A stretch of 64,000 nt of DNA from NCBI GenBank assembly GCA_016286055.1, contig JAEERW010000005.1, positions 62,001-126,000 on the forward strand, read 5' to 3'. The position numbers and the translations under genes are program-made. This document shows, in pieces, positions 1 through 64,000 of this stretch (the first letter of the stretch is position 1; every line of letters starts with the position of its first letter). Origin of the DNA: Bacteroidales bacterium (GTDB lineage Bacteria; Bacteroidota; Bacteroidia; Bacteroidales; UBA3824). Below the pieces are notes generated by a model. The model did no database searches and had not been told where the DNA came from. It was given only the letters and a program-made list of their open reading frames with translations.

Positions 1-244
1 ATACAAATTAATGTGTGGTTTCTGCCACTGAAACTCTCCTTGCCATAGTGGCAATACAGAGGGACACCCGCTTTTTGAAGGGGTCTTTTCAATTTGTACA
101 ATATCCTGTTTGTCAAGGTTTTATTGATATCCAATAAAAGGGTTGAAAACATTGTTTTATATTGCTATGTGTATTGGTTAATTCGTTTGTGAGGTTGTTT
201 ATCTGAAAAGAACTATAATATTGGTTTCAATTAATATAATCAAA

Positions 245-1132
245 TCATTTATATTTTTCTATTTCCTCGTGAGACGGCAGCCAATTGATAACACGGTTAA
301 CATCAGGATACTTTTTTGATACTTTCATTATTACAGTATCTCCAATTTCTATTTTGCGGAAAACATCAAAATATGCTTCATTGTTACGTTTTACATAATA
401 TGCCGTAAACATTCCTTTTTTGATTCCGACAAGTATTATTCCCCAAGTTTTCTTATTGGAAGGCCAATCATTTTTTACAGATTTACGAATCACATAGCCT
501 AATGAAATGTATGATTGAGCAAGAGCATCATCAACTTGTTTTTGTATTAATTTTTTTATTTCTTGCTCCCTTTCCTTGGTTGTCTTATAGTTACTATATT
601 TGTGGTAAACAGCCTTGTAGGTTTCGTCGGGGAGCCTTTGTAAATAATCTTGCACCTCAGGTATTATTTGTGATGGTTCTAATTTTAAATCGCGGTAACA
701 CTCCTCCGGCAAAATGCCTAAATCAATGGCTTCGACAGTGTCGATACGCTTAAAATGGTCATCGACATCTGGCCCCCGATAAAAGCCTGTAGAAAACACT
801 TCAACATCTATACCATCAATAGATAATGGATAATCATATTTAGGGTAGAATTTCCATTCACCTATATATGTATTCGAATCTTTGTTATGCATATGGTAGC
901 AACAAAAACCTTCATATTTATATTTATTTGATGTGGTGTCGTTGCAATAATGCAAAAAACTACCGTCTGCGTTTATAAGTACATAATGCAAAACGCCTTT
1001 TTCCAAACTATTTTTGTGTAGATATACGCCTACACAGTCTTCCTCTTCTATTGATGAAAAGCACGAAACCATAGACATCAAAAGAATCAAGACAATTACG
1101 ATTCTATTTAAAAATTGGTTCATCATATTCAA
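245..1132 (-). CDS. hypothetical lipoprotein
   Basis: 295-aa ORF with N-terminal hydrophobic segment ending in a lipobox-like Cys (LLMSMVSC). Confidence 0.7.
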   Translation of the reverse strand: MNMMNQFLNRIVIVLILLMSMVSCFSSIEEEDCVGVYLHKNSLEKGVLHYVLINADGSFLHYCNDTTSNKYKYEGFCCYHMHNKDSNTYIGEWKFYPKYDYPLSIDGIDVEVFSTGFYRGPDVDDHFKRIDTVEAIDLGILPEECYRDLKLEPSQIIPEVQDYLQRLPDETYKAVYHKYSNYKTTKEREQEIKKLIQKQVDDALAQSYISLGYVIRKSVKNDWPSNKKTWGIILVGIKKGMFTAYYVKRNNEAYFDVFRKIEIGDTVIMKVSKKYPDVNRVINWLPSHEEIEKYK

Positions 1133-1225
1133 TTACAAAGTTGAAATTTTGTATTATGGTTCTCATTTTTACGTTTTCTGTTTCTTCGAGGCGAAGTAAG
1201 GTATTAAAAATCAAATTACCAAATG

Positions 1226-4200
1226 TTATTTATTCTTTTTGCTAAAAATATCCTTCTTCTTCAAGCACATAACCGGCAGCACCAGCACCACGCCTACAAG
1301 CGACATTACCAAGCCGCCGATGGTGCCTACTGCCATTGGAAACCAAAAGCCTTCTGCCTCAGACCCTACTATAAAGGGTACAAAGCCGAGCGCAGTGCTG
1401 AGGACGGTGAGCATTATGGGTACAATTTTTACGTTAAAGGCTTTAAAATAGGCAGTTGCGGGTTTCATTCGCCGCTTGTATTTTTTAAACTCGTTGACAA
1501 TATAGATACTTGCGTTTACCGTGATGCCGCACAAAAGCACCATTGCCGCAAATCCTCCTATGTCGAACTTGATAGAAAAGAGGTAAAACGCCAAAAACAG
1601 CCCGATATACGACACAGGAATAATGCCGATTATGGCAAACGGATAGCGCAACGAATCAAATAGCACCGCCGTAACAAACACAATAACAGCAAGTATGAGG
1701 GCAAGCAAAATGTAATGTTTGGCTTCGTTGGGCCGCCACCAATAATAAGATTGGTTGTAACTAATAGAATAGCCCACAGGCAAACGCAGGCGATAAATAG
1801 AATCAGCCTCGGCAGAAACCTTGCCGCCCATCACCGACGAACCAATATATTCGTATTGGAGACAAAGTTGGTATTGTTGGTTTTTCTTAACTATCTGGTC
1901 TGCTGCTTGTTGCTTGCTAATTTCGCACAGTTCCGAAATCTTATAATGCCGTCCGCCAATCTCCACGGGATGGTTGAGCAGCCACCAAAGGTTGTACTCC
2001 TCCGATTGTCGCGTATACATTACAATATCCTCCAAAACATTGCCGTTCCACACCGTTGCGCAACGTTGGTCGTTGACAAAGGTTTGACGGAGAAGCCAAA
2101 AGAGATATTCTGCCGAAATGCCCTGACGAGCCATCACATCTTTGCGTGGAACAAGATGAAACTCCTGATAATCATTCTTATAATACTGCTGCTCGGCGTT
2201 GATATTCACCTCTTTGATACGCTTAAACGAGAGAAGATGTTTTTTAACGCTATCCGCCCATTGAAGAAGAGTTTCGTAGTTGTAGCCAGCCATATCGAGG
2301 CGATACGAGCCTGTGGTTTCGCGTACCGAATTTGAAAAACCCTGATCTTGAAGACCATAGACGCTCCAACTGCCTCCGCCGAGTTGCAACCCTTTGCTTA
2401 TGATGTTGGATTTGAGGGTATAAGGAAACGCACCGTGCTCCACATCCTTGTTGAAACGTATGCTGATATGTCCCTGCATAGCCTGCACCGACGATTCAAA
2501 CTGCTTGATTTCCTTATAAGTAGACAGGAAACTCTCCATTTTGCGAATCAGCACATCCATCTGTTGAAAAGTGGTGCCGTAGGGAAGAGTGGCGTAAACT
2601 TGAAGCACCACCTCATTATCGCTGTTCCAATAATTTCCGTCCATAACTTTTTCGGCAAAAAGGCGTAGAGTTCCACCAAAAATAACATCGGTATATGGAC
2701 GAATATTTTCATTGTAAATTTTAGTGCCAAACACATTGTTGTAAATCTTTGCCCAAAAACTTTCATTGTTGATTTCTTTCGGCATTAAGAAAAAAGGAAT
2801 ACCAAACGCCAAAATTACTATACAAAGAGCCGTTTTCTTAAAACGAACAAGAAAGTAAACTATCTTGCGATAAACACGATTTAGGTAAACAGCCACCAAA
2901 AGTTTTACCTTATAAAATTTTAACACAGATTTTTGTTTCTGCAAACTGAGAATTGCTGGTACAAGCCAAAGAGCCACAAACACCGAAACTATAAGATTTA
3001 CAATAATAACCACTGAAAAATCATAGAGGCTGAGTTTTACCTTATCATCTAAGAAAAACACCACCGAAAGCGCACCCACAGTGGTAAGCGTGGCCGCCAC
3101 AATAGGCAAAATAGCAGCAAGATTGTGTTCTCTGCGCCAATGGTCTGCCATAATAATGGTGTTGTCGATAATAAGATTCAAAGAAATTGTGATACCTGCC
3201 AACGAATACAACTGCAACTCCACACCAAGCAAGTAATAGACCAAGCACGCCACAGCCAAATTGCACACAAGGCTACAAGTGACCATAAGCACGTGACGCC
3301 AACTAAAAGTTGTTAACCAAATGAAAACCAAGAGTATAAGCACCGTAAGCGACGAACGGAAATAAATTTTGTCTAATTCGCCACGAATGCGCTCTGTGGC
3401 ATCGTAAGCAAGGTTAAGTTCGTATCCGTGAGGCAGTTTGCGTTTTAGTTCGGCGATTTTGGCAACAGCCTTTTTTTGAAGTTCTATTTGGTTGGCAGAT
3501 TCGGAGGCGTAGAGCGAAAGGTAGATGGAGTTTAACCCATTGATACGGCGCACATAAGTAGGCGGAGCGTCGGTGATGGTCATCTTAACAAGGCGGTTGA
3601 GACATACGAGCGACGAATCGGGCAAGGGCAGATAAATATCATCGAGATTAAACACCGTGTCGGCAACGTTGGTGCTTAGCGTATACTTGCCTATATTCTT
3701 GTGAGAGCGATAGTTAGATATAGCCGACTGAATATCCATTTCGGAAATTCCAAGACGTTGCAACAGTTCGGAATCGTATTCCAAACGGCGTATTTTGCGT
3801 TCGGCGCCAGTGATTTCTACCTTAGTGATTTCGCCAATCTCGGCAAAGCCCGTTTGAAAGACATTTTCAGCAGTTTGCAAAATTTCTGACGGCGGCAGAA
3901 GGGCATTGACGGTATAAGAGAGAAAAGGACCTTGTGAATCGTCGGCGGCACTCTGCGTATAAATCGACGGATAAGATACACCTTGTGGCAAATCGCTCCA
4001 AACCTGACGGATAAGCGTGGAAACCTCAAAACGGGCAGCGTCGATGTCGGTATGCTTATCTAAACGCAGCGTAATGCGCCCACTGCCGTTTTGCGACGAC
4101 GATTCAATATCCTCAACGCCGCTCATTCGGGCAAACATAGCCTCCAAACGACTTGTAACCTCAGATTCCACCACCTTGCTTGTGGCTCCGTTCATCGAAA

Positions 4201-4339
4201 AATATACCGAAATCACAGGCATTTTTTCCGAAGGTTGGAGTTTCAACGGCAGATAAGGCAAAAACGCAAACCCTATAAGCGACAAGCATATAGCGGTAAC
4301 AATTACGGTAAAAGGCGATATGTTTTTTGCGTTTTTCAT
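1226..4339 (-). CDS. RND efflux permease (AcrB/HAE family), second permease of operon
   Basis: 1037 aa, RND topology; TM4 Asp motif LNLIIDNTIIMADHW; 4-bp start/stop overlap with upstream TolC gene. Confidence 0.9.
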   Translation of the reverse strand: MKNAKNISPFTVIVTAICLSLIGFAFLPYLPLKLQPSEKMPVISVYFSMNGATSKVVESEVTSRLEAMFARMSGVEDIESSSQNGSGRITLRLDKHTDIDAARFEVSTLIRQVWSDLPQGVSYPSIYTQSAADDSQGPFLSYTVNALLPPSEILQTAENVFQTGFAEIGEITKVEITGAERKIRRLEYDSELLQRLGISEMDIQSAISNYRSHKNIGKYTLSTNVADTVFNLDDIYLPLPDSSLVCLNRLVKMTITDAPPTYVRRINGLNSIYLSLYASESANQIELQKKAVAKIAELKRKLPHGYELNLAYDATERIRGELDKIYFRSSLTVLILLVFIWLTTFSWRHVLMVTCSLVCNLAVACLVYYLLGVELQLYSLAGITISLNLIIDNTIIMADHWRREHNLAAILPIVAATLTTVGALSVVFFLDDKVKLSLYDFSVVIIVNLIVSVFVALWLVPAILSLQKQKSVLKFYKVKLLVAVYLNRVYRKIVYFLVRFKKTALCIVILAFGIPFFLMPKEINNESFWAKIYNNVFGTKIYNENIRPYTDVIFGGTLRLFAEKVMDGNYWNSDNEVVLQVYATLPYGTTFQQMDVLIRKMESFLSTYKEIKQFESSVQAMQGHISIRFNKDVEHGAFPYTLKSNIISKGLQLGGGSWSVYGLQDQGFSNSVRETTGSYRLDMAGYNYETLLQWADSVKKHLLSFKRIKEVNINAEQQYYKNDYQEFHLVPRKDVMARQGISAEYLFWLLRQTFVNDQRCATVWNGNVLEDIVMYTRQSEEYNLWWLLNHPVEIGGRHYKISELCEISKQQAADQIVKKNQQYQLCLQYEYIGSSVMGGKVSAEADSIYRLRLPVGYSISYNQSYYWWRPNEAKHYILLALILAVIVFVTAVLFDSLRYPFAIIGIIPVSYIGLFLAFYLFSIKFDIGGFAAMVLLCGITVNASIYIVNEFKKYKRRMKPATAYFKAFNVKIVPIMLTVLSTALGFVPFIVGSEAEGFWFPMAVGTIGGLVMSLVGVVLVLPVMCLKKKDIFSKKNK

Positions 4340-5808
4340 CTTAGATTTTCAAAGTCAAACTGTTCGGAAAGCGAAACACCAGCGGCAAAATCGTAAAGAG
4401 TTTGCTGACGCAGGCTATAATAGCATTGCCAATATTGATACATTGTTGATACATAATTGTTTAAAGCCGTTTGCAAACGCTGTTGCGATGCCGAAAGTGT
4501 GGTAATATCAATAGCCGCATTTTGAAAACGCTGCACATTGGCATTGTAAACTTCTTGGGCAATGTTTTGAGTCTCTTGTGCGCTTTGCAGTAGGTAATAT
4601 CTTGATTTTAATTCACTTATGGTAACAATCAAGTTTTGTTCCAACTCTTGAATATTTTGTTCTTGATCGATACGGGCAATGTTGAGCGAGTTTTCCGCCT
4701 GATTCCGTTGACCCTTGCGCACACCCCAGTCTACAATAGGAATTGCAAGCGAAACCGAAACCACATCGCGGCGCATAGGGTCGTTGTAAACATCTTCAAA
4801 TTTTTCTGCCTGCTGGTTAAACCCTATACTTGCATTAACACTCGCAGTAAAACGGTTCTGTTTTTTTACACGATCCAACTCGCGTTCCGCCTCTGTTACC
4901 GACTGCATTTTTTCTAAGATTAAATAACTGTTTTGATGCATATAATCAAGGGCTTGGTGAGTGTCAACATCAAATTCTTCGGGGTTATCGGGGAGAATAA
5001 GTATAATGTCGGTATCCTTGTCAATGCCAAGATAAGTAGTCAAATTTAGCGATGCTTTTTTAACAGCAACCTCAGCCTCATAGACCGAATTTTTGGCGTT
5101 TACCACATCTAATTGCAAAGTCATAAGGTCAGTTTTGGTAATAGAGGCAATTTGAAACTTCCGCTGACCCATAACATAAAGCGAATCGCATCTATCTACT
5201 TGATTTTTTGCGTTTTTCAATTGATATTGTGCTTGTGCAAGATTAAAGAAATATGCAAGCGCAGTGGAGGCAATCTGTTCGGCATTATAGATATATTGCA
5301 GTTTGGCTTTTTCAAATTTAACGGGTTCTATCTTCTTGTCCCACTTGAACTTATTATATCCAAACATTATGTGCGAATATCCAATGCTGAGCGGAACCGA
5401 TGAAAACTGATTGTAGGTAGTTGCACCAAAATATCTAAGATAATCGAGACTTGTATTAATTGTAAAAGTTCCGCCCAAAGGTGTAAAATTCTGCGAAAGA
5501 ATAAGGTTTCCATTGGCAAGATACGATTTTTGCTGACGGTAAACGTCCATATCACTTTCGGAATCGTAACGCGAAATCAACTGACGGTTGTAAGCCACAG
5601 GGGTTAACTGCAACGTTAGCGAAGGCAATCTATCTGCCTTGTAATTACGCCATTGCCAATAACTTGACATATACATATTTTTGTATCTAAACGCCGTGAG
5701 CGAACTATCCTGAGCAAGACGGATAACCTCAGGTAGTGTAAGAACCTTTTGAGCGTTAGATATTTGCGCAAAAATCAAAATCAATATTATAATAAAACTA
5801 TTTTTCAT
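4336..5808 (-). CDS. TolC family outer membrane efflux protein
   Basis: 490 aa, signal peptide, two long coiled-coil halves typical of outer membrane efflux proteins; sits between two RND genes. Confidence 0.9.
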   Translation of the reverse strand: MKNSFIIILILIFAQISNAQKVLTLPEVIRLAQDSSLTAFRYKNMYMSSYWQWRNYKADRLPSLTLQLTPVAYNRQLISRYDSESDMDVYRQQKSYLANGNLILSQNFTPLGGTFTINTSLDYLRYFGATTYNQFSSVPLSIGYSHIMFGYNKFKWDKKIEPVKFEKAKLQYIYNAEQIASTALAYFFNLAQAQYQLKNAKNQVDRCDSLYVMGQRKFQIASITKTDLMTLQLDVVNAKNSVYEAEVAVKKASLNLTTYLGIDKDTDIILILPDNPEEFDVDTHQALDYMHQNSYLILEKMQSVTEAERELDRVKKQNRFTASVNASIGFNQQAEKFEDVYNDPMRRDVVSVSLAIPIVDWGVRKGQRNQAENSLNIARIDQEQNIQELEQNLIVTISELKSRYYLLQSAQETQNIAQEVYNANVQRFQNAAIDITTLSASQQRLQTALNNYVSTMYQYWQCYYSLRQQTLYDFAAGVSLSEQFDFENLR

Positions 5809-8800
5809 AACTTTTTGGTTTTACTAAAACAATATATATCAACGGCATCACGAACAAACTAACAAAAGTGCCGACAGCCATTGTAGAAATCATAGCCACA
5901 GCCAAAGGCTGTTGCAATTCGGAACCCATATCGGATGTAAACAAAATAGGCAACGCCGCTCCGATAGTGGTGAGCGAGGTCATAACAATAGCCCTGAGTC
6001 TGCGCTGTCCTGCCGTGTGAACAGCCGTAGCAATCGACATTCCTTGCTTGCGCAACTCGTTGATAGTGTCGAGTTTAAGAATAGAATCGTTAACAATAAT
6101 ACCGCACGAAACTATAATGCCAATGCCCGACATCAAATTGAGTGTGCAACCGCTAAGCCACAGAACCACAAGGGCAAAGCACACGTCGATAGGAATCTCT
6201 ACCATCACAATCAAAGGTTGCAGAAAACTCTCAAACTGAGCGCACATAATAAAGTACATCAGCATTATAGAAATCAAAAGAATCACTGCCAACTGCTTAA
6301 CCATAGCCTTGTTTCCAAAGAAAGCACCAGAAAAATCCACATCCCAACGATTGGTAGAATTTACAACCGAACGCACTGTATTACAAAGTGTTTCGGCATC
6401 GTCAACATCATAGAAATATATCGGCACATAACGTCCGTTTTTGCCAGCGGTAACGGTTTTTAATTCTTGTGCGGTGGTCTGCCTTACCAAACGTCGGATT
6501 GGCACGTAAGTATTTGATTTACTATTGTTATCAAACACATTTATAAAACCTTCGGCAATGAATTTATCTACATTATTACCATCGCCTTTGATATATACAG
6601 GCATATATTGATTATAAGAATGAAGTTCGGTAACTTGCTCACCCGCCACCACTTCGGTAATAAGGTTTTGCAGAGTTTGAATATTTACATTATATAATTG
6701 TAGAGCCTGACGGTCGATAATCAAAAGTTTTTGAGGTACAAATGCAAGAGTAGACGAATGTTGGTCGGGCAAAGCGGTTTTTATCTTGCCCTCAATATCC
6801 TTAATCTCATCGCTTGAAGCCTCGTAGCCACGCTCCGAAAGTTGCGCCACTATATCAGCCTCAGCAGTTTCAAATAGTTTTTCAAAGATAGTAACAGGAG
6901 GGGAAAATTTAACCGAAGCATTAGGATAATTATCTTTAAGCCAAAGTCTTATAGCATTATTCAAAGGAGCGATACTGTCGGGCGAAGAGGTTTTAAAATA
7001 TAGTTCCGCCTCGGTTTTAGACAGTTGGTTGGCTTGGTCTACCACATAATCTTGCACACCGATATAAGCCGTAGACTCAATTGGAATATCGTTTACTGCG
7101 CTGAGCAGCAGTTGAGTACGGCGGCGGTTTTCATCGATGTTTATATCATCGTTCCACTCGATAGAAGACACTTGTTCATAATAATCAATTTTTGGCATTT
7201 TACTTTTGCCAATAACTGTAAACATAAGCCAACAGAGCGGCAAAGTTAGCAAAACAATGATAATCACAACTTTTTTATGATTTAAAATAAAGTCGAACAC
7301 ACGGTTGTAACCTGCCGATATTGTTTGGATATGTCCTCGGTTTTCATAGCCTTTTTTGGCAACAGATTTTGCCATAAACACACGGTATACCACCGGCAGA
7401 AGCATAATTCCCACCATATACGACACCGCCAAACCAGCCGTTATAGCAAAAGCCTGATCGCTGAAAATTGCACCTGCCATTCCATCTATGAAAACCAATG
7501 GTACAAACACCGCCACTGTGGTGAGCGACGAACTTAAAAGCGGCGTAATCAATTCGTTAGTAGCACCCACACACGATGTACGGAGAGTGCGTCCACGCTG
7601 CTGCCATTGGGCAATGTTTTCGCAGACAATCAGCGAGTTATCTATCATCATACCCACCACAAGAATCAATCCCGAAAGCGATACAATATTCATAGATTTT
7701 CCAAACACGTAAAACGGTACAAATGTGATAATTACCGACGTTATCATACTTATACCAATCACCATCGATGAACGCAATCCGCCCATAAACATTATTGCCA
7801 CAAAAATTATGAGCAAAAATCCCAAAATCAAGTTTTGTTTTAGGTTTGAAATTGTATAATCCAAAAGTTCGGTCTGATTTCTACAAATCTGAAAATCAAG
7901 GTTAGGAAACTGCTCCGAAAACTGCTCCACAATTTCGTTGATACGGCCGCGCATTGCATCCAAACCTTCGTCAGACTGCTTGATAACTGCAAGAGTTACA
8001 ACACGTTTGCCACCAGCCATCGACAATCCTTGCTCCTTAACAGTAGAGGTTTCGATACGGCAGACATCCTTCAACTGAATAATCCTTTCGCCCGATTTGA
8101 TATAGATATTTTCTACATCGTTTTTACCAGCAAGAATTGTTGCCACCTTGATGGTATATTCATAGATTCCGTCTTTTACACGCATACTTCCCGCGTCACG
8201 GTTGTTGTTTTGGAGAGCATTGGTAATATCTTGAATTTCAAGACCATAAACACGCATTTTGTCCATATCTGGCGTTACCATAATACACTGCGACGGAATA
8301 CCTGTAATATCTGCCATAGCCACCTCGGGCAGTTGCTCCACACGTCGGCGGATGATGTTTTCTACCGCCTGACACATCTGCAAAAACTCCGTCTGGTCGC
8401 CCTTATCGTCTTTAAGTGAGATATTTAGATAAAAAACTGGAATATCGGTAGCACTCGCCTTGATAGCCTTTGGACGCTTGGTAGATGGCGGCAGATAATT
8501 CATTGCGGCATCGATTTTTTCATTAACCTCGATATATGCGTAATCGGTGTTGGTGCCAAATTTAAAACGCATATTAATAATGCCGATACCGTCGCGCACC
8601 TGACTTGTAATCTCGTCTAAACCGTTAACTTGCAGCATATTATTGCGCAGCGGCTGTACCACAGTGTTTTCTAATTCCGACGACGACATATCAGCATCAG
8701 AAGTTTGAATGGTAATCTGCGGAATGGCAATATCGGGCAAAAGCGACACCGGCAAAGTGTTGTACATAACCGCGCCAATTATCACAAACGCCAAAAAAGC

Positions 8801-8839
8801 CATTATCACCGCAACGGGACGCCTAACTAAAAAATCCAC
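5798..8839 (-). CDS. RND efflux permease (AcrB/HAE family)
   Basis: MDFLVRRPVAVIMAFLAF N-terminus (GTG start), GMMIDNSLIVCENI TM4 motif, 1013 aa. Confidence 0.95.
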   Translation of the reverse strand: MDFLVRRPVAVIMAFLAFVIIGAVMYNTLPVSLLPDIAIPQITIQTSDADMSSSELENTVVQPLRNNMLQVNGLDEITSQVRDGIGIINMRFKFGTNTDYAYIEVNEKIDAAMNYLPPSTKRPKAIKASATDIPVFYLNISLKDDKGDQTEFLQMCQAVENIIRRRVEQLPEVAMADITGIPSQCIMVTPDMDKMRVYGLEIQDITNALQNNNRDAGSMRVKDGIYEYTIKVATILAGKNDVENIYIKSGERIIQLKDVCRIETSTVKEQGLSMAGGKRVVTLAVIKQSDEGLDAMRGRINEIVEQFSEQFPNLDFQICRNQTELLDYTISNLKQNLILGFLLIIFVAIMFMGGLRSSMVIGISMITSVIITFVPFYVFGKSMNIVSLSGLILVVGMMIDNSLIVCENIAQWQQRGRTLRTSCVGATNELITPLLSSSLTTVAVFVPLVFIDGMAGAIFSDQAFAITAGLAVSYMVGIMLLPVVYRVFMAKSVAKKGYENRGHIQTISAGYNRVFDFILNHKKVVIIIVLLTLPLCWLMFTVIGKSKMPKIDYYEQVSSIEWNDDINIDENRRRTQLLLSAVNDIPIESTAYIGVQDYVVDQANQLSKTEAELYFKTSSPDSIAPLNNAIRLWLKDNYPNASVKFSPPVTIFEKLFETAEADIVAQLSERGYEASSDEIKDIEGKIKTALPDQHSSTLAFVPQKLLIIDRQALQLYNVNIQTLQNLITEVVAGEQVTELHSYNQYMPVYIKGDGNNVDKFIAEGFINVFDNNSKSNTYVPIRRLVRQTTAQELKTVTAGKNGRYVPIYFYDVDDAETLCNTVRSVVNSTNRWDVDFSGAFFGNKAMVKQLAVILLISIMLMYFIMCAQFESFLQPLIVMVEIPIDVCFALVVLWLSGCTLNLMSGIGIIVSCGIIVNDSILKLDTINELRKQGMSIATAVHTAGQRRLRAIVMTSLTTIGAALPILFTSDMGSELQQPLAVAMISTMAVGTFVSLFVMPLIYIVLVKPKSYEK

Positions 8840-8875
8840 TGCTACAATATTTTTGGTTACACATCATATTCATAA

Positions 8876-9922
8876 TCAATAAATTATATCGCTACGGTCG
8901 GCAAGATAAGTGTTACCCGAAACCACCACCGAATCACCCTCGTTGATACCCGAAATTATGGCAATATGGGTGCTGTTTTCGATGGAAGTTTCCACATAGC
9001 ACCAATGCGCCTTATGATCTTTGGCAGTGAACACCACAGGACGGTTTGAACGCATTACCACAGCACTTTTGGGCACAGAAACAAACTCGCCCGCCTGCTG
9101 ACTAATTTTTACACTAACATTCATACCTTCAAATAGTTGCGATGGTTTAAAGATTTTAGCCTTTACCCTCACCATACCATTGGATTCTACCGTTGGATTC
9201 ACCTCGGTAACTTCGCCCTGCCAAGCCTTTCCGGGCATCGAAAACACCGAAATTTCTACCTTTTGACCAGTTTTCACAAACGAAAGTTCACTTTCAATGA
9301 TGGTAAAGTCCACAGTCATAGAGTTTTGGTCGATGATTCTACAAAAAGGTTTTGATTGCTGGGCAAGGTTGCTCGGCTTGTCGCTGAGATTGGCAACCAC
9401 ACCTGCAAAAGGTGCTTTGAGCGTGGTGTGCTCGTAATCATATTTGGCAGAATTGTACGACGCAAGTGTTTGAAGATAACCACTTTTCACCTCAGCCAAA
9501 TGCCTGATATTTTCGGGAATGTCGGGGTCGTCGGGACTGTACCCCTGCCCTATCAGAGCCTCCTTCATCTGCAATTTAGATTGTTCAAGAGCCGCCTCCG
9601 ACGATTCCATCTGATTTTTAAGTTTAAAAGCCTGCAAACGAGCCACCACAGCACCCTGCGAAACTGTCCGTCCGTTAGCAGTATAAACATCTGATATTGT
9701 GCCGTTTACCTCCCAATAAAGATCGGCAAAACGCCCAGCCGAAAGTTTGCCATTGCTCACAAGTTCTTGATTAAACTGCGACTTGGAGGCCAAAGCGGTT
9801 TCCACCTGCTGACGTTCATCGGCAATGATATTCTGCTGTCGCTCTTCATCGCCACCGCCACCCTTGCCGCAACTCATTGTCACAAACGGCAAACTAATTA
9901 ATAACCAATATTTTACACTCAT
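8876..9922 (-). CDS. RND efflux periplasmic adaptor subunit (MFP)
   Basis: Lipoprotein signal (MSCGKG); GTISDVYTANGRTVSQGAVVARL lipoyl-like hairpin; APFAGVVANLS; upstream of RND permease. Confidence 0.93.
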   Translation of the reverse strand: MSVKYWLLISLPFVTMSCGKGGGGDEERQQNIIADERQQVETALASKSQFNQELVSNGKLSAGRFADLYWEVNGTISDVYTANGRTVSQGAVVARLQAFKLKNQMESSEAALEQSKLQMKEALIGQGYSPDDPDIPENIRHLAEVKSGYLQTLASYNSAKYDYEHTTLKAPFAGVVANLSDKPSNLAQQSKPFCRIIDQNSMTVDFTIIESELSFVKTGQKVEISVFSMPGKAWQGEVTEVNPTVESNGMVRVKAKIFKPSQLFEGMNVSVKISQQAGEFVSVPKSAVVMRSNRPVVFTAKDHKAHWCYVETSIENSTHIAIISGINEGDSVVVSGNTYLADRSDIIY

Positions 9923-9999
9923 AAATATTAAATTAGTAAGTGTTACAAACTTAATGAATTTATTTATAATACAAAAAAATATTTAGCATAAAACTTTAC

Positions 10000-11019
10000 T
10001 CAATCAAATTTAATTTCATCCAAATCTAAATATCCGAATTGGATTGTATCTATAAATGAAAAATACAAACGGTTTTTGGTTTCATCATACGACAACCTGA
10101 ATGTTGAATAGCCCAAATCTAATGTTGCAACATAGTCACCATTCTTATTAAAAACCTGACAAAGATGTGCTTGGGTATAATCTGTCCAATTGTCTCCGTT
10201 GTATAAAGCAAGGAGATAATCATTTGTAAAACAACAATCTGTAAAAGTATATAAACCTGTGGTCTCAAAATCGGGTCCATAGATATTACATTGCAGATTA
10301 CCATCAAAATCAACAATACTTACCATATCATAATGCGTATTACATTCTGCCACAAGTCTATGTTTTTCAGATGCTGCAAATGCAAACTGTTGTTTATCAA
10401 CACGAGGGACAAAATCAAAGATTTTAGTTTCGCCTGTAAGCATATTAAAAATGCCAATTGTTTCATAAAAAGTGTTTACGCTTGTAGGTACTGTAATTTG
10501 AGCAATAGAAAAAGTGTCATTGACATAATGAAAGTCGGTCGGAATAGTTTTTTCAATAAGATTGCACTTGATGAAAGGAGTGTAAGTAGAATCGTTTACC
10601 AAACTATCCAAATTGTAACTCCGCATCTGATACGAGCCAAAATCACTCACAAACATTCCGCCTTGATGATTGTCAATAGCCTTTCCGATACTTACGTACT
10701 CAAAAGGTCCTTGACCCCATCGGCCTGTGGAACGAAGGAAATGATAATCTTCTTTATCAAAAACAAAAATCATATCATCATAAGACTTATTATCAATAGC
10801 CACAAGATAATTCTCTAGATTGCACAAAATTGAACCATTATGTAACACCACATCACCAAAATCAATCTCGTGAATCTTGTCCTTTACATTAATCACATTG
10901 TCGCGGGAACTCTGATTTTTTTCCGTGCTATTGGTAGATGAGCATCCGCAAACCATCAAGACAAGCACCATAGCCATAATACTTAATTTATTCATATTCA
11001 TACATTTAGTATTAAACAT
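10000..11019 (-). CDS. 6-bladed beta-propeller (BF3164-like) lipoprotein
   Basis: Lipobox LMVCGCSS; RSTGRWGQGPFEYVSIGKA and LLALYNGDNW motifs typical of the family; resembles 16594..17619. Confidence 0.75.
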   Translation of the reverse strand: MFNTKCMNMNKLSIMAMVLVLMVCGCSSTNSTEKNQSSRDNVINVKDKIHEIDFGDVVLHNGSILCNLENYLVAIDNKSYDDMIFVFDKEDYHFLRSTGRWGQGPFEYVSIGKAIDNHQGGMFVSDFGSYQMRSYNLDSLVNDSTYTPFIKCNLIEKTIPTDFHYVNDTFSIAQITVPTSVNTFYETIGIFNMLTGETKIFDFVPRVDKQQFAFAASEKHRLVAECNTHYDMVSIVDFDGNLQCNIYGPDFETTGLYTFTDCCFTNDYLLALYNGDNWTDYTQAHLCQVFNKNGDYVATLDLGYSTFRLSYDETKNRLYFSFIDTIQFGYLDLDEIKFD

Positions 11020-11092
11020 TTTATTTATTTGTACACATTAGACACCATAATTACAAAAATATTACAGGGGGAATGGAAAATTTTTTATTTTT

Positions 11093-12781
11093 TTATAATT
11101 CATTGTTATTCAGAGTGTTTTCTAATTCAATAACATTGCGACGCATCTCGTCGGTGGCAGAGGATTCGGTTTTGAGTGGTTTAGTGGTAATAATCTGATA
11201 CTCAGAGAGTCGTTGCTGTTTGTGAGTGTCAGCCCATTCGGGGTCGCTATACAATAAATAGAGCAAATAATGCGGATAGAGGCGGTTTGGCAAACGATAA
11301 ACAGAGCGAAGATAATAATCTTCTGCAGACTGATAATTACCGCGAGCTTGAGCACATTCACCAAGAATATTCAAAATCATCGGGTCGCCGGATATTTTCG
11401 CAGATTCACAAAGAGCATACTCTGCATGTACATATTTTTTGATTTTAAAGAGCGAATGTCCGTATTCGTAAAGGAAACGGTCATTCCAACGCATTCCATC
11501 ATATATTTTAGAATATGAATCTGCCGCTTTGGCATAAATTTTTGAAGTATACATAAATCGCATCTTATCCCATTGACGCATAAAATCAACACGTTGCGAA
11601 TAAAAATTAAAACGGGAGAACATAGCCACCGAAACCACAACAGCCAAAAGGCAAAAAACAATTTTGAATGCCATTTTCTGTCGTTTTTTTACCCAAACAC
11701 ATCCTATCAAAGTCAACAACAACATAGCCACAAACGCCGGAATATGAGCAGGATATGATGCAAAAGCAAAAACAGCAAACGATATTACTGCTCCACATAA
11801 TCCGTATCGAAGGCGACGATGACCAAACACACAAATCACAACTATCAATGCCACAACTATCAGAAACAAAGGCAATCCGTGTTCGATAGCAAAATTGAAA
11901 TACTCATTGAAGGCATAATCAAGAATAGCGGCAACATCCTCTTCGTGACCTAAGTTGTTGATACCATGTTGATGAATTTGTGATTGAAAATAACGCTCTT
12001 GCGCATTGGCATAAGCAGTAGAAAAATTGTTGTTACCAACCCAAGGCGAATCCGTAACAGCCATCGCGGAGATTTTCCAAAGGAAAACCCTACCGAATGC
12101 AGATTCACTTTTTAGTTTCCAAACTCCTACAGCACAGATTGATAATAGTATTATACTTAATGAAATAAAAACACGTTTGTTGAATCTACACAAAACTTTT
12201 TTGAAAAAATCAGTAGAACACCAACATACATACACCGACGAAACCACAGCGGCAATCCAACCGGTGCGGCTCATAGTGGAAGGTAGCACCACAAGCATCA
12301 CCGAAATCATTGCCAACAATACACAGTAACGGATGGTTATCAGATATATAATAGGCCTAATAAGCAATATTTTTCGACGATAAATCTGAGAAGTTTTGAT
12401 AAAAAGGTACAAAACCACCGGAAGAGCCATTGCAATATATCCGCCCAAAGGTCCGGGATTGTAGAACGAGCCTGTTAATCTAAACATATTGTGATAGGAA
12501 AACCTAAACCCGTACAACTGCATCAATCCGAGCACAGCCTCCACTGTTGCTGCCGTGCAGATACACCATAAAAGAACGTCGATAGCCACTTTTGGTCTCA
12601 CAAACAGCAACATAGCCACCGCGAACACAGCAAATATTCCACGAAAAAAGAAGTTGCGCCATTGGCTCACCTGCGGAATCTCGTCGGGCATATGCGCCGC
12701 ACCAAAATTCAATAATAAAAACCACAGTAAAACCGCAAACGCAACCACACAAAAAGCACACTCAAATATTCTATTTTTCAT
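11093..12781 (-). CDS. O-antigen ligase/polymerase-like membrane protein with C-terminal TPR-like region
   Basis: Multiple TMs, LTGSFYNPGPLGGYIAMALP motif of Wzy/WaaL family, C-terminal helical repeat region. Confidence 0.8.
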   Translation of the reverse strand: MKNRIFECAFCVVAFAVLLWFLLLNFGAAHMPDEIPQVSQWRNFFFRGIFAVFAVAMLLFVRPKVAIDVLLWCICTAATVEAVLGLMQLYGFRFSYHNMFRLTGSFYNPGPLGGYIAMALPVVLYLFIKTSQIYRRKILLIRPIIYLITIRYCVLLAMISVMLVVLPSTMSRTGWIAAVVSSVYVCWCSTDFFKKVLCRFNKRVFISLSIILLSICAVGVWKLKSESAFGRVFLWKISAMAVTDSPWVGNNNFSTAYANAQERYFQSQIHQHGINNLGHEEDVAAILDYAFNEYFNFAIEHGLPLFLIVVALIVVICVFGHRRLRYGLCGAVISFAVFAFASYPAHIPAFVAMLLLTLIGCVWVKKRQKMAFKIVFCLLAVVVSVAMFSRFNFYSQRVDFMRQWDKMRFMYTSKIYAKAADSYSKIYDGMRWNDRFLYEYGHSLFKIKKYVHAEYALCESAKISGDPMILNILGECAQARGNYQSAEDYYLRSVYRLPNRLYPHYLLYLLYSDPEWADTHKQQRLSEYQIITTKPLKTESSATDEMRRNVIELENTLNNNEL

Positions 12782-12796
12782 ATCGTTACAATATTT

Positions 12797-13630
12797 TTAC
12801 CAAACAAAATCCACCCTCCCCACTATAAACTCCTCGGGCACGAGCCCCCACGAGCGCGAATCAACAGAGTTCATACAATTGTCGCCGCACATAAAGTAAA
12901 GTCCCTGATTCATAACGTGATACTCAACAAGCGAATCTTTGGCAGTGTAATAATGTCCATCATCGCGGAGAGAGAGGGTGTCGCCTATCTCCCACTCCAC
13001 TATATGACCGTATAGCAGATAGTTATGAAGGTTTAACTCTATGGTGTCGCCCTGCTTGGGCATATAAAGCGGACCGAACTCGCGGATATTCCACGGAATC
13101 TCCTCACGAAGCGGAAAAGCACCGTAAGGGATATGGTAGTCGGTAATGGTGGCGCTGTCCTTGGTGTAAAACTCCACCTGATTCTGCGCCTCCACATTGC
13201 CGAGGTCGCCATCGTAGCCGTTGACGTAATAATGGGCATTATGAATATAGAAAGTATCACCGGGGAGTGCCATACAGCGTTTTACAAAATATTTCAACTT
13301 GTCGAAATGCAGCAAATGCCAACCCCAGCAATAAGGATTGTTAAACACCATAATATCATTGCGTTTTGGTTCGGAATATCCCTTGCCACGAGTTATATCG
13401 CCATGCTGAATAGAATCGAGACTATGGGCAAAAATTCTACGTCCGTATGCCAAACGATTAACATACACACGATTGCCGGGCTTAACCGTTGGGTACATCG
13501 ATTCGGTAGGCACTTTAAACGACATTACAACGTAGAGTTTAAGATAAATCCGTGCCGTCCAAATCAATACCCCCGTCACCACCAAACACAATATAGTGTT
13601 CACTATCCTATCTTTCTTTTTCTTATCCAT
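12797..13630 (-). CDS. lepB: signal peptidase I
   Basis: Catalytic Ser motif PTESMYPTVKPGNRV, catalytic Lys motif KRCMALPGD, box E CGDNCMNSVDSRSWG. Confidence 0.92.
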   Translation of the reverse strand: MDKKKKDRIVNTILCLVVTGVLIWTARIYLKLYVVMSFKVPTESMYPTVKPGNRVYVNRLAYGRRIFAHSLDSIQHGDITRGKGYSEPKRNDIMVFNNPYCWGWHLLHFDKLKYFVKRCMALPGDTFYIHNAHYYVNGYDGDLGNVEAQNQVEFYTKDSATITDYHIPYGAFPLREEIPWNIREFGPLYMPKQGDTIELNLHNYLLYGHIVEWEIGDTLSLRDDGHYYTAKDSLVEYHVMNQGLYFMCGDNCMNSVDSRSWGLVPEEFIVGRVDFVW

Positions 13631-13643
13631 ATTTTAATAGTTT

Positions 13644-13752
13644 TTATAACAACGAATTAAACAAATAAAACGAAAAAAGAATATAATACAAATAATTAAT
13701 AGTTAAATAGTGATAAATCATTCGTTTATTCCGTTTAATTCGTTGTTAATAA
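13644..13752. repeat. ~30-bp imperfect inverted repeat filling the lepB/transglutaminase intergenic region
   Basis: Left arm 13644-13673 TTATAACAACGAATTAAACAAATAAAACGA; right arm 13722-13752 TCGTTTATTCCGTTTAATTCGTTGTTAATAA; reverse complements match with few mismatches and gaps. Confidence 0.75.
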
Positions 13753-15699
13753 CTACCTCCATTCTATTTGCTCTTTATCTCTGATAATAAACGGCCGTTC
13801 GTCCCAGCCTTGGGTATGATCTTTTACCCAATAGAGTGCATGAGAAGGCACATCATCGTAGTGAAGAACATTGCTTGTAGCGGTCTTTTTGCCAAGCGAA
13901 ACCCATTGATTACCATTGTAATAAAGCAATTCGTAAACATCACCAACATGAATATCATTGTCGTCGCTACGCGGTATTATGCGCACATTACGGATTTGTT
14001 TTTTGGTGCCAAAATCCATTCCAACCCAACTACCATCGGGATTATCCTCGGTTTCGTAGTTGGTAAGATAATTACCATCAAATGCCTTTTCGATTGATTC
14101 CTTTGATGCTGAATTACAACCTATAGGAGTGCCTGTTGCAATAGTATCGACATCAAAAAATTGCAGTTCTGCAATGCTGCCGTGGCTACCATCAGCACCA
14201 AAATAACGCCAATAGCGATAACCGTTGTTATCATTGATTTTAAACTTATCGGGAACATATTGATTTTCAATAGTTACCATAGTAATTGCATCGGAATAAT
14301 CCGCACGGTTGGCGGCTTGAATCTTACCGCCTTTGAGCCTCAGACGCATCTCGGCAACATTGCGGTTTTGAAAATATTTTCGGTAAATATCCAAAGAGCG
14401 GGTCTGCGTGCCGTCGAACTTGTAATATTCTATTTCACCGTTTTGATGAAGAATAAAAGGGTCACTGAGTGAAACAAGCGACTTGCCGTTGAAACCCATA
14501 GCAAGATAAAGCACATTACGGCCGATATTTTTGAAACAAGCCTTGCCATTGTTGATTTCGCCATAGTCTACGAGCGACCATTCAACATTATGACCGTTGA
14601 AAATGGCTATGTAACAATATTTTTCGGCGAGTTTTTCTTTGGACTTTATCTCTATTTCAATATCCGAAGTGCGGGTGTACATCTCGGTAACATCCTTTTC
14701 GCAGAAATCGAAAGGATATTTAAGGGCGGATTCGTTGCGGTATATCACACGCTCGCGGTTGATAGCGTATGTATTGCGGTAAACCTTCGGAAAACGTTGG
14801 TCAGGGAAGAATTTTTTACCGTGTTCAGTAGCCAAGTCCCATTCTGATGGCAGTTGTTCGCCACGGTCGGTAAGAATCACGTCCCACGAATGACCCGCGC
14901 GGAAACGTCCGTAGTATGGTGCTTGGTCGATAACTGTGGGAATACCAAGACTGCGGTAGGTGTTGACGCCGAGGGTAACATAATCGATACACCTTCCGTG
15001 GGTTATTCGGCGCATAGTAGGTGCGCTGAGCAAAGGATAGCCAGCCTCGGTGTACCATCCGTAGCGCGTCACCTTGCTGAGAATCTCATTGCGGACAATA
15101 TCCACGGTGCGGTAGGTGGTGTTCATCTCGTCATCGTCGGGAAGCTGGCTTTTAAGATTGTCGGAAAAGAAATTAGAAAGAGTATCGCGCCAATAGTCAA
15201 ATTCCTGTTTTTCAACGGTTTTATACGGCAGAAGCCACTCACAGAACTCATCGAAAGTGAGGTGCGATGCCCACGGACGAGTCTTCCACTCGTTGAAGGC
15301 GTGGTCGATGCTGTAAATCAAATAATCGGCGGTAATCACCTTAATGTCCGACACAAAATTCCTGTCGATACCAGGCATCACCTCGGTAGTGATATAATAG
15401 AGAGTATCACGCTGCTGCACAGGCGAAAGGTCGGATTCGAGCACAGGAATCGCCGCCTCATAGTACATATGTATAGCCGCGCTGTCCTTATACGAAAAAT
15501 GCGCCGGCATATTCTCGATAAGAAACTCTGCAGCAGCGAGTTTCTCAGGGTCGGACTTGTAGTGCGCAAGGACACGTTCAAGTTCGGGGCGGTTATCGCC
15601 TGCCTGCTCCAAGGCATATTCGAGTGGCGAAACTTGGGAGCAGGAGGCTAATAACGCGGATAAAGAAAGTGAGAGAGAAAAGAGAAGAATAGTTTTCAT
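13753..15699 (-). CDS. transglutaminase-like domain protein with C-terminal discoidin (F5/8 type C)-like domain, lipoprotein
   Basis: Lipobox LLASCS; GRCIDYVTLGVNTYRSLGIPTV...RAGHSWD transglutaminase-like Cys/His; KAFDGNYLTNYETED...WVGMDFGTKKQIRNVRIIPR discoidin-like. Confidence 0.8.
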   Translation of the reverse strand: MKTILLFSLSLSLSALLASCSQVSPLEYALEQAGDNRPELERVLAHYKSDPEKLAAAEFLIENMPAHFSYKDSAAIHMYYEAAIPVLESDLSPVQQRDTLYYITTEVMPGIDRNFVSDIKVITADYLIYSIDHAFNEWKTRPWASHLTFDEFCEWLLPYKTVEKQEFDYWRDTLSNFFSDNLKSQLPDDDEMNTTYRTVDIVRNEILSKVTRYGWYTEAGYPLLSAPTMRRITHGRCIDYVTLGVNTYRSLGIPTVIDQAPYYGRFRAGHSWDVILTDRGEQLPSEWDLATEHGKKFFPDQRFPKVYRNTYAINRERVIYRNESALKYPFDFCEKDVTEMYTRTSDIEIEIKSKEKLAEKYCYIAIFNGHNVEWSLVDYGEINNGKACFKNIGRNVLYLAMGFNGKSLVSLSDPFILHQNGEIEYYKFDGTQTRSLDIYRKYFQNRNVAEMRLRLKGGKIQAANRADYSDAITMVTIENQYVPDKFKINDNNGYRYWRYFGADGSHGSIAELQFFDVDTIATGTPIGCNSASKESIEKAFDGNYLTNYETEDNPDGSWVGMDFGTKKQIRNVRIIPRSDDNDIHVGDVYELLYYNGNQWVSLGKKTATSNVLHYDDVPSHALYWVKDHTQGWDERPFIIRDKEQIEWR

Positions 15700-15719
15700 C
15701 TGCCTATTGTTTTAGTTAT

Positions 15720-16604
15720 TTACTTAACCGTTCCTCTGATTTTAAAAACCAAAGGTTTTTCTTTGTTCTTTAATTTTACATATACTTCTCGATAAAAAAC
15801 GCCACCCCCATCAGGGGTGTAAGTAACAGATAAAATGGCTGTTTCGTTTGGTTTGATAACATTTTTATTGATTTGCGCAGTTGTACATTCGCACGAAGTA
15901 AAAAGCGTGTCGATTACCATTTCGGACTGTTCTGAATTTCGGATGGGAAATGTTGCCGCTTTGGTTTCAGATATAGAAAACGTGCCGAGATTTACCTCGT
16001 GGGTATTGTCTTGCGTTTGTTGCGGATTATAATCTATTCCCAAACGCTCGCAGATTGTACGAATGTAAAGTTCCTTGATTTTCGGATTTTGGACGGGGTT
16101 GCCGATAAGAATGACACGGTTGGCGGAATCCAAGAGGAAACAGTGGAAACGTTCATCGGGTGGAAAATGATTGAGTTTATTTAGAGAATCATTCATGTCT
16201 AACCAGATTGGGTAATCAAAACGACTTGCTATTAGTGAAGAACGTAATTCCCTAAGCGTATTTTTTTGTTTATCTGGATTTATCACCAACACAAATGATA
16301 CTCTATCTTGAACAATGTTAGTTATTTCTGTGATAAAAGATGCCCATTCATACATTTTCATTTTACAAATGGTACATCCCAATGAATCAACGTAAAAAAG
16401 AATTTTGCAATTAGTGTTAAGATTATTATCTATCGTATCTTTCACCAACCATGTAAAAACCATATTGTCTGCTAATAAAATACGTTTCTGATACCATTCA
16501 TTGCAAAGGGATTCAAAATCATTCCTTGTGTTATTGCAATACGTTAATGATATACACAATAGAAATAACAAACAATAATTGAAAAAACAAATCCTATTCT
16601 CCAT
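15720..16604 (-). CDS. DUF1573-domain protein with N-terminal thioredoxin-like region
   Basis: C-terminal TLFTSCECTTAQINKNVIKPNETAILSVTYTPDGGGVFYREVYVKLKN is DUF1573-like; N-terminal CTICKMKMYEW. Confidence 0.75.
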   Translation of the reverse strand: MENRICFFNYCLLFLLCISLTYCNNTRNDFESLCNEWYQKRILLADNMVFTWLVKDTIDNNLNTNCKILFYVDSLGCTICKMKMYEWASFITEITNIVQDRVSFVLVINPDKQKNTLRELRSSLIASRFDYPIWLDMNDSLNKLNHFPPDERFHCFLLDSANRVILIGNPVQNPKIKELYIRTICERLGIDYNPQQTQDNTHEVNLGTFSISETKAATFPIRNSEQSEMVIDTLFTSCECTTAQINKNVIKPNETAILSVTYTPDGGGVFYREVYVKLKNKEKPLVFKIRGTVK

Positions 16605-17619
16605 AACTGAATTTCATTACACACAATTCTGGATTTTCTCCAATACCATAAATAGCCTTTTCTTTTTCATCTACGGCAATACCATGAATCAGAGTATCCA
16701 AATGATATATTCTAATAGGATTACCTTGATAATCAAAGACTAAAACAATATCTGTGTGGTTGATATCATGAGTGCCGTTATATAATACCCAGATATAATT
16801 ATCGGTTAAGCAACTATATACAGAAGAAAATTTTGTATCTTTTGTGGGTCCGATAGTCATAGGATTAATTTTGAGATTCGGAATAAAGTGATCCGGGCCA
16901 TAAATACGGTGCAATAATTTAAGATTACTATCGTAAATATCAAATAAATCCGTTAACCCGTAAGTTACAAAAACTTTGTCATTTTTGAAGTTATAGTAAA
17001 GACGAGTTTCATAAAATTTACGTATTTGAAAATTGGTCAACATCTGACCTAAATTCATCTGTGGAAAATCAACATGAGTATTCTCTCTTTTGCCAGTACT
17101 ATCATATAAGGATAGCATGGAGTCATCATCTTCAAAATGGGAAGCAGCATATTTGCCATTATTCAATGCCAAAATATTAGTAGCACCGGGAATAGAAATA
17201 ACTGTACTAAAACCAATACTACTTTTTGATAAAAAATCATGCTTATCAAATTCTGACAAATCACCTACTTGCAAATCAAAAGTATATACTCTACTATCAG
17301 AGAATTGCATCGACCAACAAGATAATTTTTCATTTGGACCTACTCCATATGGTAAATTCTGACCGACAAGATGTCGACTTTTCTTATTAAATATCTGAAC
17401 GATATTGGCACAAGTACGATCTGTCAATATCAATAGAGAATCAACGGAATATATTCTTTCTGGCTTCCAAACAGAATCCAATTCAAATATTTCACTTTTC
17501 AATTCGATTAAATCACCGAAATCATTATAGGAAACAACGCGTGCATCGTCCATAATAGTTACAGAGGAACAGCCAAACAGCAATACGGACACTATAACAA
17601 AAAAATAAATTCTTTTCAT
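16594..17619 (-). CDS. 6-bladed beta-propeller (BF3164-like) lipoprotein
   Basis: Lipobox LLFGCSS; GQNLPYGVGPNEKLSCWSMQF; overlaps both neighbours by a few bp (operon). Confidence 0.75.
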   Translation of the reverse strand: MKRIYFFVIVSVLLFGCSSVTIMDDARVVSYNDFGDLIELKSEIFELDSVWKPERIYSVDSLLILTDRTCANIVQIFNKKSRHLVGQNLPYGVGPNEKLSCWSMQFSDSRVYTFDLQVGDLSEFDKHDFLSKSSIGFSTVISIPGATNILALNNGKYAASHFEDDDSMLSLYDSTGKRENTHVDFPQMNLGQMLTNFQIRKFYETRLYYNFKNDKVFVTYGLTDLFDIYDSNLKLLHRIYGPDHFIPNLKINPMTIGPTKDTKFSSVYSCLTDNYIWVLYNGTHDINHTDIVLVFDYQGNPIRIYHLDTLIHGIAVDEKEKAIYGIGENPELCVMKFSYGE

Positions 17620-18203
17620 TTTTTATAAATAACATAAGAAAAAATTATACAAACTGTTGTTGATTGATTTAAAACTTCCAAATCAGTTTTAGATATATTT
17701 GTAGTATTTGAGCATCCAAGCACTCTCAATAATACATCCTCAGGAAGTGTTGCTTTCTTGTCAACAATCAAAGCAATAGGAACAGATGTGTTGTACTGAA
17801 TATCTTTTTTCTCAAAAGCATATACCTTAACACTAGGCAACTTGTACTTCAAAGAGTAAAGACTAGTAAAACTTCCTTCAGCAGTTAAATCTACATATTT
17901 AAAAACTCTACCATCCAAACCCAATGCAATATACAAGCTTGGAGAATTTAAATCATGCAATGAATAATTCATGAATAATTCAGCCTTAGCTGCATCAGCT
18001 TCATTTTTAATATTTGAATGATAAATATTTAATGAAGCTAAAAAATTGGTTGGTAAAAATTTATAAACAACTTCTGCTTTCTTAGCAAAAAGAGCCGAAG
18101 GTGAAGGACCATTTGACACTCCGCCTCCAATTGCAACAACACCATTTTGAGCCATCAAAATGCTTGATAAAAATGTGAAAACAAACAATAAATTATATTT
18201 CAT
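17616..18203 (-). CDS. hypothetical secreted protein
   Basis: Signal peptide MKYNLLFVFTFLSSILMAQ; ATGA-type 4-bp overlap with downstream propeller gene. Confidence 0.7.
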   Translation of the reverse strand: MKYNLLFVFTFLSSILMAQNGVVAIGGGVSNGPSPSALFAKKAEVVYKFLPTNFLASLNIYHSNIKNEADAAKAELFMNYSLHDLNSPSLYIALGLDGRVFKYVDLTAEGSFTSLYSLKYKLPSVKVYAFEKKDIQYNTSVPIALIVDKKATLPEDVLLRVLGCSNTTNISKTDLEVLNQSTTVCIIFSYVIYKK

Positions 18204-18230
18204 CTTTTTTCAATTTAGTTGTTAAACAAA

Positions 18231-18268
18231 GGAGCGTTCTAACCATAATAATATGGTTCGAGCGCTCC
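18231..18268 (-). terminator. 16-bp stem / 6-nt loop hairpin, possible terminator or attenuator
   Basis: GGAGCGTTCTAACCAT (18231-18246) AATAAT ATGGTTCGAGCGCTCC (18253-18268); 2 non-WC positions; lies just downstream of the peptide gene ending at 18276; only a weak T-rich tail (TTTGTTT). Confidence 0.55.
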
Positions 18269-18275
18269 GATAAAT

Positions 18276-18527
18276 TTAAATAATCGGATACATATTTTCA
18301 CATCGATAAACAGACCTATCTCTCCAATAGGCTATATCACAATAGTAACCATATGCATAACGACAATGTAAATAACAATCTGCTTGTGTTGGTTCGCCTT
18401 CTGCTAACAATTCAACATTCTCAATCTGTAAATTGCTCATTGTTCTATTAACATTTGGTTCTGTCGCTTTAATTACGCCTAACGTGGCTGCGACAACAAC
18501 AGTTAAGCATATAAAAAAATATTTCAT
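18276..18527 (-). CDS. NVEALA-like secreted peptide, four-Cys Tyr-rich C-terminus (peptide B)
   Basis: 83 aa; hydrophobic leader; SNLQIENVELLAEGEP leader motif; CYLHCRYAYGYYCDIAYWRDRSVYRC. Confidence 0.75.
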   Translation of the reverse strand: MKYFFICLTVVVAATLGVIKATEPNVNRTMSNLQIENVELLAEGEPTQADCYLHCRYAYGYYCDIAYWRDRSVYRCENMYPII

Positions 18528-18680
18528 TTTATTTATTTTTAATTAATATTATCTTTAGCAAGAATAAACTACCACCCTAACCTGATTTCGGGTCATCGTC
18601 CTCAGTGTTTATTAACATCACGAATTGAATTGTAGTTAAATAGAGGACGTTTCGATTGTATTATTATTTAATATAATCCA

Positions 18681-18932
18681 TCATTTCGGATAAAAACCTT
18701 CACATCGGTAGAAATCTGATCTATCCCACCAATAAGCTATATCACAAGAATAACCATACACTGGATTACAAACTTTATAGCAATCAGAATGTGACGGTTC
18801 ACCTTCTGCCAACAATTCCATATTTTCCAACTGCAAATCAGACATCGTGTTATTAACATTAGTTTCAGTTGCCTTCATTACGCCGAAAGCAGCGGCAGCA
18901 ACTACGGCTGCTATAAAAAATACTGTTTTCAT
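18681..18932 (-). CDS. NVEALA-like secreted peptide, four-Cys Tyr-rich C-terminus (peptide A)
   Basis: Start re-assigned to ATG at 18932 (MKTVFFIAAVVAAAAFG); SDLQLENMELLAEGEP; CYKVCNPVYGYSCDIAYWWDRSDFYRC; paralogue of 18276..18527. Confidence 0.75.
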   Translation of the reverse strand: MKTVFFIAAVVAAAAFGVMKATETNVNNTMSDLQLENMELLAEGEPSHSDCYKVCNPVYGYSCDIAYWWDRSDFYRCEGFYPK

Positions 18933-19209
18933 TGTATATAAAATTTTATTATATTTTAAATTTGCAGGACAAACACCTTCCTCCCTACCCTGCGCTCGGG
19001 ACATCGCCCTTGGTATTAATTTACATCCCGCCTTGGGCTTGGTTTCGGGATTGGCTGCACCGTAGGCAACCTTTGTGAGTTTAATACGTTTCTAATTGCA
19101 CCTCCTTATTTTATAATAGGGGTTTTACAATAGGGCGGCGGCGAAACAAGTTTTGAGAATATCGTGTAGCACGTCGCCCGTTTATATATGCTGATATTCA
19201 ACACATTAC

Positions 19210-19428
19210 TTATGATTCAATTATTACATTAGCACTATATATTATTGTAGGGCTCGCCAAGGGCATTTTTATGGGAGGCTGACCGGGTAGTTTCTTATTT
19301 ATCGGATAAGGAAGAGGCATGGGTGGTGGATCTGACGATACCACTGATGTAGTTAAACACATAAATAATAATAGCAACACATACTTAATTGTGTTTGTTG
19401 ATAGATTTGTTAGAGTCAGTTTTTCCAT
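19210..19428 (-). CDS. small Pro-rich secreted/membrane peptide
   Basis: Start re-assigned to ATG at 19428 (MEKLTLTNLSTNTIKYVLLLLFMCLTTSVVSSDPPPMPLPYPINKKLPGQPP); 72 aa, N-terminal TM/signal. Confidence 0.5.
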   Translation of the reverse strand: MEKLTLTNLSTNTIKYVLLLLFMCLTTSVVSSDPPPMPLPYPINKKLPGQPPIKMPLASPTIIYSANVIIES

Positions 19429-19493
19429 TCTTATAAAATTATTAAGTTTTAATAAATTTTTCGGCAGCAAATTTAAAGTCGAAAAAAACATTA

Positions 19494-19693
19494 TGCAATA
19501 GCACCTTGCAATAAAAAAAAATATAATACTATATATCAACAATTTGCAATTTACATACCCCAATATTTTTATATTTTCTTGCAATTAAAGAGGAATTGCA
19601 ATACAATCATGCAAAAAATAAACGAATTGCAAACGATTGATTATGTGATAGTTGCAAACATCAAAAAGTCAAGGAGTTTACCTAAAATGCAAT
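19494..19693. promoter_or_regulatory. cluster of TTGCAA palindromes / TGCAA half-sites in divergent intergenic region
   Basis: TTGCAA at 19506, 19544, 19579, 19596, 19627, 19652; TGCAA at 19494, 19610 and 19688 within 200 bp. Confidence 0.55.
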
Positions 19694-19770
19694 TTAATCA
19701 ACTGATTTACAGTAAATTTCAAAAAAATAAAAAAATTACTTCTTAGTTTTCTTAATTAAAAATTAATATT

Positions 19771-19778
19771 TACCTTTG
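19771..19778 (+). promoter_or_regulatory. Bacteroidota -7 promoter box TACCTTTG
   Basis: Matches TAnnTTTG, 19 nt upstream of the ATG at 19798; T-rich -33 region ~20 nt upstream. Confidence 0.6.
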
Positions 19779-19797
19779 CCAAAAAGTTATTCTCAAC

Positions 19798-21273
19798 ATG
19801 AAAAACATCATTAGTGCGGCTTTGATAATAGTTTTTTGCAGTATAGCCGCATGCACAGAGCAAAAAACGGAACGATACAAACAGTTAGAGGCCGTAGACT
19901 CTCTATCGAGGCAAAACCAAAATGATTCAGCAAAATATTTGCTCGACTCTACGGGAGCAATACAAACCATAGAAAGCGAAAAGGCTCTATATAACATACT
20001 ATCTGTCAGATTATATGGAACACAAAAATACCCCAAAATATTAGATTCTCTACTAAATTATTCCGAACAATATTTCAAGTCGATAAACGACTCATCGCAC
20101 CTTGCCGAGGTATATATGTACAAAGGAGATGGTTGTTACTTATTCAAAAACAAATACGATAGTTGTGCATATTACATTAACCAAGGAAAACAATTAGCAG
20201 ACCAAGAAGAGCCTGACCATTATCTTCTTTCTCAACTTTATTGGTATCAAGTTTTATTAGATCATGTATCGGGCGAGTTTCATCAAATGATACAGGATGC
20301 GGAAATGCAATCATACCATGCTGAAAAATCCGGCAACAAACGTCAATCAGCATACGCTGCTCTTAATACTGTTACCTCTCATAAATATGCCAACGAAACC
20401 GAAAATATAGATTTGTATATTCAAGCGGCACTTAATTGGTCGAATTATCTCAAACCACAAGATAAGGTGTACATATACAACGTTTATGGAAATATGTACA
20501 TTGACAATAAACCAGAAACAGCAAAAGAAATCTTTGATAAGGCATTAACAATACAACCCGATTCAAAATTAACTAAAGAAAACCTCGCACGCCTATACGT
20601 AAAACAAGGTAACATAAAACAAGCGGAATTGCTCTGCTACGAATGTTCTAACCTAATCTGGTCGGATGATAAGATAGACATTTGGACCATACTCGCCGAT
20701 TGTAAAATTGCATCTAATAATCTTACTGAAGCAATCAAAATACAAAAAAATATAATATCCGAAAAAGATTCCATTATAAAGCGTATTAATAATCATAAAC
20801 CAAAAAAAGCAATACTATCTTCTACCCCAAATGAAACCAAAGAAACAAAAGAAACAAATAATACACTGATAATGAGGGTATTGATATGTGTATTTGCAAT
20901 TTCAACGATATTTTTTGCAGTTTTGTTCATTATTCAAAAACAAAAGACAAAGGCTTTGGAATCAAAAGTTCACGACAATAATCCTCATCCTCAAGAAAAG
21001 ACCTTTATAGAAATATTGGCAGGTAAAGAGAATATGTCGCAATGGAACAAAAAAATGCAATTAGATTTTATTGATTATTGTCGAGATTTACATCCGGAGA
21101 TATTAAACCAAATAGAAACAGAATATCAACCTTTAACGCCAACGTTAATGATATTTCAAATTCTCTCAAAACTCAAAGATCCAAAAGAAATTCAAAATAT
21201 TATGGGCATCACCGAATCAAGTTATTACAGCAATATTTCGCGTATTAAAACGAAAAAGATAACTCTGGAATAA
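19798..21273 (+). CDS. TPR-containing membrane-anchored transcriptional regulator-like protein
   Basis: N-terminal lipobox-like AAC; TPR-like repeats; TM LIMRVLICVFAISTIFFAVLFII; cytoplasmic C-terminus with HTH-like LKDPKEIQNIMGITESSYYSNISRIKTK. Confidence 0.75.
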   Translation: MKNIISAALIIVFCSIAACTEQKTERYKQLEAVDSLSRQNQNDSAKYLLDSTGAIQTIESEKALYNILSVRLYGTQKYPKILDSLLNYSEQYFKSINDSSHLAEVYMYKGDGCYLFKNKYDSCAYYINQGKQLADQEEPDHYLLSQLYWYQVLLDHVSGEFHQMIQDAEMQSYHAEKSGNKRQSAYAALNTVTSHKYANETENIDLYIQAALNWSNYLKPQDKVYIYNVYGNMYIDNKPETAKEIFDKALTIQPDSKLTKENLARLYVKQGNIKQAELLCYECSNLIWSDDKIDIWTILADCKIASNNLTEAIKIQKNIISEKDSIIKRINNHKPKKAILSSTPNETKETKETNNTLIMRVLICVFAISTIFFAVLFIIQKQKTKALESKVHDNNPHPQEKTFIEILAGKENMSQWNKKMQLDFIDYCRDLHPEILNQIETEYQPLTPTLMIFQILSKLKDPKEIQNIMGITESSYYSNISRIKTKKITLE

Positions 21274-21278
21274 TGCCC

Positions 21279-21992
21279 CTACATCACCCACATTTTTATC
21301 CCCACCAATATCCCCAAATGCACAGGATAAAAAAGATAATAAAACCATTTGGGCAGTTGTTTGCCGCGCTCGCCGTTGTAGGCAAGGATAAAAATGAGGG
21401 ATATTAATCCAAAACCCTCTACTACACTATAAATCATAGCCTTAATCGGGGTGAACGATTCCACCACAATTTTAAACAATGGCAATGCCACAAGCGTGGC
21501 AGCCGTGGCAGCACAAAACACAGCGGTTTTATTACCTCTAAACTGATAAAAACACGCCACAAGTGCATAACCATAAAAATTGTATTCAAAACCCACCAAA
21601 TATCCTACTACGCCAAACAAAATAAGAATCAGCAACTTATAAAGATACTCAAAGGGCTTATTTTTACAAAGGTCAAACAATGCGAGCATCATCACCGACG
21701 ATGAAAGCACAAAGAAAACGTTTAAATCCTCTAAATTAAGCCACACGCCGTATTTTGCATACGAGAATGGAATTATACTCAGCAACGCCAGCAAAAGCAA
21801 TCTAATGGCATATTTTGGGCGGTTGTGAGTATGTACCGCACCTTCTGCCAAAAGAAAACAAAAAATTATAAAACTCAACCTGCCGATAATGCGCAACCAA
21901 AAAACATCAGGAAACAAAACCACTCCAATATGGTCTATAACCATAGTAAAAAGAGCAAAATGTTTTAGAAAAGCCCCTGAAATTGTTGTCAT
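21279..21992 (-). CDS. TraX family membrane protein
   Basis: GAFLKHFALFTMVIDHIGVVLFPDVFWLRIIGRLSFIIFCFLLAEG motif typical of TraX. Confidence 0.85.
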   Translation of the reverse strand: MTTISGAFLKHFALFTMVIDHIGVVLFPDVFWLRIIGRLSFIIFCFLLAEGAVHTHNRPKYAIRLLLLALLSIIPFSYAKYGVWLNLEDLNVFFVLSSSVMMLALFDLCKNKPFEYLYKLLILILFGVVGYLVGFEYNFYGYALVACFYQFRGNKTAVFCAATAATLVALPLFKIVVESFTPIKAMIYSVVEGFGLISLIFILAYNGERGKQLPKWFYYLFYPVHLGILVGIKMWVM

Positions 21993-21997
21993 CTTGA

Positions 21998-23797
21998 TTA
22001 ATTAAGTTTAATATCTACCACCATTAATTGCAATGATACATTACCTCGAAATTCATTTTTTTGAACGGTGTAGCAAATGTCAAATTTTTCGCCATTGTGT
22101 ATGCGGTTGTAATAGTCTGCCATGCCAAAGGCTATACCCACAAGGCAAACTCCAGTGCTGTCCATAACCTCCAATCTAAGATGTTCGAGGTTTTTGCCAA
22201 CCTTGCGCGTACCGCCGCAATCTACCACATTTTTTGTGGCAAAAATTGGTTCGGTGTTTTCAGGACCAAATGGTTCAAATTGTTGCAAACGGTCGTAAAA
22301 TTTTGTATTTATAACAGAAAAATCGATGTATTGCTCAATCAAAACCTTCGGAGTTTTCTGCGAAGTTTGGATATGATTTTTTACATATTCGAGAAATGCA
22401 GTTTTAAAATTATGATAGTTTTCAAATTTAAGGTTCAATCCTGCGGCAAACTTGTGACCTCCAAAACCTGTTAAATAATTACGACAACTATCGATAGCGT
22501 CGTAAAGGTTGAAATCTGAAACCGAACGCGCCGATCCAGTGAGGGTGTCGCCAATTTTAGAGAACACGATTGTAGGGCGGTAGTAAGATTCGGTAAGTCG
22601 CGACGCCACAATGCCCACCACACCTTTGTGCCAATTGTCGCCGTACACCACTGTGGCAGCGTTAGTATCGTTGCCGGGTTCGTTGCGGAGAGTTTCGAGG
22701 GCGGTTTCGGTAATGTCGCGGTCAAGATCTTTGCGCTCGTTGTTGTAGTCGGAAATCATTTTGGCAAACTCTGCCGCCTCGTCCTCATCTTCGGTGATGA
22801 GCAATCGCACAGCCTGACTGCCTTTGTCGATACGTCCGCAGGCATTGATTCGCGGACCAATTATAAACACCGAATCGTACATCGAAACGTGCTTCTCGGC
22901 AAGTCCCGCCTCTTTTTTGATGGCTTGGAAACAGGTCAGGGGCTGCAATGATAGATTTTGGTCGTTGTAAGAGAACTCCTCGCCATTTAGTTTTTTTAAT
23001 CCGAAATATGCCAAAATACGGTTTTCGTCTACAATTGGCACAATGTCGGAACCGATGCTCACTGCTGTTAAATCAATGTAGTTTAGCAAGTTGACAAACG
23101 GGATATTCCGCCTAATGCACAAAGCCTGCATATATTTAAACCCCACACCGCAGCCCGAAAGTTCGTTGAAAGGATAAGTATTGTCGTTGCGTTTGGCATC
23201 AAGCACAGCCACTGCATTTGGCAATTCTGCACCGGGCGTATGATGGTCGCAGACAATAAAGTCGATACCCAAACTATTTGAATAGTCAACACGAGGGTTG
23301 TCTTTGATACCGCAGTCGAGGGCAATAATGAGCGAACAGCCAGTTTGCGCGGCGTAGTCCACACCTTGCATCGACACACCATAACCCTCTGTATATCTGT
23401 CGGGTATATAATAATCAATATTTTGTGTGCAGTATTTTTTCAAAAAAGAGTAAACAAGCGCCACCGAGGTTGTGCCGTCAACATCGTAGTCGCCATAGAT
23501 AAGGATTTTTTCACCCTTGTCGATAGCAAGCGAAAGACGGTCCACAGCCTTATCCATATCGCGGAAAAGAAACGGGTCGTGAAGTTCGGAGAGCGAAGGA
23601 CGGAGAAACGAGCGGATTTTTTGCAACTCGGTATCACAAGTTTCGGGATTTTGCAGCAAATCAAAATCAACACCAACCCTCTGAGCCAACATTCTCGTAA
23701 GCGGAATGTCGCAAAAGTTGTTGAGTTTTGAATGTAGAAATGCTATCTGGCTGTCGGTAAAATTGCCGCCGCTATTCAGTTCCCAAAGTTTGTTCAT
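21998..23797 (-). CDS. recJ: single-stranded-DNA-specific exonuclease RecJ
   Basis: KILIYGDYDVDGTTSVAL, ALDCGIKD, VCDHHTPG, GPRINACGRI and SARSVSDFNLYDAI motifs; start re-assigned to ATG at 23797. Confidence 0.95.
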   Translation of the reverse strand: MNKLWELNSGGNFTDSQIAFLHSKLNNFCDIPLTRMLAQRVGVDFDLLQNPETCDTELQKIRSFLRPSLSELHDPFLFRDMDKAVDRLSLAIDKGEKILIYGDYDVDGTTSVALVYSFLKKYCTQNIDYYIPDRYTEGYGVSMQGVDYAAQTGCSLIIALDCGIKDNPRVDYSNSLGIDFIVCDHHTPGAELPNAVAVLDAKRNDNTYPFNELSGCGVGFKYMQALCIRRNIPFVNLLNYIDLTAVSIGSDIVPIVDENRILAYFGLKKLNGEEFSYNDQNLSLQPLTCFQAIKKEAGLAEKHVSMYDSVFIIGPRINACGRIDKGSQAVRLLITEDEDEAAEFAKMISDYNNERKDLDRDITETALETLRNEPGNDTNAATVVYGDNWHKGVVGIVASRLTESYYRPTIVFSKIGDTLTGSARSVSDFNLYDAIDSCRNYLTGFGGHKFAAGLNLKFENYHNFKTAFLEYVKNHIQTSQKTPKVLIEQYIDFSVINTKFYDRLQQFEPFGPENTEPIFATKNVVDCGGTRKVGKNLEHLRLEVMDSTGVCLVGIAFGMADYYNRIHNGEKFDICYTVQKNEFRGNVSLQLMVVDIKLN

Positions 23798-26072
23798 CGT
23801 CCTGTAGTTTATCTTTTTTGAAGTATTTAGAGTAAATGTACGACACAAGTAAGAATGTAACACCCACAGCCACAAACACTACGGCTTTGACCCATAATTC
23901 AGAGTTCCAAATGTCGTAGAAAAACAGTTTTAAAACAGTAGCACCCGAAAGCACGAAACCACAAATTCGGAGATGCTTTAATTCGAGTTTGAAACCAATT
24001 ATAAACAATGCCAGCGATGCCAGACCGAACCAGACGCTCAGCCAAATGCCATAAGAATTAATAGCTTCGGTGCGAGAAAGAAGATTTATAATTTCAGAAC
24101 CAACCACCCATACAACTGTGATTGACACGGAAATGTCGGTAAGTATATCAAAATTTTTAAAAGAGGACTTGTTTCGTTGTTTGATAGCAAAAACCAAAAA
24201 ACCAACTACCACTGCCAACGACACATAACGCCATACAGGATAAGGAGTTTCTAAATGTAAAGTGCGTATCTCGGAGAGGGCAGGCAACAAGGATATACAA
24301 ATCAAAGCCAAACATAAAATCATCAGCACAAATCCTATACTTCTGACGTAAGCGTATGATGTAAAGAATTTAGGCAAAACAATGGCCGCAACCACAAGAA
24401 CGCCGAGCCAGATCACAAGCATTATAGTTTTAAGATTGGATTGTACATAGTCGAAATGCCAGTTGTCGATATAATTCCAATAAATACCAATTTCGTGAGC
24501 CAATGAAAAATATACTGCCATCACAAGCAATATGCTCACCGAAATCTGTTGAGATTTAACAGTTAAATATCTTAACATAAAAGCCAAAACAGCAATATAG
24601 AATAATTTGGTTATAAATCCTGTGTTAAGGAAAATGAGAAAACCTTCGGGCAGAGCGTAGTTGTAGTCAGTCAAGGGTAAAAAGAGGAACACCACTGCAA
24701 ACGATAGGTATATCATCACCAATGAGAACCGTTTAAAATAATCATGGCGCAAAAACCAATAAATCAAAGCCGAAACCATTATTTCTATGGCGTACACCAG
24801 CGGGAACCACTGCGAATATTCAGGTATGAAATTTATAATCAACGCCAAATTGGCTAATATCAAAGCGTAAGTAAAAGGTGTGGTAAACAACGATTTTGAT
24901 TCGGACAAAAATCTCTGAAACAGAAACGCTGTAATACTCAATGCCACAGCCATTAAAAGAAAGACGCACGAAATATTGTGCCGATTGTGCAATTCCACAG
25001 AAACACAAACGGCAAACACTATGAAGTTTAAAGAGCTTATAAACAAAAACCTAGAATTAAAATTAGGTTTTGCCCTCATCAATATAACAGAGCCAGCATA
25101 AAACACAGCACTTAAAAGTGCAAAAAACAATACATTAACCCAATGCGACAAGTCTGCACCGTCGAAAAACTTTACTAGACAAACAAATCCTGTGACGCAA
25201 AACGAAGTAGCATAAGGCGACGACCATTTTTTTATTCTATAAACAAAGCATAGAGCCACATTCACCAACGTCACAAAAATCATCCAAAAGTATGTTCTAT
25301 TGACGTGGGAATCAAACGAATAGCCAGCACAAAACGGAGAAATATAAAAACCTATTAGTGCGTAAGAAAACAGAAATTTGTTGTTTTTGATAAAGGCAAA
25401 AGCGAGCAAGGCAGAAGAAATTGTCCAAGCAATAGCAAGAGTTACAGGCGAAGTAAATAGGTCAAAATATCCATAAGCCAAACTTGTGATAGCAAAGCCC
25501 AGCGTTGCGCCACCAAATAAAAGGGTATCTTTCAGTACTTTGCGTTTAGCATGAATTTTAATGGCACTGCCCACCATAAGAGCAGATGTCAAATAACCTA
25601 GTACAACTCGTCCTACAGAACCTATTAAATCTCTATCCAACAATATTTTAATACAGATAATCAAACCCAAAACAGCAATAAAAATACCTACAATAGCCAT
25701 CCATTTAACACCAAGATTGCGCTCAGTGTCGATAGGTTCGGCAGGTTTTGTTTTTGCAACTGAAGGTATTTCTTTTTGGGGTAATGGTTGCTCTTTTACA
25801 AGCGATTGTGGCGGCACGGGAGAAACTGGTTCTACAAACGGCGGAGGTGCAATTTCAGTTGCTTCTGTTGATGTAAACGCATCGAGTTTATCTTCAACAC
25901 CTTGAGCTTCAAACGCGGGAGGAGAATACAGTGTCTCGTTCCTATTTTGGGCTATCGACAAGTTTATCTGAGCACGCAACTCTGCAATCTCCTTATCGAG
26001 TTTTTCGCGTTGACTCATAAGGGCAAAAAGGCGTTGCACCATTTGATGTTGATCTACATTCTCCATAATCAA
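23772..26072 (-). CDS. DUF2339 family multi-pass membrane protein
   Basis: NLGVKWMAIVGIFIAVLGLIICIKILLDRDLIG...DTLLFGGATLGFAITSLAYG; many TMs; N-terminal coiled coil. Confidence 0.85.
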   Translation of the reverse strand: MIMENVDQHQMVQRLFALMSQREKLDKEIAELRAQINLSIAQNRNETLYSPPAFEAQGVEDKLDAFTSTEATEIAPPPFVEPVSPVPPQSLVKEQPLPQKEIPSVAKTKPAEPIDTERNLGVKWMAIVGIFIAVLGLIICIKILLDRDLIGSVGRVVLGYLTSALMVGSAIKIHAKRKVLKDTLLFGGATLGFAITSLAYGYFDLFTSPVTLAIAWTISSALLAFAFIKNNKFLFSYALIGFYISPFCAGYSFDSHVNRTYFWMIFVTLVNVALCFVYRIKKWSSPYATSFCVTGFVCLVKFFDGADLSHWVNVLFFALLSAVFYAGSVILMRAKPNFNSRFLFISSLNFIVFAVCVSVELHNRHNISCVFLLMAVALSITAFLFQRFLSESKSLFTTPFTYALILANLALIINFIPEYSQWFPLVYAIEIMVSALIYWFLRHDYFKRFSLVMIYLSFAVVFLFLPLTDYNYALPEGFLIFLNTGFITKLFYIAVLAFMLRYLTVKSQQISVSILLVMAVYFSLAHEIGIYWNYIDNWHFDYVQSNLKTIMLVIWLGVLVVAAIVLPKFFTSYAYVRSIGFVLMILCLALICISLLPALSEIRTLHLETPYPVWRYVSLAVVVGFLVFAIKQRNKSSFKNFDILTDISVSITVVWVVGSEIINLLSRTEAINSYGIWLSVWFGLASLALFIIGFKLELKHLRICGFVLSGATVLKLFFYDIWNSELWVKAVVFVAVGVTFLLVSYIYSKYFKKDKLQDDEQTLGTE

Positions 26073-26076
26073 TAAA

Positions 26077-28554
26077 TTAAGGTGTTACAATATCATCGTG
26101 TTTTTCTTCTTCTAACTTGCCTTGTTGGTCCGACTGATTGTGATTTTTGAAATATTTGGAATAAATATATGAAATAAGCAAGAACACCAATCCGATAGCC
26201 ACAAACACTGCAGCTTTTACAATTAGTTCTGAGTTCCAAATATCCACAAAGAATAATTTCAACACAGTGATACCCGCCATCACAAATCCCAATACACGCA
26301 AATGCTTGATTTTGTATTTTAAACCAAGAACAAACAATAGCAACGAAGAAACTGTAAACCAAAGTGTTACAAAAGCACGGTATTGTTTGATGTTGAAGTC
26401 GTAAAGTTGGAAAAGATTATGAATTTCGGCAGCAACTATCCAGATAATTGCACCTGAGGCTATTATATCCGAAAAAGTGTCAAAATAATCAATCAATTTA
26501 GAATTGCGGAATTTAATTATGAAGAAAATCACCAACGCCGCCACAGCCAACGAGCCGTATCGCCACAAATGATATGTGCCAGGGACAGGGTCAAAACAGC
26601 CTCGCAACATATTCAGATGATATATTCCCGACACACAGAAATAGATTATCGAAATAAGCAACGAAGCCTTGCCAAGTATTATAAAATCTTTTGTCCAACT
26701 AAGACGCTTGGGAAGATTTGACAATATCAACGAAAAACCAAAGCATCCAAACAACATAATGCTCAAACTTGAAACACATTCGAGAGCGTTGCCCGAATAA
26801 TAGACATTTACGTAATGCCAATAGTTGTAATCCTCTGATACAAAGGAAACAAACATACATGCCACCACCACAAAAGATGTAAATGGTTTTCGAGGAATGA
26901 TTTTTACAATATAAAGATAAACCATCACACAGATAAACACCAATTGACCCAAGAAAAAGGGATTAAATATGAAAGTGTACTTTCCGTAGTGTTGATATGA
27001 GATAATATTATATAAAGGAATGATAATAAAAATCATCACAACACCAATGTAGGTAAGAGTTGCTGCAAACGATTTATAACCTTTTCCATATAAACAACGG
27101 TAAAGGAAAACAAATGCGAGAATATCTATAGAGAACAAGAATGGTAACCAGTGTACATGCGGTTTCACAAAATCATAAACGAAAAACGACACATTCAACA
27201 ACAGAAGTCCCACGAAATAAGGAACGGTAAAAAACGCTTTTACCTCTGTCTTATATATCCTAAACAATACTCCCGTAAGTGCCAGAGCTACCGACGTTGC
27301 CACAAAGATTGGAGCTATGAGGTGTCGGTTTTCAAACTTAAGCACTACCATCAAAAGAAAGACTAATATGCTGATGATAGAGAAAAATCCAAAATACTCG
27401 CTGGAACTATTTTTAAAACTCTCGCTTTTATTATTCAAACTCAGAATCACTATTCCGGCATAAAACAAAACCAACAACAATGCAAAATATCCTAAATATA
27501 TGTATAGCGAATAATCAACACCATATTTTATTATAAACAATTCATTTGACACAGTAATAATAAATGATAAAATGTATGTCGAAACCCAGGTCTTTACTTT
27601 GTAAAGATACAAGTGCAGAATGTTGATGACAACTGTAAACGGCATCCAAAAACACTGATTAGAACTTCTGTACCAAGGTATTCCCGAACACAATGGCGCT
27701 AATACCAAGCCCAGGAAGGCATAATTGTACATTATCCATTTATTTTTCACAAACGAGAAGTAAGACAATCCCAACGAAATAGCCAAGGTAATAACCAACG
27801 CAGCATACGATGGTATCATATCGTAGAATCCATACGCCACACTCGTAACCGCATAGCCAAGTGTTGAGCCTCCGATTATAAGCGTATCTTTCAGTACTTT
27901 ATGTTGTTCAGAAACTTTAAAGGAGAAGAATGTCATAACTGCTGCCGCTACATAACCCATCGATACAATTGCCACTGGTCCGAGCAAGCCTTTGTCTAAC
28001 ATATATTTGATACACAAGGCAAGACCCAACACAGCGATAAAGATACCAGAAATAGCCATCCACCTGATACCAATATTCTTTTCGGCATTGGTTGCTGCCT
28101 CGGCTTGCGACTTGGCAGGTGATTTTTTGATTTTTTCTACAGGTTTGGGTTCGGCTGGTTCGGGTTGCGGCTCGGTTACTTCTAACTGCGGCTCGGTTAC
28201 TTGAGGTTGAGATTCCACAATTTCGGGCTGCGGCTCGGTTACTTCGGGCTGCGGCTCTGATATTTCAAACGTAGGTGGAACAGACATTTCTGGTTGCGAA
28301 ACAGGTTCTGAAGGCTGAGAAACAGGTTCTGTTTGCTCTGGAACAACTTCAGACACCGTGGCAACAACTTTCTTTTGCGGTTCTGCTACAGAAATAGGTT
28401 GAGTTGACGTGGCAGAAACATTATTATGCTGCATAGCAATAAGAACATTGACAGCTCTTCGCATAGCTTCAACGTTATTATTGATCTTTTCGCACATACT
28501 CATAAGAGCCTTTATGCTCTCTGCGTTCAATTTATCATTGTCAACTTTTTCCAT
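26077..28554 (-). CDS. DUF2339 family multi-pass membrane protein (paralogue of downstream gene)
   Basis: NIGIRWMAISGIFIAVLGLALCIKYMLDKGLLG...DTLIIGGSTLGYAVTSVAYG; Pro/Glu-rich linker before the TM region. Confidence 0.85.
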   Translation of the reverse strand: MEKVDNDKLNAESIKALMSMCEKINNNVEAMRRAVNVLIAMQHNNVSATSTQPISVAEPQKKVVATVSEVVPEQTEPVSQPSEPVSQPEMSVPPTFEISEPQPEVTEPQPEIVESQPQVTEPQLEVTEPQPEPAEPKPVEKIKKSPAKSQAEAATNAEKNIGIRWMAISGIFIAVLGLALCIKYMLDKGLLGPVAIVSMGYVAAAVMTFFSFKVSEQHKVLKDTLIIGGSTLGYAVTSVAYGFYDMIPSYAALVITLAISLGLSYFSFVKNKWIMYNYAFLGLVLAPLCSGIPWYRSSNQCFWMPFTVVINILHLYLYKVKTWVSTYILSFIITVSNELFIIKYGVDYSLYIYLGYFALLLVLFYAGIVILSLNNKSESFKNSSSEYFGFFSIISILVFLLMVVLKFENRHLIAPIFVATSVALALTGVLFRIYKTEVKAFFTVPYFVGLLLLNVSFFVYDFVKPHVHWLPFLFSIDILAFVFLYRCLYGKGYKSFAATLTYIGVVMIFIIIPLYNIISYQHYGKYTFIFNPFFLGQLVFICVMVYLYIVKIIPRKPFTSFVVVACMFVSFVSEDYNYWHYVNVYYSGNALECVSSLSIMLFGCFGFSLILSNLPKRLSWTKDFIILGKASLLISIIYFCVSGIYHLNMLRGCFDPVPGTYHLWRYGSLAVAALVIFFIIKFRNSKLIDYFDTFSDIIASGAIIWIVAAEIHNLFQLYDFNIKQYRAFVTLWFTVSSLLLFVLGLKYKIKHLRVLGFVMAGITVLKLFFVDIWNSELIVKAAVFVAIGLVFLLISYIYSKYFKNHNQSDQQGKLEEEKHDDIVTP
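28140..28345 (-). repeat. degenerate intragenic repeats encoding Pro/Glu linker (TEPQPEV/SEPVSQP units)
   Basis: Repeated GCGGCTCGGTTACTTC-type units; protein SEPVSQPEMS...EVTEPQPEIVESQPQVTEPQLEVTEPQPEPAEPKP. Confidence 0.75.
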
Positions 28555-28574
28555 AGCAACTCAATTAAACCATA

Positions 28575-30098
28575 CTACATTATTGAGATTTTAACAACGG
28601 GACGAGTACGGAATCGTCCAAGATTTTTGCCGTTGCGGGTAATCATCAAATCAATTTGAACACCATTTTGCCAAATATCTGAAACAGGTTCGGCAAGGTC
28701 GCCGGCACGCAATGTGCGCGAGCTCGAAAGCACTTTAAACTGATGATTACCAATATATACAAACTCTTGATGAGCTGCACCTTTGCCGGGCGCTGGGTCG
28801 AAGGTGTTTAACAATACCTTTTGATTTAGTGTCAAAGTTTGCAAATTCAAATTATCCACCGCACGGTAAGCTGGCATCGTTGGTGGTGGTGGCGGTGCAA
28901 CCGTCTTGGGTGGTGCGGGAGGCTGAGGTTTGTCCACATGCTGCACTCCCATTTGAAACATTGTGCTCTCCTCGTCTACCTCGGCGGGAGCAGGTTCTTC
29001 TTTAAACAATTCGCTAAGCACATAGCTTATATCATCAGTAAACTTCTCGATTTTGGTTTCGCCATAAGTAGCAAACTCTTTAAGCACAGTGCTGTTGTTG
29101 AGCGAGTTGCCCACCAAGAAAATCTTATCCAAATCTATAGTTTTGATTTTTTCCTTAGCGAGAAAATTATCGGAAAAGAATGCCGAAAACTGTCGGGAAT
29201 AAAGATACGACAATTTGTTGATTTCGTCGAGCGAGAGGCTCACCTTTATTTTGTTGCCTTGGTTAGCGGCAAACGATGTTTGAAGACTGATAACGGGCTT
29301 GGTCCAGGTGGCTAGCAACTCTACAATTTTTACAGCCTTGTCGTAGTGGCGTATATATTCGCGGTTGATAGCGGCTATATCATCACGGTCGATAATATTC
29401 TCTTGACGGTTAACATCGTCTACTATCTTCTTGGCTATCACTTTTATGCGTGGGTCAATGCCGTAGCCTTCAAACTTTTTGAATGCCAAACGCGACACAT
29501 TTGCACCATCAACATTGATTACCGACATATTCAAGTCCATACCGAGGGCTTCTAATACCGCAAATTTACGATTTTGACAATAGAGGCGGTGTTTAGCTTT
29601 GTAGTACTGCAAGAGCAGGGTATCAAATGTTTCAACCTTTACAAAGTTGAAACATTTTGATTTCCAATAATTCAAAAAGGCGGTTTGTGCTTTTGGTGTG
29701 ATATTCTCGCTAAACACTATGGCTGTGTCGATTACAGTAGCATCCGAAAACTGAAATTCCTCATATTTCGAAATTTCACGGGCGAAAAGCTCACGGATAT
29801 CGCGGATAATAGGATTGAAAAGCGCAATATAATCCTCGTCGAAACCACCGACAGATATTTTCTGTCCACCCTTATCGAGTGCCTGCATAAGGTCGCCGGC
29901 AAACAGGCTCTTGTTGTCGCGAAAATTGATTTTATAGTCAAAACCGTAGTCGATACTGCTGTCGGAGGGATTTATATAAAAATAGAATGGAAATTTTTTC
30001 TCGTCGTTGGTAAATAAGAGCGAAAACTTGTCTTTCAACGGCTGGATTGCCGCTGTAAGGTAGTCGTCGTTCACAAAAACCGCTAATGTCTTGTTCAT
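28575..30098 (-). CDS. hypothetical protein with possible Hsp70/actin-like (ASKHA) N-terminal domain, Pro-rich linker and C-terminal domain
   Basis: IFLVGNSLNNSTVLKEFATYGETKIEKFTDD resembles Hsp70 phosphate-2/adenosine motif region; PPAPPKTVAPPPPP linker. Confidence 0.6.
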   Translation of the reverse strand: MNKTLAVFVNDDYLTAAIQPLKDKFSLLFTNDEKKFPFYFYINPSDSSIDYGFDYKINFRDNKSLFAGDLMQALDKGGQKISVGGFDEDYIALFNPIIRDIRELFAREISKYEEFQFSDATVIDTAIVFSENITPKAQTAFLNYWKSKCFNFVKVETFDTLLLQYYKAKHRLYCQNRKFAVLEALGMDLNMSVINVDGANVSRLAFKKFEGYGIDPRIKVIAKKIVDDVNRQENIIDRDDIAAINREYIRHYDKAVKIVELLATWTKPVISLQTSFAANQGNKIKVSLSLDEINKLSYLYSRQFSAFFSDNFLAKEKIKTIDLDKIFLVGNSLNNSTVLKEFATYGETKIEKFTDDISYVLSELFKEEPAPAEVDEESTMFQMGVQHVDKPQPPAPPKTVAPPPPPTMPAYRAVDNLNLQTLTLNQKVLLNTFDPAPGKGAAHQEFVYIGNHQFKVLSSSRTLRAGDLAEPVSDIWQNGVQIDLMITRNGKNLGRFRTRPVVKISIM

Positions 30099-30126
30099 TT
30101 TTGTTACTATATAATAAGGTGTGTGT

Positions 30127-30900
30127 TTACGAAAGAAATCTGAAAACTACAGCTGTGATGTTGTCTTTTCCACCAGCGTTGTATGCCGATTCGGTGAGTG
30201 CGGCGGCAAGTCCGTCGTCAACCTCGTAACGTTTAACAAGGCGATAGATGAGTTCGTCGGTAAGAGCATCGTGAACCCCGTCGGAAAAAGCCATCAGTAT
30301 GTCGCCGTGTTCCAAAGGGCGTGGACCTTCTACATCAATTTTCATCAAGGATAGCTCCTGTCCTATTGCCGATGTCATCATATTGCGTTTAGGATGTGTA
30401 AAGGCTTCTGTTTCGGTGATTTCGCCAGCATCCAACAATTGCTGAACTATGGAATGGTCGTGAGTTTCGCGGCTGAGGCACTCTCTGTTCCATAGATATA
30501 CGCGGCTGTCGCCGATGTTTATGGTGTAATATGCGTTTCCCGTTACAAAAAAACCCGAGAGTGTGGTGCCACAGTTTTTGAAAACTGGGTCGGTGGTGCT
30601 TTTGGCAAGAACCTGCTTGGCAGCCTCCAAAGCTGTATTTCTCAAAAAATCGGATGCCACAAAATTTTGGGGCATATTTTCAAAGGCATTGCGAAACACC
30701 TCCACAGTTTTGGTGCTTGCAAAATCGCCGTGCCCATGACCGCCAACGCCGTCTGCCACAAAACAGAGCATACGACCGTCAATCTCTGGCGAAACGTAAA
30801 ACGAATCCTCTTGTGATGGCTTGCGTCCTTGAATGCTCGAGGTTTCCACTCTATTGGCTCCGCCAGTGTTTCCAAATATTTTTTTTAGCGAGTTCAACAT
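30127..30900 (-). CDS. PP2C family Ser/Thr protein phosphatase
   Basis: QGRKPSQEDSFYV, CFVADGVGGHGHGD, NIGDSRVYLW, MAFSDGVHDALTD, GGKDNITAVVFRF. Confidence 0.95.
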   Translation of the reverse strand: MLNSLKKIFGNTGGANRVETSSIQGRKPSQEDSFYVSPEIDGRMLCFVADGVGGHGHGDFASTKTVEVFRNAFENMPQNFVASDFLRNTALEAAKQVLAKSTTDPVFKNCGTTLSGFFVTGNAYYTINIGDSRVYLWNRECLSRETHDHSIVQQLLDAGEITETEAFTHPKRNMMTSAIGQELSLMKIDVEGPRPLEHGDILMAFSDGVHDALTDELIYRLVKRYEVDDGLAAALTESAYNAGGKDNITAVVFRFLS

Positions 30901-30921
30901 AAGCGATTGGATATTTACAAG

Positions 30922-32643
30922 TTATTTTTTTGAATGGGAAAGATACTCTCTCGCCATATAACCGTGTTTTTGACTAACTTTCACCTCAACCCAATAATAA
31001 CCATCTTCAATAACCTCCACAGCAGTGCCCTTGGGATACTCTTGCAAAACTTTGCTCGATTTGCTGGCAAGTTCGCGCAATTTGAGGTTTGCCTTGGTGT
31101 ATACAATTTCCCCTTTGTAAAACTTAGAGTCATTGGATTTGGTGGGCGTTTCTGTTTTTGGGGGCGTATTTGTGGTATTTTTTGTTTCCGCTTCTTCTTT
31201 TAGCTCCATAGCCAGCACCACAAGTATTGCTCCAATAAGCAGAAGGAAAATAAAAGTTTGGAATGGTTTGAACCTCGACTTTTGTGGTTGCGCATTCTTG
31301 CTATCATAGCCGATTCCCCGTTTAGCATTTTCACGGATGTCGCGTTCGGTTGCGATCATACGCTCACGGGCTTTTTCAAGTTCCACATCCATAAGTAGCT
31401 CAACAGCCTTTGGGTCTATGGAGTTTTTCGAAGTTTCAAAATCAATATCTTTGCGCTCTTTGCGTGTAATAACACCGTCGGCGGCATATTCGCGGATTTT
31501 GGCGGCGAGCCAATCGGGTACGGATGCTTTTGGTTGTTGAGCATCGTTTACACGAAGCAGTGATAATATCTCATCGCACGAAGCATATCTCGATTCGGGA
31601 TACATCATTGTGCTCTTGTCGGCAATATCTCGGAGCAATGTGTTGTTGATGCCCATAAGTTTGCGACGGTCGGGTGCACCGGCTAGCCATTCAAGCATTA
31701 TCATTCCAAGGGAATAAATGTCGGCACGCTGGTCGGCTGAGTAAGCCTTGTTGTTGAGTTCGGGTGCTGCGTATTTGGGCGTGCCTGCACGTTTGAGGTT
31801 GTCGGGCAGGTCGTCGGCTGTGGCAAGTCCAAAATCTATTATCTTTACATTGTCGCCCTTGTAAGTGAGCATAATGTTGTCGGGCTTGAGGTCGCGGTGA
31901 AATATCTGCTTCTTGTGCACGTAGCTGAGGGCGTCCAAAATCTCTACCAACACGCGGCGCACAAAATTTATATCCTGACGATGTTCCTCGTTGATAACAT
32001 AAGTGAGGGTGCGGCCGTCGATATATTCCATGTAATAATACGGACCTTCGACATCTTCGCCTTTGCCGTATACGTGAACAATGTTGTTGTGTTCGAGAGA
32101 GAAAGCATTTTCAAACTCCTTGTAAAACAGTTCGATATACTGTTGGTTGTTTCTATACTGTTGTTTGATACGTTTGATAATAACTCTGCGTCTGCCTAGA
32201 TGAATAGCGCTGTAAATATCGCTCATAGCTCCCGACGAATCAAGGAGTTTTACCTCCGAGAAAACCTCATCCGACGTTGATAGATTTGCCATAGAGGTCA
32301 TCCCCGACTGTTGCGATTCGTTAACGAAACCAGACCCCGAACCTTCCGACACAAAACCAGATCCCTGATTTTCCGACACGAAACCCGAACCCTGATTATC
32401 CGACACGAAACCCGAACCCTGCGGTATTTCGTCGTTAATTTCTGGATATTCGGTATTCTGTTTGCCGGTAACGTGGGCAATCTCAATTTCGGCGCTTTTG
32501 ATAAGCACAAGCAACTCGCCCATATTTATACCCATATCGGCGGCCTGTTTGCGCAATATCTCACGCTTGCCCTCGGTCATTCCCGTGCGCACATACTGGT
32601 CAATCAGTCTTTTCAGTTCGTCTAACTTATCCATCTCTGCCAA
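30922..32643 (-). CDS. Hanks-type Ser/Thr protein kinase with C-terminal TM and SH3-like domain
   Basis: FHRDLKPDNIML, IIDFGLATADD, GTPKYAAPE; TM FIFLLLIGAILVVLAM; C-terminal SH3b-like GEIVYTKANLKLRELASKSSKVLQEYPKG. Confidence 0.93.
   Translation of the reverse strand: MAEMDKLDELKRLIDQYVRTGMTEGKREILRKQAADMGINMGELLVLIKSAEIEIAHVTGKQNTEYPEINDEIPQGSGFVSDNQGSGFVSENQGSGFVSEGSGSGFVNESQQSGMTSMANLSTSDEVFSEVKLLDSSGAMSDIYSAIHLGRRRVIIKRIKQQYRNNQQYIELFYKEFENAFSLEHNNIVHVYGKGEDVEGPYYYMEYIDGRTLTYVINEEHRQDINFVRRVLVEILDALSYVHKKQIFHRDLKPDNIMLTYKGDNVKIIDFGLATADDLPDNLKRAGTPKYAAPELNNKAYSADQRADIYSLGMIMLEWLAGAPDRRKLMGINNTLLRDIADKSTMMYPESRYASCDEILSLLRVNDAQQPKASVPDWLAAKIREYAADGVITRKERKDIDFETSKNSIDPKAVELLMDVELEKARERMIATERDIRENAKRGIGYDSKNAQPQKSRFKPFQTFIFLLLIGAILVVLAMELKEEAETKNTTNTPPKTETPTKSNDSKFYKGEIVYTKANLKLRELASKSSKVLQEYPKGTAVEVIEDGYYWVEVKVSQKHGYMAREYLSHSKK
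32318..32422 (-). repeat. 30-bp intragenic tandem repeats encoding QGSGFVSEN units
   Basis: Protein GSGFVSDNQGSGFVSENQGSGFVSEGSGSGFVNES; DNA repeats of (T)CCGACACGAAACCCGAACCCTGAT. Confidence 0.9.
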
Positions 32644-32646
32644 TTG

Positions 32647-33579
32647 CTATTTTTTTAACACAAACGAAGCCTCCTCCACCTCTGTTTCGTCCAAAAAGAA
32701 TGTTACGGTGTATTGCCCCGGTGTAAGAGTAATGCCATCAGTGTGCCAAGTGAGGCTCAAAGGAGTCTTTTTTCCCGAAAAATGTGAAGTTTTTTTTGCG
32801 GTGTAAGCAATTTCAGAACCAAGATAGTCAAACATGCCTGATTCTGAGGTTCTTAATATATTACCCTTCTGATCAGAAATTCTTACATATACTGTTACGT
32901 TGCCAGGTTGGGCGTATTTGTTTTCGTTGATAGCAAATTTGATATTCACAGAATCCACTTTCTTGGCCTTGCGTACATCAGGAAGGTTTATCTTTATGTT
33001 TGATAACGACAATTTTGATGCTGTCTCCTCGGCTTCTTGTTTCTCTTGGGTGGTCTGTGCAATCTCTTGAACTAATCCAGCGTTCTCTTCCTCAAGGTCT
33101 TTAACTTTGATTTTCAGGCTCGACAGCTCTGTTTTTAAATTGGCCACCTCCTTCTGTTTAGAATCTATCGAACTTAGCATCAAACTTACAAGTTTCTGTG
33201 CCGAGGCGTTTTTGTATCCAGAATTTTGAAACTCTTGGGCAATTTCTTGATTTTGAGAGATGTATCCCTGAATCTGCTTTACAAGTTCTTGAATAATTTT
33301 AGCGTCGGACGAAGAACCACCTTTGCGCTTGATAACGCTTTTGAGACTATCGATTTCCATCTCGCGTATCTTGATGCTGTCGAGAAAATTGCCAAAAGTA
33401 GATATGCTCTGTTCATAATCCAACAGCATAAGGGATTTTTGGTTGTCGGAATCCATATACTGCATAAGTAAAGTCTCGAGGCTGTCGGCTCGCATCTTCT
33501 CTTCTTCAGCGACGCCCAAACCACACGAAACGTTAAGCATTAATAATGAAGCAATTATAATGTATAAAACTCGTTTCAT
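32647..33579 (-). CDS. hypothetical lipoprotein with long coiled coil
   Basis: Lipobox LLMLNVSCG; heptad-rich central segment; C-terminal beta domain. Confidence 0.75.
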   Translation of the reverse strand: MKRVLYIIIASLLMLNVSCGLGVAEEEKMRADSLETLLMQYMDSDNQKSLMLLDYEQSISTFGNFLDSIKIREMEIDSLKSVIKRKGGSSSDAKIIQELVKQIQGYISQNQEIAQEFQNSGYKNASAQKLVSLMLSSIDSKQKEVANLKTELSSLKIKVKDLEEENAGLVQEIAQTTQEKQEAEETASKLSLSNIKINLPDVRKAKKVDSVNIKFAINENKYAQPGNVTVYVRISDQKGNILRTSESGMFDYLGSEIAYTAKKTSHFSGKKTPLSLTWHTDGITLTPGQYTVTFFLDETEVEEASFVLKK

Positions 33580-33707
33580 AACTATAAACCGTTTATAATT
33601 TTAAAATACAAATATAATAAATCAAATATGGTTAACAAATTAATTTTGCCAAAAATTTTTATAAAAATAAAACTTTGACATATCTTTGCAAAGATTTGCA
33701 ATGAAAT

Positions 33708-34244
33708 ATGGACGACATAGAAATCCTTGAACTGATAAAAAAAGGCGATAAGAGCGCATTTGAATTGCTTTTTAAGCAATATTACCGCATGTTGGTGATA
33801 TTTGCTGCTAAATATTTGCGCTCATATGAAGATGCAGAAGAGCTTGTGCAACAAGTGTTTGTGTCGTTTTGGGAGAAAGCTCCTGCCACCGACATTAATT
33901 CTTCGCTCAAAGCATATCTTTACAGATGGACTGCCAATGCCTGCATTAATCGCATTAAACATTTGAAAATCAAGGATAAATATGCCCAATATGCCATGCA
34001 AGAAATTCAAACTACATTTGACAACAACCTTTCGTTTGTTGAACCCGACCTTGAAGACGACATTCGCAAGGCAGTGGACAATCTACCCGAAAAGTGCCGC
34101 GAGATTTTTATACGCAGCCGTTTCGATAATAAAAAAAATTCCGAGATTGCCGCTGAATTGGGAATCTCGGAAAAGACGGTTGAAAACCAAATGACTATCG
34201 CTTTAAAAAAACTTCGTGCTGAACTCGCTCATTATTTACACTAA
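33708..34244 (+). CDS. RNA polymerase ECF-type sigma-70 factor
   Basis: [40 protein letters not shown] (region 2) and [28 protein letters not shown] (region 4). Confidence 0.93.
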
Positions 34245-36088
34245 TCAAGTCCTGCAAGTTTTATATACTCATTCTTGGCGCGAATAAGGAACTCCTCGTT
34301 GTTGATGGTGTTCTTCATATAGTTGAGTAGCCATACCATAGCCTCCTCGGAATTCATGTCGGCAAGATACTTGCGAAGTTTCCAAATAATATCAAGCATA
34401 CCTGGGATAAGAAGTTTGTCTTCACGACGTGTGCTCGAAGCGTTGATATCCACGGCGGGGAAGATACGCTTATTGCTGAGTTTACGGTCGAGCTGGAGCT
34501 CCATATTACCTGTTCCTTTAAATTCCTCAAAAATCACCTCGTCCATCTTGGAGCCGGTGTCGATAAGGGCAGTGGCTATGATGGTGAGCGAACCGCCGTC
34601 TTCGATGTTTCGCGCAGCACCGAAAAAGCGTTTTGGTTTGTGCAACGCGTTGGCGTCGACACCACCAGAAAGTACCTTACCTGATGCCGGAGCAACAGTG
34701 TTGTAGGCACGTGCAAGACGGGTTATGGAGTCAAGAAGTATTACCACATCGTGTCCGCATTCCACCATGCGTTTAGCTTTTTCGAGTACGATATTAGCAA
34801 CTTTCACGTGTTTTTCGGCGGGTTCGTCGAATGTTGATGATATCACCTCGGCCTTAACGCTGCGAGCCATATCGGTAACCTCCTCGGGACGTTCGTCGAT
34901 AAGAAGAATTATCAGATACACATCGGGGTGATTGTCGGCAATGGAGTTGGCTATATCTTTGAGCAATACTGTTTTACCTGTTTTTGGCTGAGCTACTATC
35001 AATCCACGCTGACCCTTGCCAATGGGTGCAAACATGTCCACCACTCGGCATGAGAGGTTTTTGGCGTGTTTGCCGCCGGTAAGGTTGAATTTTTCATCGG
35101 GGAAAAGCGGTGTGAGATAGTCGAAAGGCACACGGTCGCGTATATAATCGGGAGTACGTCCGTTGATTTCGATAACTTTGATAAGCGGAAAGTATTTTTC
35201 GCTCTCTTTTGGGGGACGGATAGTACCGCGAACAGTGTCGCCGGTTTTTAATCCAAAAAGTTTTATCTGGGTTTGCGACACGTAAATGTCGTCGGGACTG
35301 CTGAAATAGTTGAAGTCGCTACTGCGCAAGAAACCGTAACCATCAGGCATAATCTCCAGAACTCCGGTATTTTCAATCAAACCGTCCACATCGAATATTG
35401 CGGATTCTTTCACCACGTTCTTAGCCTCGGTATCGTTTTCTGGTTGAGAAGGAGTTTCCTCATTTTTTTGGTGAGGTTCAGGCTGTTGGTTATCATTCTG
35501 AGCGGGTACGGGTTGGGGAGCCTGCTGTGTTTGGTTCTTTTTAATCAACCTCTTAGAAATTGGCTTAGGATTCTGCACCTCGGGTACATCTGGTTCATCG
35601 TCAGACAACAACGGATTGTCGGCGAGAAAATCGTCGGGCAATGGTTTAAGCTGAAACTGAGGTTGCTGCTTTGACGGTTTCTTAGCACGTTCGGATTGAG
35701 TAGGCTGAGGTTGAGCCACTTGTTCGGTCTGCTGTTGCGATAGTTGCTCGTTTTGGTAGTTCTGAGTACCGTTGGTAATAGAAACCGAAGCAACTGGCTT
35801 GTTTTTGAGCACAAGTCGATGACGTTTTTCGCGGTTTCTTACAGGTGGATCAGGAATCTCAAAGACAGGTGGTTTGCTAGCGCCTTTGGCAGCATCTTCT
35901 TTATTAGATTTAGCTGTTGATTTGGTCGTTGATTTAGCCGCGGGAGCATCTTTTGCCTCTGTAGCTTTTAATATTGTATCAATAAGTTCCTGTTTTTTAA
36001 GGTAATCGGCCTTGGGTATACCCAACGTCTTAGCCAAGTTACGTAATTCAGGAACCAATCTTTTAGACAGTTCTTTTTTGTCGTACAT
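34241..36088 (-). CDS. rho: transcription termination factor Rho with long Q/P-rich insertion
   Basis: [63 protein letters not shown]; start re-assigned to ATG at 36088. Confidence 0.97.
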
Positions 36089-36142
36089 TGTAATATGATT
36101 GTTTTTTTGTGTTTTAAGAGGACGGCTGTCCTTTTGACGCTG

Positions 36143-36174
36143 CAAATGTAAAAAGATTATTATCGTTTACCAAA
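36143..36174 (-). promoter_or_regulatory. Bacteroidota promoter (TTTG-N20-TACATTTG) for rho
   Basis: + strand CAAATGTA 36143-36150 and CAAA 36171-36174, i.e. TACATTTG and TTTG on the minus strand with 20-nt spacing. Confidence 0.6.
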
Positions 36175-36209
36175 AAAAAATCAATTTTTGTGCAAATTTT
36201 AACGCACAA

Positions 36210-36566
36210 TTATTTTACGATAAGCTTCTTTATAAGAACTTTATCGTCATCGAAAGTAATTTTGGCAAGATAAATGCCTGATTCACAATTCTCTAAAAGA
36301 ATAGAAACATCATCAAAAATATAGTCCTCGTTTTCTTTAGTCTTAATTCGTTTGCCGATAATATTGGTAATTTCAATATTTCTGATAATAGCCGGCGATT
36401 TAAAATTAACCACATTTCCCACTACTGGATTAGGATAAATAATCACCTCGTGAGTGGTCATCTGGTTTTGAACAAAAAAATTGGGGATGATAGTTTTTTG
36501 TGCCTCGGCAGAATAAAATGCCACGCACAACAAAAGAGTCGACAGTATGGTTTTAAAAAGTTTCAT
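36210..36566 (-). CDS. small secreted protein consisting mostly of a type IX secretion (T9SS type A-like) C-terminal domain
   Basis: Signal peptide then VIIYPNPVVGNVVNFKSP...NIIGKRIKTKENED...CESGIYLAKITFDDDKVLIKKLIVK. Confidence 0.8.
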   Translation of the reverse strand: MKLFKTILSTLLLCVAFYSAEAQKTIIPNFFVQNQMTTHEVIIYPNPVVGNVVNFKSPAIIRNIEITNIIGKRIKTKENEDYIFDDVSILLENCESGIYLAKITFDDDKVLIKKLIVK

Positions 36567-36643
36567 ATTAACACTTGCTCAAAAATCTGTTATTTTTTAC
36601 GGTTTGACATTAAAATTGTTTCATAAATAATCCAAAAACGGGA

Positions 36644-37399
36644 TTAATCCGTCAAAGGAATGGTTTTAAGTATTTTTTCAAGATCTTCAGGCGTGTCTAC
36701 TGCCAATCCTTCAAAATCGGTAACGCACACCTTTATATTATATCCGTTTTCGATCCAACGGTTCTGCTCGAGTTTTTCTGCCAATTCGAGCGACGACTGC
36801 GGCAAAAGTGTGATCTTCTGCAAAATGTCGGTGCGATAGGCATAAACTCCGATATGCCTATAATACAGATGGTTAGAAACCCACTCTTCGCGAGCTTTAC
36901 CACGGTAAAACGGTATCGGAGAGCGGCTGAAATATACTGCTTGAGAAAGATTGTTGACTATTACTTTTGCAGTGTTTTCGCTAAAAACTTCGTCAGAAGT
37001 CTTGGCACGCTTAACGAGCGTGGCTATCTCTACCGATGGGTCGTTGAAAAGTTGTGCAAGTTGCAAAAGTTGTTGCGGATCAACAAAAGGCTCGTCGCCC
37101 TGAATATTGATAACGGCGGAGAATTCTTTTCCTGTGGCCTGCGAATATTTCATTGCAGCCTCGGCGCAACGGTCGGTACCGCTCTGGTGTTTTTCGGATG
37201 TCATCACTGCACGTCCGCCAAATGATGCAACCTCGTTGTAGATTCTCTGGTCGTCGGTGGCCACCACCACATCGGCAAATGCTTGCGAAGCACGTTCGTA
37301 AACACGATGAATCATTGTTTTGCCGCCTATCATAGCAAGGGGCTTGCCAGGAAAACGCGTTGATGAATAACGCGAAGGGATAATTCCTAATATTTGCAT
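36644..37399 (-). CDS. kdsB: 3-deoxy-manno-octulosonate cytidylyltransferase
   Basis: MQILGIIPSRYSSTRFPGKPLAMIGGKTMIHRVYERA; VINIQGDEPFVDP; start re-assigned to ATG at 37399. Confidence 0.96.
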   Translation of the reverse strand: MQILGIIPSRYSSTRFPGKPLAMIGGKTMIHRVYERASQAFADVVVATDDQRIYNEVASFGGRAVMTSEKHQSGTDRCAEAAMKYSQATGKEFSAVINIQGDEPFVDPQQLLQLAQLFNDPSVEIATLVKRAKTSDEVFSENTAKVIVNNLSQAVYFSRSPIPFYRGKAREEWVSNHLYYRHIGVYAYRTDILQKITLLPQSSLELAEKLEQNRWIENGYNIKVCVTDFEGLAVDTPEDLEKILKTIPLTD

Positions 37400-37422
37400 A
37401 ATGTTTGATTTTAAAACGAGTG

Positions 37423-37454
37423 CAAAGGTAAATAATATGATTATCAATACAAAG
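37423..37454 (-). promoter_or_regulatory. Bacteroidota promoter (TTTG-N20-TACCTTTG) for kdsB
   Basis: + strand CAAAGGTA 37423-37430 and CAAA 37451-37454, 20-nt spacing. Confidence 0.7.
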
Positions 37455-37563
37455 CATTTGATAAAAAAATTTTTATAAAAAAAAGAGCAAGCGTATCAAA
37501 AAAAACCGTAAATTGTGAGTGCGGAAAAAAAAAAGAGGTTTCCGCTCAAAACAGTTTGAAACA

Positions 37564-38160
37564 ATGGAAAATTTAAAAGATATCGACCTCCTTTCTATCG
37601 ACCGCAATTGGCTGATGCCCGAAGCGGGTAGGATTCTTATTTCTAAGCCCTTTTCTGGCGACGCCTATTTCGATAAGTCGGTAGTTTACCTCACCGAAAG
37701 CTCCGACAATGGCTTTGTGGGGTTTATTCTCAACAAACCGGTGCTCACCAATGTTAATTTGTGGCAACATAAGCATAACTCAGACTCGTGGAATCTGTGG
37801 TTTGGAGGGCCTGTGCGCAGCGAATATGTATACTTTATACACACAGCCGGTCCTGAGGTTATTCCCGGAAGCATTCAAGTGGCCGACGGTATCTACTGGG
37901 GCGGAAACTTCAACGAAGTGTCGCACAAAATTGAAAACGGCGAAATCAACGAAAAATCTGTGCGTTTCTTTCTTGGCTACTCTGGTTGGGAAAAAGGACA
38001 ACTTGAAAAAGAAATAAACGACAAATTCTGGATAGTGGGCAAACTTGAAACATCGGTGGTGATGAATACCGAAGCTGACATTTGGAAAGAAGCCGTTAAA
38101 AACTTAGGCGGACGCTACCGTGTATGGGAAAACCTTCCTCCCGACCCAATACTAAACTAA
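37564..38160 (+). CDS. YqgE/AlgH family protein (UPF0301)
   Basis: GRILISKPFSGDAYFDKSVVYLTESSDNGFVGFILNKP; LWFGGPV; FFLGYSGWEKGQLEKEI. Confidence 0.92.
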   Translation: MENLKDIDLLSIDRNWLMPEAGRILISKPFSGDAYFDKSVVYLTESSDNGFVGFILNKPVLTNVNLWQHKHNSDSWNLWFGGPVRSEYVYFIHTAGPEVIPGSIQVADGIYWGGNFNEVSHKIENGEINEKSVRFFLGYSGWEKGQLEKEINDKFWIVGKLETSVVMNTEADIWKEAVKNLGGRYRVWENLPPDPILN

Positions 38161-38184
38161 CATACCACCCTAACAATCAATCTA

Positions 38185-39066
38185 TTAAAACTCATCGGCA
38201 TAATATTCATTGAGTCTTTTGAAAATGGTTTCGGCAGTACGGCGGTAGTAGCGTCGGTTTTGCCAGGCGATCACCCATTTCAGCCCGTATTCGGTAGAGG
38301 CTAAAAAAATCTCGTCGGCCACATTCAAAAAATCTGCATTTATAGTGGTATTGGTATCCGCGGGAATACCAAGAATCTCAGCCACATCAAGCACATGACG
38401 GCGAATCACGCTGTCGTGGCAACCCTCCGACAAAGGAGGAGTGTACAATACCGAATCTCTCACACAAAAAATGTTTCCAAACATAGCCGAACCCACAATT
38501 CCGCCTTCAGGATTTACAATCAGTGCATCGCTTGTGAATTTATTACGGGCATATTGCACCGCCAAACTCTTAACCACACTTCCAGAATGGGTGTTGAAGT
38601 TTGAAACACGTCCAGCTGGCATCGGCAACTCGTTGTAAATGTTGAGCGAAATACCTTCGGTGTTGAGTTCAAAAAGCACTGAGGGCAAACGCTTTACCAT
38701 AGCGATATAATATACCTGAGAAGGCTGGAGCCAAGTGTCACCACCTTCGGCACGGCTCACCAAAATAGTAACCAACCCACCTTTGAAAATCTTGTTTTTA
38801 ATCAAGAGTTTAGTTAGTTCCTCTTTTAATACAGTACGCTCAGAGGAAAACTTTTTTGGAATATCCATATTCATGAACGACATAGCGGCGCAGAGCTTGT
38901 CTAAATGGCGCCCGAAGAAAAGCATAGTGCTAGCATTGGTGCGTATCTGCTCAAAAACACAGTCGCCGAATATCAATGCACGTTGCACACTATTGATATC
39001 TAACGCATTAGAGGGCTGGTAGTTGCCGTTGAAATCTATTATTAAACCGTGTTCTGAGTTTGTCAT
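38185..39066 (-). CDS. aminotransferase class IV family protein
   Basis: RALIFGDCVFEQIRTNA, FNTHSGSVVKSLAVQYARNKFTSDALIVNPEGGIVGSAMFGNIFCV, DEIFLASTEYGLKWV. Confidence 0.85.
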   Translation of the reverse strand: MTNSEHGLIIDFNGNYQPSNALDINSVQRALIFGDCVFEQIRTNASTMLFFGRHLDKLCAAMSFMNMDIPKKFSSERTVLKEELTKLLIKNKIFKGGLVTILVSRAEGGDTWLQPSQVYYIAMVKRLPSVLFELNTEGISLNIYNELPMPAGRVSNFNTHSGSVVKSLAVQYARNKFTSDALIVNPEGGIVGSAMFGNIFCVRDSVLYTPPLSEGCHDSVIRRHVLDVAEILGIPADTNTTINADFLNVADEIFLASTEYGLKWVIAWQNRRYYRRTAETIFKRLNEYYADEF

Positions 39067-39072
39067 AATGAA

Positions 39073-39708
39073 TTAAAACTGATTAATAAAATGCTGAAAC
39101 AAAGGAGGATATATAATTATCGGGAACACAAATCCGAAAATTGCACCCCAGAAATGCGCCGAATGTCCGATATTATCAAGATTTCTTTTAGCCATATAGT
39201 GGCAATAGAGCAGATAGAGAGGCCCGAACACAAATCCCGGAATATGCACAGGAATAAAAAACAGTCCGATACCAATTTTAGGCATTATCAGTATGGCAGC
39301 AAAAATAACAGCCGACACAGCGCCCGACGCTCCGATAGCATTGTAATAAGGTTGCTCGCGGTATTTAAAAAGATCTGACAACGAGGCTATTACAATTGCC
39401 AAAAGATAGAATGTAGCAAACAGCACTTCTCCTATCAATTTACCAAAAATAGTAATAAAGGTGTGTTCTACCAAATAACCAAAAAAATAGAGAGTGAGCA
39501 TATTAAAGGCCAAATGCCACCACCCACCATGCACAAAGCCAGAGGTCACCAATCTGAAAAAATCGTGACGGTGCCAAACCATGTAGGCATTGAACTTAAA
39601 CTTGTCGAACCATTCGGGACGCGCCATGCTGTACGGCAGCGGGTTTTGATCCTGAAATGCGAATATCGAAACAATCGCAGTAATTACTATGATAAAAGTG
39701 GTAATCAT
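39073..39708 (-). CDS. rhomboid family intramembrane serine protease
   Basis: GASGAVSAV catalytic Ser motif, HGGWWHLAFNML, HSAHFWGAIFGF His. Confidence 0.92.
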   Translation of the reverse strand: MITTFIIVITAIVSIFAFQDQNPLPYSMARPEWFDKFKFNAYMVWHRHDFFRLVTSGFVHGGWWHLAFNMLTLYFFGYLVEHTFITIFGKLIGEVLFATFYLLAIVIASLSDLFKYREQPYYNAIGASGAVSAVIFAAILIMPKIGIGLFFIPVHIPGFVFGPLYLLYCHYMAKRNLDNIGHSAHFWGAIFGFVFPIIIYPPLFQHFINQF

Positions 39709-39778
39709 TAAAATATTGTTTTACTGCGCAAAAATAGTTTTTTATATCAACAAAACGAAATTTTTTCAAAAAACTCGG

Positions 39779-39806
39779 TTGCGATTACAGCGAATTATTA
39801 TATTTG
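39779..39806 (+). promoter_or_regulatory. Bacteroidota promoter (TTG-N17-TATATTTG) upstream of pyrB
   Basis: TATATTTG at 39799-39806 with TTG(C) at 39779. Confidence 0.5.
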
Positions 39807-39853
39807 CAATAATAAAAAACACAACCTTAAAAACAATAAAACACTATAAATAA

Positions 39854-40765
39854 ATGACAAACAAAAGTCTTATATCCATCACAGACTTCTCCACCAATGA
39901 GATTCTGCGGTTACTTGAAATTGCCGAAGATTTTGAGCGTCACCCCGAACCGCACCTCTTGGACGGCAAAGTGGTAGCCACGCTGTTTTTTGAACCGTCC
40001 ACTCGCACACGACTGAGTTTTGAAAGCGCCGCCAACCGTCTCGGCGGAAGGGTTATCGGATTTTCCGACCCCAACATTTCAAGCGTGTCGAAAGGTGAAA
40101 CCCTCAAAGATACAATACGCATTGTGTCGAACTATTGCGACCTTATTGTAATGCGCCATCCTCTTGAAGGAAGCTGCCGATACGCAAGCGAGGTGGCTAC
40201 TGTGCCCGTGATCAATGCAGGCGACGGTGCTCACCAGCACCCCACTCAAACCCTTCTCGATATGTATTCAATTAAGAAAACGCAAGGAAGGCTCGACAAT
40301 ATCAACATCTTTATGGTGGGCGACCTCAAATACGGACGCACCGTGCACTCGCTAGTTCAGGCAATGTCGCCATTCAACCCTATTTTTAATTTTATTTCGC
40401 ATCCAAAGCTCAAGATGCCTAAAGAATACCTCGACTTCCTTGATTCTAAGCACGTTAAATATTACGAACACGAGCAGTTCAACGACATTATTTCAGAGGC
40501 TGATATCATTTATATGACACGGGTACAACGTGAACGTTTCCAAGACCTTATGGAATACGAAAAAACCAAAGACCTCTACATTCTACGCAACAGCATGCTT
40601 GAAAACACAAAGCCAACAATGAAGATACTGCACCCGCTGCCACGTGTTAACGAAATAGCACAGGATGTGGACACCAACTCCAAGGCTTACTATTTCGAAC
40701 AAGCGCTCAATGGCGTGTATGCTCGTCAAGCGGTAATTTCTTACGTTTTAGGACTAAAAAAATAA
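39854..40765 (+). CDS. pyrB: aspartate carbamoyltransferase catalytic subunit
   Basis: [52 protein letters not shown]. Confidence 0.97.
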
Positions 40766-40785
40766 TTGCTAACCAATTATCATTG

Positions 40786-40813
40786 TGCATTATGAATAAT
40801 GCATTATGAATTA
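40786..40813. repeat. 14-bp direct tandem repeat between pyrB and pyrI
   Basis: TGCATTATGAATAA TGCATTATGAATTA. Confidence 0.8.
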
Positions 40814-40826
40814 AATACTTATCCAA

Positions 40827-41282
40827 ATGGACAAATCAGAACTCAAAGTCAACGCCATAAAAGACGGTACGGTAATAGACCATATCCCCGCCAAAGACCT
40901 TTTTGAGGTAATCAAAATACTCAACCTCGAAAAAGTGGACAACCAAGTAACATTCGGCACAAACCTCGACAGCAAGAAACTCGGCAAAAAGGCAATTATC
41001 AAGGTTTCGGACAAGTTTTTCAAAGACCATGAAATCAATAAGATAGCCCTTATTGCTCCTAAGGCAAACCTCAACATTATTAAAAACTACGAAGTGATAG
41101 AGAAACGTCCAGTAGAACTTCCCTCCACCATCAAAGGTATTTGCAAGTGCATGAACCCCAAATGTATAACAAATTCGGAGCCGATGTCTACCAAATTCGA
41201 CGTTATTTCAAAAGAGCCACCGGCGCTGAGGTGTTTCTACTGCGGAAAAATCACCGACCGCGAACACTTTATTATTATATAG
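40827..41282 (+). CDS. pyrI: aspartate carbamoyltransferase regulatory subunit
   Basis: VNAIKDGTVIDHIPA; zinc site CKCMNPKCITN...RCFYCGK. Confidence 0.96.
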   Translation: MDKSELKVNAIKDGTVIDHIPAKDLFEVIKILNLEKVDNQVTFGTNLDSKKLGKKAIIKVSDKFFKDHEINKIALIAPKANLNIIKNYEVIEKRPVELPSTIKGICKCMNPKCITNSEPMSTKFDVISKEPPALRCFYCGKITDREHFIII

Positions 41283-41284
41283 CA

Positions 41285-43414
41285 CTATTTGGGATACTCT
41301 ATCCGAGCGTGATAGATATTTATAAGTTTCTCTTTAAACAGTTCCTTTACCCTGTCGATGTCTCTGAACGTAAGATTGGTATTGTCGAACTGTTTTTGTG
41401 CAATCTGACCATTGATGATATTGTCTACCAGATTGCTTATGGTAACTGTGTCGTAGGTTTTAAGGCTCTTAGAGGCTGCCTCGATGGAATCGGCCATCAT
41501 AACAATGGCGTTCTCCTTGTTGAGCGGACGTGGACCGGGATATGTAAACTTGGCATCGCAATCCTCGTCGGGATGCTCGTTTTTGTACATCTTGTAAAAA
41601 TATCCAGCCTTTGATGTGCCGTGGTGGGTTTTTATAAAGTCGATTATCTGCAAAGGCAATTTATACTGCTTGGCTAATTCTACACCCTTAATCACGTGAT
41701 TGATTATGATTTCGGCACTTTTAAGATAGTCTAACTTGTCGTGAGGATTAATGCCAGTAACTTGGTTCTCAGTAAAATAAAGAGGTGCGGTCAACTTGCC
41801 GATATCATGGTATAGAGCACCTGTGCGGGCAAGATGAGGATTGCCGCCAACTTGAAAAATAGCAGCTTCGGCAAGATTGGCTACCTGCGTGCAGTGGGCA
41901 AAAGTTCCAGGAGCTTCTTCTGCCAAACGCCTGAGCAACGGACGGTTAGAGTCGGCTAACTCCACAAGGGTAACATCGCTCAAAAGTCCGAACACTTTTT
42001 CAAACAGATATATCACAGGATAGGCCAAAAGCAATAGCATACTATTGACACCAAGGAAAATAAGGTTTTGCCAAATGGTGCCGTCGATATTACCTGACAT
42101 AAACTCAAAACTCAGGTACACCAACGCATAGATTATAAAACATATAATCGATGTACGGAAAACAAGACCCCTTCGGTTGATCTGCTGCAACGATATTATC
42201 ATAAAATATCCAGGAACAAACTGCATTACAAAATACTCAAACGAGTTGGGCACAACAAAACCCGTTGCCACGCAAGCCATTATATGGAAAAATAATGCTG
42301 TGCGGGTATCAAAAAACGTCTTAATAATCAACGCCAACAACAAAAACGGCACTACCCAGATACTGAACAAATTGTAGCGAATAACAAGGCTCATGCCCAC
42401 AATCACTACTGTAAGGAGACTAAGTATCAGCAGCGAATACTTTGTTTGATAAAAAATCTCGCGTCGAAATGTTTTCAAAAACATGAATATCAGCGCGAAA
42501 AACAGTATAAAAACAATAGCCTGACCTAAAAAAATAAAGTTGTAACCCGCACCGTGATCGCTAAGTTCGTATTCTCGGCGAAGAGATTCAAGAATAAGAA
42601 ACTCATCATCGCCCACCATCTCGCCCTGAAAAATCACACGCTGCCCCGACTGTACAATACCCTTGGTTTGCGAAATGCCGTTGATGCTCTCGTTGAGCAC
42701 CTTTTGCGTGGTGGCTTCGTCGTAAGTGAGGTTGTGTTCGAGCCACTGGTTGGGATTCAAACCCTCAACCATCTTCTCTATGTTTTTAAACTCTGTGGTG
42801 GTCATGCTACCAGCCGATTCGGACATAAAGGCTCGGATACTATTCTTAACATAAAGATAGGCGGTTTTAATAGTAAACACCTCTGTCGAAGGTTTCTGAT
42901 CAGTAATGTCACCATCGCGGATAAGTATTATGTGGTCTTTGAGGTCGTTGCCGTTGGGCAAAATCTCGGTTTCGAGCAAACCAGTGTTGTAAACATTTGA
43001 CAACGCGGCGTAAATTGTGTTGCGAAAGTTGTGATATATGTCCTTGGTGTTGGTGAGTTCATCGCTTAATGTGTCAATACGGTCGGTATACTCCTTCATA
43101 AGCGAATTGTAGGCTGCAAAAAAATGCTCAATATTATCAATTTTTACTTGGTTGTCTTTCAAAAAATACTGTTTGGCCTCTTTAATAAGTTCTTTTTTGT
43201 CGTTTTCAAGTTCTTCGGCACTCTTGTATATAGCAAAATCAAACGGCGCAATAAGATTTTCGTGTTTCCACGGACTTCCTTTCTGGTATTCGTATTTAAA
43301 CTTTGCCTCCTTAGGCAGTACGTAAAGTATTATCATCACAGCGATTACATAAATAAACACTCTGAAAATACTCGACCAAATGTTAATCAACGATTTTTTG
43401 CTATTAGTTTCCAT
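41285..43414 (-). CDS. 7TM-HD family (PgpH-like) HDIG phosphohydrolase
   Basis: 7TM + HD: GTFAHCTQVANLAEAAIFQVGGNPHLARTGALYHDIGK; HHGTSKAGYF; start re-assigned to ATG at 43414. Confidence 0.92.
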   Translation of the reverse strand: METNSKKSLINIWSSIFRVFIYVIAVMIILYVLPKEAKFKYEYQKGSPWKHENLIAPFDFAIYKSAEELENDKKELIKEAKQYFLKDNQVKIDNIEHFFAAYNSLMKEYTDRIDTLSDELTNTKDIYHNFRNTIYAALSNVYNTGLLETEILPNGNDLKDHIILIRDGDITDQKPSTEVFTIKTAYLYVKNSIRAFMSESAGSMTTTEFKNIEKMVEGLNPNQWLEHNLTYDEATTQKVLNESINGISQTKGIVQSGQRVIFQGEMVGDDEFLILESLRREYELSDHGAGYNFIFLGQAIVFILFFALIFMFLKTFRREIFYQTKYSLLILSLLTVVIVGMSLVIRYNLFSIWVVPFLLLALIIKTFFDTRTALFFHIMACVATGFVVPNSFEYFVMQFVPGYFMIISLQQINRRGLVFRTSIICFIIYALVYLSFEFMSGNIDGTIWQNLIFLGVNSMLLLLAYPVIYLFEKVFGLLSDVTLVELADSNRPLLRRLAEEAPGTFAHCTQVANLAEAAIFQVGGNPHLARTGALYHDIGKLTAPLYFTENQVTGINPHDKLDYLKSAEIIINHVIKGVELAKQYKLPLQIIDFIKTHHGTSKAGYFYKMYKNEHPDEDCDAKFTYPGPRPLNKENAIVMMADSIEAASKSLKTYDTVTISNLVDNIINGQIAQKQFDNTNLTFRDIDRVKELFKEKLINIYHARIEYPK

Positions 43415-43502
43415 TATATTATTATCGGATAAAACATAAGCAAAGGTAATAAAAAAATGATTTTGTATATAAATTTGGAAGATTTTTTTTGTCAGGGCAT
43501 TT

Positions 43503-45074
43503 TTACACCACCACTTCAAAAATCTCCTTGTTGCCAAAATGCATCGTCTTGCTGCCCGAAACCTTGCTTTTGTTGAAATTAAAACTCAACATATACCCCT
43601 TGTTAATGTGGTAAAAATCAAGGTATTCGGTGAGTTGTTTTTCGCCGCGAGTATTGTAGGCATCACCGCGCCAAATTTTCATTTCAATGACGTATTGTTC
43701 GCCTAAGTAATCAATAATCATATCGGTACGGGAGCGGTCGCGGGTTTCGGCTTCGATATAGTAATTACCTGTGCCATTGATGATTGGCTTGATATAAAGC
43801 ATAAAGAAGCGACGACCTTCCTCCTCCTTAAATTCGATGTCGTTGCCACCGTAAATGTCGTTGAAATGCACGGCAAAACGTTCGAGAATTTTGTCCATCA
43901 GGAGTTTTCCGTCTTCAACAAACTGATTGCGATCGGTGTCGCCGGCGGTGTACAGAATGTCGGATATTTCCTCATCGCTCGAAAACTTATTGTAAAGGCG
44001 TGTTTCAATAATACGGTTGAAAATCCTAACCATGCCGTTCACCGGTTTGATGTAATTGAACATAGCGGCAATATTCAGAATTTTGTTATCGGAATTGTAT
44101 GAAATGGATTTTCCGTAATACAAAATATCTTTCAGAATTTCAGCCATTTTTGGAAAAGTTTCCAATTTTTTGTTCAAATCGTCGAAAAAAGTGTTGTTCT
44201 CTTCCACAAGAATCATTTTGACAGCTGAAATTATACCCTCCTTATTCCATCCGAGATTTTCTTGGTCTATCAACTGACAAAGTTTAGACACAAAATAAGG
44301 ATACCCCGACGAATAGTCCCAAACCATCTGCGCCATTTCGGAAATATTCATACCCGTGTTGTGGTCGTCCTCGTAATCCTGAATCATCTGCGCTATGCCG
44401 TCTTTGTTAAACGACATATCCGCTTTAAACGGTACGGCAATGTTCCACGGCGAATTGTATTGGTGGTCAGAGTCGGGACGTACTTTGAGTTTGAGGTTTT
44501 TGATGTCGTAAACGCCAGCAAGGATAACGGACTGAAATGTCGGAACTTGCATACGTTTGAGATATTTGTTTCGCAACATACGGAGCATTTCGATAAACGA
44601 TTCGTAATTGCTTGCGTTGTCAACCTCGTCGATGAAAATAACGATTGGGGCGGCACTTTTTGCGCAAATATCCGATACAGACTTTTCAAAAATTTCAAAT
44701 GGGATTTCTTTCTTCGCGTCATATTTGTCAAGCAATCCCGAAATCATCTGTTTAACATCGTCTTGCAAATTACTGATGTTGATATACTCAAACGCCATCT
44801 GAATCTGCTCCCAAAAGGAATAAGCGATAGTCTCTTTACTTTTGAAATTGTTGCCGCCCAACGCCTCAAAACTTATCGAAAACACAACATAATCATTACT
44901 CAAACGCTTTGCCAAATGGTAAAGTGTGGTTGTCTTTCCGTATTGACGTCCACGGTTGATAGTGATGTATTCGCCATCGGCAACACGGTTTACAATGTCG
45001 TCGAGCCTTTTGGTGATGTCCACCATATAATGTTTTTCAGGGTAGCACGTACCCGTTGTGTTGAATTTGCGCAT
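43503..45074 (-). CDS. AAA-ATPase-like protein with C-terminal PD-(D/E)XK-like domain
   Basis: Walker A-like NRGRQYGKTTTL, Walker B IVIFIDEVDN, C-terminal RTDMIIDYLGEQYVIEMKIWRG. Confidence 0.85.
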   Translation of the reverse strand: MRKFNTTGTCYPEKHYMVDITKRLDDIVNRVADGEYITINRGRQYGKTTTLYHLAKRLSNDYVVFSISFEALGGNNFKSKETIAYSFWEQIQMAFEYINISNLQDDVKQMISGLLDKYDAKKEIPFEIFEKSVSDICAKSAAPIVIFIDEVDNASNYESFIEMLRMLRNKYLKRMQVPTFQSVILAGVYDIKNLKLKVRPDSDHQYNSPWNIAVPFKADMSFNKDGIAQMIQDYEDDHNTGMNISEMAQMVWDYSSGYPYFVSKLCQLIDQENLGWNKEGIISAVKMILVEENNTFFDDLNKKLETFPKMAEILKDILYYGKSISYNSDNKILNIAAMFNYIKPVNGMVRIFNRIIETRLYNKFSSDEEISDILYTAGDTDRNQFVEDGKLLMDKILERFAVHFNDIYGGNDIEFKEEEGRRFFMLYIKPIINGTGNYYIEAETRDRSRTDMIIDYLGEQYVIEMKIWRGDAYNTRGEKQLTEYLDFYHINKGYMLSFNFNKSKVSGSKTMHFGNKEIFEVVV

Positions 45075-45240
45075 AGTTGTAATAATTTTGGGCAAATATA
45101 AAAAAAATATGGGAATTACTGAAAAGTTTTTCCAAATGAAGAGAAAGATTCCACGACAATTTCATCAAATGCCGCAAGCGGCAGCGAATTTAGCGAAAAC
45201 AAAATGCAGAAGAGTTTTCGTTAAATACGTATAATTAAAA

Positions 45241-45867
45241 TTACTTACTTATTTTATATTCAAAAATGTCAAAATTATAAAAACCCATATCAGTAAGTAA
45301 AGTTTTGCTTTTTTCTATATCGCTGAAAGTATTATATCCTTTGATTAGCGGCAGACGCAACCGACATTTATCTTGAAAACCGTGTTGCGCCAAAAATTGT
45401 AAATTCTTTGTCACTAGGTTGTTGTCGGCAGATGTATATGCTTGATATATAGTGCTGTTCATATCTTTAATATCTACAATAAACTGACTGACAAACTCCG
45501 CAATATGCGCTATATGTCCGGTTTTAACATTCAAACTAGTCTCAATGTTTATATTCCAAACAGGGTTGCATATACGGTGAAATTCCTCAATAAAACGGCT
45601 CTGCATACATGGTTCGCCGCCGCCGAATGTGATTCCGCCGTCTGTGGCTTGAAAATAAAGGTCGTCAATCATTACCTTTTTTAAAAGCATTTTAGGCGTA
45701 AGAGTCTGACAAATGATATTCGGATCAAAACACTGAGAATTAATACAATAACGGCAACGCAACGGGCAACTATAAAAAGCCGCCAACGTGGTTACGCCCT
45801 TGCCGTCGCGATTGATTCTATGCCGGTTGATCCCTATGAATTTCGCATAGTTATTTTCGTTATTCAT
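45241..45867 (-). CDS. radical SAM protein (4Fe-4S activating-enzyme-like)
   Basis: FYSCPLRCRYCINSQCF (CX3CX2C) and GGITFGGGEPCMQ; 4-bp ATGA overlap with the TonB-domain gene. Confidence 0.9.
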   Translation of the reverse strand: MNNENNYAKFIGINRHRINRDGKGVTTLAAFYSCPLRCRYCINSQCFDPNIICQTLTPKMLLKKVMIDDLYFQATDGGITFGGGEPCMQSRFIEEFHRICNPVWNINIETSLNVKTGHIAHIAEFVSQFIVDIKDMNSTIYQAYTSADNNLVTKNLQFLAQHGFQDKCRLRLPLIKGYNTFSDIEKSKTLLTDMGFYNFDIFEYKISK

Positions 45868-46526
45868 TTCTTATTATCTGACAAAACAAAATTCACAGGA
45901 ACCACAAGAGAACACTTAACTTTTTCCCCACCTTGCTGTGCCGGTTTCCATTTTTGCGGGATAGACATAACAACACGTAATGCCTCTGCATCTAACTCCG
46001 GATGAACCCCACGTAAAATTTTTACATCAGTTGGACTGCCATCTATATCAATTACAAAAGATACATATACTGTACCTTGAATGCCTTCACTACTTGCTCC
46101 TTTCGGGTATTGTATATTGTCTGCGATGTATTTCCGCAAAGCATTATTTCCGCCGGGAAACTCAGGAACTGTCTCTATAATAATGCCAAGAAACGGTTCT
46201 TCTGTAATTTCATCTTCAGTTTCTATCGTTATTTCTTCTTCAGGCATAGAAATGTCGCCTTCAAGATCATCATCCGGCTCTTGAGCCATTGCCGGTGTTG
46301 CTGATAATCCTACCGCAAGCCCGACCATTGCGATTTTTTTACCGAGGCGTTTGCGGTTGCGAAGTTCGTTCTCTATATAACGCATTTCGCTTTCACACGC
46401 CGGACAAGTGCCACTGCATTCGCCCTCAAACGTACATTCATGAGGATTATATTCTATCTCATTAGCCTCTGCAATCCGTTTGCGTATTGCTTTGAGTTCG
46501 TTACATGTATTTTTTCCGTGATTCAT
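45864..46526 (-). CDS. TonB C-terminal domain protein with N-terminal Cys-rich motif
   Basis: N-terminal CTFEGECSGTCPACESE; TM; GVHPELDAEALRVVMSIPQKWKPAQQGGEKVKCSLVVPVNF TonB C-terminal motif. Confidence 0.85.
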   Translation of the reverse strand: MNHGKNTCNELKAIRKRIAEANEIEYNPHECTFEGECSGTCPACESEMRYIENELRNRKRLGKKIAMVGLAVGLSATPAMAQEPDDDLEGDISMPEEEITIETEDEITEEPFLGIIIETVPEFPGGNNALRKYIADNIQYPKGASSEGIQGTVYVSFVIDIDGSPTDVKILRGVHPELDAEALRVVMSIPQKWKPAQQGGEKVKCSLVVPVNFVLSDNKK

Positions 46527-46675
46527 AATTATAGTATTTTTGGCAACATCATTTTGCAGAAAATCGTACAGTTCACTTCATTGTACAAAAATTCGGTCAC
46601 CTTATAGTCATTGTTGCCATATTGCTGTTGTTTATGATTTTCTGCTCCTGTTAACGTTACTATTCCTTTATTATT

Positions 46676-46897
46676 TTGTCGGACAACGACTATTGCAGCC
46701 TATATTCCAAGGGGCTGAGGATTATGAGTTTCTTGGTAATGGCACTCATCTCCGAAGCCGTCATCAGTCTGAAGACCACAACGTGCACCATCACTCTGCT
46801 GCCCAACGATTTCCTATTCTCCTACCAAGCCGCCTTCACCAAGTTCTTCACTTGTATGAAGGATTTCTCACCGCAGGAATATAGGAACAGAAAGTGA
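46676..46897 (+). pseudogene. remnant of AraC-family regulator C-terminal HTH
   Basis: EAVISLKTTTCTITLLPNDFLFSYQAAFTKFFTCMKDFSPQEYRNRK resembles the AraC second HTH (FSYQSAFTKFFKRMTGMSPQEYRNR-type); no N-terminal domain or start ATG in frame. Confidence 0.5.
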
Positions 46898-46972
46898 AAT
46901 TCCAAAACATATTACAAAAGGAGAATGTGATTATACGGGAAACGAATTGGGCTTACAGAGATTCCATTAAAC

Positions 46973-47009
46973 TATTTCGTTTTATTCGTTAATTTCGTTG
47001 TTTAATAAA
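46973..47009 (+). repeat. third copy of the TTCGTT-rich repeat seen at 13644-13752
   Basis: CTATTTCGTTTTATTCGTTAATTTCGTTGTTTAATAA, compare TCGTTTATTCCGTTTAATTCGTTGTTAATAA. Confidence 0.65.
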
Positions 47010-47013
47010 ATAT

Positions 47014-47069
47014 TCGGACTATAAAACTAAAAATCGGACTATAAATCGGACTGTAAATTGGACTGTAAA
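47014..47069. repeat. 12-bp tandem repeats (TCGGACTRTAAA) upstream of nth
   Basis: TCGGACTATAAA at 47014 and 47034, TCGGACTGTAAA at 47046, TTGGACTGTAAA at 47058; last three contiguous. Confidence 0.85.
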
Positions 47070-47128
47070 AATTCGGAGAAAAATAAAAAAATTACTACCT
47101 TCGCCCAATAAAATAAAACACCAATCCT

Positions 47129-47767
47129 ATGAACCACAATCTTTACGCCGCTGTAACAGAATATTTTACAAAAGCAATGCCTGATGCCAAGACTGAATTG
47201 AAATATGGTAATCCGTTTCAATTACTTGTGGCTGTGCGACTTTCGGCGCAATGTACCGACAAGAGGGTGAATATGGTAACTCCTGCGCTGTTTGAGCGTT
47301 TCCCAGATGCCGAATCGTTGGCAAAGGCTGATTTTGACGAGGTAATAAAATACACTAAATCAATATCTTATCCCAACTCCAAAACCCGCGACATAATTGC
47401 TGCGGCGCAGATAATTGTAGAAAAATTCGGCGGTACATTGCCCACAACAGTCGAAGAACTTGAAACTCTCCCCGGTGTGGGTAGAAAAACTGCAAATGTG
47501 GTTGCGTCGGTGCTTTACGGTGCGGAGGTGATGCCTGTAGATACTCATGTATTTAGAGTGGCAGCGCGAATAGGACTCACCAAAAATGCCAAAAATCCTC
47601 TCCAAGCCGAAAAACAACTCGAAGAGGGTTTTGATAATAACATTTTAGGACGCGCACATCATTGGCTCATCCTTCACGGACGGTACGTGTGCACGGCTCG
47701 AAATCCTAAGTGTAAAGAATGTGGATTAACGGAGATTTGCCATTATTACCTTAATGCTCAACAGTAG
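47129..47767 (+). CDS. nth: endonuclease III
   Basis: VRLSAQCTDKRVN, LPGVGRKTANVV, PVDTHVFRVAARIGL, Fe-S CTARNPKCKECGLTEIC. Confidence 0.97.
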   Translation: MNHNLYAAVTEYFTKAMPDAKTELKYGNPFQLLVAVRLSAQCTDKRVNMVTPALFERFPDAESLAKADFDEVIKYTKSISYPNSKTRDIIAAAQIIVEKFGGTLPTTVEELETLPGVGRKTANVVASVLYGAEVMPVDTHVFRVAARIGLTKNAKNPLQAEKQLEEGFDNNILGRAHHWLILHGRYVCTARNPKCKECGLTEICHYYLNAQQ

Positions 47768-48596
47768 CAGTTTTTTTGCGGTTGAAAAGCCAACGGACAA
47801 ATGAAACCACCACGTAAGCGAATATGATGAGGGGAACCGCTATCCATTGCAAAACTATGAGTGCAATCACAGCAAATATTAAAAAGTTGTAAACCAAACG
47901 GTTGTCTTTGTATTTATAACTCTTCATCTTGAGCGAAAACATTGGCAAGTTGCTCACCATCAGCAGCGAGAAAAATATGCACATCGGCAGCAGCAATTTA
48001 ACACTGCCAAATGCAAACACCTGAATACCAATAAGAGCCATAGTGGCTTTAAAAGGAAAATCAGCGTTGAAGAGAGCATGTGCCACAGTGTAGATCCAAA
48101 AATCTTCAGGCACCATGGCATCAATTAGCGGAATAGAAGCCACCAAAAGTGCGCAAGCCGGAGTGGGAAGTCCCTTAAAACCATAAGCCTGTTCTGGGTC
48201 GATATTAAATTTGGCAAGGCGAAGCACGCTGCAAATTACTATAAAACAAGAGCATACGAGAATAAAAATCTGCGAACTATCAAGAGTCCAAAAAGCACCG
48301 TTAACCCTAAGAGCCTGTCGCAAAAGGCCGAACATAATAGCCGTGGGCGCAACGCCAAAACTAATTGCATCTGCCAGTGAATCAAGTTGTTTACCAAGTT
48401 CGCTTTGAGCATGGAGCAATCGTGCTACAAATCCGTCGCAAAAATCGCAGATACTTGCAAAAAGTATAAAATAGGATGCATAAACAAGACCTTTGTCGCC
48501 GCTTAATGCCATAAATGTGGCTAATGTTCCACAAAGGGCACTTGTGCATGTAATCATGCTGGGCAAAAATTTCAATTTTGAGGTTATTCTCGACAT
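47751..48596 (-). CDS. pssA: CDP-diacylglycerol--serine O-phosphatidyltransferase
   Basis: ICDFCDGFVARLLHAQSELGKQLDSLADAISFGVAPT; start re-assigned to ATG at 48596. Confidence 0.94.
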   Translation of the reverse strand: MSRITSKLKFLPSMITCTSALCGTLATFMALSGDKGLVYASYFILFASICDFCDGFVARLLHAQSELGKQLDSLADAISFGVAPTAIMFGLLRQALRVNGAFWTLDSSQIFILVCSCFIVICSVLRLAKFNIDPEQAYGFKGLPTPACALLVASIPLIDAMVPEDFWIYTVAHALFNADFPFKATMALIGIQVFAFGSVKLLLPMCIFFSLLMVSNLPMFSLKMKSYKYKDNRLVYNFLIFAVIALIVLQWIAVPLIIFAYVVVSFVRWLFNRKKTATVEH

Positions 48597-48677
48597 TGTT
48601 TTATCGTTATGTAAATTTAACTTTTCAACTTGCAAATATAAGACCATTTTCCGAAAGGATTGTCAAAAATTTTTTAC

Positions 48678-48685
48678 TATTTTTG
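48678..48685 (+). promoter_or_regulatory. Bacteroidota -7 box TATTTTTG
   Basis: 25 nt upstream of the ATG at 48710; TTGTC ~18 nt further upstream. Confidence 0.45.
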
Positions 48686-48709
48686 TAAAAAAATTGATTG
48701 CAGTAAGAT

Positions 48710-49780
48710 ATGAACATTAAATCATACACATTATTTATATCAGTATCAGCATTTTTAACGGCACAAACAGCGTCTGCGCAAGTGGTAAAATACGGCAACG
48801 ATTTTTTAAACATCGGCACGGGCGGCAGAGAACAAGCGTTGGGCGGAGGCACGGCGGCTTCTACCACGGGAGCAGCGGCAGGATATTGGAATCCAGCCAA
48901 CCTTTCGGCGCCAAAAGGCTACAAAACAGATATTTGCGCCACTCACAGTTTTTATTTTGGTGGTTTGGCTCAATACGATTTTGCCGCAGGATGCTATCAA
49001 GCCGATTCGCTCACGTCGGTAGGAATGTCGTTTTTGAGGCTCGGTGTCGACGATATTCAAAACACAATCTACCTGTTTGACCAAAACGGCGAACCAGATT
49101 TTTCGCGCATAACATATTTTTCCACAGCCGATTACGCGCTATTCTTCTCGGTAGGACGGCGGCTGCGCTTTCTCCCTGATTTTTCGGTGGGCGGAAATGT
49201 GAAACTCATCTACCGAATGGAAGGTTCGTTTGCCCGCGCATACGGATTTGGTATCGACCTTGCCGCATCGTACAAAAAGCGAGATTTTTCTGCCGGTATT
49301 ATCCTGCGCGATGCCACCACCACTTTCGACGTGTGGAACATCAACAAAGAAAAATTCGACAGTACCTATCTTGCCACAGGCAACAGCATTCCCGAAAATA
49401 GCGTAGAGCAGACCGCACCGTCGATTCTTTGGTCGGCGGCATACACTGTGCACCTCGGACGATTTGCCTTTATGGGCGAAATTGGTTCGGAAATTACATT
49501 TGATGGAAAGCGCAACTATCTTATTCGCAGCGATTTTGCCTGCGTTAATCCTTGCGCGGGATTAGAAGTTTCGTTTATGGATATGGCGTTTGTGCGTTTT
49601 GGAATATCCGACTTTATGAAAAACAATCACTTATATATCTCACGCACATACAGTTATGTACCCTCGTTGGGTGCGGGCATAAAGGTTTCGCGGTTTTCGT
49701 TCGACTACGCCTTTATGGACGCAAGCACCAACAGTTACGAGTACAGAACCAATGTTTTTACCCTTGGGGCAAGGTTTTAA
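48710..49780 (+). CDS. PorV/PorQ family outer membrane protein
   Basis: NDFLNIGTGGREQALGGGTAASTTGAAAGYWNPANLS; beta-barrel-like C-terminus ending in F. Confidence 0.88.
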   Translation: MNIKSYTLFISVSAFLTAQTASAQVVKYGNDFLNIGTGGREQALGGGTAASTTGAAAGYWNPANLSAPKGYKTDICATHSFYFGGLAQYDFAAGCYQADSLTSVGMSFLRLGVDDIQNTIYLFDQNGEPDFSRITYFSTADYALFFSVGRRLRFLPDFSVGGNVKLIYRMEGSFARAYGFGIDLAASYKKRDFSAGIILRDATTTFDVWNINKEKFDSTYLATGNSIPENSVEQTAPSILWSAAYTVHLGRFAFMGEIGSEITFDGKRNYLIRSDFACVNPCAGLEVSFMDMAFVRFGISDFMKNNHLYISRTYSYVPSLGAGIKVSRFSFDYAFMDASTNSYEYRTNVFTLGARF

Positions 49781-50679
49781 AACTCCTCGGGATATTCACC
49801 GGCTTTGGTAAGGTCGGCAAATTTTTGAACCACAATCGGGCGGTCTTCCTTGTATGTTACGCCAAACCATTTTGCATTGCAGGTGAGCACTTTACAAGTA
49901 ACAGTTCCGCTCTTGATTAATCCGTCAACAACGGTGGGAATCAAAAATTCTGCCTTGGGTTTTGAGATATTTTCCTTTAAGAAAGATACAAAATCGCGTT
50001 GCAAATATCCGAAAAACGAAGGAGTGAAGCCCCAGAAGTTCATCGAAACAGGTGAAGTTTCAGCAATTTCGGTTTTGGTTTCACCTTCGATAAACACGAT
50101 TTTGCCATTTTCGCGGATAATTTTGGTGCGCTCTACCACGTCAACAAGATTGCCCTCGGCATTAGTGGTGCATACTCCGCGCGACACTGTGCCGTAATCT
50201 GACAATGTGTTAGTTACGGGATAACCCACCATACAATATTTATTTTGGTCGGTATCTTTTAGAGTGCTAAAATATTGGCAAATAGTCTGATAAGCCTCCT
50301 TGCCGTAAAAATCGTCGGCGTTGATAACAGCAAACGGCTCTTTGATGGCGTTACGTGCGGCGAGAATGGCGTGACCTGTACCCCACGGTTTTTCGCGGTC
50401 GGCAGGCAAAGTAAAGCCTTCGGGAAGGTCGGTTTTATCTTGAAAAACATATTCGGCGGGCAAATGTTGACGCACTTTGGGCAACACAAGTTCGTTGAAA
50501 TCTTTTTCGATGTCGCGGCGGATAACGAACACAACCCTGCCGAAACCTGCGCGGGCAGCGTCAAAAGCCGAATATTGAAGAATAGTTTGTCCCGAAGGAC
50601 CAAGTTTGTCAATCTGTTTCAAACCGCCATAACGGCTTCCCATACCGGCGGCCAATACTAATAAAGTGGGTTTCATCAT
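49777..50679 (-). CDS. sugar-phosphate nucleotidyltransferase family protein
   Basis: LLVLAAGMGSRYGGLKQIDKLGPSGQTILQYSAFDA; FAVINADDFYGKEAY. Confidence 0.9.
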   Translation of the reverse strand: MMKPTLLVLAAGMGSRYGGLKQIDKLGPSGQTILQYSAFDAARAGFGRVVFVIRRDIEKDFNELVLPKVRQHLPAEYVFQDKTDLPEGFTLPADREKPWGTGHAILAARNAIKEPFAVINADDFYGKEAYQTICQYFSTLKDTDQNKYCMVGYPVTNTLSDYGTVSRGVCTTNAEGNLVDVVERTKIIRENGKIVFIEGETKTEIAETSPVSMNFWGFTPSFFGYLQRDFVSFLKENISKPKAEFLIPTVVDGLIKSGTVTCKVLTCNAKWFGVTYKEDRPIVVQKFADLTKAGEYPEEF

Positions 50680-50804
50680 ATCAAAATTTTACGTATTTAA
50701 TAATGCAAAGGTACATTTTTTAACGAAACACAGTATTAAGAAATTAAGATTTTTATAATTTTGCGCCGATTTCATTAACATTAAAAAAAATTTAAAACAA
50801 TAAT

Positions 50805-52628
50805 ATGAGCAACAACAGACACCCCAAAGGTCTTTACCTTTTGTTTGTTACCGAAATGGCTGAGCGTTTCAGTTATTACGGCATGAGAGCATTATTTGTG
50901 CTATATCTTGTGGCAGCATTTTTTACCAACGAAAGGGCATCCGAAATTTACGGTTCGTACACCGGACTTGTTTACCTTACACCGCTTCTTGGCGGATACA
51001 TTGCCGATAGATACTGGGGCAACCGTCGCTCCATAATTTTTGGAGGTTTGATAATGGCTGTGGGACAGTTTCTTATGTTTGCCTCGGCGTGCTTTGTCAA
51101 CAAATCTATTTCGGTGGAAGGCGGACCTATCGATCCAAATGTCGACAACGGAATATCGCTATTTTTGATGTTCACAGGTCTTGTTTGTCTCATCTTGGGC
51201 AACGGATTTTTTAAGCCAAACATCTCCACAATGGTGGGCGACCTTTACGAAAAAACCGACAGCCGCAAAGACTCGGCTTTCACCATCTTCTATATGGGTA
51301 TCAACGTAGGAGCATTCATCGCACCACTTATCTGCGGATCGGTGGGCGAAGGCAACTGGACAAACCCCGGCAACTTTAAATGGGGATTTTTCTGCGCCGG
51401 CGTGGCTATGATACTTTCGATTCTTGTTTTTTGGTTATTCAAAGATAAATACCTCAAAACCCCAGACGGACTGCAAATAGGACTTCCGCCCGCACAGAGC
51501 GAACTCCGTCACGCAAAAGACGAACTTGCTCACCAAGAGGCAGTTGCACATCATCAAGAAAAAGCCGACGTACACAATTCGCCATTCCGCTTGTGGGGCT
51601 GCATCATTGGCGCGGCTGTAATGTTTGTGCTATTCTCCTTAGGCTCAGAAAGTTTCAACGATTACATTTCGGCTGCAATCTACTCTATTTCGCTTGCATT
51701 GCCCGTGTTTATCATCACCGACCGCGGACTCACCAAAGACGAAAAAAGCCGCATCGGAGTTATCTATATTATAGCGGTGTTTGTAATCTTCTTTTGGAGT
51801 GCGTTTGAACAGGCTGGTTCGTCGCTGACACTGTTTGCTGATAGACAGGTAGATAGATCAATGTTGATTCCATCATTCTTGTTGAATAAAAAGGGTTGGA
51901 TTGGATTGGAAATTGCTGTTATAATTTTGACAGCACTCTATTATTTATTTTCTCTTAAAAAGAAATATAAAGGATTTGATCTTGTATTAAATTTAATTAT
52001 TGGTTTAGTTATTATCCAAGTTGCAGCAATCCTCTTACCAGTTATAGGAATGAAGATTTGCAATATAGGATTGGAAAGTTGGGAAATGCCCACAACATGG
52101 TTTCAATCTATCAACCCAATAGTTGTTGTATGCTTTGCTCCAATTATGGCAATGCTTTGGCAGTTTTTGGCTAAGAAAAAAATGGAACCATTCTCACCCG
52201 CTAAACAGGCTATCGGTTTAATGCTCTTAGCCATTGGATATGTGGTAATTGCATTTGGAACTCACGGATTAGACGCCAACGCAAAAGCCTCTATGTGGTG
52301 GTTGTTTGCCCTCTACTTTATACACACAATTGGCGAGTTAAGCCTCTCACCCATAGGACTTTCGATGGTAAACAAACTTTCACCCGCACGTCTTGCATCA
52401 TTGTTGATGGGCGTATGGTTTATGAGCAACGCCGCATCAAACATCTTGGCTGGCAAATTGGCAACCCTCCTACCCGGTGCCAACGGCGAAACCAAATCAT
52501 TTCTCGGTTTTGAAATCACCAACTTGACAGAATTTTTCATGCTCTTTGCAATAATGGCAGGAGCGGCATCTATAATACTTTTTGCCCTTTGCCCGATGTT
52601 AAAGAAAATGATGAAAGGGGTGCAATAA
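50805..52628 (+). CDS. POT/PTR family proton-dependent oligopeptide transporter
   Basis: EMAERFSYYGMRALFVLYLV, GGYIADRYWGNRRSI, GNGFFKPNISTMVGDLY, FYMGINVGAFIAPL. Confidence 0.96.
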   Translation: MSNNRHPKGLYLLFVTEMAERFSYYGMRALFVLYLVAAFFTNERASEIYGSYTGLVYLTPLLGGYIADRYWGNRRSIIFGGLIMAVGQFLMFASACFVNKSISVEGGPIDPNVDNGISLFLMFTGLVCLILGNGFFKPNISTMVGDLYEKTDSRKDSAFTIFYMGINVGAFIAPLICGSVGEGNWTNPGNFKWGFFCAGVAMILSILVFWLFKDKYLKTPDGLQIGLPPAQSELRHAKDELAHQEAVAHHQEKADVHNSPFRLWGCIIGAAVMFVLFSLGSESFNDYISAAIYSISLALPVFIITDRGLTKDEKSRIGVIYIIAVFVIFFWSAFEQAGSSLTLFADRQVDRSMLIPSFLLNKKGWIGLEIAVIILTALYYLFSLKKKYKGFDLVLNLIIGLVIIQVAAILLPVIGMKICNIGLESWEMPTTWFQSINPIVVVCFAPIMAMLWQFLAKKKMEPFSPAKQAIGLMLLAIGYVVIAFGTHGLDANAKASMWWLFALYFIHTIGELSLSPIGLSMVNKLSPARLASLLMGVWFMSNAASNILAGKLATLLPGANGETKSFLGFEITNLTEFFMLFAIMAGAASIILFALCPMLKKMMKGVQ

Positions 52629-52641
52629 TAATCAATTAATT

Positions 52642-53799
52642 ATGCGGAGTATGTTTTTCTTTTTGATATTTTTTGTAGGGCTCTATTTTGGAGCGTGTTT
52701 TTACATCTACACCCGTATGAGGTGCGCAATGCCACTTGCCAACACAGGTTGGGGAATTGCAGTGCGTATATTATATATAGTGTTGTGCGCAAGTTTTTTT
52801 GCAGGATTTGCATTACAACGAAACCACTTGGTATTGTCGCAACCTTTTGTAACCACAGGTAATTGGATGCTCGCCGCCGCTCTCTACCTATTTCTAATAT
52901 TTTTGGTAATAGACATAGCACGCGGCATTAATGCGTTCACATTCAAGGCAGAATGGCTCTCATTCCGCTACAAACCCGGCGACGCCAAGGCAGAACTTTT
53001 TGCCACAGTTGGCGGAATAGTCTGCGCACTAATCCTCATCATAGGCTATTTCAACGCCCACAACCCCACACGCCGCGAATTTACATTGCACACCAATAAG
53101 AATATCGAACGACCATTTAAGTTTGTATTAATCAGCGATGTACACTTAGGTCAGGTAAATGGCGACAAGTTTTTTAACACACTTGCCAACCGAATCAACG
53201 CCGAAGATGCCGATTTTGTGGTAATTGCAGGCGACTTTTTTGACGGCAACCCCACGCCAGTACTTTACAGCCACGCCGATTCGATACTCCATACCATCAA
53301 CACACGCTACGGAATATACGCTGTTAATGGCAATCACGAGTGGATTGGCGACGTATACACTGCCGACGAATTTATGAAAAAAAACTGCGTAACGGTGCTA
53401 CGCGATTCCACAGCACAACTGCCCCTTGGCGTAACAATTATTGGTCGCGAAGACCGTTCTGCGGGTCCCTTTCCAGCGGGCAAACGCGTTGGACGCAAAC
53501 CGTTTGAAACCATAGTTGAAAATATCGACCATACCAACTACCTCATCAACGTAGACCATCAGCCCTACCACTTAGAAGAAGCCGAGCAAGCAAGCATCGA
53601 CCTCCAACTATCGGGACACACCCACCACGGACAATTATTCCCCTTAAATTTCCTCACCTCAGCCATCTACGAATGTTCGTTTGGACAGCACCGCCGCGGC
53701 AACACGCAATACTACGTTTCAGCCGGCTACGGCACCTGGGGTCCACCGATACGCACCACCTGTCGACCTGAAATGGTGGTTATAAATGTGGAGAGATAA
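52642..53799 (+). CDS. metallophosphoesterase (membrane-anchored)
   Basis: LISDVHLGQ, VVIAGDFFDGN, VNGNHEW, LSGHTHHGQLFP. Confidence 0.94.
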   Translation: MRSMFFFLIFFVGLYFGACFYIYTRMRCAMPLANTGWGIAVRILYIVLCASFFAGFALQRNHLVLSQPFVTTGNWMLAAALYLFLIFLVIDIARGINAFTFKAEWLSFRYKPGDAKAELFATVGGIVCALILIIGYFNAHNPTRREFTLHTNKNIERPFKFVLISDVHLGQVNGDKFFNTLANRINAEDADFVVIAGDFFDGNPTPVLYSHADSILHTINTRYGIYAVNGNHEWIGDVYTADEFMKKNCVTVLRDSTAQLPLGVTIIGREDRSAGPFPAGKRVGRKPFETIVENIDHTNYLINVDHQPYHLEEAEQASIDLQLSGHTHHGQLFPLNFLTSAIYECSFGQHRRGNTQYYVSAGYGTWGPPIRTTCRPEMVVINVER

Positions 53800-53902
53800 A
53801 AAAAACAAAAAAAACCTCAAAAACAGATACACCTTGGATTTTTTTTTGTATATTTGAGAAGTAAAAAAGAAAAAAAAAGAACTCAACCTCTTAATTAAAT
53901 AT

Positions 53903-55840
53903 ATGAACTCCAAGACTGTACAATCGGGCATATTGCGAGTAGCATTATTAGGCGCGATAATTATGATAATAGTGCTGATACTTTATTATATCTTTCAATA
54001 CCGACAATTAAATGCTGTACGCGAATATTCAAAAAAAGATAAAGAAATGCTTATCGATAGGATACTTAGCGTCACTTATCATCAATACACCAACATTGTG
54101 CACGACAACTCGGCATGGGACGAATGTTACCAAGCCATGTGCGAAGGAAACAAAAAATGGCTCAACGACAACATTGGATATATGGTTGACGGCTACAGTT
54201 CGGCTTGTGTGGCAATGTTCGATACTCTCGGTGTTATCAAATACATCAATTTTGCCCAAGGAATGGAAAACATCGATTTCTTTCCGTTTGCCAGTCCCGA
54301 TATGGGCAACCTTTTCAACGAAGAACTATTCCCCCATTTTTATGCACAATTTGAAGGTAAAACATTCGTATACTTTGGCGCATGCTTAGTATCTGCTGCC
54401 AACATCAACAGCCGCAACGAAAAGCAGCGCGGTTATATGTTTATGGTAAAAGAGATAGCAGAAGAAGATGTAAGTGGAATGAGTATTGCACTCGGAGGCA
54501 TGCACATGACCATTGCACTAGACGACAAGGCATACGCCGACACCGTTAAGGCACTCGACCCAATGGCAGTTACCAACCGTGAAATGCTCGACTACAAGAA
54601 AAAACACGTGGCTTATATGTGCTTTGCCTACGAAGATATGCTATCGAAGCAGTTAAACCAATTTATACCCATTTTCTTGCTAATCTCGTTACTATGCCTC
54701 GGTATTTTCTTTGCTATTATGCTTTACGTAAAGGTAAAAGTTACAAAGCCTCTCTCTCAAATCGATGAATCTTTCAAATCAGAAAAAACCGACAGCATCA
54801 TACCTCTAAAAGACGAAACCAACGAGTTTGGTATCATTTCAAGAATGATGGAAGACTTCTTTGAACAAAAAGACAGTCTGAAAAAGCTCAATTTAGAACT
54901 TGCGACACAGAAATCCGAAATTATGATGCAGAACGAGGCATTACAGCAACAGAAAGAGGAAATCCTTGTTCAAAGCGAAAATGTGAGCATGCTCAACGAA
55001 CAGCTCCGCACCATCAACGACGACCTCGCCGCTCAAAAACTGCTGCTTGAGATGCGCAACCACGAAATCACTGCCGCCAACAACCAGCTGACATCTGGCA
55101 TCAACTACGCTAGCCGACTTCAAACAGCTATGGTACAAGCTGTTGCGCCAAATTACAACATTTTCCGCAACTACTTTGTTATCTATTATCCAAAAGATAT
55201 TGTAGGCGGCGACTTCTATTTTGCCAAAAAAGTAAACAATCAGATAATCGCAGCTATGGGCGACTGCACAGGTCACGGTGTTCCAGGTGCCATACTCGCC
55301 AGCATGGGTCTCTCGTTCCTCAACGAACTCATCAACGACCACAAAGATGAAGAATTAATGCCAGGCGAGATACTTGACGCTCTCCGCAAAAAAGTAACCT
55401 CGGCTCTCGGAATCGACCAAGACGGACAGTTGCGCAACGACGGCATGGACATAGCCCTGCTTATCTACAACGAAAACACTCTCAAAGGACACTATGCAGG
55501 AGCTCAGCGTCCTATGGTTTTGGTACGCAACAATGAGATTCAAACCATCAAAGGCGACTCAATGCCTATCGGACACTTTATTTTAGACAAAAATTTCACA
55601 AGCATAGGAATTCAGTTACAAGCAAACGACAAGATTTACCTCTATTCCGATGGATGCACCGACCAAAACGGCGGCACGCTCAATCGCAAGATAATGTCAA
55701 AGACCTTTAAAGATAAACTGCTGCAATACTCCAATATGCAGTTTGAACGTCAGAAAGCAGCTATCGAAAAGTTTATTTTCGACTGGAAAGGCAACAAAAT
55801 GCAAACCGACGACATCACACTTCTGGCTTTTGAAGTTTAG
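53903..55840 (+). CDS. SpoIIE/PP2C family phosphatase with CHASE4-like sensor, HAMP-like region and coiled coil
   Basis: HDNSAWDECYQAM CHASE4-like; FVIYYPKDIVGGDFYFAK, GDCTGHGVPGAILASMG, YLYSDGCTDQ. Confidence 0.9.
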   Translation: MNSKTVQSGILRVALLGAIIMIIVLILYYIFQYRQLNAVREYSKKDKEMLIDRILSVTYHQYTNIVHDNSAWDECYQAMCEGNKKWLNDNIGYMVDGYSSACVAMFDTLGVIKYINFAQGMENIDFFPFASPDMGNLFNEELFPHFYAQFEGKTFVYFGACLVSAANINSRNEKQRGYMFMVKEIAEEDVSGMSIALGGMHMTIALDDKAYADTVKALDPMAVTNREMLDYKKKHVAYMCFAYEDMLSKQLNQFIPIFLLISLLCLGIFFAIMLYVKVKVTKPLSQIDESFKSEKTDSIIPLKDETNEFGIISRMMEDFFEQKDSLKKLNLELATQKSEIMMQNEALQQQKEEILVQSENVSMLNEQLRTINDDLAAQKLLLEMRNHEITAANNQLTSGINYASRLQTAMVQAVAPNYNIFRNYFVIYYPKDIVGGDFYFAKKVNNQIIAAMGDCTGHGVPGAILASMGLSFLNELINDHKDEELMPGEILDALRKKVTSALGIDQDGQLRNDGMDIALLIYNENTLKGHYAGAQRPMVLVRNNEIQTIKGDSMPIGHFILDKNFTSIGIQLQANDKIYLYSDGCTDQNGGTLNRKIMSKTFKDKLLQYSNMQFERQKAAIEKFIFDWKGNKMQTDDITLLAFEV

Positions 55841-55860
55841 TAAATACTAACACCATAACA

Positions 55861-55898
55861 AATAAACGCCGCTCGAAACAGTTCGAGCGGCGTTTATT
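55861..55898. terminator. bidirectional intrinsic terminator-like hairpin, perfect 17-bp stem, 4-nt loop
   Basis: AATAAACGCCGCTCGAA ACAG TTCGAGCGGCGTTTATT between convergent genes. Confidence 0.85.
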
Positions 55899-55917
55899 GT
55901 ATAGAATTAAAAAAAGC

Positions 55918-56970
55918 TTAGTCAATCAAGTTGGCCTCTATCTGCTGAGCCTCTGTAACATGAATCTGCTGACCATCGTTGAAACAAACGATAAACGACT
56001 GTTTGAGGTTCATGCCCATCTCGGCAGACTGAGCCTCTTCGTAGCTACGATAGCAACCAATCCAATATTTGTAAAAACCATCAACCTGACGTTCGTCGAT
56101 TTTGAGGTTGCCTTTATAAAGGCGTTGCAGCTTACGTTGGCTCCATTTGCGCTTGTCGGCACAAATCTGAATACGGTAAGCAAGACCTTCGTCAGGATTG
56201 TTGGAAGTTACCCTGCGCTGACGTCCGGCATTCTGGAGGTTGGCAATGCGGCGCTGAGCCTCGCTAACATATTTACCGTTGGGATACTTGCTTATGTATC
56301 TGTTGTAAGCATCGATAGTGTTGGTGCTAACAGTAGAGTTCCAAAAAGCTTGCTCGGCTGCAGCCTCCTGATTTTTGCGTTCTTCCTGAGTCTGAAGAAG
56401 TTTGAGGGCATTGTAGCAGTTGTCGCCAGCGCTCTGGAATTTCGACTTGCACGAAGCCATATCAGCTTTCAATGTGCTGTAAGTTTTGGTTTCGAGGTTT
56501 TTGGTGGTGAGCTTGCCATAAGGCGAAAGCTTAGCCGAACCATCCTGAAGGTCGTTTTCGGCATCGCTCAAATACGACTCGGCCTGGCTCTTGTCGTTTT
56601 GATAAATAAACTCGGCATTGTCGATAACCTCTTTGTATATTTCATAAAGCGAAGTATACGATTTTTCGTAAAGCTTTGCAGCCTTTATTCTCAGAGATTT
56701 AGCCTCAGCCGATTTCTTTTCACCTTTTTTAAGTTTACCCTTTTTGGAGCTGTTGAGAAACTTAGAGTTTGTTTTGTCGGAAGCCTCAGCTTGTGATACG
56801 TATTTTTCACCCTTTGCAATATCGTCTTGCAGTTTTACCAACGAAGCGTTTTGCTCGTCGTTGATAAAATTAGTAAGGATGTCGAACATATCCGAATCCT
56901 GTGCACGAAGAGCAGTTGGAAACAAAAGCACAACTGCCAATAATGCTGATGGTATCAAAAGTTTTTTCAT
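55918..56970 (-). CDS. hypothetical secreted coiled-coil protein with C-terminal SPOR-like domain
   Basis: Signal peptide; long helical region; YRIQICADKRKWSQRKLQRLYKGNLKIDERQVDGFYKYWIGCYRSYEEAQ. Confidence 0.75.
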   Translation of the reverse strand: MKKLLIPSALLAVVLLFPTALRAQDSDMFDILTNFINDEQNASLVKLQDDIAKGEKYVSQAEASDKTNSKFLNSSKKGKLKKGEKKSAEAKSLRIKAAKLYEKSYTSLYEIYKEVIDNAEFIYQNDKSQAESYLSDAENDLQDGSAKLSPYGKLTTKNLETKTYSTLKADMASCKSKFQSAGDNCYNALKLLQTQEERKNQEAAAEQAFWNSTVSTNTIDAYNRYISKYPNGKYVSEAQRRIANLQNAGRQRRVTSNNPDEGLAYRIQICADKRKWSQRKLQRLYKGNLKIDERQVDGFYKYWIGCYRSYEEAQSAEMGMNLKQSFIVCFNDGQQIHVTEAQQIEANLID

Positions 56971-57087
56971 ACTGTTTTATTTAAATAGATTAATAGTAAA
57001 TTATTTGTCTGCATTTAACAACTTATAATTTACAAAATTATTGCCAAAAAAGCAAAAAATGTAAATTAAAATATGCAAACAAAAATA

Positions 57088-58374
57088 TCAGATTTTGTCC
57101 AAAGCCTGCGAAATATCGTTGATAATATCGTCGCAGTTTTCAATACCAATAGAAAGACGGATCAAATCGGGCTGAACACCTGCCGCAATTAGCTGTTCAT
57201 CGGTAAGTTGACGATGAGTATGGCTGGCAGGGTGAAGCACACACGAACGGGCATCAGCCACGTGGGTAACTATGGCAATGAATTTAAGGCTGTCCATAAA
57301 CTTGATCGATTCTTCGCGTCCGCCCTTGATTCCAAAACACATTACGCCGCATGAACGTCCGTTGGTAAACTGCTTTTGTGCAAGTTGGTAATAAGGGCTG
57401 CTTTTCAAGCCACTGTAAGTAATCCAAGCAATTTTGGGATGTTTTTCCAAAAACTCGGCAACCTTCTGCGCATTTTCGCAATGGCGGGGAATACGCAAAT
57501 GGAGAGTTTCCAATCCAATATTAAGCAAAAATGCATTCATAGGACTCTGGATAGAGCCTAAATCTCTCATCAACTGAGCGGTAGCCTTAGTGATGAAAGC
57601 CTTTTTACCAAAAGCCTTGGTGTAAGCGAGACCGTGGTACGATTCATCGGGCTGTGTAAGACCGGGAAACTTGTCAGCGTACTTGTCCCAATCGAAATTA
57701 CCGCTGTCAACAATGCAGCCGCCAACTGCAAGAGCGTGACCATCCATATATTTAGTGGTGGAGTGGATAACAATGTCGGCGCCCCATTCAAAAGGACGAC
57801 AATTTATAGGAGTGGCAAAAGTATTGTCAATAATCAACGGCACGCCATGCTTGTGGGCTATTCGTGAAAATTTCTCAAAATCAAGCACATGGCAAGTGGG
57901 ATTTGAGATAGTTTCGGCAAAGAGGCATTTGGTGTTGGGACGGAAAGCCTTAGAAATTTCCTCCTCAGATGCGTCGGAATCCACCATTGTACATTCTATA
58001 CCTAGCTTTTTCATTGTCACCAAAAAGAGGTTGTAAGTGCCTCCGTAGATATTCTTGCTGCTTACAAAATGGTCGCCAGCCTCACAGATGTTGAAAATAG
58101 AATAAAAGCTAGCAGCCTGACCCGACGAAGTAAGCATAGCTGCCACACCGCCTTCAAGTTCGGCGATTTTTGCAGCCACTGCATCGTTGGTGGGGTTTTG
58201 TAAACGGGTGTAGAAATAACCTTCTGCTTTGAGGTCGAACAAATCCGCCATAGCAGCGGTATTCTCATACTTAAATGTAGTGCTCTGAAATATAGGCAAA
58301 ACGCGCGGATCACCGCTTTTGGGTTGCCAACCCGACTGTACGCATACAGTATCTAATGATTTTTTTTCTGACAT
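57088..58374 (-). CDS. O-acetylhomoserine aminocarboxypropyltransferase / cysteine synthase (Cys/Met metabolism PLP enzyme)
   Basis: TVCVQSGWQPKSGDPRVLPIFQSTTFKY; IIDNTFATPINCRPFEWGADIVIHSTTKYMDGHA; SCVLHPASHTHRQLTDEQ. Confidence 0.94.
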   Translation of the reverse strand: MSEKKSLDTVCVQSGWQPKSGDPRVLPIFQSTTFKYENTAAMADLFDLKAEGYFYTRLQNPTNDAVAAKIAELEGGVAAMLTSSGQAASFYSIFNICEAGDHFVSSKNIYGGTYNLFLVTMKKLGIECTMVDSDASEEEISKAFRPNTKCLFAETISNPTCHVLDFEKFSRIAHKHGVPLIIDNTFATPINCRPFEWGADIVIHSTTKYMDGHALAVGGCIVDSGNFDWDKYADKFPGLTQPDESYHGLAYTKAFGKKAFITKATAQLMRDLGSIQSPMNAFLLNIGLETLHLRIPRHCENAQKVAEFLEKHPKIAWITYSGLKSSPYYQLAQKQFTNGRSCGVMCFGIKGGREESIKFMDSLKFIAIVTHVADARSCVLHPASHTHRQLTDEQLIAAGVQPDLIRLSIGIENCDDIINDISQALDKI

Positions 58375-58490
58375 TTTAGTTTATATTAAAATAATTATGA
58401 CACAAATTTAAAAAAAATTTTTAAAATTCAGTAATTTGCAAGAAATTTGCATAATGAAAATAATAGAGTATTTATTTAAAGACACACGAT

Positions 58491-59390
58491 ATGACTAAGA
58501 AAATTATGATGATTGCAACATTAATATGTTGCGTAACAATCTGTTTTGGACAGAAAAACGGATTAGACAAAATCGACTTCAACAAATCGGCTGTAGCCAA
58601 TACAAACTACATCAAGTCAATTGAAACTGGCATGAAATACGTTGGCCAAAGCGCATATAAAACGGCAACCAAAAACATATCAGCAGGAGGCTACTACATT
58701 TCGATATTCGAAACCACCAACGGTATTTACAACGCGTTTCTCAAAGACCTTAAAGACAACGGATTAGACGACATTTACAACACATGCAAAATTGACGGTG
58801 AAGGCTGGATGCGCATTAGCGAGGCATTTGAGTCTACCGCCAAGACATACCACACTGATGCCAAATGGAACGAGTATCCAGTGGTAAACATATCAAAAGA
58901 AGCCGCAGAAACTTTCTGCCTATGGCTCACAAAACTATACGCAGCATACGGCGCAGCAAAATACAACAACGCAGAATTCCGTCTGCCTGCCGAAAACGAG
59001 TGGATTGTAGCTGCTGCCGGTGGTGTTGAAAACGCTATCTACCCTTGGGAAGGCAAATTCTTGCGCAACAAAAAGGGTGAATGGAACTCCAACTTCCGCA
59101 TAGCTGGCGAAGAGAACATACGTCTCAACAAAGACGGCATCATTGAGATCCTCGACAACAACGTGCTTTATCAAACTGCATTAGTTCCGGTAAAAACGTT
59201 CGCTCCAAACAAGTACGGTATTTTTCAAATGGCTGGCAACGCTGCCGAAATGACCTCGGAAGGCAAAGTTAAAGGCGGTTCGTGGCACAGCTACGGATAC
59301 TATATGCAGATTGCCGCCGACGACGAACCCGGAATAGACAAACTTCCTAACGCCTTTACTGGATTCAGAATTGTGATGACAGTACGTTAA
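58491..59390 (+). CDS. SUMF1/formylglycine-generating-enzyme-like domain protein
   Basis: YPVVNISKEAAETFCLWL, FRLPAENEWIVAAAGG, GNAAEMTSEGKVKGGSWHSY, FRIVMTVR. Confidence 0.88.
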   Translation: MTKKIMMIATLICCVTICFGQKNGLDKIDFNKSAVANTNYIKSIETGMKYVGQSAYKTATKNISAGGYYISIFETTNGIYNAFLKDLKDNGLDDIYNTCKIDGEGWMRISEAFESTAKTYHTDAKWNEYPVVNISKEAAETFCLWLTKLYAAYGAAKYNNAEFRLPAENEWIVAAAGGVENAIYPWEGKFLRNKKGEWNSNFRIAGEENIRLNKDGIIEILDNNVLYQTALVPVKTFAPNKYGIFQMAGNAAEMTSEGKVKGGSWHSYGYYMQIAADDEPGIDKLPNAFTGFRIVMTVR

Positions 59391-59420
59391 AAGGTTTTAA
59401 AATAAAAAAACACTTACAAT

Positions 59421-59447
59421 AACGCCGCCAAAAACGGCGTTTTTTTT
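59421..59447 (+). terminator. intrinsic terminator
   Basis: AACGCCG CCAAAAA CGGCGTT followed by TTTTTT. Confidence 0.85.
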
Positions 59448-59474
59448 GGCAAAACCACACCTTATTATATATAT

Positions 59475-60521
59475 ATGAATATGAAAATTAAAGCAATATT
59501 GGCTGCTGCAGTTATGATTTGCACACAAAGCGTTATGGCTCAGCAAGATGCCGTAAAATGGCTTACTTTTGCCGAAGCTGAAAAACTCGACAGTGCCGAC
59601 CATCGACCATTTCTAATCGACGTGTACACCGATTGGTGCGGATGGTGTAAGCGTATGAGCGCAGTAACATTCAACAACCAAAGCATTGCGCGATACATTA
59701 ACAAAAATTTCTACCCAATTAGATTCGATGCCGAAACTTCCGACACCATATATTTCAAAAACAAGGAATACAAAAGCAACGGCAAAGTAAACGAACTGGC
59801 TATCAAACTGTTGGAAGGGCGCCTCTCCTATCCTACTATAGTATACATCGACCGCGACACCAACACTATGCCAATTCCCGGATATATGGAACCCAAAGCC
59901 ATTGAACCCATTTTAGTATATTTTGCCGAAAACGTGAGCAGAAACTCCGACCCTGAAAGTTTCAGAAAAGACTTTATGTTATCATATCCAAATATATACA
60001 CAGAAGAACTCAACAAAACCGATGAAGCTGACAAACCCGACACTTCGGGAATAATAGAGTGGATGAACATTGAAGATGCTTTCAAAAAAGCAGAAACAAA
60101 TCCCAAACCAATACTTCTAAACCTATGGTTAGACTTCTATCCACAAGGCGTAAATTACTCAATATCAGGTAATATCATCAACACTGTGATGAAAAACAGC
60201 GACGTGTGCAACTACATCAACAAAAATTACTATCCTGTAAAATTTTATGCAGCGTCGCAAGATACGATAAATATTCTTGGACAAACATTTGTGGGCTCAG
60301 GCACTGGAATGCCTCACCAACTTACGGGAGTATTAATGAACAACAATTTCACATTCCCCTCGATATTCTTTTTCAACAAAGAACGCCAGTTCATTGCCCG
60401 TATCAACAACTACTTTAATTCTAAAACATATAAAATAATATTACAATTTTACGCCGAAGAAGCCTATAAAAAGGAAAACTTCATAGATTATTACAAACGC
60501 AACAGCAAAAATGGACGATAA
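59475..60521 (+). CDS. thioredoxin-family (thiol:disulfide interchange-like) protein
   Basis: RPFLIDVYTDWCGWCKRMSAVTF (CGWC); second thioredoxin-like half without CXXC. Confidence 0.88.
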   Translation: MNMKIKAILAAAVMICTQSVMAQQDAVKWLTFAEAEKLDSADHRPFLIDVYTDWCGWCKRMSAVTFNNQSIARYINKNFYPIRFDAETSDTIYFKNKEYKSNGKVNELAIKLLEGRLSYPTIVYIDRDTNTMPIPGYMEPKAIEPILVYFAENVSRNSDPESFRKDFMLSYPNIYTEELNKTDEADKPDTSGIIEWMNIEDAFKKAETNPKPILLNLWLDFYPQGVNYSISGNIINTVMKNSDVCNYINKNYYPVKFYAASQDTINILGQTFVGSGTGMPHQLTGVLMNNNFTFPSIFFFNKERQFIARINNYFNSKTYKIILQFYAEEAYKKENFIDYYKRNSKNGR

Positions 60522-61536
60522 AAAACCGCTTTTAGGCCTCACCCTGAACAAAATTACAGAAATCACCGCTCAAATTGGTGTTCCCAAATTTGTTGCAAAA
60601 CAGATAGTAGACTGGCTCTACAAAAAAAACGTCTCCAACATCGACCAGATGACCAACCTTTCAAAAAAGGTACGCGAACAATTGTCGACAGAATATTGTG
60701 TTGGAAAGTACCCCCCTGAAAAAGAGACAGTTTCAACCGATGGCACAAAAAAATACCTCTACCGAGTTTGTAACGGAAGATTTATCGAAGCAGCATACAT
60801 ACCCGATCGCGACCGTGCCACACTATGCGTATCGGTGCAGGCAGGATGCAAAATGGGATGCGAATTCTGCAACACAGGACTTCAAGGATTTGGAGGGAAT
60901 CTCACCCCGCAAGAAATTATTAACCAGATAGTAAGCCTTCCCGAATACAACCAACTCACCAACTTAGTGTTCATGGGCATGGGCGAACCGCTCGACAACC
61001 TCGACAACGTGCTCAGCGCATTGGAGATACTTACTTCGGAATACGGATTTGCAATGAGTCCGAGGCGAATAACTGTTTCCACTGTGGGTATTGTTAAGCA
61101 TTTACCAGAATTTATCGAAAAAACCGAAGTGCACCTTGCAGTAAGCCTGCACAATCCGTTTGCCGACCAACGAGCCGAAATAATGCCCATCGAAAAAGCA
61201 AACCCATTGGCTAAAGTGTTAGACATAATCAAAAAATACGATTTTCGTCACCAGCGCAGATTTTCAGCAGAGTACATTATGATAAAAGGTGTAAACGACA
61301 CACCAGCGCACGCACGTCAGTTGGTGAAAATACTCGACCGCATACCAGCACGTGTAAACCTAATACGCTACCACGCTCACCCAGGAAGCAGTTTTGAGCC
61401 ATCACCCGAAATCCGTATCAAAGAATTTCAAGAGATACTCAACGATAAAAACATCACCACCACCATTAGAGCATCACGAGGCGAAGATATTTTTGCAGCT
61501 TGTGGATTGCTCAGTACCAAAGAGTTAGCCAAATAA
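60511..61536 (+). CDS. rlmN: 23S rRNA (adenine(2503)-C(2))-methyltransferase
   Basis: CVSVQAGCKMGCEFCNTGLQGFGGNLTPQEIINQ; LVFMGMGEPLDNLDNV; TTIRASRGEDIFAACGLLS. Confidence 0.97.
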   Translation: MDDKKPLLGLTLNKITEITAQIGVPKFVAKQIVDWLYKKNVSNIDQMTNLSKKVREQLSTEYCVGKYPPEKETVSTDGTKKYLYRVCNGRFIEAAYIPDRDRATLCVSVQAGCKMGCEFCNTGLQGFGGNLTPQEIINQIVSLPEYNQLTNLVFMGMGEPLDNLDNVLSALEILTSEYGFAMSPRRITVSTVGIVKHLPEFIEKTEVHLAVSLHNPFADQRAEIMPIEKANPLAKVLDIIKKYDFRHQRRFSAEYIMIKGVNDTPAHARQLVKILDRIPARVNLIRYHAHPGSSFEPSPEIRIKEFQEILNDKNITTTIRASRGEDIFAACGLLSTKELAK

Positions 61537-61594
61537 TTAACATTTGTTCACAAAATGAACAAAATGAATGAACACATTTTTTGGGGAAACAGCA

Positions 61595-61841
61595 TAAATT
61601 TGTGATGTAAAAAGAAAGAGAAATACTTCGATACTTAAACGATAAATAAACAGCGATATAAAAAACACATCAAGTAAAGAGAAAAAACATAAGATAATTT
61701 AAGAAAAAAGGAACTTTAGCTCAAAGAACATCATTTTAAACACACTCATATTCATATTTTTATTGTTTTAGTTTTTTACGCAGCCTTAGTCAAAATTATT
61801 AACCGATTAAATCCGATATTCCCCTATCGGATTTTTTTTGT
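61595..61841 (+). ncRNA. candidate intergenic small RNA (TAAATTTG box to intrinsic terminator)
   Basis: No sizeable ORF; TAAATTTG at 61595-61602; terminator hairpin at 61809-61841; could instead be a long 3' UTR of rlmN. Confidence 0.3.
61809..61841 (+). terminator. intrinsic terminator
   Basis: AAATCCGATA TTCCCC TATCGGATTT followed by T tract. Confidence 0.88.
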
Positions 61842-61847
61842 GCCAAT

Positions 61848-61892
61848 ACGTCACTTTTGCATTTCAGTTGCAAAAACGTCACCATATATTTG
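61848..61892 (+). promoter_or_regulatory. operator-like nested repeat and TATATTTG -7 box upstream of metal permease
   Basis: ACGTCAC-TTTTGCA-TTTCAGT-TGCAAAA-ACGTCAC (61848-61882), then TATATTTG at 61885-61892. Confidence 0.65.
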
Positions 61893-61922
61893 CGGCATAA
61901 TAAACAATAAAACATAATTATT

Positions 61923-63263
61923 ATGCACGAAATCATCCACATTATCAACGAAATGTCGCCATATCTGCTGTTGGGATTCCTATTGGCAGGTTTGATGCAC
62001 GCATTTATTCCGCAACAGTATTATTCTAAGTACCTTGCAAAACCCAACTTTCGTTCGGTACTTTACGCAACATTGTTTGGCATTCCTCTGCCGCTTTGTT
62101 CGTGCGGAGTGATACCAACGGCAATGTCGCTCCGCAAAGAAGGCGCATCAAAAGGTGCAGCCACTTCGTTTTTGATAGCTACTCCGCAAACTGGTGTTGA
62201 TTCAATTATTGCCACGTCGAGCCTTATGGGCGTAGCTTACGCTATTATCCGTCCCATTGCCGCTTTGATAACCGCTCTGTTTGGCGGCACATTAGTAAAC
62301 AAACTCGACAAAGATAGCGAAGGCAAAATAGCTGACAATCATGAGCATGAACATGAGCATGAGCATGAGCATGAACATGAGCATGAGCATGAAGAGTGCT
62401 GTTGTCATCACGAAGAACACCATACAGATAATCACAAAGCCACATTCGGTCAAAAAATCAAATCCGCCCTTCAATACGGATACGTAGAAATGATGGAAGA
62501 TATTGGCAAATGGCTGATTATAGGTTTGATAGTAGCAGGTATGATAACAGTATTTGTACCGGCAGAAGCATTCAAGGTGTTTGAAGGCAACACTCTGTTA
62601 TCAATGCTGCTGGTTTTAGCAATAGCCGTTCCAATGTATGTATGCGCCACAGGCAGCATTCCCATTGCGGTTGCATTGATAATGAAAGGACTTACGCCCG
62701 GAGCAGGACTTGTGCTCTTAATGGCAGGTCCCGCTTGCAATATGGCTTCGATGTTGGTTGTTAAAAAAGTTATGGGCACAAAGACCCTCGTTATCTACCT
62801 GGCATCCATAATTCTAGGTTCGATACTCTTTGGTATGGCTATAGATTTTATGCAGTTCAACGGCATAATTGACTTTACCGCCAACCTCGTAAGCAGCACA
62901 CACAGCGAAGAAGGCAGTTCATGGATAGCCTGGACCTCTACAGCAATACTTATCGCATTATTAATAAACGCACTTGTTATCAACCGTTTGCGCGGAAAAG
63001 AGCACTGTCATTGTCACGAACACGAACATCAACACAATCATTCTCATAACACCACAGAAATTATGGAGTCAAAAACTTACACAATCGAAGGAATGACCTG
63101 CAACCATTGCAGAATGTCGGCCGAAAAAGCATTGCAAAGTGTAGAAGGCGTAACAAGCGCATCTGTAGACCTTGCCACCAAAAGGGCTGTAATAACAGGT
63201 AGTGCCACCGAAGAGGCTCTACGCAAGGCTATCGATGAGATAGGCTTTGAACTTAAAATTTAA
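61923..63263 (+). CDS. SO_0444-like Cu/Zn efflux permease with His-rich loop and fused C-terminal HMA domain
   Basis: [47 protein letters not shown]; (EH)n [11 protein letters not shown]-terminal [19 protein letters not shown]. Confidence 0.9.
62343..62390 (+). repeat. hexanucleotide GARCAT microsatellite, 8 units, in frame
   Basis: GAGCAT GAACAT GAGCAT GAGCAT GAGCAT GAACAT GAGCAT GAGCAT encoding (EH)8. Confidence 0.95.
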
Positions 63264-63999
63264 ACACGTTGGCGTTCTGACGGAACAATTCGGCCTGACC
63301 GTTGAGTTCCTCAGCGCTGACTGCAAGTTCTTCGCTGGCTGCGGCGTTGCCCTGAATCGACTGGTTGAGTTCCTTTATTGAAAAATCTATCGAACCCATA
63401 GCAGATTTTTGATCCTCGGCAGATACTTCTACCTTCTCAATCAGAGATGCGCACTCATTGATATCTGGCAGGATATTGTTGATAAGATTGGTAGATTTAG
63501 CTGTTGCCTTAACGCTGGTTTGCGCACCAGTGATGATGTCGTTGGCAGATTTTTTACTCTTTTCGGCGAGTTTACGTATTTCGGAAGCCACCACTGCGAA
63601 ACCTTTGCCGTGTTCGCCAGCTCGTGCAGCCTCCACGGCAGCGTTGAGAGCCAGAATATTGGTCTGGAAAGCAATATCGTTGATAATGTCAATCTTTTCA
63701 GAAATGTCTTTAACAGCGTTAAAACTCTCATCCTGAGCCTTTTTGATGGTATTGATATCGGACATCACCTTGCGAGTGATTTTTCCAGCCTTCAATGTAA
63801 GTTCTACGTTTCGGCCTATCTCGGCAGAAATATCGGACATAGACTGTACAATACTGTCGGCGTTAGCAGCCTGCTGATTAGCGTTTTGCGAAAGAGTCTG
63901 AGTGGTGCGGTTGATTTCCGAACTTGATGTTTGCAAATTGTTGGCGCCATCGTAAATATTGAGCAAAATACCCTTAAGGTTGTCGGCCATCACATACAC
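63253..63999 (-). CDS. methyl-accepting chemotaxis-type signalling protein, partial (extends past window end)
   Basis: [41 protein letters not shown] signature; ORF reaches window edge. Confidence 0.93.
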
Positions 64000-64000
64000 C

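Follow-up and report, generated by a model that had tools for sequence, protein, structure and literature searches.

Bacteroidetocins (class IIf; PMC6671954) are four-cysteine peptides of ~40 aa from Bacteroidales producers, and their clusters encode thiol oxidoreductases, which the authors relate to Bacteroides having no general machinery for disulfides (PMC6671954). The peptides analyzed here resemble them in size, number of cysteines and producer, and a candidate thiol oxidoreductase gene, coding for a CxxC thioredoxin-like lipoprotein, lies nearby; however, bacteroidetocins possess a double-glycine leader of 15-16 aa and a peptidase-containing ABC transporter, whereas our system combines a hydrophobic Sec-type leader with a signal peptidase and an RND pump. 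B. fragilis secretes the antagonist BfUbb, whose leader is of the signal-peptidase-I type and whose gene lies near variable propeller genes; the producers needed no immunity protein (PMC5705921). BfUbb is similar to our case in being a small secreted protein with such a leader and adjoining variable beta-propeller genes, but it has a ubiquitin fold and is an unrelated cargo, no signal-peptidase/pump cassette has been described for it, and of the two only BfUbb is a proven antagonist. Fulvocin C-related proteins (NF033852) are likewise cysteine-rich, secreted and found with a related transglutaminase/DUF1573/TlpA/O-antigen-ligase set, but are larger and unrelated in sequence. The pump of our locus is like the tripartite RND pumps of the MdtABC type, with one adaptor, two RND proteins and an outer-membrane channel; unlike them, it is tied to peptide genes, a signal peptidase and propellers. 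RND pumps are chiefly known for small molecules. Annotations of gut Bacteroidales list NVEALA genes (PF14055), in many cases more than one per genome, but assign them no function, and our search of the open-access literature found nothing relevant on the family.

We herein show that two peptide genes of the window (the whole 64,000-nucleotide stretch of DNA that was analyzed) are members of this known but functionally blank family. The original prediction described an adjacent pair of 83-aa ORFs with a common cysteine arrangement, and both ORFs are present on the minus strand, at 18276-18527 (Cx3C-x7-C-x12-C) and 18681-18932 (Cx3C-x7-C-x13-C), with the expected motifs IENVELLAEGEP and LENMELLAEGEP. 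The kinship with NVEALA, previously suggested on the basis of the leader, was confirmed by a PF14055 profile search, in which both copies exceeded the gathering cut-off of 27 bits. They share leader, motif, length and propeller neighbour with the family and differ from it by a four-Cys tail of the CDI type and the partner gene P195. Most of the information on the peptides lies outside 18276-18932, in the minus-strand run of 13 genes that they head, which extends over 17.7 kb with intergenic gaps of -11 to 153 bp and has the following order:

18681..18932, minus strand, NVEALA peptide precursor, upstream copy, 83 aa, with the four-Cys tail CYKVCNPVYGYSCDIAYWWDRSDFYRC (PF14055 36.1 bits, E 5.1e-9)
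18276..18527, minus strand, NVEALA peptide precursor, downstream copy, 83 aa, with the four-Cys tail CYLHCRYAYGYYCDIAYWRDRSVYRC (PF14055 30.7 bits, E 2.5e-7)
17616..18203, minus strand, P195, exported protein with no fold match in the PDB, encoded by the partner gene of the CDI tail type
16594..17619, minus strand, TolB_like six-bladed beta-propeller lipoprotein (PF15869 87.9 bits; lipobox LFGC)
15720..16604, minus strand, thioredoxin-like (CTIC) and DUF1573 lipoprotein (PF07610 67.5 bits; CxxC; lipobox LTYC)
13753..15699, minus strand, transglutaminase-like lipoprotein (TG) with F5/8 type C domain (PF00754 29.3 bits; Transglut_core weak, E 0.074)
12797..13630, minus strand, accessory signal peptidase I (S26; PF10502 105.4 bits)
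11093..12781, minus strand, O-antigen-ligase-like (Wzy_C) membrane protein with TPR end (PF04932 33.8 bits, cut-off 31.7)
10000..11019, minus strand, second propeller lipoprotein (weak DUF4934 match; local propeller profile)
8876..9922, minus strand, membrane fusion protein (MFP) of the pump (HlyD_D23 65.6 bits)
5798..8839, minus strand, RND transporter 1 (ACR_tran 523 bits)
4336..5808, minus strand, TolC-like outer membrane channel (OMF; OEP 91.9 bits)
1226..4339, minus strand, RND transporter 2 (ACR_tran 311 bits)

Compared with the orthologous pair in a sister species (genome G012, the contig in question being yak-rumen MAG contig JAGCYI010000015.1), the peptides show 73% and 84% identity and dN/dS values of 0.331 (copy at 18276) and 0.225 (copy at 18681); judging from these comparisons, both ORFs are real genes under purifying selection. 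An alternative, earlier ATG would extend the upstream copy to 107 aa, while the 83-aa start agrees with that of the orthologue. Further species of the genus, as well as a second family, also have homologues with conserved cysteine spacing. The claim that the cysteine/aromatic core is better conserved than its flanks did not hold, as leader (64%) and tail (66%) are equally similar between the two copies; across all NVEALA members, conservation is confined to the leader, and the tails are highly variable. The tail is predicted to form a short helix and a hairpin (pLDDT about 80), and a fold search with the predicted peptide gave no match at E<=0.001.

To place the pair within its family, we compared 53 NVEALA genes, from 9 genomes of the window's genus and 14 of 295 genomes sampled across the order. 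In a 300-genome draw across the phylum, only two genomes, both Bacteroidales, gave NVEALA matches. Aligned with 50 other peptides, the window copies carry NVELLA and NMELLA as their form of the motif that follows the hydrophobic leader. The last residue of the motif (-1) is Ala or Gly in 51 of the 52 peptides, position -3 is Ala or Leu in 49 and position +3 is Glu in 41. Sites of the signal-peptidase-I type have a small residue at -1 and an aliphatic one at -3, and the end of the motif fits such an AxA-like site. It is situated ~20 residues past the hydrophobic segment, which is more distant than usual for signal peptidase I, and because of this unusual distance we only postulate cleavage there. 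Tails mostly contain two, four or six cysteines, and one genome can hold several different tails. The earlier description of a disulfide-stapled, processed peptide thus receives indirect support, from the cysteine spacing, the AxA-like site, the CxxC lipoprotein and the accessory signal peptidase. At one further locus (L063, G001:C6), the NVEALA gene has an in-frame TAG and the propeller is broken into two ORFs; this locus is possibly decaying.

Several other identities were considered and rejected. A double-glycine bacteriocin or natural-product precursor was dismissed, as the hydrophobic leader of ~42 aa has no GG site and matches no NCBIfam leader model; no peptidase-containing ABC transporter was found among the genes at 1226-21273. 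Neither peptide matches the fulvocin C-related model (NF033852, cut-off 35 bits) at E<=1, and the window genome contains no match to it. PHROGs matches were at chance level only, which speaks against phage origin, and eight cassette proteins gave no PADLOC match to a known anti-phage defence system.

One type of tail is associated with the P195 gene. A subset of tails, the CDI type, follows the pattern C-x2/3-C-x5-9-C-(D/A/V)-(I/L/V)-...-C and usually ends in aromatic-Pro. Downstream of all 10 genes of this type lies a gene for a P195 protein (~195 aa, exported), either immediately or with a second peptide gene in between, as opposed to 1 of the 43 other NVEALA genes (Fisher p=5.6e-10, an optimistic value since the tail definition came from the same gene set). 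The lone exception (L059, 9912) has a tail of the related WCDV type. The pairing was also seen in family f98 (G115, L101). A single-sequence search of 295 genomes detected no P195 outside the genus, and an iterated local profile recovered one there, in G115. The structure of P195 was predicted with good confidence (AF2 pLDDT 83.8); the predicted fold had no PDB match at E<=0.001, and a PDB sequence search gave no significant match. P195, or the propeller, may have a binding or immunity role, for which both are candidates only.

The remaining genes recur with NVEALA genes to different degrees. A propeller is encoded within three genes downstream in 48/53 cases and a thioredoxin/DUF1573 gene within four genes downstream in 26/53, while TG and signal peptidase genes occur within eight genes in 19/53 and 13/53, counts affected by the many loci that end at contig edges. 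Many NVEALA loci have no signal peptidase or pump nearby, and many of these are truncated by contig ends. The Wzy_C protein recurs in the cassette at 10 loci. The CxxC motif is kept in 22 of 25 longer thioredoxin/DUF1573 homologues, and the thioredoxin-like lipoprotein of the cluster, which carries it, has a putative oxidising activity. The Ser and Lys motifs of the window signal peptidase are intact, and we call this enzyme accessory because further S26 peptidases are encoded elsewhere in the genome. A PDB sequence search with the propeller gave no significant match, and an enzymatic role for it, e.g., in sulfotransfer, was considered and set aside as unsupported. Cys237 and His270 of TG do not vary across ten homologues, and Transglut_core rises above the cut-off in one homologue (L106); the third catalytic residue is not conserved, and the transglutaminase-like fold may equally be that of a protease. 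The sole match in a PDB sequence search with TG was a carbohydrate-binding module. TG homologues were also met in other settings (L165 and L174; G249, G015), with a CxxxCxxC radical-SAM-like ORF close by in L165 and small peptides with double-glycine leaders in L174, so that TG may serve several kinds of peptide cluster.

Judged from the genes alone, the run contains a complete MdtABC-like double-RND set, i.e., adaptor, two RND subunits and outer-membrane channel. The full order MFP-RND1-OMF-RND2 stands behind cassette genes in the window (f1) and likewise in G170 (f56), G115 (f98), G302 (f27) and G279 (f101), the last without an NVEALA match there. G007 has RND1-OMF-RND2 behind an MFP and G015 has MFP-RND1-OMF, and reduced versions occur in G087 (f70) and G116 (f99). 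Among the 295 genomes, RND2 was present in 12 of 14 genomes with NVEALA and in 45 of 281 others (p=6e-8; p=9e-7 without the window's genus), and full-length TG in 7 of 14 and 6 of 281 (p=1e-7), with kinship handled by dropping the window's genus only. The window genome encodes only four RND proteins, two of them in this run. In several genomes the pump set stands alone, without NVEALA peptides (L192, L193, L199). Taken as a whole, the linkage of the peptides and the genes of the run into one cassette is well supported.

Starting from the genes, their order and recurrence, the pairing of tail and P195, the conserved cysteines and the AxA-like site, all of which can be read from the sequence, we infer which peptidase would cut, that disulfides may form, what the pump may carry and that the product could be antagonistic. 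The hydrophobic N-terminus would route the precursor through Sec, and the accessory signal peptidase of the run would cut after the AxA-like end of the motif (NVELLA, NMELLA), freeing a tail of ~40 aa that starts with EGE. In the periplasm, the CxxC lipoprotein, together with the propeller lipoprotein and the tail-specific P195, could oxidise or otherwise handle the four-Cys peptide, which the MFP-RND-OMF-RND pump would then carry out of the cell. Other bacteria might be the targets of the peptide there, and P195 or the propeller could serve as its cognate partner or for self-protection. We assign this whole explanation (Sec-exported, cleaved, oxidised, pump-exported, antagonistic peptides) a probability of about 0.5. 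That the peptides are the processed, exported cargo of this cassette is probable, whereas antagonism against other bacteria falls slightly short of an even chance. We favour an exported, oxidised and antagonistic peptide because of the precedents, the highly variable tails and the tail-specific partner. More tentatively, we speculate that the cassette represents an undescribed secretion system of Bacteroidales, in which Sec, a dedicated signal peptidase, CxxC, TG and propeller lipoproteins and a double-RND pump would serve interchangeable Cys-rich tails and partners such as P195 for competition. Our search of the open-access literature found no description of the P195 subtype or of a cassette that combines an accessory signal peptidase with an RND pump. 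The conserved cassette gives a concrete path by which NVEALA peptides could be cut, folded and exported; if true, peptides would have an additional way out of the cell, with an RND pump and a signal peptidase of its own, and gut competition or signalling would draw on a new pool of diversifying peptides.

Related gene sets also occur outside the sampled genomes, including a pump-less form on plasmids of cultured human-gut Phocaeicola. According to its annotation, the P. vulgatus plasmid pPvulCL10_1 carries NVEALA, propeller, redoxin, lepB, O-antigen ligase, transglutaminase and propeller genes without the pump, and a pump-less NVEALA cassette is present on the P. dorei plasmid NZ_CP072250.1 (L202), where transposases (IS612B and another) lie between the propeller and lepB. 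The corresponding place on the plasmid of P. vulgatus is taken by a redoxin gene, which is intact. In B. thetaiotaomicron, the tables of one study (PMC10434189) list BT0662 as O-antigen ligase, BT0664 as 6-bladed propeller, BT0667 as signal peptidase I and BT0669 as RND adaptor; going by these annotation tables alone, BT0662-BT0669 looks like the same cassette and is its likely counterpart. A B. finegoldii plasmid combines a related TG/DUF1573/TlpA/O-antigen-ligase set with a bacteriocin gene related to fulvocin C (111.9 bits against a cut-off of 35), which lies at L200 14365-15069 beside the TG homologue; in G040, a gene of the same kind (fulvocin_rel, G040:C45:20197-20721) has a broken TG gene at a distance of ~0.7 kb.

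Upstream of the peptide genes, the following features were found:

18977..19005, minus strand, conserved element GATGTCCCGAGCGCAGGGTAGGGAGGAAG / GATGNCCCGANNNCAGGNNANGGNGG, upstream of the first peptide gene
18569..18597, minus strand, second copy of the conserved element, between the two peptide genes
19798..21273, plus strand, divergent TPR protein with membrane segment (TPR_19), possible sensor or regulator

The element occurs only twice in the 4.2 Mb genome, each time upstream of a peptide gene. The locus of the sister species has it too, as does the edge of a contig in G011; it is possibly an operator or a leader. A structured 5' RNA is not supported because the 5' regions fold no better than shuffles (z -0.38 and -1.16), and an Rfam scan of 8000-22000 gave no match. 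These features bear on the proposal that the exported four-Cys peptides serve as a pheromone between cells, in which case the divergent TPR membrane protein would sense them and control transcription via the upstream element. The confinement of the element to these genes would agree with it, as would the position of the TPR gene beside NVEALA genes in the window, L054, L058 and L066 and the strong divergence of the TPR region from that of the sister species (54% protein identity), which would befit a variable receptor. However, the TPR gene is absent from most NVEALA loci, profile searches recognised no DNA-binding domain in its product, the partner specific to the tail type is P195 and not the TPR protein, and several different tails per genome would be unusual for a single pheromone. 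Hence, we regard the signalling proposal as unlikely.

It is also conceivable that the O-antigen-ligase-like and transglutaminase-like proteins attach the peptides to glycan or to a protein of the surface, so that they act as envelope components in an adhesive or protective layer. Such a role would suit the recurrence in the cassette of the Wzy_C protein and of TG with its carbohydrate-binding-like domains, as well as the lipoprotein nature of the propellers, but a surface-anchored product would need no efflux-type pump, and a full one is kept beside these genes in several GTDB families. Moreover, the tails are too variable for a structural unit, and TG may equally be a protease. We consider the envelope role quite improbable. 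Alternatively, the true partners of the peptides might be limited to P195, the propeller and the thioredoxin-like protein, in which case the pump, and perhaps also the signal peptidase, Wzy_C and TG, would be ordinary neighbours with another job. The solitary pump sets, the pump-less Phocaeicola plasmids and gaps of 73-122 bp, which leave space for internal promoters, are in line with such a division; set against it are the recurrence of the same order in several GTDB families, the genome-level co-occurrence both with and without the window's genus, and the fact that half of the genome's few RND proteins sit here. We judge a mere neighbourhood doubtful and prefer the reading of the peptides as exported cargo of the whole cassette.

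Comparison with the sister species points to an uneven history of the locus. From 97-100% in the DUF1573 and TG genes, DNA identity drops to 81% in the peptide genes and to 52-71% in the TPR region, and this variation suggests recombination around the locus. Values of dS are 0.03 and 0.09 for the DUF1573 and TG genes and 0.27-0.48 for the peptides, P195 and propeller. The segment 19200-22000, which comprises the TPR gene and the next gene and shows the same 52-71% identity between flanks of about 90%, is by this comparison an exchanged allele. Within the peptides, the two window paralogues share the loop residues VYGY/AYGY and YP, and both sister-species paralogues (L054 10244-10887) have AWDC/AWCC and WP; such joint differences between genomes suggest gene conversion or joint adaptation to one partner.
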